From Limonium bicolor (lineage: Eukaryota > Streptophyta > Magnoliopsida > Caryophyllales > Plumbaginaceae), in the NCBI GenBank assembly GCA_023374045.1, contig CM041781.1:139616982-139680981 (forward strand): 64,000 nucleotides of DNA, read 5' to 3'. Under the pieces are notes generated by a model that worked only from the letters and a program-made list of their open reading frames with translations, did no database searches and was not told where the DNA came from. Shown piece by piece: positions 1-64,000 of the stretch. Within the stretch, counting starts at the first letter, position 1. Every line of letters begins with the position of its first letter. The position numbers and the translations under genes are program-made.

Positions 1-706
1 TGAAACCGAAAATCTGCTATGACTTTACTCCCATCTTTCACTTCTGCTGCTTAACCTGCCTGTTAGTTTTCTCTAGTTTGTTTACCCACCTAGATACATC
101 TCTTAATACCGTTTTTGACTTTAAGACAACCCAAGTCAACAATGCCTGCATCCCTAGAACTCCTTTACATTGGTCTGTAGTAATGAACATAAAACCGGAA
201 GTACAGGACTGATATCTTCTCTTGTATTTGCAGTTTGTTCACGATTCTTGTTTTGAGTTTCCCCTAGATTGCTTAGTTATTTAGTTAAGCATCTTAGTGC
301 ATTTTAACCCCCAAAACAGATCCACCACCAAATCGTTTAAGCTTCTGAAAGGCTGAGATACAGAAGGAATCAGAATTTGCAGAAATTGAAAATCTGAACT
401 TATAAGCTCTTTTTTTTATTGTTTTCTTTCTGCTCTTTAATCTGACTTCGTACTTCCCAACTACTTAGCTTCTTATATAAGGGTCTTACTATGACTTTTA
501 TCCCTAAAATAAGGCCACATCAATATAGTTAATGCCACTGGAACTCACTATTCAGGACTGGGTTTTTACAGAAAACAGAATCTGAAGTTGATTTATTTTT
601 CTTGTTTGGTTCTCCTGAACTAGTTTGTATTTCTCTCCAACCATTTACACTCCTAGCTAAGTCAATTGAAAAGACTCCAAGTTCATTCTCAACTCAAGGA
701 GCAACA

Positions 707-711
707 CACAC
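707..711. repeat. Target-site duplication CACAC of solo LTR I (partner 6394-6398)
   Basis: CACAC stands directly before the TG of the LTR and directly after its terminal CA. The site is an AC microsatellite, so the exact frame of the duplication is ambiguous, but the empty site in the other LTR copy of element A confirms the insertion point. Confidence 0.7.
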
Positions 712-718
712 TGAAATA

Positions 719-748
719 CCCCTAAATTAATTTAAATTAATTTAGGGG
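719..748. repeat. Perfect 30-bp palindrome at the LTR I start
   Basis: Both arms are CCCCTAAATTAATTT, with no loop, starting seven bases inside the LTR. Neighbouring LTR families do not show it. Confidence 0.85.
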
Positions 749-1498
749 ATTTCTTTTATTAAACCTTTAATAATATTATTAAGTATTAAATTATTATATG
801 GAATGAGGAATATTAAATTATTATGGAATTATGAATATTAAATTATTATATGGGGTTGTGAAATTTATTTAGGGGTTTTCTCCTAATTATTATATATTAT
901 ATAGTATTATGAATTTAATAATAAGATTTATAAGTCAATAAATCTTGGGAAAATTATTAAACACTCCAAATATATTATAAATTTTAGGAAGTGTTGGAAC
1001 ATTGTTTTGAAATATAAAAGTCAATATAAAATTCTAGAAACCTTAAAGCTTATTAAGCCTTGCTAGAGTTGACTTTTTGAGAATGGTCAAACCAGGTCAT
1101 GAAACCTATACCAATAAATAGGTTATGAAAAACCATGAAGATCGATAAAAAGAACGTCAAAAACGGATCATCCTAGCCAAAGTTATGCTAGATTGAAGTT
1201 TTGAATCAAAATTTTAAGAGATGCCACGTGTCAGCCTCTCGTGCGCCCCAACACTTAGTCAATTCTATCTCCTTGTTTTTCTCCAACAATCACCCGATTT
1301 TGACCTAACTTGTGACGGCTATATCTCACTCGTTACTTTGAATTTCCCAGTGCCGTCTTCTCTATTCTTTTCTCCTTAATTCCCTCTTTACAACCATAAC
1401 TCATACAAGCCCTAACTCATTCTACATCGACGGGAAAGTTGATCCAAAGTTGCCAGCTTTCAAGTTCGTAACCCAGATTCCAGTTTTCATTCGATTTC

Positions 1499-1506
1499 AG
1501 GTAAAG
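1499..1506 (+). promoter_or_regulatory. Predicted 5' splice site in LTR I leader
   Basis: CAG/GTAAAG follows a pyrimidine-rich stretch (about 1340-1500) that looks like a transcribed leader. Further donor-like sites lie at about 1688 (CAG/GTAAAC) and 1920 (GTGAGT). Equivalent donors occur in LTRs B, C, C2 and D. A matching acceptor is at 6148. Confidence 0.4.
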
Positions 1507-2244
1507 TTCGTCTTGCCATAACTTCCTCGTCTTTCAACCAAATTTCGATTTCTATAGCTCGTTGTGTAGATCTCTAATCCATCTACAACTTTCATGTTTA
1601 TTACCAAGCCTGATTCGTAACCGTCTGGAAGATATAGTCGCCCAAAGTCTCTGATTTTTCAGCACATAAAATCATAGAAAAACGACAGGTAAACTCGTAA
1701 CTTTCGGGTCAATTTTCTTTCTATATAATGCATATTAGATTGAGTTCTTGTTATCATTGTGTAGATCTATGTCCTATATTTCGATTGAGCCAAAGAACAC
1801 AGCCTAACTCAATCTGTATCCCAAGTTATAGAGTCGCAAAGTAGGCTACCCAAACGGTCAAGCTCGAACAGTTTTCCAGAACCCGATCTTGAAATCGCTC
1901 CGTTCTTGCAATTCCCGGTGAGTTTTCCACAAATTCTTCCGACGATGCTAAACTACTCTTCATTGTCGACCAAACCCATGTAACAATTTCCCCTATTATG
2001 CATTAGGTTGAGAGAATTTGACAGATTTAAAATTCGAAACCGAAAATAAACCTAACTTTCGAACCCAGAATCGAATTGGTAGAATACTGCATTATAATTG
2101 GGGAAATCGGTGTCATTAGAACCGGAATTCAATTTCGAATCCAATGAAACAAGAATCATCGGATTTCGTTCTGTAGATTGAGAGAAAACTCGAATTTAGT
2201 ACTCGGGGCTGTTCAAGAATTCGCTGAAGAACTTGCGCAATATA

Positions 2245-2279
2245 GGCCGTCCGATCGTAGGTATTAGTAATGGACGGCC
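2245..2279 (+). repeat. GC-rich hairpin in LTR I
   Basis: GGCCGTCC (2245-2252) pairs perfectly with GGACGGCC (2272-2279) across a 19-base loop, in otherwise AT-rich DNA. It is the apparent single-copy counterpart of the hairpin arrays in the other LTR families. Confidence 0.6.
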
Positions 2280-5200
2280 GAGATTAGATCTGGGGGTTCA
2301 AGTTGATTATGTTTTATAATATTTCAGAAATAAACCCTAACTTGTTGATTTTAGTTAATGGCCTTCCCGAAGGTATTGTGACTTGAAATTTTAACCATAG
2401 ATTCCTTATTTTATCTAGTTTATTTTGATGAAAATTATTATGGTTTTGGAGTTTTTAAACATAAGTTATGATTTTTACAAGTTACGGGTTTTCTGGAATT
2501 ATTTGGTTAAATTAAAAAGATATTTTTATGAAATAAAATTTTATAATATGTCTAAAATGTTATAGTTACTGTATATTAAGTTTGGGAATTTTTGGGCAAC
2601 GGGAAAAGGTTTTAAAAATTGTGTTTGTGAGTTTTTCATAAGAATAACTTATAATATATAGTTTTTAATGTAATCAAAAATTAAAGTATAGTTGATTAAT
2701 GAACTTTATAGGTTGGGGAAAATATAATAAGACTAATTAACATTTAATACAGTATGTTTATAAATATTTTGGGTATTAACTTTAAGTGAAGTAAAAAAAT
2801 TGTTACATATGTTTATATATATATTTATATGAGAGAAATAAATAGAAACTTATATTAAATCAAGGAATTTAACTAAACTACATTTTATTTATTATATTAA
2901 TATGGAAGCTAATATGTTTAACTAAAACTAAGGGAAATACTCTATTTTATAAACCATAAATCAGTTGTGGATATGTCTAAAAGATATTAAATATAATTAA
3001 ATACAATAGAATTTCTTAAAGAATGTTCTGGATAAATCTTGATATATGTGGATATATATATATATATATATATAAATACAATAAAAATATAAAGGAAATA
3101 ACATTCCTTGTGAGGAATGTAATAGGAAGGATATATATATATACGATATAATAAATAAATAAAAGGAATAAAGTACCTTATAGAAAATATAATATGAAGG
3201 AATTAATGAGTTAAACTAAACCTCTACATGATACTAATAAAAGAATATTATATGAGGTGGTATTAATTTATGGTTATAGGTTGAGTTTTTAGTTATCTTT
3301 GAGTTTCTAAGATTTTATAAAACCGTATTTAAAACATGTATTTATTTAGTCAATAACCACAATGTAAATTTATAATTTGGTTAAGAAATTAATAAGTTGA
3401 AATTTAGGAATATTTGTAATTGGTCTACATAAAGGGTTACACAATAGATCTTATTATATAATTAATAATAAAATGAATGAAATACTTTTACATTTAAATG
3501 TTCTTATTATATAAACAATAGTAAAATAAATGAGTTACTTGTACATCTAAATGTGAAGAGGATAAATAAGTCTAGATTTAATTATTTCTTAATATTTATA
3601 GTATTGAGTAATAACTTAATATTTAAGATAAAATCATTAAAAGGGATTATGATATAAAACTACATTAAACTATGATTAGGAATTTAATCTAAATAATAAT
3701 CCTTAAGTTTCTTATAACTAGTTAAGCCATATAAATACATTTAACACCAATATTCAGGATGTGAGTTTATAGTTAAGTAATGTATTTAGTAGTTAGAATT
3801 TATAAGGAGGTTTGTAAATAGAAATTAGATACTTAAAATCTTTAAACCTTTAATTAGATGAAACTGGGTTACATAAGAGATTATATTGATTTACCTTTTG
3901 ACACTGGAAATATTAATGTCATTTGAATATAAGGTATGGAGATTGTTCAGAATATATTATCTTATTAAGTAATTGACAATTTCACTTATGAACCGGAATT
4001 TAATTTTTTGATAAATTCTACCTCATGCTAAGATATAATGTCCATCCTAAATACAATAAAGGGAATTAATTTATTAAGTTATTCTTTTGAAACATTAGGT
4101 TTTGTAAACAATATAAAATGTATTTAAGACTTGGGTTTAACGAAGTTTAATATAAAAGGATTATACATGGTCTATAGAGAGAATGTGTGTAAAAGTAAAA
4201 CAGTTAGAGAATTAAATGTAAGTAAGGATACATAAAGGTTATCTTAAAACACCTTATTATAAAGTTATGGTTAAGTAAGTAAATAATATACCTTGTGGAT
4301 ACTAAATGCGAGAGTTCGATAAGTTTGAGTTAACTATAATATGGTTATTTCAAGATGAAAAGTAATTTAACAACTTATGACAAGATTAATAGATGGTTGT
4401 AATTAAAGGCCATTCTGAACTAAAGATAAGATAATTGAGTTTAGTAGCTCAAATAAGTTGTACTAAAATGCATCTACAACACGATTTCAGTATACGGGAT
4501 GTAGATCTTAATTAAGTTAAGGGGGAAGACTTAGTTATAATGGATTATCTAGTAGATATTGATAAAGAACATAGTCAAAAATTGTGAAATAATAGTATAG
4601 TATTCTAAGATAAACCCATCATTGGTCATAACACGATGTATGTCCTAAAGTAAGAATAAAAGTATTGAGCTTAAGAATTGTTATTGAAATTCTAAGATTG
4701 ATTGAATAACGTATAATGCACTTATGTTATAAAGGTCTTTAATGTGAGAATTATGGTTAGGTATGGGTAAAGTGGATAAGGGTGGAACAATTAACAAGTG
4801 TTAATAAAATACATTCCTTGGTCTTAAAACCTTGAGTTATACAACATTCTAAGACAAGTCAAAGGTTATTCATAGCATTTAAGTGAGGGCTTAAAAGACA
4901 ATTGAGATTTAGAAATAACAGTGAGGAGTTTATTTAAGTTTAACGTGGGCTACAAGTGATTGATGATAGACTACCTTTAATATTCTTCAGAGTACTGTTG
5001 ATTGTTTGCGCAAGTAGATTAGAACTGCTACAACGTTACCCAGGTACGATTTCTCGTACTCAGCTTGTTGTGTTTTGGACTTTATGGAATGTTTTGTACG
5101 ATTTCTCGTACTCGATATTTTTGATGATTGACTTGTGGGATGTTTTGGAAAACGCTAACTGACTTTAAGAGGAATTTCTAAAAAGGAATTGGTTGTGTGA

Positions 5201-5280
5201 CTAACTGAGCCTTGAGTATGAAACTTACATGGGTATTGGTTTTTTCTATTTGGTGTCCCGTTAGACATTGACTGCTTAGG

Positions 5281-5348
5281 GTTTACGCTTCTGCACTCTG
5301 TAGGACTGAGTGTTTTGGTATTGCTCTGGGTAGTTGGTGATCTAGTGG
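5281..5348 (+). other. Conserved about 60-nt motif shared with elements A and C
   Basis: The stretch from GTTTACGCTTCTGCACTC to GATCTAGTGG is nearly identical to 31394-31460 (element C interior) and to the complement of 11957-12011 (element A interior), although the surrounding sequence is not alignable by eye. It contains CACTC...GAGTG, a possible stem. Confidence 0.65.
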
Positions 5349-5408
5349 GAATTTGGAAAAGGTCAATCTTGGAAATCTTTCTTTCGACGTGCGTGCGTCT
5401 TCAATGGT

Positions 5409-5740
5409 AACAGCAGGGGGCTGTATATCCCTCGCCCATAGGGGCATTGATATTTAACAGCAGGGGGCTGTATATCCCTCGTCCATCAGGACATTTTTAA
5501 TTTAACAGCGGGGGGCTGTATATCCCTCGCACATAGGGGCATTGATATTTAACAGCAGGGGGTTGTATATCCCTCGTCCATCAGGACATTTTTAATTTAA
5601 CAGCAGGGGGCTGTATATCCCTCGCCCATAGGGGCATTGATATTTAACAGCAGGGGGCTGTATATCCCTCGTCCACCAGGACATTTAAATCTGACAGCAG
5701 GGGGCTGTATATCCCTCGTCCATATGGACATTGATATCTG
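5409..5740 (+). repeat. Seven-unit 47/48-bp tandem repeat with alternating hairpins
   Basis: Units start near 5409, 5456, 5504, 5551, 5599, 5646 and 5693, each opening with the CAGCAGGGGGCTG core. Two types alternate, giving a higher-order period of 95 bp: one ends with a CCC..GGGG stem (CCCATAGGGG), the other with GTCC..GGAC. The last unit has GTCCATATGGAC, a full palindrome. Confidence 0.85.
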
Positions 5741-6109
5741 GCGGTGGGGGCCATCTCTCCCAATTGAATTATTCCACTCGTGAGTTATTGGTTCTTGGAT
5801 CTATCTTATTATTCCTAGTCCTTTGTGACTATCTGAGTCTTTATACTCCGAACGGGAATTGGTTCTAACATCAACAATGGATGCTTACTAACTATGTGGT
5901 GTGACTACTTTAGCGGATGACTTGTTTTGGAAGTTCTCTATCTCTATCTTTGTCTTGTTTTCTTTTCTCTTTAACCTGATTGTTTTGAAGTGCTTTATCT
6001 CTGTTTTACTTTTAAGAGTTTGTTTTCATGTTACTGTTTGTTTTGAAGAGTTATGTTTTATAAGTTTGTTTTTGGAGAATTGTACCAGTTCCATTCCAGG
6101 GAACTGACT

Positions 6110-6148
6110 CACCCCTCTTGGGGTGGGCTGCTTGGTTTCATCTTGCAG
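6110..6148 (+). promoter_or_regulatory. Hairpin plus predicted 3' splice site, LTR I
   Basis: CACCCC/GGGGTG (6110-6125) is followed by a T-rich tract and TCTTGCAG/GTACG, with AG at 6147-6148. A second stem, CAGTTCC/GGAACTG, lies just upstream at about 6087-6106. The hairpin-then-acceptor arrangement recurs in eight other LTRs of this window. Confidence 0.5.
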
Positions 6149-8069
6149 GTACGAATTGATTTGCAGGTGGCCACGAAGAGAATGAGCGTTTGGGATGGGA
6201 CTAGGTTTTATGGAGAGCGAATGTGTTTTATTATAGTTATGTTAATGTTAAGTTTTCTCGAAGTTCAGACCGTAACTTAGTTAATTGTAATGGTTGTAAT
6301 TGGTGAGGTTGGTACCGGGTGTTTGGAGCCCGATGGTCTGTAGCACCTTTAGTTTATTTTCCGCTGTTGTTTTATTATTATAGGGGTGTTACACACACAC
6401 ACCTCTGAGAAATACTTTATACTGCACCTGACACCAGCAAGGATTGAACTTTAACACCGATAACTTTCCTTTTATATTTTTGTTTGTTCACAAATGGCCT
6501 TCTAGTTTTCCCCACAAGCTTAGAGTGTTCTCAGTGTTTTAAGTTCAAAACCAACCCACAACAACCAGGGGTATACCCTGAGAAGTGAGTACACAGAAAC
6601 ACCAAAGTTTAAGAAACTAAAACTGTTACATGAACTAGCACTGTCTTCTTCTGTTCTTTTACTTTGATTTCAAGTTTCTCAAGTTTCTGTCCCATTCAGT
6701 TGAGTGGCTCCCCATGATGTTACTTCAAGGACAGACCCATAACTACACTGCCTGCACTTCTAAGGTTCCTTTACTCAAAATTCGTAGAACTGAAAACAAA
6801 GCAGGAGCCAGAAAGTGTGATCTGTTGATTTCCCTCCTATGATTTCCTTCCTACAGATGCGACAGTTTGGTTTTTGTTCTCTTTTGACTCACACCTACAC
6901 TTGGACAACTCAAGCAGGTGTGTTTACAATGTGGTATATGTATCATTAACTCAATGTCATTCCAGGACAGCAAGAGTACCGAGAGCTTTGTTACAGAATT
7001 GAAATAACTAACAACTGAAGTCGACAGGTGGGTTTTATATATATATGTTTCTTTGATCAGGACACGGGTTTAGGAGTGGCTCACCTGTTGAGTATCTTGG
7101 CTGATTCTTGGGTGTATTATGGAACTTACAACACCTTGGTCAGTTTGCCTACACTGGAACGGATTACTCAAAGATTAAGACCGTGATAAGCCAAAGGAAA
7201 AGACATGGTTATCAGGCTGAGACAGATACGGTTTTTACCTTGTCTCTTTTCTTTTCCACCGAGAATGATACAGCAGGGAAGGCTTGCTTCCTCACCAAGT
7301 ACTGAGGCCTGCTCACTGGTCTATTACGTGAAGGAAAACAGAAAGGAAGAGAGTTTCAAAAGCAGCTATAACAGTTATCAGTAAGTAGAGGAGGGAGAGC
7401 AGTATTTAAAGCTCACCGAAATGATCATGGAATATGGCTATACATTTGGGTCTTTGCTTCCTTCTACATCGGGGTATACTCCTCTGATTTTTTTTCAAGT
7501 GAAGAGAAAAGGAACTAGAGTTTAGTAGTAGTTGAGATCATTACCGAAAATGAGAGAAAGGGGACGATGCTAGTTTCTCGTAGATTCTACCTTGGAAAGT
7601 TGCCTAACTTGTTTCCTCTTCTCCTTTCAATTCCCACCGAGATTTCCCCCTGCTTTCACCAACTCATCTCAGCTCGTTACACCTTGAGCAGCAACCTTGG
7701 AAGTGGAGTGTTGGCTCACGGTGAAAGAAGTCACAAGGAGGGTGCTGGGCTTTCGACTGAAGAAGGAAGGTGAGATCACCGGTTCTGTGTGTGTGTGCCC
7801 AGATCAAATTGCATGTCGAGGGAATTGAGGAGATTGGGTGTTTTTAATAGAAGGTGCCCATACTGGCGGGATGGAGGTGTCGGGTATAAGCTTTCGAGGC
7901 ATGCACCAGCATGGGGGAAAACAACACACTGTTGAGTAATTCTTTTCTTGTTCTGTCGGTAGTTAAAACTTGGAGTTTAGGGACAGTTTGGTAGTAGAGT
8001 AGTAGTTCAGTGTGGAATAAGTGGGTAGCTTTGCTACTTGATATAATTCGTGGGTGTATAATACTGAAT

Positions 8070-8158
8070 TCAAGCATAGCTCAAGCGGTTAAGGTTTTGG
8101 GATTAGTACGAGAGGTCTCGGGTTCGAATCCCGTCTAGAGCATGTTGCTCTTTTTTTT
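8070..8158 (+). ncRNA. tRNA-like pol III unit in A 3' LTR (first copy)
   Basis: TAGCTCAAGCGG (8077-8088) fits the pol III A box and GGTTCGAATCC (8121-8131) fits the B box, at exactly the 44-base spacing of a tRNA without a long variable arm. The T-arm pairs 4 of 5 bases, but acceptor and D stems do not form, so this is not a working tRNA. After it, AGAGCA TGT TGCTCT makes a tight hairpin followed by a T run, as a pol III terminator would be. It lies antisense to element A. A second copy is at 21628-21715. A SINE-derived head is the likeliest origin. Confidence 0.5.
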
Positions 8159-8228
8159 GTTTCAGCCCTATTAATCCTATTTATTGTATATAAGTGACTT
8201 GTGTTAACATGTCACGTTATTAGTCGTA

Positions 8229-8242
8229 TGTACATATATATA

Positions 8243-8289
<47 letters not shown>

Positions 8290-8290
8290 A
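8229..8290. repeat. AT microsatellite, expanded in this LTR copy
   Basis: A TA run of about 60 bases sits between GTCGTATGTACA and TACGAC. The sister LTR (about 21781-21797) has only a few TA units at the same place, so the repeat changed after insertion or during copying. Confidence 0.85.
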
Positions 8291-8502
8291 CGACTATTTC
8301 GTTATGTCACGTTTTGGTTATAAGTACAACGTTAAGATCTTGTAACATTATGCACATTTACATATATATATATCCGTATGTACATAAGTACCGTAATAAT
8401 AAATTGTTCGTTTGTTCACAGGTTATTCCTTGCTTGATTATTTATACCTTAATATAGCTATTTATATATTAAAATAGCGTTTAATTATTTAGGGGTATTT
8501 CA

Positions 8503-8519
8503 GTCTACCCCCCTTAAGG
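8503..8519 (-). other. Polypurine tract of element A
   Basis: Read on the minus strand it is CCTTAAGGGGGGTAGAC, directly before the TGAAATACCCC of the 3' LTR. The same tract stands before the 3' LTR of element C (37709-37722). Confidence 0.85.
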
Positions 8520-8635
8520 AGACTTCGTCCCGAAGTCGTCTTTCTCGAGTGATTTATAACAACTACCCATATAGCCATGGTGCGCATCTATTTGATGTGG
8601 CGGTACCTAAGCGGTACAGTATATCTGAATAGTGT

Positions 8636-8640
<5 letters not shown>

Positions 8641-8687
<47 letters not shown>
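8641..8687. repeat. AT microsatellite in A interior
   Basis: An uninterrupted TA run of about 45 bases follows CACACA. No further structure is seen. Confidence 0.9.
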
Positions 8688-8691
<4 letters not shown>

Positions 8692-8771
8692 AACAATTGT
8701 CAACCATTCATACATGTTCACAACATACACATATGCGCAATGCGCAAACAACCTACCAACAAGACAAAACA

Positions 8772-9428
8772 TGTATGCCCCGCATACAAATACACATACA
8801 TACACACATGATAATCAATTAGTACACGTATGTCCCGAAGTCGCTTTACTTAAATAGGTGTATTAATAACTACCCTTACAATCCCATAATGTATATCTAT
8901 GTGATATATCATTTGCGCATATCGTGTTGTGCTAATACCGCACATAGCCCTCAATTGTGGCGTTCATCCAAACATACATGGATATAGGTGATCCATCAGC
9001 ACCATCATTTCCTATCAGTTCTACCAATCCTGACAACCTCCCCGAGGTGTCATACCATATCACCATCCCATATGTCGTATCTAATTATTCGTTTCGTATC
9101 CCTAGGTAATCAATCTACAAGGTACAACAATATATATCATAGTATCATAAAGAAAGTACTACACCTGGGTGTAAACACGTCATTGAGTATTTCATAAATT
9201 TCATACATACGAGTGCACATCTCACACAAACAAATCAACCACGTACGCCCCGCGTACCCAACAACACCAACAAGATGAATAAACAACATCCAACAATCAA
9301 CATCGTGTGCCTCGCACACCCACAAACATACCAACAACACAAAACCACGTATGCCCCGCATACGAAACAAACCAACAATCGACATCGTATGCCTCGCATA
9401 CCCACAAACTATTGTATGCCCCGCATAC
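8772..9428 (-). repeat. Array of six covarying hairpins near the A polypurine tract
   Basis: Six copies of a 6-bp stem with a 3-base loop lie at 8772-8788, 9243-9257, 9305-9319, 9348-9364, 9387-9401 and 9414-9428. Stems are GTATGC/GCATAC, GTACGC/GCGTAC or GTGTGC/GCACAC; the plus-strand loop is CCC or CTC. Two stem columns change in both arms together, so pairing is kept while sequence changes. The DNA between them is rich in CAACAA on the plus strand. Confidence 0.75.
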
Positions 9429-9470
9429 GAAATAACAGAATTTAGTGCAAACATGTGCACAGCCAAGAGG

Positions 9471-9486
9471 CTCTACCCCCCCTTAA
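9471..9486 (-). other. Second polypurine-tract-like copy in element A
   Basis: On the minus strand it reads about TTAAGGGGGGGTAGAG, close to the true tract at 8503-8519 but 970 bp further inside. Downstream of both (about 8528-8640 and 8833-8930) there is also a diverged repeat containing GTCCCGAAGTCG, so a local duplication is possible. Confidence 0.5.
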
Positions 9487-9489
9487 AAA

Positions 9490-11440
9490 GGGTTACGCCC
9501 CCGTACCCCATAAGTATTCAATAGCCGCTCCACAAGGAGCGCTGGATACTTAGCTCTTTTAGAGTTCTCTAACTCTCATTGTGGTGTTTTCACCTTTGGA
9601 GTAGATTATTCTCATGTTAGAGAGACGGGTATGACTCTAGCCCCTTCGGGCTCTGCAAACGATTTATTTACAGTATTAAATGCTAAGAATTAATCCTAGA
9701 ATTCAATAATTCAATAGATCGTCAGGTTGCAAAAATGCTGGTCGAAATAGTATAGTAATTCAATGAAGCGACCTGGGTGTCAATCCACGGGACTCGATAA
9801 GTAAGTCTAGCCTTAGGTAATGGTTAACTCGAAAAGGGGTTTTTGTTTTGGTTTTGGGTTTCATAAATAGGTAACAAAAAAAGTAAATAGCAGATAAATT
9901 AAAGTGATAGTCTTGGGAGTGTGAACGGTACTCTAGGTTCAGGGAGTTGTTTCACTAGCTAGGTTCTGCATATTCTACTGCTTAAGTGGAGACTTGGATC
10001 GGCTTGTAATTCTCAATTATCTATTCTGTATTAAGTCTTAATTCCAGATAGCTCATCTAGACAGGGCATGTAGTTCTAGTCTAGACCTAGCAAGTATATC
10101 TAGATGGTTTTAATGCACAGAATTACTAGTCTGGTTTAATCCGGACTAAAGCTCCTAGTGAATAGTGTAATCTATCCGATTGCAATTATCACAGGTAACA
10201 TGTTAATAGGACCATCAATGCTAATCACCTTATCTGATCATAACATGATTCGAGGGCTTATAATAAATTCATGACGTTTATTAAAAGCACTTAAAAGCAT
10301 TAACCTGAACAATCCAAATTGTCTCAACAAGCAGCAAAATAATGCAGAGTTTAACTAATTACAACATCCCTTCCCCTAGAGTAAATCCTCTAAACCGACA
10401 TAATAAATAAATAGCCAGAATAAGAAATTATCTTATCTGACATCCGGATATTGCTTTGTTATTTGGACTGAAAATATATCGGTTTGTAGGTTGAATAATG
10501 AGAGTGAATGGAAAATGGAGGAATGATAGTGTTGTAGTGTGATCGGGTGTGGTGTTGATGAATGTGTATACGGTGGTGTGTTATGGGAATAAAATGGAGT
10601 GGTGTGAATGTTGTGTACGGTGGTGTGTAGTGATCGATGGAGGAGTGTGGTCGTGGTGGATGGGATGGAGGCGTGAGATGGATGAAGATGGATGAAGTGT
10701 GATGGAGTGAACGATGGTGTCCGATGGTGTTGTGTGATGTTCTATTTATAGAACATATTGGCTGAGTACGTGGAGTATGGTGGTGGACTGGAGCGTATGT
10801 AGTGGGTGGAGGAAATTATTATGACGTTTTGTGATGATTATAGAGATTAGTGGAAAGAAGAAAAGAAAGTAAAGGAATGATCGTGGGTGTGGGAATATGC
10901 TGTTGGAAAGGATAGGTACGTGGTATAGTCTACTGGAAAGAAAAATGGGTGTAGGGGCGGTGGTATATGAGAGAGGTCGAGGCGAGAGCCTATAATATAT
11001 TCCACCGTAAATAATTGTTGAGACACAAAATCCAATTCCATTTGCCAACGCATTATGACATATAACATCACAAATCAAAAAGTGGTGTGCGTGTACAACC
11101 ACGAGTGATTAAAATATGAAGCCGGTGATCATATTGAGCGCTGCAAAAAAAAAACATGTTCTTGACATTAATAATGATAAGGCTATGATAATGACACAAT
11201 TTCAGCAATTAATAATGAACGAATGATGGTGTTTGGTTGTCACGGATTTTGATGCAGCCATCATGAATTATTTATAAATCAATCTAGAATTGTTTACGTG
11301 AGTGCTCTTTGCCCTGAGCATGTGTGTACGATTATTATGATAAATGCATGATTTAATTAATTATAATTAATCATGAAATTAAGTATATAATTTGAATGCA
11401 TTTTCCTATAATTGACACATAAAATGTATCAATTTACATC
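9490..11440. other. Unclassified non-coding stretch in A interior
   Basis: At 9520-9560 a long imperfect hairpin is visible (AAGTATTC...GATACTT enclosing GCTCC/GGAGC). From 9700 to 9800 there is a passage resembling retrotransposon leader text (GACCTGGGTGTCAATCCACGGG). From 10500 to 10740 the DNA is GT/GA-rich with many GGTG repeats. No termini, target duplications or convincing frames were found, so I cannot say whether a smaller element is buried here. Confidence 0.4.
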
Positions 11441-11956
11441 AAAGCATAAATCTAAGGAAAAGCATATGATAAGTGAGAAATGTGGCATGAATTGTTATGA
11501 AAATAGGAAGAATTATAGCACAAAAAATAGATGTATTTCACACTTATCAGGCTCTTAAATATATAAAGGGTGAGGCACGTATTTGTGCTCTCTCCCATGT
11601 TCGTTCTAATGGGCCCACTCGCTCTGTATGAGGTGCAGACCCATGAATATAGGCTCAATTTCCGTCTTTTCATTACCGTGTATCCTCTTATTTGGATCAC
11701 TGGTATACATTCATGTGTCTTCTCCCACTGATATTCAGTTTGAGGTATAATATGACATTGGCTCTTGTTAGTACTTGGTGCTCTTTGCACTTGTCTTTGT
11801 AATACCAAGACGTACCCGCCTACATGTCCACGTAGCTGATGATTGTCATCCGTGTCTCCTGGTGGTTTTGTTCCAGGGTAGTACACTGTTGTAGATCTTT
11901 GGTACACACTCATGTTGATATCCATTGCATCTTTCTGTATTTCTACTAGATTAATA

Positions 11957-12011
11957 ACTGCACAAGTGCAATACCAGAACACTCAGTCCTACAGAGTGTA
12001 GAGGCGTAAAC
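11957..12011 (-). other. Conserved about 60-nt motif, element A copy
   Basis: Its complement matches 31394-31460 in element C and 5281-5348 in LTR I. On the minus strand it holds ACACTC...GAGTGT and GCAC-TT-GTGC, two small stems. It lies about 3.5 kb from the polypurine tract. Confidence 0.65.
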
Positions 12012-15000
12012 TCTCAGCAGCTAATATCTAAAGAGTCAAACAGATAAGATGAGTGAATCATCATGTGAGTGGTACATTCCAAGACCATTATTCCTTCTTA
12101 AGGTATCTGCTAGCATTTAGCTTGTCTCTCATCATTGTGTAGTCACGCGTTTATGTTCACATCTTTCGGTAGATTCCTCTGGATTGCAAGAACTTGCATT
12201 ATCCTTATGAGGGGTCTACGTATTGTTCGTCCATGTAGTGGTTTCTTGTTTCTGTCGTCTGCCTCGTCATCTTCGAAGGGTCTCCTTGTCTTCACTGTGT
12301 ATCGTCTGCTACTCTGTGTTGTAGGTTCTTGGTTTTCTCTAGCCCGTTGGTTAACTGCGGCTCTTCTCGTCCATCTTCGAGGTAATCTGCATCACTGTCC
12401 GTAGTACGGAGTTGACTACTTCTCGTGTTCCTAACACTACTTGTCTACATGCATGGGGTACCATACTGATACATTACTACTTACCTGACTAACCTATAAA
12501 TAAGTCTGTCAGGCCCACATGCTCCTATCGGAGTGCGGTCGTCCCATGTCTCATTTAGTAAACTGGTAGCGTCCATCACACGACTAAGTATCCTATTGTC
12601 AATCTCCCTTTTGATGGATGTCCTTGTTGTAGTCCGATGTTGATTGGTCCGCAATGTTGGTTATCTTGTCGTAGATTCTAATGTTCTAGCAGTATGGTGG
12701 TAAGGTGGTTGGAACATTATTTTTGTTCCCAGGACTCAGGTCCTTAGTAACATATTAGTGATAGCACTTGGTTGCTAACCAGTTGAACGTTAAACATTGA
12801 TTCGTCTGTATGGTTGCAATCGTTTATGTAATATTGGTGCTGAGGTAGCAATGTCAGTTCTCCTATCTCGATCTCCATGAGTATATACATAATTCTTTCC
12901 TCCAGTTTTAATCATTATCATATCTTACCTATGCTTCCCGATACGGCGTAGGGTAAGTTCTCATACTTGGGTATTTATATGCGTTCGCTGTTCAGTTTAA
13001 TTGGGTGGATTGTAGATTGTATGATTGCTTGAGCAACTTGGCTCTTCATCTTTCCAACTATTCTCATTGATGGTACCGCATCCTCAAAGGGTATGCTATT
13101 TCTCATAAGATTAGGTTTGTCCATTAGGACTAAACATTTATCACTATTAGTGATTAGCATTACATGCTGGTATATACTCCTGGTATTCTGCTAGTAAGTA
13201 ATGTCTTTGTTGTTACTTATTGTTTAGTGCTAGTTACTTGTAACTGCAGTTATTTATTATTATTATTTTTATTTTTTAAAGTGCGCGATTTGGCGCCTGT
13301 TAGTAATTCATCATTGTTATTCACATCGCTTACGGTATGTGCCGTAGCTCCATTGCTTCATTATATTAACTTAGACATTGTTGTGTTAGTAATATGCCTT
13401 GAAAGGTAATTGGAGTCGGTGTTCCCGGTCTCCTGAGCTTATCCCCCTTATTTGTACATTAGATGCTTGCGTACTCGCGCCATTTAGCGTTTGGTTAAGT
13501 GTTTGCCATCGTTTTAATTTGAACATTCGTTCATCACTGACAGTCGTCACACCAGTGAACGACATGTTTTTAACATATACTGATACTTATCATTTTCTTT
13601 ACATGGCGGGACGCCCATGGCGGTAGCCCTTCTTCTACTTAAAACTTGTCTAATAGTCAGTAAGATCCGGACAATACATATAAACTTAATCTTGATGTTG
13701 ATTAGTTGTGACTGTATATAACAGTATATGGCACTCCTTGGTAAAGGGGGTGCCCAGAGGTGGTAATTATTCATGTGTTCAGTGTTGATTCGCGTTCATT
13801 GTTGCGAAGGTATTGGTAATGTCCGTATTACGGTAGAATTGTTCTTTTCACTCTTGGTCCATCTGTGGACTGCTATGTTTTACCAATTCCCTTGTGTTCA
13901 TCACGGGTTGGCGTAAACGTACATATAGTTAGTGAACTATAAGTTACGTTTATTATAAGGTTAACGTGTTATGACGTATGATATGTATACGTTTTATTAA
14001 ATAGGTGGCAATACTGTAATAATGGAAAGTATTAGGAGTTGATTGAAGTAGGAATTTTGATGTATCTGCCTTCTGGCAATAATATAGTTTTTATTGAAGG
14101 CACGGGTTACAATATTTAATGAGAAAATTGAATTTATAGGCTAAGGTTGATATAATATAAACCTTAGGAATTATCAATATATGTCCTGAGATGTTACAGA
14201 ATATTAAGATAAAGTTCTTAATATATATTGCATAATATAATGCATCAAATCGAATAATCATCTTACATTAAGATGATGATGGAAATGTGACATAAGATAT
14301 AAGAGACTAAATCATGGGACATAAGTATAAGTGAATAAATATAAATACTGCACATACGATATAGTTGGAAACTGTATAGCAGCAATCATTATACGATCGT
14401 ATTCTCTTCATAGTTTTATTCGTATGATTTAATATATACAACGTAACTGTTAATCGCAATTTTCTTTATTTAATATCTTATTTCTACGTTGTTGCTAGTT
14501 GTTTGTAACTAGTGTGTTGTTGTCCTGTTTATCCAGACTGTAATCAATTGTGGCAACTTGTGAAGAGTCTCAGGAGTCATCCGACCCTGGTGTGATCAGT
14601 ACCAGTGTTGGACTAACCTTCCACCCTAATTTGTGGTTGGTTTTCCCTTGATCCCCGGGAATCAGGTATCACCGTCCACTTCCAATTCAGCCATTGAATG
14701 CTTTGATAGTTAAATTATGTTATCTTGGCTCTCAGCCTGTGTCATTTGATTCGTTCTCGTTTAGTAGTTATAATTTGTTATGGGCTGGTGTGCCCCCTTT
14801 TATTGCGTTAATCGGACTCGTCGGTCCCTTTAGAGGTTGTAGGCCTTGTATCTTAGTGGTTTATTGCAACAATTGTAGTTATGTAGTTTATATTAGAGGT
14901 GTACAATTGTTTGGTGATTATTGGTAGCCATGGTGTCGTACCATAGGTCTACACAGTTTACAGTATTCGTTGTAACGATAATAGTAGTGGTAACTGCAGT
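12012..15000. other. A interior, no recognisable feature
   Basis: About 3 kb of moderately AT-rich DNA. Frames over 60 codons occur on both strands but none carries a domain motif or codon-like pattern that I recognise. No tandem repeat or terminal structure was found. Confidence 0.5.
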
Positions 15001-15014
15001 TGTAATTGTTTGCA

Positions 15015-15092
15015 GCACTTGCAGTGGCAAGTGCGCGGGGTAGACGAAATTATTAGTACATTGTTTAAATCAGCGCTTGCAGTGGCAAGCGC
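15015..15092 (-). repeat. Twin covarying hairpins about 1 kb from the A primer-binding site
   Basis: GCACTTGC/GCAAGTGC (15015-15034) and GCGCTTGC/GCAAGCGC (15073-15092) are perfect 8-bp stems with the same 4-base loop. The A-T to G-C swap at the third stem position is compensated. Element C has the same stem at 28764-28783, at a similar distance from its primer-binding site. Confidence 0.75.
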
Positions 15093-16133
15093 ACCATGCA
15101 GGTAGAGTTGTCGGTTCCCGACTTGTTTGTCTCACTGCTGCATTGGTTGTTTAAGCATTGTTAGAGTGATTGTTCATGAATAAGACGGTATTTGGATTTG
15201 GGAAATTTTCCTGACCACATTGTCATTAGAATAATCAAGTCTTCCTTCACATTATATTTACAATAGCGTAAACGTTTGGACTTTGTCTCTCTACAGGTAC
15301 CGCCATGACAGGGTCCTAGTGTCACTGTATTGTGTGCACACAAGTTTAGGATTGAAGTTTGTACATAACAGGACGGTACTCTCACAAGGTTCCTTCACGT
15401 TCTCAAGATAATTTCTTTTTACAGTGTGGTGGTTACAGGTTCCATTACGGGCGACGGTCTCGCGGAGTTCATGGTGCACCCGGTCCGCTTGCCCTGATGT
15501 TTTTGGGTGACCCTTTCCACGACGTTATAGTAGTAGTGGCGCTCGCCTCTCGCAGTGCCTATCGATATGGTGCTTGGTCGTCAATGGAGGTATGACATTG
15601 AGGTTGTATTAATGTTACAGGAGCAGGAATTTTTTTTTTTCATTCGCTGCAAGAGTGTTTAGACAGTCCGTTGGGCTTGGTAGCCCTTTTCCCTGTATTC
15701 GGGGATTATATTTCTTAGTTGTATTATACTCATTGGGTTGTGGCGGGAGGGGTACTGTCGGCGGTAGTTCGTACTGGACTTCCACATGAAGGTAGATTGT
15801 CGCCAATGTACTCATGACGTTTGTGTCTCCTCCTGGCTGAGCTCTCAGCTGGACCTTAACAGGGGTAATATTCCCGGGCCTTTATGCCCTTGGTCAGCTT
15901 CCTGGCTCACACCACCACTAGATGTCGGTAATACCGTTAGTCTTTTCAATAACACACCATACTACAATCAACTCATTTGTGTGCCCCAAGGGCTACACTT
16001 GCAGGCCAAAGGCTCTGTCGACACATAATTTCAGTAAGACATAGACGTTTCGTACCTCACAAACGCTTCCCAAGTTTCCCAAATCCTAAGCCCACTGTCT
16101 TAACCTAGTATCTCGTCATCAGAGCGGTACTCC

Positions 16134-16145
16134 GCTCTGATACCA
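16134..16145 (-). other. Primer-binding site of element A
   Basis: On the minus strand it reads TGGTATCAGAGC, complementary to the 3' end of plant initiator tRNA-Met, four bases after the LTR end. This fixes A as minus-oriented and 16150-22007 as its 5' LTR. Confidence 0.88.
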
Positions 16146-16431
16146 CTTTTGTAACACCCCTCATAACAAATACGTAATAGTCGCTCACGTGAACAGGGAA
16201 TAAAAGCGTCTCACAGCGGAAGGAATTACAGTAATAGAACTCACATGGGTCCTACATTTCTATCTAAGTATCAAAAGCACAACTACTGTGAGCATCTAAA
16301 ATATAATCCAACTCTTACAACCCCTTTCCAGTGGAGTCATTTAATACATAACGAGGTATGAACGGTAAATCCAAAATCAACATCGTCCTAACTACCCAGC
16401 CCCGCACTTCGGCTTCAACGTGTTCAGCAAC

Positions 16432-16468
16432 CTGCACAATAAGTGTAGTCTCAGCGATAGACGCTGAG
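16432..16468 (-). promoter_or_regulatory. Hairpin plus predicted 3' splice site, LTR A
   Basis: On the minus strand CTCAGCG/CGCTGAG (16450-16468) is followed by ACACTTATTGTGCAG/G, with the AG complement at 16432-16433. Same arrangement as in the unrelated LTRs I, C and D. Confidence 0.5.
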
Positions 16469-16706
16469 TATGCCGGATCTGGACCCTATTGGTCACTTGT
16501 CATTTTTAACCGTCTTGATATTAGATTGATTTCATCCTTTGTCATTTACAGATATCATAAATACTGTAACAACATGCATGATTATATAGTCATTCATCCA
16601 ATCCAAACAGTCACATATGGATATACACATTACTGTCATACATCATACAATACAATGGCATTGAGAACTCATTCATCGTATATTAACATCATCACATAGT
16701 ACATCA

Positions 16707-17040
16707 CTCGGCCCTCCGGGCCTTCACATATTGTTTGTTTAGGTTAGCACAGTCAGGCGTCAGTTAGGACAACCCGAAATATACTCACTTGGACAGTAGT
16801 CCCACGTACACACAAAGGTGCTCACTGCCCTGATCATCCGAAGACTCTGGGACTTATTCACTTTGCCTTTGTAAAGGCGTCCATTTAGGTGGCCAAGGGC
16901 CTGGTGCCAACGGTAGCACACTCCGCCTGACGATCTATCTAGGCTCGATCAGGATTAACTAGGGAAAACCCGATATGGGATATCCCAAGAGATCTCTACG
17001 CGCGACCAGCAGCCAGTGACTGTCTGGATTAAGGTACATC
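16707..17040 (-). other. Strongly conserved block in the A/E LTR family
   Basis: This stretch is nearly identical to 52381-52716 in LTR E (by eye around 90-95 percent), while the rest of the two LTRs is much more diverged. It includes a GGCCC/GGGCC stem at its left end and a run from CTTTGCCTTTG to ATCTATCTAGG without differences. Confidence 0.65.
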
Positions 17041-20000
17041 ATCACATTCATTCACACTCCACTGTTAGCTTTGTTGGTTAGATAGTCAGTTACAGTTTTA
17101 GTTATGGAGTACATCACTTAATTTGTTGGCTGCCCTATGGGTCTTACGCATGCCTAGAATTATTCTAGGTAACATTCACGTTCGAGTCAAAGCTCTAGAG
17201 ACTGACAATGTCGTGTCCCGTTCCTAAGTATTTTACTTAGGTTATAACTACATACTTGTAATACTGAGCGTATTAGTTCAAGCAACAGTGGTCACAATCA
17301 CACATTTCGCATATGTAGTTTTGTATAAGTCGATCTATAGTCGACGTAGTATTAGTCCCGTAGGACGTTCGTGCATAAATAAATAATGCAGTGAACATAA
17401 CTACACATCACACACATAAATCACATACACACATACATTCACACAAGTTATTTATCAAACAAATCCAAGCCCGAGGAATTCCTCAGGACAACCCGGATCA
17501 AATCCCTTTACATACCGTACACCGTCGTCTAGATTCGTGCAGTGCAGGCCACTAGAGCTTTCGAGCGCGTACGTCGGAAATGCGATCTAGTAATACAAGG
17601 AACACTAAGCGTCAATCCACATGACAACACAATTCGGTATTTCCGAATAACGTTTGAAATCCTAGTACTATGTCCCCAGACTTAACATTTGTTACTAGTT
17701 AAAGTATCGTCATTAATATTTTATAAACCCCTTACTCGTTGTGTGAGTTAATTCCCGGTTTACATTAGAGCATGAAACCACACGTTATGCACTTGTGATA
17801 CTTCACTAGGGTTTATTTATCAAACCCCAGTCTTATACTCACCTTAGCATTATATGTCGTTGTAACTATAGTGTATAACTTTATTTCTTGGTACTTGTTT
17901 ATCTATGTATGTATGCATTTGGCATAACAGTTTGAATAGCTATATCCTAGCCACATAATATTATTTGTGTTATACTAGTTCCATAATGTTATACAATACG
18001 CTATTTTATGTGTCATTAACTTTACAACATATAGTTTTGGTACTATATGTATGTACCGAATATAGTGTAAACACATTATACATTTGTGCTCCTTGTTTAT
18101 ATTATTCTCATGGATCACAACATATCCACATACTAAATAACGTGTTGTAGATATTTAAGTTTATAACATCAAAACTTGTATTAGAATATAACCCAAAGTT
18201 TTATAATCCTTGTTATAATTACCGCTAGTGTATATCTTGACTCCATTTCTCATCAAATCTCATACTCTCAACACTCCTATTTTACCACCTATTTTATATC
18301 ATACTGCATTCATCATATATTATAAACTTTACAATATATTGTATCTTAATCCCCATTTAATTACTCACAAAACTTTCACATAACTTATAATATGTGGTAA
18401 GTCTCCTAACCTCATAACCTCAAAACTTGTAGTATGATACCACCCACAGTTTCATAAGCTCTCTTAGTTATATCGGAGATGTTTTAGATTCTTCAATAAC
18501 TCAGTATTACCCTCTGTAACATGGTGGCACAGAAGCTCATATTTTACCAGCATCTGAACAGCAACCTCTATTCCTTCCTGTTTCTGTTTCTAATTACTCC
18601 AAGTGCTATTTAATTTTTTCCTTTCGGTACCTGCCTAACCTTCTATGGTATTATTGATGATTTAACCCAAAAACTGAACCACCAAAACATACTCCTAGCT
18701 TCTACACTTACTTGTACATAGAATTACTTTAACAGGAACCGAAACAACCTACATTACTGAGGTATTTATGTTGTGGTTCTCTTCTGTTTTTTTTGTTTCT
18801 ATTTGATATGATCTGTCTTTCTACCTAGGCCTAAACACTTACTGGTTTAGTCCAGAGTTCCACCCATGTTTCGAATTTAAAGTAACCCAAACACTCGACC
18901 ACATCACTGTTGTATCCCTCAACTGAAGTACACAAACCTACAGAAGCTGATACCAGAAACTGTTGTGGTTATTGTCTTATGGTTGCTTTTCTGTTTTTGT
19001 ATTTTGTTGGATTCTTTCCTAGTCGCTTACAATCCCGTTTTACTGTCTCAGCTAGGTTTGAAACTTATTATCAAGCCAAAACAACACCCTTTACATTCTC
19101 TGAAATTCAGTTATACAAAAATAGAATTTCTGAAACTGCAACTAAAACAGAAATTGATGTATGCTCTTATGGTTCTATCTGTCTGTTCCTTAAACTGAGC
19201 TATACTCCTCCTAGCTCTTTAGTCACTTTAGTTAAATGTTTGTTGAGGTTTTTAGACTTAAAAACAGGCCCAAAGCAACTTTACTAATGCTACTGAAACT
19301 TGTGTATACTGGAACCAGAACTGCAGAACAAAACAAAACAAAACACAATCTGCAACAGATGCACTTTCTCTCCCATTTCTTTTCCCTCTGTTTATTCACG
19401 TGTTTGATTTTCAGTTCTTTCCAAATTGTTGACCCAGTTAATTTAGTGTTCCATCAAGCTTCTAAGCCCAAACAAAAACCCAGGCAACATGTTACAGACA
19501 CAGGAGTGTCCAAACACTGAAACTGAAACGTAGATTGATTTACCTTCTTCTATATCTCTGTTGGTTCATGGTTTTGGGTTTCCAGTTTCCTCCTAGGTTG
19601 TCCAACTGCTTAGTTAAGTACCCTACACAGTTGGACCTTTACACAACTCGAAACAGCAAGGACCAAACCTCAGAAAAATCATTATACATGGCTAAGAGTA
19701 AACTGCGAAATCTTAAACCGAAAATCTGCTATGACTTTACTCCCAACTTTCACTTCTGCTGCTTAACCTGCCTGTTAGTTTTCTCCAGTTTGTTTACCCA
19801 CCTAGATACATCTCTTAATACCGTTTTTGACTTTAAGACAACCCAAGTCAACAATGCCTGCATCCCTAGAACTCCTTTACATTGGTCTGTAGTAATGAAC
19901 ATATAACCGGAAGTACAGGACTGATATCTTCTCTTGTATTTGCAGTTTGTTCACGATTCTTGTTTTGAGTTTCCCCTAGATTGCTTAGTTATTTAGTTAA

Positions 20001-21627
20001 GCATCTTAGTGCATTTTAACCCCCAAAACAGATCCACCACCAAATCGTTTAAGCTTCTGAAAGGCTGATATACAGAAGGAATCAGAATTTGCAGAAATTG
20101 AAAATCTGAACTTATAAGCTCTTTTTTTTTATTGTTTTCTTTCTGCTCTTTAATCTGACTTCGTACTTCCCAACTACTTAGCTTCTTATATAAGGGTCTT
20201 ACTATGACTTTTATCCCTAAAATAAGGCCACATCAATATAGTTAATGCCACTGGAACTCACTATTCAGGACTGGGTTTTTACAGAAAACAGAATCTGAAG
20301 TTGATTTATTTTTCTTGTTTGGTTCTCCTGAACTAGTTTGTATTTCTCTCCAACCGTTTACACTCCTAGCTAAGTCAATTGAAAAGACTCCAAGTTCATT
20401 CTCAACTCAAGGAGCAACACACACACACCTCTGAGAAATACTTTATACTGCACCTGACACCAGCAAGGATTGAACTTTAACACCGATAACTTTCCTTTTA
20501 TATTTTTGTTTGTTCACAAATGGCCTTCTAGTTTTCCCCACAAGCTTAGAGTGTTCTCAGTGTTTTAAGTTCAAAACCAACCCACAACAACCAGGGGTAT
20601 ACCCTGAGAAGTGAGTACACAGAAACACCAAAGTTTAAGAAACTAAAACTGTTACATGAACTAGCACTGTCTTCTTCTGTTCTTTTACTTTGATTTCAAG
20701 TTTCTCAAGTTTCTGTCCCATTCAGTTGAGTGGCTCCCCATGATGTTACTTCAAGGACAGACCCATAACTACACTGCCTGCACTTCTAAGGTTCCTTTAC
20801 TCAAAATTTGTAGAACTGAAAACAAAGCAGGAGCCAGAAAGTGTGATCTGTTGATTTCCCTCCTATGATTTCCTTCCTACAGATGCGACAGTTTGGTTTT
20901 TGTTCTCTTTTGACTCACACCTACACTTGGACAACTCAAGCAGGTGTGTTTACAATGTGGTATATGTATCATTAACTCAATGTCATTCCAGGACAGCAAG
21001 AGTACCGAGAGCTTTGTTACATAATTGAAATAACTAACAACTGAAGTCGACAGGTGGGTTTTATATATATATGTTTCTTTGATCAGGACACGGGTTTAGG
21101 AGTGGCTCACCTGTTGAGTATCTTGGCTGATTCTTGGGTGTATTATGGAACTTACAACACCTTGGTCAGTTTGCCTACACTGGAACGGATTACTCAGAGA
21201 TTAAGACCGTGATAAGCCAAAGGAAAAGACATGGTTATCAGGCTGAGACAGATACGGTTTTTACCTTGTCTCTTTTCTTTTCCACCGAGAATGATATAGC
21301 AGGGAAGGCTTGCTTCCTCACCAAGTACTGAGGCCTGCTCACTGGTCTATTACGTGAAGGAAAACAGAAAGGAAGAGAGTTTCAAAAGCAGCTAGAACAG
21401 TTATCAGTAAGCAGAGGAGGGAGAGCAGTATTTAAAGCTCACCGAAATGATCATGGAATATGGCTATACATTTGGGTCTTTGCTTCCTTCTACGACGGGG
21501 TATACTCCTCTGATTTTTTTTTTCAAGTGAAGAGAAAAGGAACTAGAGTTTAGTAGTAGTTGAGATCATTACCGAAAATGAGAGAAAGGGGACGATGCTA
21601 GTTTCTCGGGTGTATAATACTGAATTC

Positions 21628-21715
21628 AAGCATAGCTCAAGCGGTTAAGGTTTCGGGATTAGTACGAGAGGTCTCGGGTTCGAATCCCGTCTAGAGCATG
21701 TTGCTCTTTTTTTTC
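21628..21715 (+). ncRNA. tRNA-like pol III unit in A 5' LTR (second copy)
   Basis: Same A box, B box, terminal hairpin and T run as at 8070-8158, with one base change between the boxes. Being present in both LTRs, it was already part of the LTR when A inserted. Confidence 0.5.
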
Positions 21716-22280
21716 AGCCCTATTAATCCTATTTATTGTATATAAGTGACTTGTGTTAACATGTCACATTATTAGTCGTATGTACATATATATACGACTA
21801 TTTCGTTATGTCACGTTTTGGTTATAAGTACAACGTTAAGATCTTGTAACGTTATGCACATTTACATATATATATATATCCGTATGTACATAAGTACCGT
21901 AATAATAAATTGTTCGTTTGTTCACAGGTTATTACTTGCTTGATTATTTATACCTTAATATAGCTATTTATATATTAAATAGCGTTTAATTATTTAGGGG
22001 TATTTCAAAAGCTCTAATGAGCCTTATGGAAATTTTTAAACTTCTAAATTCAGCCCTAGACTACAAGGAGGTGTGAATATACAACCGCCTATGAGTTCAA
22101 CATCTCATTCTATCTATCAAGATCTACTTAAATTCAAATACTACCTCGTATGCTACACGGCACACCAGCCATTCAAAGGCTACAAGCCTGCATACAAATC
22201 AATGCATCGCTCAAATAATCCCTAGCTAATCAGAGCATAACAGCCCAGTCTCACTCTCGACCATTTTGCTTGTCGGGTAC

Positions 22281-22309
22281 CTAAAAATTAAAAACAGCAC
22301 CCCAAGGGG
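22281..22309 (-). promoter_or_regulatory. Hairpin plus predicted 3' splice site, LTR B
   Basis: On the minus strand CCCC-TT-GGGG (22300-22309) is followed by TGCTGTTTTTAATTTTTAG/GT; the AG complement is at 22281-22282. Confidence 0.5.
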
Positions 22310-23502
22310 CTCAGCAAATAGCTGGTATGAAATTCGCATACCCCGCGTGCTAACAGGGAACACCGACTACTTCGTCGCAAACATGAGGTTCATTTATTTT
22401 GTACATGCATACATGCTATAATGAACAACCGTACATTTACACAACAGTGCATACATACATACATTCCAATACACACAATGGAAGACAATCACAATCAACC
22501 ATTCATACTTACCAAGGCACTGGGATACACTTCTCATGTTCATCCACGATACTTTGTTAGTAACTTACTCATCCGGGTTAATCGGATGTGCTTTACTCTT
22601 TTACTCGGGATCAATGGGTTACACTAGCCATGATCTTTACAATACCAAATACTTTTCTTACTTTAATACTCAAGTCAAGTTGGTGTGACCTCCGGGCAGG
22701 GACTACAATATCCCACCACCGGGCTTTAGGTTGGCTAACTTATCCAAGTTGCTACCCATTTAAGGGATTTGGACGGTGGAAAAGATTAAGGCCTGGAATC
22801 GGATCCAACCTTTTGTGTCTTCTCATCCTCACATGTGGCCGAAACTATATCGGACTTCTTTCATACTCCAGTTTACCAATTTACTCAAAGTTAGATGGGT
22901 ACATAGTGAGTGAGTTAGTGAGAATCATTTCACAATCACTAAGTCAAGGGTTAGCACAATTGCACAACCACAATCAAGCACTTCATCATCAGTCATACTT
23001 TTCATGAATTATACAAACTACAAGTTCAAATACAATCCACAAGGAAGAATACATTACAAGCACAAGAAAGTGCAATAAACCCGATTCATGCATTTTCTCT
23101 TATTTAGGTGATCACACATAACACACAGCCACACAAATCAAGGTAGCCAAGCTAGGATACAGGACAAGAGAAAATCATACCGTTCACCGTAGTTGTTCTA
23201 TCCCCGATTTTCCTTTGGAGTCCAACCATTCGAATCCTATAATGTACACGGAGTCGGACGGTTAATTCTCTATAATTAGCCTAACTCTTTTAATCTTTAG
23301 AGTTTCCCGACTTACATTTACTTACCCCCTTACATTTCAAACTTATTTACATTTGTTACTTACTTCAATTTACTTCTCAAGCTTGTTTAACCAGTAATGA
23401 CCATTACATGACATTAATTAAGTCTTAACAATCTTATATTGTCAATACCATTCAAATCCCCATCATACAATATCATTTATACACAATTTAAGGCCTTTTT
23501 AG

Positions 23503-23614
23503 GTTGGTCTAGGACCTTGTCCGGGTCTATAGTCCCGGACCAACACTGGAATGAACTTTTGGCTTGTTTTCTACATTGGTCCGGGTGCTGGTCTAGGTCT
23601 CTAGTCCCGGACCA
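23503..23614 (-). repeat. GGTCCGGG hairpin array in LTR B
   Basis: GTTGGTC/GACCAAC (23503-23544) and TGGTCCGGG/CCCGGACCA (23577-23614) are 74 bp apart. A third unit (41935-41972) lies across the C insertion and keeps a spacing of about 72 once C is removed. Confidence 0.65.
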
Positions 23615-24257
23615 CTACATTTCTCAACTTGAAATACTCTGACCTTAAATATAGTGATTAAAATGATCATAATAGGTATTTAAGGGCTTAATGGTGCCTA
23701 AATAATATTGGTAAGGAAAAATAAATCCAAAAGAAAAAAATAAACGTTTAAAAAGCGAAAAATGCTAAATAAGCGTTAAATAACCATGGGAGGTATGAGA
23801 CCTTGGTTAGCATATTATATGGATTCTAAAGCCTTAATAAGGCCTAAATAATATATGGGAACAACTCCCGAAGAAAACAGATCCAAATAATGAATTAAAA
23901 CACTAATAGAGCTTTAGCGCACGTTTTTCGAGAAAACCCGAAAACATGATTTTAAGTGATCAAACGAACGCGTAAAAATTATAAATCATTAAATAAAAAT
24001 AATTAAGAATTAATGGAAGCTTAATAACCAACAAAATTTAAGAAACGAGAAAATTCTAGAAAACGGGCCCGGTTAGTGAATAGTACCGAAACCGGGTAAA
24101 ATAACGAGCGTTTTCTGTAAAAGACGAAAAACGCTCCAGCTAGTACTACAGTAGAGGGCCAGTTTTTAATCAGTCAAACAACTCCCTCACACACACATGT
24201 AACTAGCTAATTAAATAGAGAAGTGAAAAGCAAAAAGTAGAAAAGTAAAAAGGGTAC

Positions 24258-24355
24258 TTTACCCTTCTCTCACCTCTCTTTTTCTCATTTCTCTATTCTC
24301 TCACCTCCCTCCTTCCTCACCCAGCCAATTTCTCTCTCTTTCTCCCCTCTGCATC
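24258..24355 (+). promoter_or_regulatory. CT-rich tract, possible transcription start region of LTR C
   Basis: Nearly all pyrimidine, preceded by AT-rich DNA with a weak TATA-like TTAAATAG about 40 bases upstream. It is conserved in the 3' LTR (about 38351-38450). The start site itself cannot be read from sequence alone. Confidence 0.3.
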
Positions 24356-24584
24356 TGGCAATTTTGGAGCTCCACCAACATCCATGGCAGCCCCTCTTCT
24401 TCTCCATGCTCTATCCTCATGTGAGCTCCAAATGCAAAAATAAATATATATTCTTGCTCTCCTCATCATCCTCTACACTTCTCTCTTTTCAAAATTCAAA
24501 AATGAGGAAGTTCATCTCCATGAGTTTTCCCCATTCAAAGAGAAAATAGCATCAATGGGTAGCTTGGAGTCTCCTTTCTCCATT

Positions 24585-24593
24585 AAGGTAAAA
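24585..24593 (+). promoter_or_regulatory. Predicted 5' splice site in LTR C leader
   Basis: AAG/GTAAAA at 24588 and AAG/GTAGGA at 24941. Related LTRs have equal or stronger sites, e.g. minus-strand AAG/GTAAGG near 35520 in C2. Confidence 0.35.
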
Positions 24594-25770
24594 AAATCTA
24601 CATGAAAAACTCATGTTTTCTTCATATCCCTTCATAGCCGATTTTTGCCCTATGTAACACTCTATTTTCTCTCTCTCTTTTGAGCATAATTTCAACCTTG
24701 CAATGGTGGTGGAATCACCTTCTTGAACCGAGGGCTAAAACCCCTCTTATAAGCTTAAAAAGATAAACCCTAGAAACTTTGTTTTAAACATTTCAATGAA
24801 CTAGCATTAATTTAAGGGTTAGTATGTTAATTGCACTTGTTTATGTGTGCTTTGGGTGATGGGAATGGAGTTTGGCCGATTTGTGCAAGAAAGAGAGAAG
24901 AAGAAGAATTGGAAATGAATGAAGGAAATATAAGCTCAAGGTAGGAGCTCCTTCTTAATGCTATATTTTAAAATGCATTAGATGTAATGGGAATGGGTAA
25001 ACAAATTAAAGAAAACCAAAATATTGTATTAGTATTGTAACTGTGGAAGTTTGAGAATTTGTGAGCTAAGTATTTAGATTGTAGGCCTTAGAGCCAAATA
25101 ATGGTGTATGTGTATTAGTATTGTTGCTTGATGAAGTATTGATGTATTGGTATTGATTTGAGTGCTGGTAGGACCCTTGTATGGGTGTGGCTAGATTAGG
25201 AATGAATTTGATGAGAAAGGATATGTGTGGATAAGTAAGAAATGTAGGTGAACTATGGCAAAATTTTAGTAGGAATTGTGCATTAAGAATGACTTGGTGA
25301 ATGGGAGAACCTAGGTGTGTATTGGGTTTAGTAGAGAAGATTTAGTAACCATGGAATGGTAGTTGTGGTATGAGGATATAAGAATGTAAAATCTGTAGCA
25401 GGAGGTATTGAAATGTGTTGGAGAAACAAGGAAGAATAAGTGTGTAGGATTTAGTAAAAAGAGTATTGTACTGAGTAAGACTTTAGGTTGAGTATAATGC
25501 TAATGAGGCCATGAAAGAGCTATAGGAGTAGTGGAAGAAGAAAGGGAGAATCTGTAACATTTGTTAAGGAAGGAAAAACTGTAACAGTGGAGAAAATTTG
25601 ACAGTGGAGTGCATTATGTAACAGATTTGTATAGAGATGGATTCGGCTAGTTTTGATTGCCTAATTAGGGTCAAAACACCCTAGATAATATGTAGGAAAA
25701 TTAGGGAAGAGATTGGTAGAAGTTTGGAGTTGAAATAAGTTCAAAAACATAATTATTTTTCATTACTGCA

Positions 25771-26030
25771 ACTAGTCCGGGTTTGTAAACAAGTACAGAA
25801 ACCCGGACCAGTCAAAAAACGTAGCTGATTGCATTTCAGGAGTGGTCCAGGTTTACAAACGAGGACCTAAACCCGGACCACCCCATTTTCACACCCGAGA
25901 GGATTTACAAACGTATGGTCCGGGGTTGTAAACCATGACCTAAACCCAGACCATTCACAAATCAGACCCGAGAGTTGTACAAGCATTGTGGTCCGGGTTT
26001 GTAAACCCGGACCGCAACCTAGACCACACT
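25771..26030 (+). repeat. Four-unit hairpin array (period about 72 bp) in LTR C
   Basis: Units start at 25771, 25842, 25916 and 25988. Each has arms of the GGTCCGGGTTT / AAACCCGGACC type around a 10-15 base loop. The 3' LTR copy (39878-40135) has even better arms, e.g. ACTGGTCCGGGTTT with its exact complement. Confidence 0.8.
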
Positions 26031-27285
26031 AAAACCTTCACAGAATGTGTTTTAAAGCTAATCTAAGGTAGGATAATGAAGGGTAATGATATTATAAGGT
26101 AATTAAGACCTGGTTAAGGATGTTTAAAGGTCATTAAGGCCATAAACAAGCTTAGAGAATAATTTTAAGAAAGTAACATAAGTAAATGTATTTAAGTAAC
26201 AATGAGTAGTAAGTATAAACTGGGAAAAATTAGGTAAAGTAATGAGTAAGGTTAATTATAGATAATTAACCACCCAACTCTATGTATATGCTAGGATTCA
26301 AATAGTTAACACCGAAGAGGAGTCGGTGAGTCCAAAGTCAACGGTGAATGGTATGATTTCTTCATGCTCTGTATCCTAGCCTGGTTACCCCGATTTGTGT
26401 GCTTAATTGATCACCTAAATAAGATAAATGCATGAATCGGACTATATTGCACTTACCTGTGCTTGATTTAGGTTGTTCTTGATATATATTGTCTTGAACA
26501 CTAGTTTGTATAATTCATGAAATATATGGATGAAGATGATGTGTATTTGTACCTTGTAGTGTACTTCTGCATTGTATTGTATTTTGTATGAATGTGTACA
26601 TTGAGCTATGTATTTGTGTATATTGCTTGGATGTGATTGACTTCTACTAATTCCTAACTACCTAACTCTTAACGTAAGTATTGAGTAAATTGGAATGAGT
26701 AGAAGTCCGATATAGTTTCGGCCACGCGTGAGGATGAGGAGACACAAGAGGTTGGATCCGATTCCTGGTTCGTAAGCTAGTCCGTGGCCCAAACCCTTTA
26801 AATGGGTAGCATCCTGGATTAGTGAACCAAGTAAATCTTGGTGGTGGGACAGAGCAGTCCCCGGGCCGGAGGTCCTGACGACTTGACTAGAGTAAGTAGT
26901 AAGTAAAGTAAGTATTGTATGAGTAATGGTCTTGGGTGGTGTAAGTCATTGACCCGGAGTAAAAGAATAATCTCCACCCGATTAACCCGAGTGGACAAAT
27001 GAAGCTAACCAGTACTGGGTATTGTGTATGTATTGAGTATGGAATGTGTATGTATTGTGTATGCGTATGACAGGAAAGGTAAGTAAGTATCAATTGGCTT
27101 GTATGGTTACCTTGTATGTGTTGAAGTGTATGTATGTATTCCTTGCGTAAAGTATTGTAGTATTGTGTTTGAGAGCATGAATGCATGTATGTATGAATAA
27201 AATGAATTGCATGTATACGACCAAGTGGTCGGCGTACCCTCGCTAGTACGCGGGGTATGCGGAAGTCATATGCAGCGAAAGCTGA

Positions 27286-27315
27286 GCCCCTAGGGGCAAC
27301 GTTTTTAGTGTGCAG
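27286..27315 (+). promoter_or_regulatory. Hairpin plus predicted 3' splice site, LTR C
   Basis: GCCCCTAGGGGC is followed by AACGTTTTTAGTGTGCAG/GT with AG at 27314-27315. The 3' LTR changed GCAGGT to GCAAGT, which moves the AG by one base. Confidence 0.5.
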
Positions 27316-27669
27316 GTACCCGAAGCGAACATGACCACCGTAAGAGACCGGCGACTACGCTTGAATAGTTAGGATGAGTTGTAGTTAGTAGAAAATCGAA
27401 AAAGGCTTGGAGCCTTGTATGTAGTGTGAGGAACGAGTAGATGTAGACCCTTAATGAGTACATAAGAACTTGAAAGAAGTATTGTATTTGTATTTGGAAC
27501 CTAGTAAACTCGGTTATGTATATTATATTGTATGGTATTGTAATGGAGTAAAGTGTTGAATGGAGCATTGTAGTATTTGATTGGTAAGTGGAGTATGTAT
27601 TGTAGATGTGTAGTACTCGGGATTCCGGTCCATCAGACCGATGTTGTATGTAGTAGTGGTAGCCTTGTG

Positions 27670-27685
27670 AGTCACGTGGGTGACT
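27670..27685 (+). other. Terminal helix of LTR C
   Basis: AGTCAC-GTGG-GTGACT, about 110 bases before the LTR end. The same position holds GACCAC/GTGGTT in D and AGCCA/TGGCT in G, so several pairs change together. A second stem, CGGTC-CATCA-GACCG, lies just upstream. Confidence 0.55.
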
Positions 27686-27796
27686 AACGGCATTGTATCA
27701 CCCACCGTGTGTATGTAAGTATCCACTGCATGTATCTGGATGTGTAAGGAGATTGGACGGTAATGACGGTATTAGCGGTAGGGGTGTTACAAAAAG

Positions 27797-27807
27797 TGGT
27801 ATCAGAG
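27797..27807 (+). other. Primer-binding site of element C
   Basis: TGGTATCAGAG, five bases after the 5' LTR, matching the 3' end of initiator tRNA-Met. Confidence 0.88.
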
Positions 27808-28763
27808 TGAAGTATCGCTCTGATGACGGGAAATACCGATTTTAGGAAATACCGAGTTAGGAATTAGAAGTTTAGAGCTAAGGGTTGAGTGTTAGCATTA
27901 GAGAGATGCTAGTTAGGAACTCCCGGTGAGTACCGGATACCTGCAATATCAGACTCGCCCTCCACAAACCCACTGTATAACTTGGAAAGAACGCTAGAGA
28001 GAAGGAAAGTCCTCTCATACTCGGGAAAACCCGATCTAGCCGTTGTGAAATCAATACATGACAAACAAGAACCGACACACAGTAGATTCCAAGAAAGTGA
28101 AGTCCCGGAGATGAATCCCGGTTGAACAACAATACCCACACTTAATAGCGGTTGAATGAGCACTCCAACCGTAAGGAGGCTATAACTTACAACATCATGG
28201 GGCGACATGCTTAGCAGTCGCGAAACCTGGCTAGTCAACCAGCAGGAGGAAAAAGGAGCACTAGGCTTCCAATGACGCGGAAGGAAGAACAATAATGAAA
28301 CCCGAGACACAAGTCTACGGGACAGTAATAGCTAAGTAATACCACCAACGGTATGCTAGCTGACTAAGGACATAGTCAGGAGTGGTTTACTCCGAAACTA
28401 CAACGCCAAAAGGTTACAATACCTGGCCGACATAGCTTACACAGCTACAAGGATACCCACGGGATATGAACCGATAGGACTACAAGAGTAGTTCCTAAAC
28501 AAGCTAAGGCTCAATAACCACGGCAAACAAGTGGAAACGAGCAACAAGGGAAAACACAAAACAAACAAAAAGGGAATCTCCAAGGATTGGAGAAGTATCC
28601 CGATCAACAACGGTCGCGTCAAGATCACTGAGAAGTTACTTAAAGGATCGAATATCCTAAACATAGATCAATAAGATCAAGGGAAGAGTCAACCAGACTA
28701 TCAAATACAAGTGGAAACCATACCATGACCGGTATAGGTTTACCCAAAAACCACCAGTACCAC

Positions 28764-28783
28764 GCACTTGCCACGGCAAGTGC
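28764..28783 (+). other. Conserved stem-loop about 1 kb after the C primer-binding site
   Basis: GCACTTGC, loop CACG, GCAAGTGC. It is 967 bases from the primer-binding site; its counterparts in A are 1053 and 1111 bases from theirs and have sense loop CACT. Confidence 0.7.
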
Positions 28784-31393
28784 AGTAAGAACAGGAATAT
28801 GTAAAGGAACTCTAACATACCAACGGTGCATAGTAATGTACCGTGACCGTAATGAAGCGACTTCAGGATTACACATCCTAAAAACTGGAAGAATGGAAAT
28901 CTTGGGAAGGCCTAATGGCCCGACCATTATACAAGGACATACCAGTCAGCAGGAAACTGTACTTGGTCAAGACCTCAAACATGGCTACACCATGAAGATC
29001 TTCTTTTACCACCGAACTGTATTTCAAACCCAATTTCTCTTTCAAAACCACAACCTTTCTTTTAATCCTTGAATTTTAAAACCAAACCAACAATTACGGT
29101 GAGTATCATAGGATGATACAAGAGGAGTTGACAATAGAATGCTTCACCTAGGCGTGTGACGAGCACTACGAGTGTACCCAAATACGGGATGTGGGACGAC
29201 CACACTCCGAAGGAGCTTGCGGGCCTGACAGATAGTCGGGTAAGTGGTAACGTATCAACAAGGTACCCCACATATGTATATATGTAGTGTGCGAAACACA
29301 GGAAGTAGTCAACTCCGTTCTACGGACCATGAGTAAGTTCAAGCAGAGTAGCTGGACACCTCAAACGATCAAGGAGAAGGAACTCAACTAAGTAATGAGT
29401 ACAAAGGAACTCAGAGAATCCATTGAGGATAAGGAATGAGAACTAGGAAGTGCAAAGAGCACAGACTGGTGGGAATAGACAATGGTTATGTCTCAAACAC
29501 TTCAAACAAATACATGACAGCTGGAAAGTATACCCAGCCTGAACACAGCAAGGCAAATGCCTAATGTGAACACAACAATGCTCAATGAACGGGACAGAGT
29601 TCCCAAGGGCAATCACAAGATTACCATGAAGTATAATCCATCATTGGAAAGGATCTTAAACCTAGTCTAAAACACTAGGGGGAGTTTAAACAGTCTACCC
29701 GAGAACGGGAGATGTTATAACCTAAAAAGGGATAACTCAAATTACAATACCACAAGGCGGTATAGTAGACACGACATATCATAAACACTAGCCGAATGTA
29801 ACGGCGTAACCAACAACACCCAAGAGCAATCCTTGAAGGGTGTATGAGTTAACAACAGATGAACAAAGCATCATGATAAAAGCTCGGAAGCTACAACGAA
29901 CACTCGGTTAGGACACCGAAGGGATCTCACTTAATAGGAAATACCTTAAATTACCCGAAGGCACTAATTAACACCAGATTGCCTAAAGGGTCTCCTATGA
30001 ACGGAAGCGGGATGTCACAACTTGCCATGGAGCCCAGCAATACCTCCAACCTATGGAGTATACAAGGAGTACAAACATGTATAAGCAGCTTGCAAAGAGC
30101 ATAGTCTACATCAATAAGGCTCAAAAGCCATGAAACAACTACGTTATGTAAACTTAAACGGTTGCAAAACCCACACCATTACTAACAAGACTTGCAAGAG
30201 ATATTGCTTCATACGACAAACAGATCGACAACTGAACAACACCAATTAAACTCAACATAACGAGTGACTTGGAGTAATGGCTGCCTCATTATCACTGTCA
30301 CTAGAGCATCAGTCTAGTATACAGTTGGCAAGCCTTTAATTACCCTTCATGCCTTCTGTAACAATGGTAACACAGAGGCATAGGAATCGTGATAATTCCA
30401 ACAATGGCCTTGTCCACACTTGGACACTACGGAACTTGAGGGAAGATATCTCTCGTTAACAGAAGACCACAAATGTGGTGAAGATGTGAACCCTTATATA
30501 AGGCTTCCGTCTACCATAACAACAAAGCTTATGCATGTAGATATTGCCAAGACATGATCGAATAAGAAAAAGAGATTTCGAACTCACTACGCCTACAAGA
30601 GGCTGTGGACTGTAGAAGCATATCGCTTAAGAGCATTGAAGCTCGAAGGAGTAAGTATACTCCATATGCACCCAAGCATGTGGTGAACCATTGGGTAAAT
30701 ACTAACATAGTAAACCTTGTCACGAGACCCATGAGTGGAGACAGACACCACAACCAGAACTTCGATCTATCTGTAATAGAGTACTCTTCAATTAGAGAAC
30801 AGGACAAGAAAAACCCTTGAAGTTTCTTGGGATGTTATGGTGATGTATATACAAAGTAAAACTACACAGCTAGAGCCTATAGCCAATGCTTAGCACTGGG
30901 AGACAGTAGTTGTCAAAAACAATCAAGGTGAATGCACATTGCACACCACGAATGACCAACGCTCCAGAGAACCTGTAATTCGATAAATTACTTCATCTAT
31001 TGTCAACCAATATACTTGGTAAATTGTATCATAAATGAGGAATAATGTGAGGTAAGCTAACCTACACATGAAACCTAAATTAAAATAAAACATCTCCACA
31101 TTGGGAAGATAGTAATATTACATTATGCCCCAACAACCGTCATACACATGAACTAGGAACCTCCTTGTGTATTTACACCATAAGGGAATGGTGCCAACGA
31201 CAATGGTAATGAGTAAAGATGAGCTACCATGGTAACAGAGACCGTAAGAACAATGTTGTATAATGAGTAAAAATGCGGTGCGCAACAAGCGACCGCTATG
31301 AGGAAGTAGTAGACAATGACACGGAGTATAGGTATGTGAAGACAAGCAAAAGTATTTATTCCTATACAATCACATGAGAGATTTACTGGCATG

Positions 31394-31460
31394 TGTTTAC
31401 GCCTCTGCACTCTATATGACTGAGTGTTTTGGTATTGCACTTGTGCAGCTAATGATCAAG
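31394..31460 (+). other. Conserved about 60-nt motif, element C copy
   Basis: It starts GTTTACGCCTCTGCACTC and ends GATCAAG, with stems CACTC/GAGTG and GCAC/GTGC. See 5281-5348 and 11957-12011. Confidence 0.65.
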
Positions 31461-32880
31461 TGGGATAGCTAGGAATGTAGGAAATGTAAACCGTAGTAAA
31501 CCCTTCTTTTCACCAATGAACATGGCATTAGCCAGTTAAGCGGGCTTAGCAACAAACAGGGCGGCCTAAGGCCAAAGAAGCACAAAGAGTGTAAAGCACA
31601 CTAACTATCACATGATGTGAATTCCATTGGAATAAAAGGCGAAAGAAGATGTAAGAAAGTCACTAGGACTGACGCATTTCTAAACTCGAATAGATTGCCA
31701 GAGAGCTAGTTATAAATCTAAACTCGTTGAGTTCATGCACGGTAAAAGAATGCCACATTTGTTTAATAACCTTATTCCCACAACAGAGGGATAAAAAGGT
31801 GATGTGTAGCATATTAAAGATAACATGAAGGGTGAGTAACCCAAGTTATCAGGGCCGCGCAGCAGAAGCTATTAATGTATCTAGTAAGTGTGAAAAAATG
31901 GCTATTAATGCCTTCAAGCCTGATAGGCTAGAACCGAATTAATTATGAGTTAAATAAACTCATATAAGAATTCTTGGTGCAAGGACTAAACCATTGGCAT
32001 GGTTAAGACCCTCTGACCAAAGCACAGTATATAATAGGTCGTAGTGAAGCTAAATGCTTCAGAGTGCCCGAATCGAATGAACCAATGTTCAATAATAACA
32101 TATGGTAGATTACGTGGGCGTAATCCCTTTTAAGGGGTGTAGAGCGAAAACCACATAATGTAAGTTTCATGAATAAAACACATAAACTACAATGTGCATA
32201 GCACAAATGAGAATTGAATTGATGATTGGTACTTATATTAAATAAACATAAGTATTCATTCATGTTGTAATTATGGTAATTAGGCACGAGAGATGCAAAT
32301 ACCGTAGGGCAAATACACCCATCTTGTAACCTAGTGTAAGAGTATTTGTAAAGAATTGAGAATGAGTAGTGGACGGAGCTCCACAAGTATTGTAGCCCGT
32401 AAGGTAATAGTGTGAAATGATTGTGAGTAGTAGACAAATGGAGCCCATGAGTAGCGTATTCGTAGGTAAATTGTTTGAACCAAATTGAGAACGATTGTAA
32501 CACCCCTACCGCTAATACCGTCATTACTGTACAAATACTTACCATCACAGCAGATGATACATACACAACGGTGGGTGTACAATGCCGCTAGTCACCCACG
32601 TAACTAACAAGGCCTGCTACATTACTACATACTATCGGTCTGATGACATGAATATACCTAGTACTCTACACAATACATTAATTTCCCTTGCATACTCAAC
32701 CATAACTCGATTACAACTCCAATACAATACTATACCGAGTCTACTACAATCCTTATATTACCGATACAGTTTGGACTTCCAAATTCGCATTACAATTCGA
32801 ATACAAATCCTATAATTAAACTACCCATGCTTACATAGCAGCCCCGTCCTACACTCTCGAACGACGGTCAGCTTCAATAC

Positions 32881-32911
32881 CTGTAAAAACAAAAACGGTG
32901 CCCCTAGGGGC
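32881..32911 (-). promoter_or_regulatory. Hairpin plus predicted 3' splice site, LTR C2
   Basis: On the minus strand GCCCCTAGGGGC (32900-32911) is followed by ACCGTTTTTGTTTTTACAG/GT; AG complement at 32881-32882. The hairpin core equals that of C. Confidence 0.5.
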
Positions 32912-33300
32912 TCAGCAAAATTGTTGTATATGAAATTCGCATATACCACGTGCTAACCGCGGTACGCCGACTACTTTGGCTCGGATATACATGGAGTTCA
33001 TTTTACATGCATACATACATACTCATGCTACAACAATATAATCAACAATACTTACATACATATAAAAGGTTCATTACCTACCAAGGAAGACAAGTTGTCC
33101 ATCAACCGTTCATTTAATTATTCGTTCGCAAAGTTTCCACCAAGCTTGATCTTACTTACTCGTTGTTTTACTCACATTGCGCTCACTACCTTACTCATTA
33201 TTTACTCATGCTCTACTCAGTACTCACTACTACTATTACTTACTCTTACTCAATACTCATCACTTGCTCTCGCATACTCAGTACCCATACTCTTCTCCTT

Positions 33301-33440
33301 ACTCATACTTACTCATTGCTCGATACTCATTACATACTCATACTTACTCATTACTCAATACTCATTACTTACTCATACTTACTCATTACTCAATACTCAT
33401 TACTTACTCATACTTGCACATTACTCAATACTCATTACTT
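33301..33440. repeat. 35-bp tandem repeat, four copies, in LTR C2
   Basis: Units start at 33301, 33336, 33371 and 33406, built from ACTCATACTT and ACTCATTACT motifs; the middle two are identical. Looser copies of the same words extend left to about 33165. Confidence 0.9.
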
Positions 33441-34570
33441 TTGGCCCCTAGGCGGAGTCATACACAAGACTCGCCACCGGGCCTACAAATACAAGGGCTA
33501 TACTCCTAGCTCCTCAAATATACAAATGTTCATTTTTACCGAATCACTCAAATTCCCAACACTCCTCTCTCAGAGTATCTTACAATCTCATGGATTAGCC
33601 TAGAAGTATCTGTCTCGATAACCTCCACTAGCTTAGGGAATTACCACCATCTAGTATTCTCAGATTTAAGGGTTTCCCCAACGTATCGAATACTCTCATG
33701 TTCGGGACATTACTTACATCAGTCGGGTCCTCTCATAGTGGGTCGACTAGTTGCTAAGGGGTTTGAAGATTCCTCATCATTCTTTACCACTCTCATGGTT
33801 CATGACTTGCACCAACCTTAATTCCTCTAATAGGGTTTATTTATATACTCCCACTACTTAGTGTTGCGGTTTTATCAGGTTCTCCTACCGTTATCGGGAG
33901 GTTACAAGTCCACGAGCACTCACATTCTAGGAGTTCATGGTTTGCGTTAACGTTCTTGGTTCGTAGTTTTAGGTGCGTTTCGACATTTCCGTTAATTCAC
34001 AACTGACTCTTACTACGAGTCATACACAACAAGACTCATCTAAGAGTCGATCTACGCACTAGTAAGCCACACAATCCATCAAGAAGGGTTAGCTAAAAAC
34101 ATATAGCACAACAATGAAAGGTAATAAAACTGTTTTCATGCTTTGATCTGGATTTGTCGGCATACAAGCACACAAATCAGAGTAACTCGGGGTAGCATAG
34201 GGGCATGAGAAAATCTACCTTACACCATGGTTTAACTTAACGGGTCGCCTCACATTGCTCGGTTCAGTACTTGATCCATGATAATGTTTCGAACATTATT
34301 ATTAATACTATGTCATACGATACACAAATATCACTACACCCGTACTTACCACCGTTGTCCGTTATTCTCTAGTTTTTCTCTTGTGTGCTTAACTTTTCTT
34401 ACCTTCATTATTCTTGCACTAATTCCTTACTTATACATATATATGTGTGTATATATATGTATATATATATATTAGATGTGTATGTATATATATATATATA
34501 TAGATATATATTTGTATATATTTATATTTATATTATTCTAATTTTTAAATTTTTTAAATATTTTTTATAA

Positions 34571-34673
34571 AGGCGACTGACCCACTCTAGGTAGGTCGCC
34601 TGGGGGTGGGTCGGCTGCAGAGAGCAACCAGGTTACAGGATTAGTCACGACCACCAAGTCTAGGGTAGGTCGT
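34571..34673 (-). repeat. Hairpin pair in LTR C2
   Basis: AGGCGAC/GTCGCCT (34571-34601) and ACGACC/GGTCGT (34647-34673) are 76 bp apart. Their arms have no resemblance to the GGTCCGGG arms of the closely related LTR C, although position and spacing are alike. Confidence 0.65.
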
Positions 34674-36839
34674 CGCCTGGGTAGGTCGGCTGCAGAACCC
34701 CTTTTAATTACTCCAAATTCAGCTCAATCTAACCCAATCTTTTCCTAATCATTTCCACAAGTTTCCTACATGTTTAAGTACCTTTAAACACCCCAAGTCA
34801 TACTCTAAACCTCCTCAATTCATTACTCAAATCCTTTACTCAGATCCTTGCTCAATTTCTAGAACTTCAATACTCATCTTTGCAGTTATGCACTCTAGTG
34901 CATTTCTAAACTTCTCTTGGCACCCTACCTCTTGTTCTCACCCATTTTGACCATTCCAAATCCTTTATAACCATTTGCCATTACTATACCCAAGTCCATA
35001 CTCCATTTTCAAGGTTATGCACACTAAACCTTTTTCCAAGAAATCAATTGCACTACACCCTCTTTGCTACAGATTTTTACACCCTTAATTCCCATCCTCT
35101 AACTTCCATCCCATGGTTGCTAAACATCTCTACTAACACCAATGCACACATTGGTTCTCCCATTCACCAAGTCATCCATTAATGCACAATTCCTACCAAA
35201 ATTTTGCCGTAGTTCACCTACTTTTCTTACTTATCCACACACATACTTCCTCATCAAATTCATTCCTAATCTAGCCACACCCTTACAAGGGTCCTACCAG
35301 CACTCAAAGCAATATCAATTTATCAAAAATTTCACAAACAACAATACTAATACACATACTCCAATTACTTGGCTCTAAGGCCCTTATTACACACACACTT
35401 TGCAAATCCTTCTTAATTCATTCACATACCTCCCCATTCAAGTTTTGGGTTCATCCATTTCTTTACCCATTCCCATAATCCAAATACATTAAATTAGTAG
35501 TTAAGGTAGATTTCCTTACCTTGAATACTCAAATCCTCTTTTAAATTCTCCTATTGTTTCTCATCTTCTCAAAATCGGTCAAGAGGGAATGGAGTTTCCA
35601 AACTCCATCCCAACATTCAAGAAACACAAAATACACTCAATTAATTATCTAAACCCTTAGGAAATCTTAATTCAATGAAAGGCCTCAAAGCATATAGTTA
35701 GGGTTTACCTTTTGAGCTTTTCAAGAGGGGTACTCACCCTTGAATCAAGAAGGGGGTTACCCCACCATTGGAGGGTTGAAAAAAATCTCCAAAACAAGAG
35801 AAAAACAAGGTAAGAGAGAGAGGCAAAATCGGCCATACTTAAGAAATGGAGAAAGGTGAGGTCTTTCATGGAGATTTTTACGTTGTTTGAAAGATGAGAC
35901 TCCAAGCTTCATAATGGTGTGCTTTTCTCTTCAAATGGGGAAAACCCATGGAGATGAAACTCAACCTTTTCGAATTTTGAAAAGAGGGAATGATAGAGGA
36001 GGATGAGGGGAGTTCAAATATGTAATTATTTTTGAGTTTGGAGCATGAATAGAGCTTGGGCATGAGGAGAAAGTGAGGAGACACCATGGGAGCTGCATGG
36101 AGGAGCTCAAAAACGTGGAGGATGAAGGAGAATCAGAATAAGAGGAAAGAGAGGGCTGCTCACGATGGGAAAAGAAGGAATGGGAGGGGAGAGAGTGCAA
36201 AAGGTGTTTTTATTACTTTTCTACTTTTTGTTTTTTGCCTACTTTTACTTATTTGTCTCTTAGCTAGTTAGTGTGTGTGAGAGGGCTGATTATCAGCTAA
36301 AAACCGGCCCCACATAATATACAAGCTAGAGCATCTTTTTTCTTTTACAGAAAATGCTCGTTAATTTACCCGGTTTTAGCACTATTCACTAACCGGGTCC
36401 GTTTTCCAGAATTTTCTTGTTTCTTTAATTTTAATGGCTCTTAAGCTTCCATTAATGTTTATTTATAGTTATTTGATGAACTATAATTTTTACGGGTTCA
36501 TTTGACCACTCAAAATCACGTTTTCGGGTTTTCTAGAAAAACATGCGCTAAAGCTTTATTAGCGTTTTAATTCATTATTTGGATCTGTTTTCTTCGGGAG
36601 TTGTTCCCATATATTATTTTGGTCTTATTAAGCCCTAGGAATCCATATAATACGCTAACCGAGGTCTCATACCTCCTATGGTTATTTAACGCTTATTTAG
36701 TGTTTTTCACTTTTTAAGCGTTTCTTTGTTTCTTTTGGATTTATTTCCCTTACCAAAATTACTTAGGCACTATTAGGCCCTTAAATACCATATTAAAATA
36801 ATTAAATCAACATATTTAAGTTCGGGGTATTTCAACGAT

Positions 36840-37722
36840 TGGATTCCGTAGGCATTGCATTCCTTAGTTAGAATATTGGAGATGATGGAGAGTAATGAAT
36901 GAAAGTAGTGAAGGTTGATGAAATGACCACTTAGGTATTGAATCTCGGAGTAAGTATTTGGGTAGTAGATTGAGAATGTTTGATGGACTGAATTCCATCC
37001 TTTGGAGTTGTATAAGTTTATAATTATGACTAGGAAGAGTAAAAAGATAGAAAATGGACATAATCAAATTATCTGTTTGTTTGAACCTGACGTGGGAAGT
37101 CGAACTTGATCCTGATCAGATCAAGGGAAACCAAACACAAACTGGGGCGGAAAGATAGTTCAACACTGATGCTGATCACATCAGGGTCGAATGATTCTTG
37201 AAGCTCCCCTCAAGTGGTCACAAGAATCACACATAGGATAGAAGTAATGAACATAAAATGGAATTTGGAGTTGTGTGCTATAGAGAGATTTCAAATTAGT
37301 AGTTGCAAAAGGATTTGTTTTAGTCTGAGAATGAGGATGTGTTGGAAGCGTATACCGGAGAAGATAGTAGTATATCATATTGTATTATTCCAATGGCAGC
37401 AGGACATAGAGTAGTCTTGTGTCTAGATGACCTGAGTGCTTGCGGAATTGTCATGTGTATTGCATTGCTTTGGGGATAGCTTTGCACTGTATGTATGTAT
37501 GTATGAATTTTGTAATGAGGAACCAGATGGTTGTTAGTAATGCGGATCGGAGTAATTATTGTACATTGGTATGGTATGGAAAGTAAAAACCTTGAGTATT
37601 GGATTGGAGATTTTAAGGAGAAGGAATGTATGGCTTTGGTATTAGACAAGTATAAATGAGTAAGTATAGTAATCATATAACCTTGAACAACTTTGAGGAC
37701 AAAGTTCTTAAGGGGGGTAGAT
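36840..37722 (+). other. Non-coding interior of element C, last part, with polypurine tract
   Basis: Short non-coding stretch from the ACGAT duplication to the 3' LTR. It ends with the tract AAGGGGGGTAG (37710-37720) two bases before the LTR, preceded by TTTGAGGACAAAGTTCTT, which is common before Ty3/gypsy polypurine tracts. Confidence 0.8.
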
Positions 37723-40700
37723 TGAAATACCCCAACCTTAAATATAGTGATTAAAATGATCCTAATAGGTATTTAAGGGCTTAATGGGGCCTAAGTAATA
37801 TTGGTAAGGAAAAATAAATCCAAAAGAAATAAAGAAACGCTTAAAAAGCGAAAAACGCTAAATAAGCGTAAAATAACCATTGTAGGTATGAGACCTCGGT
37901 TAGCATATTATAAGGATTCTAAAGCCTTAATAAGGCCTAAATAATATATGGGAATAACTCCCGGAGAAAACGGATCCAAATAATGAATTAAAACGCTAAT
38001 AGAGCTTTAGCGTACATTTTTCGAGAAAACCCGAAAACGTGATTTTAAGTGGTCAAACGAATCTTTATAAATTATAAATCATTAAATAACAATAATTAAG
38101 AATTAATGGAAGCTTAATAACCAACAAAATTTAAGAAACGAGAAAATTCTGGAAAACGGGCCCAGTTAGTGAATAGTACCAAAACCGGGTAAAATAACGA
38201 GCGTTTTCTGTAAAAGACGAAAAACGCTCCAGGTAGTACTACAGTAGAGGTCATGTTTTTAATCAGTCAAACAACTCCCTCACACACACATGTAACTAGC
38301 TAATTAAATAGAGAAGTGAAAGTAAAAAAGAGAAAAGTAAAAAGGGTACTTTACCCTTCTCTCACCTCTCTTTTTCTCATTTCTCTATTCTCTCACCTCC
38401 CTCCTTCCTCACCCAGCCGATTTCTCTCTCTTTCTCCCCTCTGCATCTGGCGATTTTGGAGCTCCACCAACATCCATGGCAGCCCCTCTTCTTCTTCATG
38501 CTCCATGCTCATGTGAGCTCCAAATGCAAAAATAAATATATATTCTTGCTCTCCTCATCATCCTCTACACTTCTCTCTTTTCAAAATTAAAAAATGAGGA
38601 AGTTCATCTCCATGGGTTTTCCCCATTCAAAGAGAAAATAGCATCAATGGGTAGCTTGGAGTCTCCTCTCTCCATTAAGGTAAAAAAATCTACATGAAAA
38701 ACTCATGTTTTCTTCATCTCCCTTCATAACCGATTTTTGCCCTATGTAACACTCTATTTTTCTCTCTCTCTTTTGAGCATAATTTCAACCTTGCAATGGT
38801 GGTGGAATCACTCTCTTGAACCGAAGGCTAAAACCCCTCTTAAAAGCTTAAAAAGGTAAACCCTGGAAACTTTGTTTTAGACATTTCAATGAACTAGCAT
38901 TAATTTAAGGGTTAGTATGTTAATTGCACTTGTTTATGTGTGCTTTGGGTGATGGGAGTGGAGTTTGGCAACTCCATTCCCCACATGGCCGATTTGTGTA
39001 AGAAAGAGAGAAGAAGAAGAATTGGAAATGAATGAAGGAAATATAAGCTCAAGGTAGGAGCTCCTTCTTAATGCTATATTTTAAAATGCATTAGATGTAA
39101 TGGGTATGGGTAAACAATTAAAGAAAACCAAAATATTGTATTAGTACTGTAACTGTGGAAGTTTGAGAATTTGTGAGCTAAGTATTTGGATTGTAGGCCT
39201 TAGAGCCAAATAATGGTGTATGTGTATTAGTATCGTTGCTTGATGGAGTATTGATGTATTGGTACTGATTTGAGTGCTGGTAGGACCCTTGTATGGGTGT
39301 GGCTAGATTAGGAATGAATTTGATGAGAAAGGATGTGTGGATAAGTAAGAAATGTAGGTGAACTATGGCAAAATTTTAATAGGAATTGTGCATTAAGAAT
39401 GAGTTGGTGAATGGGATAACCAAGGTGTGTATTGGGTTTAGTAGAGAAGATTTAGTAACCATGGATTGGTAGTTGTGGTATGAGGATATAAGAATGTAAA
39501 ATCAGCAGGAGGTATTGAAATGTGTTGGAGAAACAAGGAAGAATTAGTGTGTAGGATTTAGTAAAATGAGTATTGTACTGAGTATGACTTTGGGTTGAGT
39601 AGAATGCTAATGAGGCAATGAAAGAGCTATAGGAGTAGTGGAAGAAGAAAGGGAGAATCTGTAACATTTGTTGAGGAAGGAAAAACTGTAATAGTGGAGA
39701 AAATTTGACAGTGGAGTGCATTATGTAACAGATTTGTATAGAGATGGATTAGGCTAGGTTTGATTGCCTAATTAGGGTCAAAACACCCTAGAGAATATGT
39801 AGGAATATTAGGGAAGAGATTGGTAGAAATTTGGAGTTGATATAAGTTCAAAAACATAATTATTTTTCATTACTACAACTGGTCCGGGTTTGTAAACAAG
39901 TACAGAAACCCGGACCAGTAAAAAAACGTAGCAGATTGCATTTCAGAAGGAGTGGTCCGGGTTTGCAAACCAGGACCTAAACCCGGACCACCCCATTTTC
40001 ACACCCGAGAGGATTTACAAATGTATGGTCCGGGGTTGTAAACCATGACCTAAACCCGGACCATACACAAATCAGACCCGAGAGTTGTACAAGCATTGTG
40101 GTCCGGGTTTGTAAACCCAGACAGCAACCCGGACCACACTTAGACCTTCACAGAATGTGTTTTAAAGCTAATCTAAGGTAGGGTAATGAAGGGTAATGAT
40201 ATTATAAGGTAATTAAGACCTGATTAAGGATGTTTAAAGGTCGTTATGGCCATAAACAAGCTTAGAGAATAATTTTAAGAAAGTAACATAAGTAAATGTA
40301 TTTATGTAACAATGAGTAGTAAGTATAAACTGGGAAACATTAGGTAAAGTAATGAGTAAGGTTAATTATAGATAATTAACCACCCAACTCTATGTATATG
40401 CTAGGATTCAAATAGTTGAACACAGAAGAGGAGTTGGTGAGTCCAAAGTCAACGGTTAAAGGTATGATTTCTTCATTCTCTGTATCCTAACCTGGTTACC
40501 CCTATTTGTGTGCTTAATTATCACCTAAATAAGATAAATGCATGAATCGGACTATATTGCACTTACCTATGCTTGCTTTAGGTTGTTCTTGATATATATT
40601 GTCTTAAACACAAGTTTGTATAATTCATGAAATATATGGATGAAGATAATGTGTATTTGTGCCTTGTAGTGTACTTGTGCATTGTATTGTATTTTGTATG

Positions 40701-41911
40701 AATCTGTACATGAGCTATGTATTTGTGTATGTGGCTTGGATGTGATTGACTTCTACTAATTCCTAACTACCTTACTCCTAACGTAAGTATTGAGTAAATT
40801 GGAATGAGTAGAAGTCCGATATAGTTTCGGCCACGCGTGAGGATGAGGAGACACAAGAGGTTGGATCCGATTCCTGGTTCGTAAGCTTGTCCACGGCCCA
40901 AACCCCTTAAATGGGTAGCATCCTGGATTAGGGGACCAATTAAATCCCGGTGGTGGGACAGAGTAGTCCCCGGGCCGGAGGTCCCGACGACTTGACTTGA
41001 GTAAGTAGTAAGTAAAGTAAGTATTGTATGCGTAATGGTCTTGGCTGGTGTAAGTCATTGACCCCGAGTAAAAGAATAATCTCCACCCGATTAACCCGGG
41101 TGGACAAATGAAGCTAACCAATACTGGGTATTGTGTATGTATTGAGTATGGAATGTGTATGTATTAAGTATGTATTGTGTATACGTAGGACAAGAAAGGT
41201 AAGTAAGTATCAATTGGCTTGTATGGTTACCTTGTTTGTGTTGAAGTGTATGTATGCATTCCTTGCGTATAGTATTGTAGTATTGTGTATGAGAGCATAT
41301 ATGCATGTATGTATGAATAAAATGAATTGCATGTATATGACCAAGTGGTCGGCGTACCCTCGCTAGTACGCGGGGTATACGGAAGTCATACGCAGCGAAA
41401 GCTGAGCCCCTAGGGGCAACGTTTTTAGTGTGCAAGTACCCGAAGCGGACATGACCACCGTAAGAGACCGGCGACTACGCTCGGATAGTTAGGATGAGTT
41501 GTAGTTAGTAGAAAATTGAAAAAGGCTTGGAGCCTTGTATGTAGTGTGAGGAACGGGTAGATGTAGACCCTTAATGAGTACATAAGAACTTGAAAGAAGT
41601 ATTGTATTTGTATTTGGAACCTAGTAAACTCGGTTATGTATATTGTATTGTACGATATTGTAATGGAGTAAAGTGTTGAATGGAGCATTGTAGTATTTGA
41701 TTGGTAAGTGGAGTATGTGTTGTAGATGTGTAGTACTCAGGATTCCGGTCCATCAGACCGATGTTGTATGTAGTAGTGGTAGCCTTGTTAGTCACGTGGG
41801 TGACTAACGGCATTGTATCACCCACCGTGTGTATGTAAGTATCCGCTGCGTGTATCTGGATGTGTAAGGAGATTGGACGGTAATGACGGTTTTAGCGGTA
41901 GGGGTGTTACA
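37723..41911 (+). mobile_element. 3' LTR of element C
   Basis: Same order of features as 23630-27791, with scattered substitutions and small indels. It has an extra 23-bp or so at about 38970 (ACTCCATTCCCCACATGGCC) missing from the 5' copy. Ends at 41911 next to the CAACT duplication. Confidence 0.9.
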
Positions 41912-44019
41912 CAACTTTAGGGGCATTTTTCGTGTTGGTCCGAGACTTGGTCCGGCCCCTAAGTCCCGGACCTTGCTAAAAAGCTGCTAAAACTCAATTT
42001 TTTAACCCCAATTCCAACCTTAATCCACACCTTATCATTCCCTAATCTTTCCACACGTAATTAGGCATGTTTGTTCACCTTAATGACACTCTGAACTTCT
42101 CTAATGCACTTACTAACTTCATTACTCAATCCATGTCTAAATTACACAAATTCCCCATTTAATTCTCCTAGAACTTGTTACTTATTCTCTAGTTTTCTAT
42201 GCAACAGATTTTTTTTTTTGCTCCTCATTCTTACTCACTCCTTGTTCCACACTAATGCACTTCCAATACACAGCTTATATCATCTTCTTCGACTCTAGTT
42301 CCTAAAGTGATTAGTCACTCAAATTCCACTCTAAAACACACCTAGTCATCCTATGTTCTTTCTTCACCATTTCCCACTTGTGTCACCTAGTTCCCAAGTA
42401 AATTTTGACAGAGGTTTCCCTAAAGTTATATCATTCTCACCACATATTATTCATTTCATCCAACCAATCCCAATGACCACAACATTCTACACACTACAAC
42501 ACATTAATTCCTGCACTTACACATTTATTTCCCTTTGGTTCCCAACCCTTTAACCATCATTTAAACCACACTTAACATACCTCAATCTTTTACTTAATTT
42601 ACACCAACATAACCAATACCTAAAACAGGGTAACCCCCTCATACGTAAGCTTTAAAATTCTGTTTTCACACTACATACAAAACTAGCTGAATGGTTAGCT
42701 CATTTACCTTGGATTTGCTTGCTTTCTTTCCTTTCTCCTTTCTCCTTTCTCTTTCTCCTCTATTTCTTATCTACAATTTGACCAAGCTACAGCCCATTGT
42801 CCAATGGGATACACACATACACTAGTAAATACACAACTCTAGAATTAACCCTAAAATTCAAGAGAGTGTTCAAGGCTTTAAAGGAGTTATTACCTTCCAA
42901 TCTTTAGAGGAAGTGTTTGCTAGAAAAACAACAAGTCTCCAGCACTTTTGAAGGACAAAAATTGGCAGGCACATGAAGCATAAGAGGGCTCAAAAATTTG
43001 GAGAATTCGGTTGTAAAGAAAGGCTATAAAAAGTGAGGTTTTTGAGCTCCTTTATACCTTAAGAAGCAAGAGGGTAGTCCTAGCTCACCATGAGCTTCTT
43101 CTTTCTTCAAATGGAGGTTCTTCCATGGAGATGAAGGTTGGAGTTTTAGATTTTTTAAAAGAGAGAAATGTTCCCCAAGGTGAAAGGAGTTCAACGGTGC
43201 AAATTTTATGGGATTTGGAGTTGAATTGTGCCTTGGAGATGAAGAAGAAGAGAGAGCTAGTGGGGGAGCTGCTCTATCGCCATTAGAGGGCTGAAGAAGA
43301 AAAGACAGAATTCAGGATGGAGGTGGGTACGTGAGAGAGAAGAGAATGGGAAGAGAGAGAAGAGTAAGGTAGCTTTTTGTACTTTCATTACTTTTCTTAT
43401 TTTATTGTTTTGTCTTCTTGTGTATTAGAGAGGGAAGAGGGTGTAAGAGGCCGGAAAAACGTGACCCATATACACAAATATGGGTTCCAGCCTTTTTATT
43501 TTCACAATGGAGGGAAAGTTTGGTCTATTTACAATTTACACCCCAAAAGTTCCTGTTTTTGCACTATTCACTTACCAGAGCCCGTTTTTCTGGAATTTTC
43601 TCCTTTAATTAATTTTAATGGCTCTAGACCTTCAATAAATTTTAATTATAGATATTTTATTAACTATAATTTTTACGAATCCATTAAACCCGCTTAAAGT
43701 CACATTTCTCGGTTTTCTCAAAAAATGTGCTTTTAGGATCGTTTGCAGTTTTTAATTCGTTTTAAGGATTCATTTTCTTCGGGAATTGTTTCTATATATT
43801 ATTTAGGCATAATTAAGCATTAGGAACGCATGTAGGAAATTATTCAAGGTCACATACCTCCTATGGTTATGTAACGCTCATTTTTACATTTTTCGCTTTT
43901 TAAACATTTCCTTTTTCTTTTGGTTTTATTTTCTTCACCAACATTCTTCAGGCACTATTAGGCCCTTAAATACCATATTTTAATGATTTAACTACCTTAT
44001 TTAAGTTTGGGGTATTTCA
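41912..44019 (-). mobile_element. LTR B fragment, right part
   Basis: Continuation of 22008-23629 after element C. It contains the third GGTCCG hairpin (41935-41972), minus-strand donor-like sites (AAG/GTAAAT near 42705 and AAG/GTAATA near 42890), and ends GGGGTATTTCA. No second B LTR is in the window. Confidence 0.65.
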
Positions 44020-44146
44020 GTCTCTACATTCTCTGTCGATTTCTCCTACGGTTGGTGTCTGTGCGATCTTGCTGTCAGATTTAGAGCTTGGGAATTGTGT
44101 TCTGGTTTCTGCTCGTTGGTTGAGTTTCTGCACTAGAATTGTTTCC

Positions 44147-46881
44147 TGTAACACCCCAAAACCTTATAATAGTTACTTAATAACTTATAAACTATAGTTT
44201 AAATATCTAATTCCTCAAAATTTCGAAAGTGAACTTCATAATTCTCTTAATTATGAATTCGCCCATATTCAACTCCAAACTTTCATAATAAGTTTTATAA
44301 ATTACATAATAGCCTAAAACTTTATAAATTGTTATTTTAACACTTCTCTAAATTATCTAAAATTCATAAACTTAATTCCTAACCTTATATTATATCATAT
44401 TTATCCCAGGACACCCTTAACTCTCGGTTGTCATAATATATACACCAATCTTTGTAAAAATTACATTTTAGCCACATAACTTAATTAATTAGCCACTTAA
44501 GCACTAATAAAATATTTTTAACTCTCCAAATTTTATAATATAAGTTTATATACATAAGTAGCTCATTAAAACTTATTTCTCACCTAGAACATTTGGCCAT
44601 AATTAATAGGTTACTATATAGTATATAAAAGTATATTTATATGTCAAAATAACTATACATAAATTCATATGAGTTATATAACTCATGTAAAAATTATTGT
44701 AATGTCTTATATTGATTCCTAGCTTAAAATAGAACATTTTTACCCTTGACAAATTGGCTTGAATTTGTATTTAACAAAGATAATTTGTGTGACACAAAAA
44801 TGTGTCTTAAGGTAAATATTTTCCATATATGTTATAGATTATATTTTTGGTATATTATACCATATAGTTTCGGTTTTAGATACCCTAGGAGATGTACATA
44901 ATTTTTGTATAATTTTTAGAAGCTTAACCAAGCTTAAAACATAAAGATTAGCTTAGTAAACTTACTTCTTAATAAAGGTGGTCAAGTGCTTGAACTCTTC
45001 TTGAATCTCCAAGCTTTCTCCAAAGGAGTTTTGATGCTCCACTTCGGTTCTTATGCAAGAAGTGAAGGAGTTTAGGAATTAGATCTTTAACAAAGATCTT
45101 AAGTAGATTTGTAAGTAGTTTTCAAAGAATTTACCTTAAGCTTTTCTTCTTATAAATTCGGCTCACTTAAGATGGATGAAGAACAAACTTTCCTTCAAGA
45201 AAATGAAGAAGAAAAGAACCTTAGAAGAAGTAGAATTTGGTTACACAAAAAAATGTGCTTTAAGGATTTTCAAGCATGAAAAATACCATAAGGTAACTTT
45301 GAGATGCTCCTTGGATTAATGTTGGTTTAGACAACCTCCTTGGAGTATATGTTGATGCCGAAATGCTATGGTTGTGCTAGGAAGAGTTTTACTTCAAGGC
45401 TTGACAAGAAATGCTAGGAAATTACCTTAAAGATGAAGATAGAAGTTAAATCTCCATTAATGAACTTAAGAGCTTCAAAGGAAGAAGATGAAAGAAGAAG
45501 AGAGGAACTTACCAACTGGTTGCAAGGAAGGAATGAGATGAGAATTGCAACCGTATAACATAAGGCAAGTTTGATTGGTTTTTGTTTTGTTAATTTTTAA
45601 TGTCAATTGACTAGTCTTTTCATTAGTTTATTCCATAGGTTATTGGCTCAAAAAATGCCCATGTTCTATGCTCATTTTCGGCCATGTGATGAGACAAGGC
45701 AAGGTGGAAGAAAATAATGTGAGCTAAATGACATGGTAAGTTAGGTAAGGCTTTATTCCTTTGATTTTTCAATGTTTATGCTTGTCTTCTTCTTCTCTTG
45801 TAGGTGGACGAATTCAAGGGTGTATTGGAGCCTCTCAATCGGCAATGAAGAGCCAAGGACAAGCAAGGGTTGGTCATTTGAATTTAAGAAATCAAAAAGT
45901 AGATTCTAGATCTACTTTTTGCTTTAATCATTTTATTCTTGTCTAGCTAACATGGCCTTGTTTCCTTGCATAATTTCGACAGCATGGAGGTCAAATGAGA
46001 CCTACATTCTATTGCCATTAAGTATTATAGCACATGGGAAGGTGAGTCACCATGTTCTATGCCTTTTACAAGTTTTAAATGCAAATTTTATACTAGTTTT
46101 TAGGTAGAAAATCGGCCCCTTATAGAGCCCCTTGTTTGACACTGCCTTTAGTTGATTTAGAGGGTCATTTTAACCCTATTTAAGATTCCTAATTCGTGGC
46201 ATGTGAAAAACTACAAGGTAATTGCGTAAAACGCGTTTTAGTGACACCCGAAGGTGTGTTTTTGTGCTCTAAGGATATTTTGGGAAATAAATTGTCTTTA
46301 TGAGTTCCAAGTGTTTATAAAAACTTATTATAGTAAATAATGATATATTAAGATGTTACATTGAGTTATATGGGGTTACTTCAACCCACGACATAATTTA
46401 CGGGCCGTCGGGACATTCCCGGGCAAAAAGAAGCGTTAAGAAATCCTCCTGAGGTTTTTGTTGAATTTTGAGAAACCACTTCGTGTGTTCTCTTTAGAAT
46501 GGTTAATAATGATGTTAGGAACTCAAAGAATTAATTTTATAGGAGTTCGTGCCACCTCGGCACTTCTCCGGGCTTTTCGTGCTTTTAGGGGCGTGCGTGA
46601 GCACTCCCGAGCATTTTGCATTTTTGACTAAATATAGCTTAGGGATCATGTTTATATATTCATATAATGAGTGTATGACCATTTGGTTTGAGTTTTAGAA
46701 GGTCATACAAGGTCATGCTTGATCATATGTTTCTAAGGTGTTTTAGCGTTTATGGTGAAACGACTATTTTTACGTAACGTTTTCATGCATGGGTTTGCAT
46801 GCATACGTGAAATGATTTATATTTGGATTATCTTCCATTAAATAATGGTTTTATAATGTTAATTTGATTTGGGGTATTTCA
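44147..46881 (-). mobile_element. Solo LTR F (2.7 kb)
   Basis: TGTAACACCCC...GGGGTATTTCA with perfect target duplication TTTCC at 44142-44146 and 46882-46886. It is shorter than the other LTRs and I could not find the hairpin-plus-acceptor module in it. Small stems occur near 46405 (TCGGG/CCCGG) and 46552 (GTGCC/GGCAC). Confidence 0.88.
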
Positions 46882-47148
46882 TTTCCTCTCTGCTAATCCG
46901 AGGTAGGTGGCTAGTGGATTTGATCCGTGTGTTCGCCTCTGGGGAGTTTATAACCTAAGTTTATGAATGGCTGAATTACTCTGCGTTTGTGACTATTTTC
47001 TATCCGATTTGTTGTGGACTTACTCACATAAAACCCCCATAGTAGTTTTCGAACACAACTCTGAATTTACATTTCAAATTGGTTCTTTAGGTGCCACTAT
47101 TCGAGTGCAGTTCGTTTCTGAAAATTCTGTATTTTGCCATGTCCGAAC

Positions 47149-47178
47149 GTCTGTCTGAACATTGATGTTCGGACAGAC
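47149..47178 (+). repeat. Long hairpin in LTR J
   Basis: GTCTGTCTGAACAT, loop TG, ATGTTCGGACAGAC: 14 pairs with one G-U. Confidence 0.75.
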
Positions 47179-47194
47179 CCTTAATTTTCCTTCC

Positions 47195-47359
47195 GATTTC
47201 AGTTTGACTTACATTCGAACACAAGTCGGACACCTCCTGTTTCTCATCTGATTTCAGTTTGACTTGCGTCCGAACACAAGTTGGACACCTCCGGTTTCTC
47301 ATCTGATTTCAGTTTGACTTGCATCCAAACATTGGCGTCCGGACACAAGTTTTGACATT
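47195..47359 (+). repeat. 55-bp tandem repeat, three copies, in LTR J
   Basis: Units start at 47195, 47250 and 47305 with GATTTCAGTTTGACTT. The GTCCGAAC...GTTGGAC part can pair, echoing the hairpin just upstream. Confidence 0.8.
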
Positions 47360-47633
47360 CTGCTTTCTGCACCTTTTGAGTCTCGACTTGCGTCCGAAAC
47401 ATGCTCGTGTTCGCCTAAACATGCTCGTTTGAGCTCCATTTTGACTTCCGTTTGCGGGGTAATATTCCCCATCTGATAACTAAGCTTTCTAAATTCTTTA
47501 TGGTGCAATTGGTGCACATGTGCTTATGTTTATTTAAGCTTCTGTTTTGGGACCTAGTATCTTTGTATCTGAACCGTGGATGGCTGGTTTAGCTATCTCA
47601 TAGCGCACTGCGTAGGACGTCCTTCTGTTTGCC

Positions 47634-47659
47634 ACGGGTGCTTCCCGTTTGATTAACAG
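47634..47659 (+). promoter_or_regulatory. Hairpin plus possible 3' splice site, LTR J
   Basis: ACGGG-TGCTT-CCCGT followed by TTGATTAACAG/GTG, AG at 47658-47659. Weaker pyrimidine tract than in the other LTRs. Confidence 0.35.
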
Positions 47660-48273
47660 GTGTCTCACCTATTCTGTTCATGAGTGATGTTTCCTCGTTC
47701 TGTTCACGGATTCTATCCGTTCTATCTGACTACTTTGATGACTAGTGTCCCGTTCTGTTTGTGAATTTGAATACTATGAATTCTGTTTAGTCCTGTTCGA
47801 TGGACTTTTGTTTCTGGTTTTGCTAAGGAAATTATCTTTCCCTTCTGTTTAACCCTCTGAATTTATACTCTGTTCTGCAAATGTTTTGAGCATGCTAGTT
47901 GATGAAGTTGGTCATCTACTGGGCATGGTTGTGTGCTTACTCCCCTACTCTTACTAACTTTGCATATTGATCAGCAAGGATCGCTCTTATTTCTGGAGCT
48001 TAGCTAGTTAGCTTATTTGATTATTCAGACTATTTCGATCATGATTTGTAGCCTGCGGGCCTTAGTCACACTGACTCTTCAGCTTTTGATCTCTGATTTG
48101 ACAACTACGTTGTATTTGTAGTTTAAGATATTTCTGTTACACTTTGATTATTCTTTCATACAAGTATCGTTTGGGCCTTATTTGCGAACGTTGGTTTAGA
48201 GCCTTGCGTTATTAGGTAGTAATACGCGGCGTGTAACGCCCCTAACTCCTAGGCCAGTGTTGGGGTCATTACA

Positions 48274-49894
48274 AAATGAACTAGGTTAATTAAAGATAAT
48301 TAACCACCCGATATGGATATTATAGGACTTGAATAGTTGGACTCCGGAGGAGGGTCGACGACGAACAAATGACGGTGAACGGTATGGTTTTCTTGCAACC
48401 TATGATCTACTGGGTTACACCGGCTTGTATGCGTATGTGTTTTCTGGATGTTTATGACTTTATAAGATAATGCATGTAATGAGTTTACATTAATTCATTT
48501 ATGTGTCGCGTTTGTTTCCGATACCATCTAACCTCGAGTAAGTGTTAACCCTGTTAGCTAACCATGTTAGGATCACATAAGAGAACGGTGTTCGGTTGTA
48601 AACGTCCCAATCCACGGGAACATTCTAACTACGGCTATTCATGTGTTAATTGTGGATTGTTGTGTGTGAATGTGTTACCTCCCCTGCGTGACTAACTGGA
48701 CTTGGATAACCATAATGTAATATGATGTGATAAGCCCCATGGAGGGAGCTTCTAACCAATGTATAACTTGGGGGTGAGGAATGCGGTAGTTCCGGTCACG
48801 CGCGTATGTATGGGAGTTGATATCAATATCATATTCAACTCTCTCCCATGTATGGTTGTTTTCCTTCTTGGAATTCAATCTCCCACGAGCCTATAGTTAG
48901 CTCTCTTGACTTGACTTATGTTTAGGGTTGAGGGGATTTGTGTACGTTGTGCTTGGATCCTCTAGATCCGACACATCTTATGTAAGTTATTCGTTCAACA
49001 AACGGAACAAAAATATGTTATGTAAAGAGCTCGACATGAGGACCAAAAGGTTCTATAGGCTCTATAAAATTGGCTAACTCTTACCTCGGTTTGATTCCTC
49101 ACGTGACTCATTCCGGAGTTATGTTGTATGTGTGTTGTTGTTGTGACGAATATTGAGATGTACATGTATGTTGATTATTGAAATCAATACCAAGTTATTA
49201 CGAGAAGTAGTGGGTTGTAGCCCGATTAAAATGGATAAGTGTTAACCCATAAGAATGATGCTATTTGAGGTAAAAACCCCCCAAACCCTAAGGACCAAGT
49301 AATGTGATCTAATAAACGTTAATGTGCTATATTTGATGATTGTATTCCATTGCTTGAATACATGTTGGTTATGTTGTGTGTTTATAGTAGTTTATGCATG
49401 ATTTAAATAAAATCGACCGCATGCTCAGACAACAATTAGTTGTGCGTGGCCCGGTAGTATGCGGGTTGCACGATTACCATGCCAGCAAAGGTGTTGAGCC
49501 CTCTCTGGGGCTATCAATTACATTTCAGGTACATTGGAGTTGGTAGCCGTTCGAGAGTAGGACGGGGATAGCTGCTTGGCATAGGGAGTTATTTTAATTT
49601 GCTTATGTATTTGTAAGTGGTGTAAGACCGAATTTTGATATCTGACATAGAATGTATTAGACTCGGTACAGTTTGTAATGTAAATGTATTTGACTCGGTT
49701 AGAAATGGAATGGATTTGTACTGTGTAAGTGCCCGGGAATCTGGTCCATCAGACCGGTACATAGTATAAGTAATAGCCTTGATAGCCATGTAGGTGGCTA
49801 ATGGCGTGTAACACCAATCAAATAAGTTAAGTGTTGTGTTGTATTTTCGCTGCGATTAGTTGTTAAGTACAGTGTTTATGGTTGGGGTATTACA
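48274..49894 (+). mobile_element. LTR G fragment (3' part)
   Basis: From GATAATTAACCACCC onward it parallels the last 1.6 kb of LTR C (compare 26268-27791) but is diverged. It ends GGGGTATTACA. It has the hairpin (AGCCC/GGGCT type, 49497-49512) with CATTTCAG/GT, AG at 49527-49528, the GGTC-CATCA-GACC stem (49743-49755) and the TAGCCA/TGGCTA helix (49783-49800). Its 5' part is not in the window next to it. Confidence 0.6.
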
Positions 49895-50152
49895 TTAAGT
49901 TGTTCTTTTTTTCGAAACAGTATAACTTTTGTCTAAAACAGTTACTTAGGTTTTGGTGGGAAAATAAGATAAGGAGTGTAATCATTTTTGGATAAGGGTG
50001 GTATAGTTTCTTTTAGCCTTAACAACCGCAGTAGGTGTGTGGATGTGGCGGTAACACCCAGGAGAAGGAAAAAATTTGTTAAGTCTTCCGCTGTGATAGT
50101 TATACACTTATATAAGATGGTTAGTTTTCCTTAGTAAAGTGTGGGTGTTACA
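49895..50152 (+). mobile_element. LTR H fragment (3' end only)
   Basis: Ends GGGTGTTACA at 50152. The words CTTCCGCTGTGA and GTAACACCC match the end region of LTR family A/E read in sense, so this is probably an A-type LTR end in plus orientation. Confidence 0.45.
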
Positions 50153-51740
50153 GTTGGGCATTATTTGAAGTTTAGATCAAAAATGTAAGTTTTGGGAAAA
50201 TTAAGTACTTAAATGGAAACTTTAGGAAAATTTGGGTTCAAATCTGTAATTATAGAAAAATATGGTTCAAGGCAGTGCTAGGTGGTCAACCTTGACCATA
50301 TTAGGAGTGTTGGCCGAATTGGATAAGATAAATAATTAAATTAGGAATTTAAATAAAGTTTAGGAGTTAGATGTAAGATTTATAAACCAATGTGGTCAAA
50401 ATGTAATTTTTGGAAGTTGGGGGCGGAAATGACGTTAGAAACAGTCTAGGGTCTGTTAGTAATTTATTGGAATTTTTGGGGTTGAATTTGGAATTAAATT
50501 GATAAGATTGTGGGTCAAATTGTAAATAATATGAGTTAAATTGTAAATAATGTGGGTCAAATTGTAAATAAAGAAAAGTTAGAGAATAAGGAAATAAAAT
50601 TGTAACCGAATAGGTTCTGTTTGGTTTTTATAAAATATGGTTGAAAACCACATGTTAAACTTGTAAAAGTGTAGAAATATTATAACGTATGATATATGGT
50701 GTAAAATTGTAACATTATAAAATCTAGTGTGGATGATTTGTAAATTATGGAACATGGGGGCTGTTGTGAAAACATGTTAAACTGAGGACGAATTCTAATG
50801 TATGATTGTAAATGTCATAAGTGTTACAATAATTATAAAGTATTAATATTCATTAATGTGGAAATGAACATAAGATAAGGAATCATTTAATCCACATAAA
50901 ATAATATGAATACTTTGGGAAATAGAAATTATAAGATTTGTTGGGGAACTAAATAAAGTTTAAAGTTTGACATAAATTATATGACATTACACAATATTAA
51001 GAGCATAGTTTAGTTTTTAATTGTGAGGAATAACACAAATAAAAGAATTAAGTGTTTCACACGAAATGATAAGGAATATCATTTATATAACGAGTGTTGT
51101 AATTCACATACACTTATATGAATATATGGAGTGTGAAAAATTATATAATATGATGTAGTAATCATATAAAGAGGGATAAGGTATGATATAAAGTGGAGGA
51201 CTTAATTATACAACATTAGGCTTAATAACTAATGTCGTAATAAAGAAGTGAACAAACAAATGAATTATATAATTCAAATATTATAATAGGAATTATATAA
51301 ACTTGTTGACTTGGATACATAGACCAAGTCAACCCAAATTGACCAAGTCAGATTAATTGACCAAAGAGGGTCAAGTTGACCAATTTGTAATCTAAGTGAG
51401 AGTTTAAAATCTAATAAACTATAAGGTCAATTATAAAATATAGTAATATACTATATCGTTATATATATATACAAGAGTAATGACCTATGATTAAATGGGA
51501 TGTTATATGGGTAAGACACCATTAGTAGTAAACTAATACCACATGTTCTTTATAACATAAATAAAGTATGGTTTAAACTAATCCTTAATTCATTGAAAAC
51601 CCAAGTAAAAACGATAAGTTAATCACAGGGTAATTACTGAGGGGATGAGTGGTCATTTGAAATACCGAACCAATTGAATTATAGTAAATTAATATTTAGT
51701 GGTATGTTCCAGAGATACGAACTATGAGTTACGAGCTACG
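50153..51740 (+). mobile_element. AT-rich LTR-like fragment K
   Basis: AT-rich text resembling the first half of LTR I. It has a short tandem repeat of GTCAAATTGTAAATAAT words (about 50513-50575) and a perfect hairpin GTTGACTTGG/CCAAGTCAAC (51305-51333) followed by more TTGACC/GGTCAA pairs up to 51385. No termini visible: H cuts it on the left, E on the right. Confidence 0.4.
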
Positions 51741-54053
51741 TGTAACACCCCTCTCAATAATGATGTAATAATCACTCACGAGAACAGAAAATAAATGCGT
51801 CTCACAGCGGAAGAAATGACAGTAATCAAGCTCACATGGGTGTTACTTGCCATCCCTCACCCATACGAGTGATGTAGCAATACAACAACTTAACGAAATG
51901 AAAACATAATAATACAACCCGCGGTGACAACGAGATACCGCCTACACGTCCATCTAAGTCCCAAAAGCACATCTATAGTGAGCGTCTAGACATACTCCAA
52001 AGCTTACAACCGATTCCAGTAAAACAACTTAATACATATCAAGGTGCGTACGGAAATTCCAAAATCCAACATCCTAACTACCCGGCCCCGCACTCCGGCT
52101 TTGTCCGTGATCATCCACCTGCATAAAGCCATAAAGGCTCAGCGATAAATGCTGAGTATGTCGAATCTGGACCCTAATGGTCAATTAGGTCTTATTAACC
52201 GTCTTTTTATTAGGTTCGTTACATGCATCACCGGTTTACAGAGTATAGCGAAAAACTGTAAAACGTAATTAAACATGTAATAATCATCATAGGTGTACAC
52301 AGAACAACAGTACATCGTACAGTACAATAACATCAATAAATCACATGTTGTTTTTAGTTTCACATCATTCTGTATCACAACACTCGGCCCCCCGGGCCCT
52401 CACATATCGCTTGTTTTGGTTAGCATTGTCGGGAGTCAGTTAGGACAACCCGAGATATATATTCACTTGGACAGTAGTCCCACATACACACAAGGTGCTC
52501 ACTGCCCTGATCATCCGAAGACTCCGGGACTAATTCACTTTGCCTTTGTAAAGGCGTCCATTTAGGTGGCCAAGGGCCTGGTGCCAACGGTAGCACACTC
52601 CGCCTGACGATCTATCTAGGCTCATTCAGGATTAACTATGGAAAACCCGACACAGGTTAACCCAAGAGATCTCTACGCGCGACCAGCAGCCAATGACTGT
52701 CTGGATTAAGGTTCACATCACTTCCATTCACACTCCACTGTTAACTTCGTTAGTTAGTAATTCATTTACAGTTTTAAATATGGAGAACATCACTTATTTG
52801 TTGGCTGCCCTATGGGTCTTACGCATGCCTAGAATGATTCTAGGAAGTATTTATGTTTGAGTCGAAGCTCTAGGGACCGACAATGTCGTGTCTCGATTCC
52901 TAAGTGTTTTACTTAGGTTATAACTACATACTTGTAATACTTAGTGTATTAGGTCAGGCAACGGTAATCACGGTCACACAACTCGTATATGTAGTTTATA
53001 TAAGCCGATCTATAGTCGACATAGTATTAGTGCGTGCATAAATAAGTAATGCAGTAAACACATATCCATCTCACATAATCACACATGTTATCAAACAAAT
53101 CCGAGCCCGAGGAATTCCTCAGGAGAACTTAGATCAAACTCCTTTACATACCCTACACCGTGTCTAGGATCGAGCAATGTAGACCGCTTAGCCTAACGAG
53201 CGCGCACGTTTGAAGGACGATCTAAAATACAAGGAACGCTAAGTGTCAGTCTACATGACAGTAGGTTTCGGTATTTCCGAATAACGTCGGTAATCCTAGT
53301 AGTACATCCCCGGACTCCAACTACTACTTGTTAAGGTGTTGCTATCTTAAAAAACTCCTTACTCATAGTATGCATTAATATACGGTTTATTGTGGAATCG
53401 GTTTCGTAAGACGTCATAGTTAACATTTCCAAAGTAAGAATTTTATTTTTCTAATCCGTAGAAGTTTATAATGTTATACTTATACAGGTTTGTTCGCTCT
53501 TGTATATTTAATTTAACTGTCACTTCGTTTGCACCGACATAGTGCTATTCTTTAATATACCTTATATTACACAACCTCTCAATTATGTAACAAGTTATAT
53601 CCATTTAAGACCTTAAAACTTATAGCTTATAATTATACTAAGGAGTTAACATTTAGTATTCACTATTATATGACTTGTAACCCATAGTTTGTGTATGTTA
53701 CTTGCGCTGGTAACTTATATGCATAAATGCACATTGGTTCTTAATGGGGTATGAAACCTTATATTATTTACATGTTATTGTTATTATTTCTATTATTATT
53801 ATTACTATTATTTTTTTTCCAGATTTATTTTTCACACAAAAATCATGTCTTAACCATAGTATTATATGTCCTTTTACACTATGGCTTTCATTCTTATTTT
53901 TAGCATATATTTATATACATATGCTTGCACTTAGCATGTTAGTTTTGAAAACTATTTTTTTTATCACATAGTATTGTTTTGTGTTACAATTACATTATGA
54001 TATCATGTAGCATGATATTTTATATGTCGTTGAACTTTATAACATATAGTTTT
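51741..54053 (-). mobile_element. LTR E fragment (A family), cut by element D
   Basis: Begins TGTAACACCCC at 51741 after CTACG and aligns with A's 5' LTR from 16150. It breaks at 54053, where D begins; the sequence CATATAGTTTT just before the break is present uninterrupted in A near 18027. The hairpin CTCAGC/GCTGAG (52138-52156) with minus-strand TTTATGCAG/GT (AG complement 52119-52120) is conserved, as is the block 52381-52716. Confidence 0.75.
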
Positions 54054-55003
54054 TGAAATACCCCAAACCTAGGTATGTTGTTTAAACATTAAAATAAGGT
54101 GTATTAAGACTAAAAAGAGTCTTAGAAACATTAGTAAATAATTTAAACCATAGGAAACACAAGTAAATACCTTAAGGTCAATAAAGGCCAAAATGTGCTC
54201 TAAGCTTGGGATAAGCTTGGTTAAGACCTAATGAGCTTACCAAGACCTCATTTATATATTAATGAACATATTAAACCAATTACCAAGGAAAACCAAGCTT
54301 GAAAACAAGTTAAGACACAAAATGTGCTTTAACGAGTCTTAAAGCACATTTTTGAAAAATTGTCTTGTAAATGAGTTTTGAATGGCTAGATGTCCATAAT
54401 TACTCTTTAATTAACATGTGTACTACTTAGTATCACATTAGGAAGTCTAAATCAATGGGAAATCAAAAATTTCACAACTATGTGCCTTGTTTTAGTTAAT
54501 AGTAACCAAATTAACCAAGTTTATAACATATGTCAATATAAGTGTGACAATTGGTCAACAAAGACTAAAATACCCCTTTTGTATATTATGGGGGCCGGTT
54601 TTTATAAGGGTGAGTCATCTCCCCCTTTTTAGTTATCAAGTAAGTAAAATTAATAAAGCAAATCACTATTTACTTTTGCTTTAAATATCAAAAACTAGTT
54701 ACTTATCTTCATTCTCTTCTTTCCCTCTTCATTTCCCACGGCTCCAACCTCTCTTCTATCTCCTTCTTGCTCTCCATTCACGTTTTTGCAATAGTACCAA
54801 CACCACCAACACCAACTTCCATTGTCATTATCTCCTAGCTCACTTTGCCAAATCAAAAACTAACACCACCATACTTCTAGTCTCATCAAGCTCTCCATTC
54901 CTATCTTCTCAAAATTCCAAGAGCTCCATTTCGGTGCCAAGAGGAATCTCCATGGGAAGAGCTTGAGCTCATCTTTTCACATATTGTTGTTCTCCTTTGC
55001 TTC

Positions 55004-55012
55004 TAGGTAAGG
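55004..55012 (+). promoter_or_regulatory. Predicted 5' splice site in LTR D leader
   Basis: TAG/GTAAGG at 55007, close to the plant consensus, with a second site AAG/GTAAAA at 55173. Pairing with the acceptor at 57591 would remove about 2.5 kb including the hairpin array. Confidence 0.4.
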
Positions 55013-56198
55013 AAACTCAAAGAAAAATAACATTTCCTTCATGTTTGTTTGTGGTCCAAAAAACACCATTAATGGTGCCCCTTACCTTGCTTTGTTTTAG
55101 CTTCATTTGAATCTTCCAAGGGCTTGGTGGAGTCCCTCTTGCTACATATCCAAACTCTTTTTCATATCCAAGGTAAAACAATCATCTAAATGTTCTAAGG
55201 CAATCTATGTATTTTGGGTTCACAATGAGATGAAGCATAAAGCTTGTATACTCATTTCATTATTTGTATATTGTTTAGAAGTTGACAAGAAACCAAACAT
55301 CCTTACCGATTTTTAAAACAAGGAAACAAGAAAGAAGTTGTGAGGAAATGAGGTAAATATGCTAGCCTAATGTAGCTTACAATGTCTTAGGAGAAATGAG
55401 CTTATATTGCTTATTAAAACTACTTAAGGAGCTAATGGTAAATGACTTAGAAAAATTCTCTCAAGGGCTTAGTAAAAGGCATATGTATTGTTGGGTGTAT
55501 TTATAGGTCAAAGGCAAATATATTGTGGGAAATTAAGTGTTTATGATTTATGCATCTTAAGGGCCTAAGAGCCATGCTATTTAAGGGCCTAAGTGCCAAG
55601 CAATTTAAATTATGCACTATATTGTGATGTAGTGTTAAATGGGTGAAGTTTTGTGTACAAGAATGTTCTTGATGGATTTTAGTGTTCTTGATTGTTTAAT
55701 GGTGAAAACAATGTGTTTTGGCTTAGTAATGTTCTAGGAGAGTTCACGTCAAAATTTAGGTAATGTACAAGAAGTTCTAAGTGTTTAAACAATATTTGGT
55801 GAACTAGGAAGTGTTAGAAATGTTTAGGTATTTTACTAAAGGAGAAGTAATGTCTTAGGTGTTCTAGGAAACAAAAAGGGACATAGACATCAACTAGAAG
55901 TTTTGGTTAGGAAGAAAAGATGCTTGGGAGATGATGTTATAGTCGTGAGAAAACATTTGGGAATAGTGGAAGTTATAGGTATGAAACACCACATAGAAAC
56001 TTAGTGAAAAACATTACAAGTGTAAACCTTTTCATGAGAATTTGTGTAATGCTTGAGGAGGATTTTGATGAATGATTTAAGGGGTTTAATGGAGGTCCTA
56101 AGGTGTGTTTGAAGTGCCCAATTAAGGTTAGAACATACTAGGCTATATGGGGTGAAGTTTGGGGTTAAATGGGCAATTATAAACAAGGGCCTCGAGCA

Positions 56199-56584
56199 GA
56201 CCGACCTTGGGGACCGGACCTGCAAGGTCGGTCGAGCCCAGTTTACCCTGCGAGAAATGGTTTCTGGAATGGACCGACCTTGGGGACCGGACTTGCAAGG
56301 TCGGTCGAGCATGGATTTTTAGTACGGTTTGAGTCTCTGGAATGGACCGACCCTAGGACCGGACTTACAAGTTCGGTCATGCCTAAATTTTTGTACGTAA
56401 GTAAGTCTCGGGAATCGACCGATCTTGCGACCGGACTTGCCAAGATCGGTCGGGCCTGAATTTTCAAAGGAAAGAAACTCTCGGGAATAGACCGAACTTG
56501 TGACCGAACTTGCAAGGTCGGTCAGAGTAGAATTTTTTGACGGTAATATGTCCTGGAATGGACCGACCTTGTGTAAGGTCGGTC
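56199..56584 (+). repeat. Six-unit hairpin array (period about 73 bp) in LTR D
   Basis: Units start at 56199, 56272, 56345, 56417, 56490 and 56561. Arms are GACCGACCTTG/CAAGGTCGGTC in units 1 and 2; unit 4 has GACCGATCTTG/CAAGATCGGTC, a compensated change; unit 6 pairs GACCGACCTT/AAGGTCGGTC; units 3 and 5 have mismatches. The frames over this region (e.g. 56001-56312 minus) only follow the repeat. Confidence 0.85.
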
Positions 56585-57557
56585 GGTAAGTTTGGTCGGA
56601 CTAAAACTTGTAAAAAAAACAACAAACAAAGAGTGGCTTAAGTAGTTAACCCTAGGGGGTATAAAGTAGGTAAACAAGGATAAGTTTAGGCATTAAAACA
56701 TGTCATATAACCATGTAAAATACTTAGTAAAATTTGAAATTAAGTAAATTAGGTAACAAACATTATTAATCGTGTATAGGAGTGGCCTACGGAGGAAAAC
56801 AATCGAAGCAAGGACCAAGGTATGGTTTTCTTGTAGTCTGTTGCCTACCGGTTTACACCGGCTTGTGTGTTGTTTGTTTTTCTATGTGTTTATGACCTTG
56901 TAAGATTTAAGTCATGTAACGAGTTTGCAGTTGTTAAATATTATTGTATTGTACGTATGACTCTCTCTTCCCTAGTGTGTGTCTAACAAGACTTAACCGA
57001 TTGTTTGTGATTTGTTTATTGAGTTCAATGTTGAACTTCTAACAAGTGCTAACGGGGGAGGTGAGGAGTCCGGTCTGTTCCGACCATGCGTGTGAGTATG
57101 GGAGTCGATGTCATAACCGGTTCGATTCTCTCTGTATGTTATGGTTGTTTTCCAATTTGGTTTCCAATCTTCCCTTTAGCTTAACAAAGGCTATTTTATT
57201 GACTCACGTCGGGCCACAGGGGCATACTATGTTTTGTTCGGTGTGCTTTGGTCACTATATCCGAGGCACCTTGTGTTAAGTTATCCGTTCAATCTAACAG
57301 AACGGTAACGAGTTATGTAACGAGCTTAGCATGAGTTTGGCAACATTCTCTAGGCTCTCAATGGGAACTAATTATGTTGGTTCATTTCCTAAAAGGATTG
57401 TTCTTGTGTGTTATGTGTGATGTTGTATGCAATACTCTTGCGATGATATATATATGTTGTATGTTTAAAATGAATGCCATGTCATCATGACAATTAGTTG
57501 TGCATATCCCGGTAGCCGATGGGCTGCGCGTTAACCATACCAGCCAAGGGTTGCTGA

Positions 57558-57591
57558 CCCCCTCGGGGGCTCCATATTTCTTTTACTGCAG
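57558..57591 (+). promoter_or_regulatory. Hairpin plus predicted 3' splice site, LTR D
   Basis: CCCCC-TC-GGGGG (57558-57569) is followed by a T-rich tract and TTTTACTGCAG/GATG, AG at 57590-57591. The best acceptor consensus of the set. Confidence 0.5.
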
Positions 57592-57860
57592 GATGAGGAT
57601 TGAGGAAGCAGAATGACTATAGATCCTCGGTGGCAGGAATACTTTTGGTTGTTTTCAGAGTTGAGCCCGGGATGCGCCTGTGCTTCCGTGGCGATATATA
57701 TTTTGGTACCATTGTATTACAGTGATAGTTGGTGGTGTACAGCTTGTAGTTATGGATGTAGTTACAAACTCGGTATTATGTTAATGTATTAAAGGTTATT
57801 AGTTCTATGCTCGGGAGTGTGATCATCAGACCGGTACGCTTGTATTTATTCTGCCTTGTT

Positions 57861-57876
57861 GACCACGTGGGTGGTT
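57861..57876 (+). other. Terminal helix of LTR D
   Basis: GACCAC-GTGG-GTGGTT, homologous in position to AGTCAC-GTGG-GTGACT of LTR C, with paired substitutions. Confidence 0.5.
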
Positions 57877-57976
57877 AACGGCGTTGTAGCACCGAATCTT
57901 TTAGTTATTATTTAGTTGTATAATTCCGCTACGATTTCAAGTGTTGTTAAGTGCGTAGTAGGGGTGTTACAAAAAG

Positions 57977-57983
57977 TGGTATC
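57977..57983 (+). other. Truncated primer-binding site of element D
   Basis: Only TGGTATC remains. Compared with element C (27797 on), about 11 bases between two TATC copies are missing, leaving TTCGCTCTGATG directly after. This looks like a slippage deletion that removed the rest of the tRNA match. Confidence 0.75.
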
Positions 57984-58179
57984 TTCGCTCTGATGGCTAG
58001 AATACCGAGGTTAGGAATATACCAAGTTAGGAAATCTAACTATAGTTACCTAAGAGAACAGTTGTGGAGAGGTTAACCACTAACTAAGTGTGGAAATACC
58101 TTATTGTCGGGAAGAGGTTACAACCGTTTGACCGATAAGTGTGCAAGCACAATGCTAATAAATGTTCATGTGAATTCAG

Positions 58180-58863
58180 ATGTCAGGTAGACCACGAGGT
58201 CGAGGCCGCGGGCGCGGCATTGGTGATGCTGGGAACCATGGGGAGAACCCTACAGCACAGGTCATGGCCGACGCTGCGGCCGCCGTAGCCCAGATGGTCC
58301 CACAGTTAGTAGCTGCGATGCAGCAGCAGCAGCAAGGCGGTGTGGGTCAACAAGGGCCACAACCGCAACCACAGCCGCGCGAGACCAACTGGGTCAAGGC
58401 GTTGGCGGACTTGAGACCCCCGTCATTCAGTGGGGAGACCGACCCTAGTAAGCTGGAGGCGTACATCTCCGAGATGGAGACCGCTTTCGAAACCTTGGAT
58501 GTTCCTGTTGGTGCCAAGGTTCGACTAGCCGCTTACTACCTGAAGGGATCGGCTCAAAGTTGGTGGAAGCTGATTAGGTTAGGCAGAGTTGGTGATCCTA
58601 CCTTCCAGTGGAGGGAGTACACGGCCCTGTTGCGAGCCAAGTACTACCCGATTCATGTGCAGGAGGCCAAGCGCCTAGAGCTTGATAGTTTGAGACAAGG
58701 GGATAAGATGACGGTTGATGAGTACTACACCGCTTTCATCGGACTTATCAATCTGCTGCCGGATCTGGGTTACTCGGACCAGATATTAGTGAACCGTTTC
58801 TACAACGGATTGAGCTACCGCCTACGCTACGGTATAGGGCCAAGCGGGTATACTACTTTGCAG
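58180..58863 (+). CDS. gag: gag, exon 1 (capsid part)
   Basis: Start ATG 58180 is the first in-frame Met after the leader. The product opens with an RG-rich stretch (residues about 3-15) and a Gln-rich stretch (48-67), then the conserved retrotransposon gag domain (about 70-225), recognisable from the WVKALADLRPPSF region, the AYYLKG..QSWW motif and the FYNGL region near the end. This structural protein would form the virus-like particle. Read without splicing, the frame stops at 58885-58887 after 235 codons, giving a capsid-only product. With the predicted intron removed it continues into exon 2 after Gln 228 in the same phase. No stop or frameshift is seen in the exon. Confidence 0.85.
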
Positions 58864-58958
58864 GTAATGAACTACAGTAAGAAGTGAATAAGTGTGTACA
58901 GTGCGTTAATATGAATGTGAGTCTGTTTAGCGGGGCATAACTAACACCCTAAATATAG
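58864..58958 (+). other. Predicted spliceosomal intron 1 in gag (95 bp)
   Basis: Donor CAG/GTAATG, acceptor ATATAG/G, branch-like ATAACTAAC about 18 bases upstream of the acceptor. It contains in-frame stops and shifts frame; removal (phase 0) restores a continuous gag-like reading. Composition is AT-rich relative to the flanking exons, as in plant introns. Confidence 0.75.
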
Positions 58959-59217
58959 GAGTGCTATCATGCCGCTGCAATTGTTGAGATCACCGTCCGT
59001 TTGAGGGACGAGGAGAGTGCGCTCAAGCGCAAGGCCATGAGTGAGGGCCAAGGTACGCAAGGGCAAGGGGGAGGAAAGAAGAAGAAGTCATACCCCCAGT
59101 CCCAGAAAGGACAGCAACAGGGTGGCAAGGGCCAGGCCCAGACCACCACTGCTGAGGAGCCTCTGCAGCTCACCTACGCATATGCAGCCAAGCCCTTACG
59201 CTCTTACCCACCCAAGG
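58959..59217 (+). CDS. gag: gag, exon 2 (linker)
   Basis: Eighty-six codons plus one base. It starts with the alpha-helical end of the gag domain (VEITVRLRDEE region), then a Gly/Lys/Gln-rich basic linker with a KKKK run, as usual between capsid and nucleocapsid. It lies in a different frame from exon 1 only because the intron length is not a multiple of three. Confidence 0.75.
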
Positions 59218-59300
59218 GTAATTAATAAAACTCGAATACCGAATTCTAGAGTGTGTTGTTATTTTGTGAAGTATGTACTGAGTGTGTGATGTGTTAGCAG
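59218..59300 (+). other. Predicted spliceosomal intron 2 in gag (83 bp)
   Basis: Donor AAGG/GTAATT, acceptor TTAGCAG/C, T-rich between. Phase 1; removal joins exon 2 to the zinc-knuckle exon in frame. Includes a stop (59223-59225) that would end the unspliced reading. Confidence 0.72.
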
Positions 59301-59642
59301 CTAGCACGGGCTCTGGACCGGAGCGCCACTACTATTGTAAGTGGTGTAACGGAGACCACCCCGGCAAGGACTGCAAGGGCAATGATGTGCAGTGTCGATA
59401 CTGCAAGAAGATGGGGCACCGCGACTACGAGTGCTGGCAGAACCCGAATGGCAGAAACTACAGGCCTAAGGGGCAGTGGAAGGGTAAGGCCACCGCGACT
59501 ACCGATGGCCCGAAGACGGCAAATCAGCCACCCCTAGATCAGAGGTACACAGATTCCCAAAAGGGGAAGGGGTCGGGATCCGGCAAGGCCGCCCTGAATG
59601 TGGTGGACCGGTCTGAGGCGCCAGGGCCCTCTTCTAGACCAG
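59301..59642 (+). CDS. gag: gag, exon 3 (nucleocapsid, two zinc knuckles)
   Basis: Two zinc knuckles lie close together: CX2CX3HX4C (CKWCNGDHPGKDC, one residue short before His) and a canonical CX2CX4HX4C (CRYCKKMGHRDYEC). A basic, Gly/Pro/Lys-rich tail follows. Nucleocapsid would bind and package the element RNA. Exon 3 ends at donor CAG/GTACCG in phase 1. If not spliced there, the frame stops three codons later (TAA, 59651-59653). Gag exons 1 to 3 together would give about 428 residues, a usual size for chromovirus Gag. Confidence 0.8.
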
Positions 59643-59785
59643 GTACCGCCTAAATTGTTGAATGAAATAAGTGATTGCATACCGCATTTCATGCATATGT
59701 GCTAGTGAGTTTAAGTAAACAACCATGTAAGTAAACAGTCAAAGTATAATGTGAGAACACCTAATTAAGTAATTTGAAAACTTAG
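59643..59785 (+). other. Predicted intron 3 (143 bp), AlkB-joining form
   Basis: Donor CAG/GTACCG; acceptor AACTTAG/G with branch-like CCTAAT 20-25 bases upstream. Phase 1 at both ends, so nucleocapsid reads straight into the AlkB frame. The same donor also fits an acceptor at 60708 (TTAG/G), giving a 1066-bp intron 59643-60708 that skips AlkB and joins protease in frame. Confidence 0.6.
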
Positions 59786-60525
59786 GAACCTTCAATATTT
59801 GCTATCCCATCCCACCCACACCAAACCCTGAAGAAACCACCATCAGCATCACCGACTTTCCAATGGAGCGATGTCAGGTTATCCAACCAGGTATGATACT
59901 CTTAAATGGATACCTGACACCGGAAGCACAAATCCACATCATCAGACGATGCAATGAACTTGGAGCAATACCTGGAGGTTTCTACACACCCGAATACCCG
60001 AGTGGATCGATTATGAAATTGAAGATGATGTGCATGGGTAAGGACTGGAATCCTTACACCAAGACATATCAAGAAGTGCGAGCTGAAGATGGAGCAACAA
60101 TACTAAGTATACCTGAGGAGTTCCTTGCGGTCGTTAACCACACCGTGGGAATTGCTCAGCAAGTTGAACCAGATTCAATACCAAGTGTTAAAGCGGATTT
60201 ATGTATTGCGAACTTCTACCAGAAAGGTGGACGGTTAGGGTTACACCAAGATAAGGACGAGTCACCCGAGTCTCTAAGTAAGGGAGTACCCGTGGTGTCT
60301 TGGTCCATTGGTGACACCGTAGTGTTTGTGTACGGCGAGCAGAAGCGTGCTGATCTCGCAAAGAAGTTAGTACTGAAAACAGGAGATGTGTTAATCATGG
60401 GTGGGCAGTCAAGGATGCTATATCATGGCATCAAGAAGATCAAACTGAATACCGCACCATCGGCAGTGATCAATGCCACACACATGAAACCTGGACGCTT
60501 GAATTTGACCTTCAGACAGTTTTAA
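59786..60525 (+). CDS. AlkB-type 2-oxoglutarate/Fe(II) dioxygenase carried by the retrotransposon
   Basis: The uninterrupted frame from Met 59863 gives 220 residues, the size of bacterial AlkB. It ends at TAA 60523-60525. Iron ligands H128, D130 (LHQDKDES) and H188 (YHGI) are present, as are N117 and Y119 of the 2-oxoglutarate site and the family signature RxNxTxR (R212-R218) at the C-terminus. AlkB enzymes remove methyl groups from nucleic-acid bases. By its overall text it resembles plant ALKBH1-like proteins rather than viral or bacterial ones (judged from memory, not searched). Upstream of the Met the frame stays open to the acceptor at 59785, adding about 25 Pro/Thr-rich residues and joining Gag. 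The ORF has no intron, suggesting capture from an mRNA. It has no lesion, while pol downstream has several. Confidence 0.88.
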
Positions 60526-60708
60526 AGCCTTGTATAATCATGTAATGTGTTAAACCAGTGTATGTTAAGGATGTTGTATGTGTTAGTTAAATCAACAGTG
60601 TAAACCAATGAATGTTGTAAGAAGAGTGTGTTAATGAATAAAGTGGAGTTGTTTGAAGCATGTCAACCATGTTGTTACCGAATACTTATTAGTTTGCCAA
60701 TGAATTAG
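60526..60708 (+). other. AlkB 3' untranslated-like region and acceptor for pol
   Basis: AT/TG-rich, with TGTATG words typical of plant upstream polyadenylation elements and AATAAA at 60637-60642. It ends with TGAATTAG/GTTG, AG at 60707-60708, the best in-frame acceptor for protease. Downstream AGs (e.g. 60754) also give an open frame and cannot be excluded. Confidence 0.5.
60637..60642 (+). terminator. Candidate polyadenylation signal after AlkB
   Basis: AATAAA, 112 bases after the AlkB stop, with TG-rich DNA before it and GTTGTTT after it. Use of it would end a Gag-AlkB transcript before pol. Confidence 0.45.
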
Positions 60709-61481
60709 GTTGTGCACTCGGAACGGGAGGTATACTGAGTGTCTGCAATGAAGCAGAAGCCGGAAAGAGCGGCACAATCCTCACCGGTACCTTTTCAGTC
60801 AATGGCGTGGACGCTTCGATCTTGTTCGACTCCGGAGCCTCTCACACATTTATTTCGCTATCTTTTGCGAAGAGGCTGGGGTTAGACGGTGATGAGATGC
60901 CAGATTTTCAAGTCACTCTCCCGTCTAAAGAGCGGGTCAGGTGTACCCGCTACCACCGAGATGTTGTTGTACGAATCAGAGATGAAGAGTTTCCGATCGA
61001 CCTGATAGAGTTCGAGGGACTTGGTTTTGATGTGATTGTCGGGATGAACTGGTTGGAGCGGTACAAGGGCAGAATCTTGTGTGCCGAGCATCGTCTGCTT
61101 CTTCGGAGTCCGTCTGGGGTTACTATATCTTACCGCCAGAGGCCCAGGGAGCCTTCGGCTCAGATCATCACCGCCATGACTATGTATCGTTTGTTACGAC
61201 AAGGGAATGATGTATACCTCTGCTATGTCCAGGACATAGAGAGAGACCCAGAGTTTAGCCCAGATGTGCCGGTAGTGTCGGAGTTTCCTGATGTATTTCC
61301 TAAGGAACTGTCGGGCATGCCGCCAGCACGGGAAGTTGAGTTTGAAATTGATTTGGTTCCGGGCACCGGACCAATTGCGAAGGCGCCCTATCGTATGGCT
61401 CCAGCAGAGATGACAGAGCTCAAGGAGCAGCTGAGAGACCTACTCAACAAGGGATTTATCCGCCCTAGCGTTTCACCATGA
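60709..61481 (+). pseudogene. pol: pol: aspartic protease and linker, ended by a TGA
   Basis: The retroviral-type protease is marked by LFDSGASHTFIS with the catalytic DSG at 60828-60836 and a second conserved stretch, DVIVGMNWL. It would cut Gag-Pol into mature proteins. The linker to RT carries the usual acidic PDVFPKELSGMPP region. TGA at 61479-61481 replaces the Trp codon (TGG) that normally stands before the first RT motif, a G-to-A change. Confidence 0.85.
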
Positions 61482-62624
61482 GGAGTGCCGGTCCTCTTCG
61501 TGAAGAAGAAGGATAGCCTCCGCCTGTGTATTGACTATCGAGAGCTGAATGCAGTTACGGTGAAGAACCGTTACCCTTTACCACGCATTGATGATTTATT
61601 TGATCAGTTGAAAGGAGCATCAGTATTCTCCAAGATACATCTACGATCCGGATACCATCAGATTGCCATCCGTGACAGTGACATTGAGAAGATAGCATTC
61701 AGAACCATATATGGACATTATGAGTTTACGGTTATGCCGTTTGGTTTATCCAATGCACCAGCTAAGTTCATGGACTTAATGAACCGCTTGTTCCAAGATC
61801 AGTTGGACAAGTCAATGGTAGTCTTCATCGACGATATTCTTGTGTACTCAAAATCGAGGGGTGAGCACGAAAGCCACCTGAGAAGTGTGTTGCAAACATT
61901 GAGAAAGAATCAGTTGTATGCGAAATTTTCAAAGTGTGAGTTTTGGTTGAACCAAGTATCTTTTCTTGGCCATGTGATTTCTGAGGCCGGGATCGCTGTT
62001 GATCCGGCAAAGATTGATGCAGTGCGCACCTGGCCTAGGCCGAAGACAGTTACCGACATCCGGAGCTTCCTCGGTCTGGTAGGATATTATAGGAGGTTTG
62101 TGAAGGACTTCTCCAGTGTCTCGAAGCCGATGACTTCCTTGATGAAGAAGGATGCTCCATTCGAGTGGGCAGATGACTACAAGAGTTCTTTTCAGAGTCT
62201 CAAGGATGCTCTGACATCTGCACTAGTCATGACTTTACCAGACGGTCCAGATGGTTTTGAGGTCTATTGCGACGCATCAGGCAGAGGTATGGGTTGTGTG
62301 TTGATGCAACACGGGAAGGTCGTAGCATACGCCTCCTGACAGCTGAAGAAGCATGAAGAGAACTACCCTACCCACGACTTAGAATTGGGTGCCATTGTCT
62401 TCGCACTGAAGATATGGCGACATCATTTGTATGGGGTAAGTGTGACAATTTATTCTGACCACAAGAGTTTAAAGTACTTGTTCACTCAGAAGGAGTTGAA
62501 CATGAGACAAAGAAGGTGGGTCGAGTTTCTAAACGACTACGACATCAAACTGCAGTATAAAGAGGGTAAGGCAAATGTGGTAGCTGATGCACTGAGTCGC
62601 CGAGCACACTCTCTCCATTCGCTA
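61482..62624 (+). pseudogene. pol: pol: reverse transcriptase and RNase H, inactivated
   Basis: RT spans about 61485-62110 and RNase H about 62230-62620. The RT FIDD box (61824-61835) is intact, but the motif A catalytic Asp is His (CAT, 61638-61640), and one Gly codon is missing after VKKKD. RNase H keeps the [13 protein letters not shown] and YSDHKSL Asp/Glu sites and ends with ADALSRR. TGA at 62337-62339 replaces an Arg codon (CGA to TGA, a CpG change) in the middle of RNase H. These lesions make the copy unable to reverse transcribe itself. Confidence 0.88.
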
Positions 62625-63930
62625 GTCTCTCATTCTAGCTTGGTTGAAGAGGTGCGGAGTGCTCAGATGACGGATCAGTACATGTTGGAGATTAGACAGA
62701 AGCTTATTGATGGCACATTCGAGGGTCAGAAGTACGACTTCCGGCTCCACGATGATGACCTGATTAGGCTTAATGGCCGACTGTGTATTCCGAGGAGTAG
62801 CACTGAGCTGAAGGAGCGCATACTGAGTGAATCCCACTGTTCTACGACTTCGATTCACCCCGGAGCTTCAAAAATGTATAAGGGTATGAAACATTATTTT
62901 TGGTGGACTGGAATGAAAAAGGATGTGAACGATTATGTGTTGAGGTGTCTCACTTGTCAGAAAGTCAAGTTTGAGCACCGACGGCCTGGTGGTATGGTAC
63001 AGCCAATGCCAGTGCCTGAGTGGAAGTTCCATGACATTTCTATGGACTTCGTAGTAGGGCTTCCGCCTACAAGGGGAGGTCTGAATATGATTTGGGTTGT
63101 TGTTGACCGACCGACCAAGGTGGCTCGATTCATACCGATGAAGGACACCTGGAAAGTGGCAAAACTTGTAGAGCTCTTTGATAGAGATATTGTTCGGCAC
63201 CATGGGGTACCGAAGACTATCGTGTCTGATAGGGATACCAGATTCCTCTCGAGGTACTGGAAATCCACACAGGAAGCGCTTGGTACACGCGCTAAAGCTA
63301 AGTACAGTGTTCCACCTATACACAGATGGTCAGAGTGAGCGCACCATCCAGACACTTGAGGATATGTTACGTGCATGTGCACTTGATTTTCAGACCAGCT
63401 GGATTGACAAGTTACATCTGATCGAGTTTAGCTACAACAACAGTTACCATGCTTCGATCAAGATGTCTCCCTTCCAGGCATTATACGGTAGACCATGCCG
63501 CACGCCATTATGCTGGGATGAGTCGAGTGAGACGGTCATTATAGGACCAGAGTATCTGGAACAAGTTCAAGCAGAAGTACGACAGATCCGGGCTAACATG
63601 AAGGCAGCTCAGGATAGGCAGAAATCATACGCCGATGTGCGCAGACGTGACCTGGAGTTCGCCGTGGGCGATCAGGTATTTCGTAGAGTATCCCCCATGA
63701 AGGGAGTGTTTTGTTTTGGCCAGAAAGGTAAGTTGAGCCTGAAATATGTGGGGCCTTATGTTGTGACGGAGCGGATCGGCCCGGTAACTTACAGACTTGA
63801 TTTACCCGCCGAGCTGGGCAAGGTACATGATGTATTTCATGTGTCCCAGTTGAAGAAATATATGTCTCATCCGTCTCATGTACTTCAGCCTGAAAGGCTA
63901 ACCTTAGAGCCGACCATGCGATCAGTGGAG
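62625..63930 (+). pseudogene. pol: pol: integrase, frameshifted
   Basis: The zinc-binding HHCC domain (about 62820-62960; SIHPG, CLTCQ) is followed by the catalytic core with SMDFV and VSDRDTRF Asp residues. An extra base near 63286-63296 shifts frame +1 before the third acidic residue; the frame then continues from about 63293 to the window end with TDGQSER (catalytic Glu) and the GPY/F-like C-terminal part (KYVGPYVV). A stop is reached at 63336-63338 in the original frame. Integrase would insert the cDNA. Confidence 0.85.
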
Positions 63931-64000
63931 ACTCCGGTACGGATTCTGGATACTAAGACTCAAGACACTCGCCATAAGTCTGTGAGACTGGTGAAGGTTC
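63931..64000 (+). pseudogene. pol: pol: start of chromodomain
   Basis: After the QLKKY linker and a Pro-rich step the frame reads ETPVRILDTK...VKV, the usual opening of the Tekay/Del chromodomain, which steers integration to marked chromatin. Cut by the window end. Confidence 0.65.

Follow-up and report, generated by a model that had tools for sequence, protein, structure and literature searches.

An AlkB domain, predicted to act as a demethylase, is encoded inside a Ty3-type LTR retrotransposon of Limonium bicolor, where it forms an alternative terminal exon behind a gag gene divided by GT-AG introns. The element that houses it, here called element D, is 14.25 kb long and lies at 54054-68305 on the + strand; positions are those of the window, the 64,000-nucleotide stretch that was analysed, past whose end the element continues. 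We consider it probable that element D is a Ty3-type element, likely a chromovirus, whose RNA is spliced from the nucleocapsid either to AlkB or to the protease, and that a predicted Gag-AlkB protein enters the particle and demethylates the element's own RNA or single-stranded cDNA. The features of the element are listed below.

54054..57971, + strand: 5' LTR, TG...CA, 3.9 kb, from the LTR pair and the target site duplication (TSD)
57977..57997, + strand: primer-binding-site (PBS) region directly after the 5' LTR, degenerate in the window copy
58180..58863, + strand: gag exon 1 (capsid), PF03732 with E 6.6e-18, end from the splice model
58864..58958, + strand: intron 1, 95 nt, CAG/GTAATG...ATATAG/GAG, GC 0.37, GT and AG in 20/20 loci
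58959..59217, + strand: gag exon 2, joins in frame, tblastn match in 20/20 loci
59218..59300, + strand: intron 2, 83 nt, precisely absent in locus L016, exon 2/exon 3 junctions found in the genome
59301..59642, + strand: gag exon 3 (nucleocapsid, zinc knuckles), Cys-rich knuckles read directly
59643..59785, + strand: intron 3 (143 nt) as removed in the Gag-AlkB mode, donor GT and acceptor AG/GAA in 20/20 loci
59786..60525, + strand: alternative terminal exon that encodes AlkB and carries its own stop codon, PF13532, AF2 model and fold matches
60526..60708, + strand: spacer ending in the protease acceptor GAATTAG/GT, same phase as the AlkB acceptor
60709..64000, running beyond the window, + strand: pol exon with protease, RT, RNase H and integrase (PF08284, PF00078, PF17917, PF17921)
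about 64391-68305, beyond the window end, + strand: 3' LTR, pairs with the 5' LTR

Structure and lineage of element D

The genome searched comprises 2.92 Gb in 2,686 contigs, and a first set of 20 ten-kb loci was compared, made up of the window's own locus and 19 taken from the list of AlkB matches. Element D is flanked by a GTTTT target duplication, read from the sequence at 54049-54053 and again after 68305, and its two LTRs are 97.9% identical over 2,633 bases compared and 96.3% over the last 487. A second element copy (L017) is flanked by ACAGT. The sequence TGGTATCAGAGC, presumably a match to initiator Met-tRNA, stands right after the 5' LTR end in 18 of the 20 loci; the window copy has TGGTATCTTCGC in its place, and L011 was the locus among the 20 scanned in which no PBS was found after the LTR end. 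A polypurine tract precedes the 3' LTR in 19/20 loci. Capsid, zinc knuckle, protease, RT, RNase H and integrase were detected on the same strand on both sides of AlkB by Pfam, with one RNase H region in element D in the scan of the window. The LTR pair, TSD, PBS, polypurine tract and the order gag-PR-RT-RNaseH-IN are those of a Ty3-type LTR retrotransposon.

The pol exon extends past the window to a chromodomain-like end. A Chromo match (PF00385) follows integrase in all three of the other copies tested, with E-values of 2.9e-5 to 6.6e-4 and scores of 20.0-24.4, which lie below the curated cut-off of 25.1, and element D is likely a chromovirus. The pol frame of the window copy itself is broken by TGA codons at 61479 and 62337 and by a frame change near 63300.

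The 5' LTR contains a 72-73 bp tandem repeat (56199-56571), and the 3' LTR has one too. A further LTR-like repeat pair lies in the window at 23630-27791 and 37722-41911, 95% identical, with ends that resemble those of element D (TGAAATAC...TGTTACA) and CAACT on both sides. This pair may be a relative of element D that is non-autonomous or gutted, since no other part of the window matches the proteins of element D. At 5408-5737 lies a 47/95-bp tandem repeat (TAACAGCAGGGGGCTGTATATCCCTCG...) that is unconnected to the element. The window gave no match in an Rfam scan at the gathering threshold and none in a tRNA scan.

Distribution of the AlkB-bearing element

The genome search with PF13532 yielded 38,325 loose candidates; 150 of these were scored and all 150 lie above the cut-off, with open frames of 211-263 amino acids, one of them with an inner stop. 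Gag exon 1, gag exon 2, nucleocapsid, AlkB, protease, RT and RNase H/integrase follow in one order and on one strand in 20/20 loci of the first set; the last piece of integrase was unmatched in a single locus (L026). Two subfamilies were distinguished. Subfamily A comprises 16 of the 20 loci, including the window copy, with AlkB 89-95% identical to that of the window copy, and subfamily B the other four, with AlkB 67-68% identical to it. The location of AlkB between nucleocapsid and protease is common to both.

A sample independent of AlkB was drawn from the donor site of intron 3 in the nucleocapsid, which occurs at 6,903 places in the genome with at most two mismatches (reversed-pattern control, 0). 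Every fifth of 100 places listed among these was taken, all of them on C1 and all exact matches, and AlkB lies downstream in 20/20 of the copies so chosen. The preliminary description of this DNA, made from the window's letters, had suggested a search for further copies with AlkB between zinc knuckle and protease; these were found in 19/19 and 20/20 cases. As findings that would undo its own reading it had named AlkB in this one copy only with a dN/dS near 1, or a separate host retrogene inserted by chance. We give the reading as a host retrogene that landed by chance in one element copy next to no credence and reject it. What speaks for it is that the window holds a single copy, and otherwise nothing. 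AlkB sits in the same place in the window copy, in the 19 other loci and in the 20 donor-picked copies, both subfamilies carry it, and ten element AlkBs form one group in a tree (93/82).

Some copies are regularly spaced: four lie about 10.1 kb apart at C1:497439466-497470353 and five at C1:18345764-18386473, a step that equals the internal part plus one LTR. These runs look like tandem arrays of elements that share LTRs, so the donor-site places are not all separate insertions.

The AlkB exon and its relatives

An open frame of 250 residues occupies 59773-60525, with its stop codon at 60523-60525, and in the window copy PF13532 was matched across the whole profile (E 2.3e-44), which bears out the initial claim of a complete AlkB frame on the sense strand between nucleocapsid and protease. 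The start assigned to it there, 59786, is exactly the exon start predicted by the splice model. The active site was likewise described correctly as intact, with nine residues present in the window copy: H158, D160 and H218, which we take to be the iron ligands, and N147, Y149, R242, N244, T246 and R248, which are presumably the 2-oxoglutarate and RxNxTxR residues. Eight of the nine are identical in all 22 copies of a set that combines the window copy with 21 copies picked by AlkB score; the ninth, N244 of RxNxTxR, is replaced by S in 3/22.

The preliminary description had drawn an analogy with ALKBH9B and m6A. Our searches lead to a nearer one. The AF2 model of the exon product (pLDDT 94.9) has as its top fold matches the rice enzyme OsALKBH1 (5xoi and 5xeg, TM 0.92 and 0.90 by target length), and ALKBH5 ranks far lower. 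OsALKBH1 is also the best solved relative by sequence (E 3.2e-65), and plant ALKBH1-type proteins are the best named relatives, at 39-50% identity. Judged by both kinds of search, the enzyme of element D appears closest to ALKBH1 and not to ALKBH5/9. OsALKBH1 and the element enzyme have the same active-site residues; plant ALKBH1 differs in being a cellular gene with a long N-terminal region and in an insert, missing from the element enzyme, that follows the helix near residue 130.

Six public proteins (P0001-P0004, P0064 and P0083) are 56-70% identical to the element AlkB. In the tree, the group of ten element AlkBs falls within a clade (100/99) that includes these six, and this clade stands apart from angiosperm ALKBH1 (98/99) and from the fern and liverwort proteins; the bootstrap of this tree had not settled, P0064 and P0083 fill less than half of its columns, and its rows hold no ALKBH5/9. 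The six proteins may come from elements of this kind in other species. P0002 continues upstream of the 'FDIC' stretch through a segment unlike host ALKBH1, and the element frame does likewise. Among the 87 matches of a region search, with candidates of 371-1179 aa, none has gag, protease or RT in its precomputed Pfam annotation. Viral contigs gave no match in one scan with the AlkB protein and three weak relatives (30-37%) in a scan with an alignment.

The part that resembles host ALKBH1 begins with the 'FDIC' stretch, right where the acceptor of the AlkB exon lies. This suggests capture of a terminal exon of the host, complete with its acceptor.

Gag introns and the choice between two acceptors

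In the splice model, joining at GT-AG sites restores a single frame through capsid, linker and zinc knuckle. The introns have 32-37% GC and the gag exons 56-60%. Introns 1 and 3 retain their donor and acceptor dinucleotides in 20/20 loci, and intron 2 is present in 19/20, L016 lacking it exactly. In the four copies of subfamily B the aligned acceptor column of intron 2 is not AG, so subfamily B may use a different acceptor there. Between subfamilies A and B the introns have 0.33-0.40 identity and the adjoining exons 0.47-0.61. The nucleocapsid exon reached E 0.0043 with PF13917, under the cut-off of that profile. Relatives of the gag region (58180-59642) are nearly absent from the protein collection, with two matches of 25-26% identity among the 7,995 scored candidates, those with most words in common.

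From the end of the nucleocapsid exon at 59642, two acceptors of the same phase are available, one at 59785/59786 leading to AlkB and the other at 60708/60709 leading to the protease; the donor at 59643 thus also serves the Gag-Pol mode, with an intron of 59643-60708 in the splice model. The earlier statement that AlkB lies in gag-pol therefore holds for its position within the element and fails for a continuous frame, since AlkB has its own stop at 60523-60525 and is intronic in the Gag-Pol mode. A continuous gag-AlkB-pol polyprotein was considered as well and rejected, on the grounds of this stop and of the separate acceptor that the protease exon possesses.

Spliced products found as genomic copies

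If the RNA of the element is spliced and occasionally reverse transcribed, exact exon-exon junctions are expected in the genome. The exon 2/exon 3 junction was found at 131 places (a bare count, not a share of the intron-2 donors), the junction of nucleocapsid with protease (NC/PR), in which AlkB is skipped, at 14 places (5 exact), and that of nucleocapsid with AlkB (NC/AlkB) at 13 places (9 exact); the reversed-pattern control gave 0 for each. Set beside the 6,903 donor sites, the 13 NC/AlkB and 14 NC/PR places show spliced copies to be rare. Several junction places are close neighbours (C2:386603598 and C2:386613667, 10 kb apart; C2:353436700 and C2:353445880, 9 kb apart), and some of these may descend from one event.

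Three loci were read for each of the two alternative junctions. For NC/PR, L057 lacks intron 1, intron 2 and the whole of intron 3 including AlkB, and is thus a retrocopy of Gag-Pol RNA from which all introns had been spliced; L058 and L059 retain introns 1 and 2, by sites or by spacing, and have lost the AlkB-bearing intron. For NC/AlkB, L062 reads from nucleocapsid into AlkB in one frame, followed by the usual spacer and the protease. L061, 10 kb from L062, shares this junction and has an AlkB frame that is broken, and in L060 the junction is present, intron 2 is absent and no AlkB match was found past the junction. Exact intron-less copies of this kind place element D with spliced LTR retrotransposons such as BARE1 and Ogre, and the exact junctions indicate that the RNA of the element has been spliced towards Gag-AlkB or Gag-Pol.

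Deletion between short repeats could in principle produce the same junctions, since the donor (CCAGG) and the acceptors (TAGG and AAGG) share the three bases AGG and slippage could hit the intron 3 points. We regard this as very improbable. The bounds of intron 2 share one base only, yet its exact junction occurs at 131 places; L057 lost three introns together at GT-AG bounds; and both the GC difference between introns and gag exons and the lower identity of introns between subfamilies, given above, argue for splicing.

Predicted fusion to Gag

In all four copies of subfamily B the AlkB frame has its first Met within the domain, at residue 82-94, and translation of the whole domain therefore requires entry from Gag/nucleocapsid. 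A Met ahead of the domain, M31, is found in 16/22 copies, and the residue is N or L in 6/22. In subfamily A, M31 would permit separate translation of AlkB, from its own start codon or by reinitiation, with splicing from the nucleocapsid as an incidental feature. Such a free enzyme would also fit the AlkB stop codon and would resemble the orchid case, in which AlkB is described as belonging to an independent ORF2 (PMC9289625). We think it distinctly unlikely, given that no Met precedes the domain in 4/4 copies of subfamily B or stands at residue 31 in 6/22 copies, that the acceptor AG/GAA is kept in 20/20 loci in frame with the nucleocapsid, and that the exact NC/AlkB junction occurs at 13 places. 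Fusion to Gag is the reading that we follow below.

Selection and decay of the AlkB frame

In the set of 22 copies, dN/dS of AlkB is 0.145 within subfamily A and 0.112 between A and B, the latter a rough value because dS between the subfamilies is saturated (1.94). The corresponding values are 0.136 and 0.079 for protease, 0.066 and 0.037 for RT, and 0.21 and 0.20 for nucleocapsid. Among the 20 donor-picked copies AlkB has a dN/dS of 0.269. A ratio near 1, which the preliminary description would have counted against itself, was thus found neither among copies picked by AlkB (0.112-0.145) nor among those picked by donor site.

The donor-picked copies are largely decayed. Two of the 20 AlkB frames (L047 and L051) are intact after correction for an alignment artefact, a shift by one base at the stop codon (0/20 without this correction), and 18 are broken; catalytic residues are altered in L041, L046 and L050, and L045 has one that cannot be read. 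Changes were counted over 21 rows, these 20 copies and the window copy, for which the neutral expectation is 2.2-3.3 nonsynonymous to 1 synonymous. Of the changes confined to a single copy, 56 are nonsynonymous, 38 are synonymous and 2 create a stop, whereas those common to at least two copies comprise 37 nonsynonymous, 53 synonymous and 1 to stop. The two classes differ (Fisher p 0.018), with a deficit of amino-acid changes among the shared ones. This bias towards synonymous changes indicates that selection maintained AlkB in those lineages that spread, and that the frame decays once a copy has inserted, the behaviour expected of a working retroelement gene.

An alternative, to which we give little weight, is that AlkB is a passenger on its way to being lost, once helpful and now neutral. 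The 18/20 broken frames of the donor-picked sample would agree with this, but the copies of any retroelement decay, and in the AlkB-picked set intact frames are found in 4/21 copies for gag exon 1, in 8/22 for PR and in 8/22 for RT; the synonymous bias of changes common to several copies speaks against it as well. In that set 18/22 AlkB frames are intact. We dropped this count as a sign of selection, because every copy except that of the window had entered the set through its AlkB score, and the frames were judged against the window copy.

Proposed mechanism

The unspliced RNA would serve as the genome, because it alone retains the introns. Spliced RNA would encode either Gag-AlkB, with AlkB as the terminal exon, or Gag-Pol, with AlkB skipped, and a transcript that keeps intron 3 would end soon after the nucleocapsid and yield plain Gag. 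Gag-AlkB would then be built into the particle and strip methyl groups from the packaged RNA or the single-stranded cDNA. Both RNAs are presumably still made today, the Gag-AlkB protein would exist and be packaged, and the predicted enzyme is probably active and of benefit to the element. By kinship with AlkB and ALKBH1, the likeliest substrates would be 6mA/m6A, 1mA or 3mC in single strands. Rice ALKBH1 removes 6mA from single-stranded or unpaired DNA, as reported in PMC10469495, which would fit first-strand cDNA as a substrate; m6A or m1A in RNA is as good a candidate.

The predicted Gag-AlkB might instead act on host DNA or RNA, for example on 6mA in chromatin or R-loops or on defence transcripts, and not on the nucleic acids of the element. 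Loss of rice ALKBH1 is reported to raise 6mA in R-loops and to alter gene expression (PMC10469495), and the authors of the orchid study likewise allow for action on cellular RNA (PMC9289625). We judge a host target unlikely; fusion to the nucleocapsid predicts closeness to the packaged RNA and cDNA.

A more specific version of the preferred reading has, in our estimate, about an even chance of being right. It holds that the demethylase is the C-terminal domain of a structural protein, that a splice switch decides between Gag-AlkB and Gag-Pol, that each particle carries its own eraser acting on packaged RNA and single-stranded cDNA, and that the capture was independent of the one in orchids, involved another AlkB family and has persisted through the split of at least two subfamilies.

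Comparison with known systems

The preliminary description knew of no account of such an arrangement. AlkB in a retrotransposon had in fact been published in 2022: Gypsy_Pa_2799 of Phalaenopsis is described as a Ty3/Gypsy element with a captured and amplified AlkB-family gene, whose protein bound RNA and removed m6A from single-stranded RNA in vitro (PMC9289625). In the screen of 121 plant genomes presented in the same report, the AlkB domain was reported in two Phalaenopsis species only (PMC9289625). Among the literature matches listed, AlkB in an LTR element appears only in that paper and in a review (PMC12786077). An AlkB exon spliced to Gag is described in none of the matches listed, which are published papers found under other wording.

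As far as the orchid report describes it, Gypsy_Pa_2799 shares with element D the Ty3/Gypsy type, the AlkB domain and the conserved iron and 2-oxoglutarate residues. It is described there as an Ogre/Tat element of 25 kb with a single gag-pol ORF, whereas element D is likely a chromovirus, 14 kb long, with introns in gag. A dual RNase H is a feature of the Ogre/Tat lineage, and the Pfam scan lists one RNase H region in element D. In the orchid element AlkB is reported to form the C-terminal domain of ORF2, a separate frame of 565 aa, and to group with ALKBH5/9/10; that of element D is of ALKBH1 type, by the searches above, and is an alternative exon spliced to the nucleocapsid, neither a separate ORF2 nor ALKBH5/9-like. 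Considering the other enzyme clade, the other place of the gene, the other route of expression and, most likely, the other element lineage, the AlkB of element D is best read as a capture independent of that in Phalaenopsis. New here are a gag gene with GT-AG introns and AlkB as an alternative terminal exon; an AlkB-bearing Ty3 element as such was already known.

Splicing is documented in other plant LTR elements. BARE1 is reported to have one optional intron of 104 nt, and when this is spliced out a stop follows directly behind Gag (PMC3735527), and EVADE and Ogre are further spliced elements according to PMC12786077. In these, as described, and in element D, for which the evidence comes from genomic retrocopies, RNA splicing bears on the choice between Gag alone and Gag-Pol; BARE1 does so with its one optional intron, while element D has two gag introns and a choice of enzyme exon or pol. 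AlkB domains are also known from plant RNA viruses of the Alphaflexi-, Betaflexi- and Closteroviridae (cited in PMC9289625). These viruses and element D are alike as mobile parasites that encode their own AlkB demethylase, predicted as such in element D, and differ in that AlkB is part of a virus protein in the former and an exon of an LTR element in the latter.

Implications

Element D would be a case in which introns are kept while splicing picks between a fusion of structural protein and enzyme and Gag-Pol. The Gag-AlkB design predicts that the enzyme is found in particles, with packaged RNA or first-strand DNA as its substrate, and these predictions offer a way to decide if transposition is limited by methylation of the element's RNA or DNA. 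A second capture of AlkB by a Ty3 element, involving a different enzyme family and probably a different element lineage, would suggest, if true, that nucleic-acid methylation is a recurrent barrier to plant retrotransposons and not an oddity of orchids.
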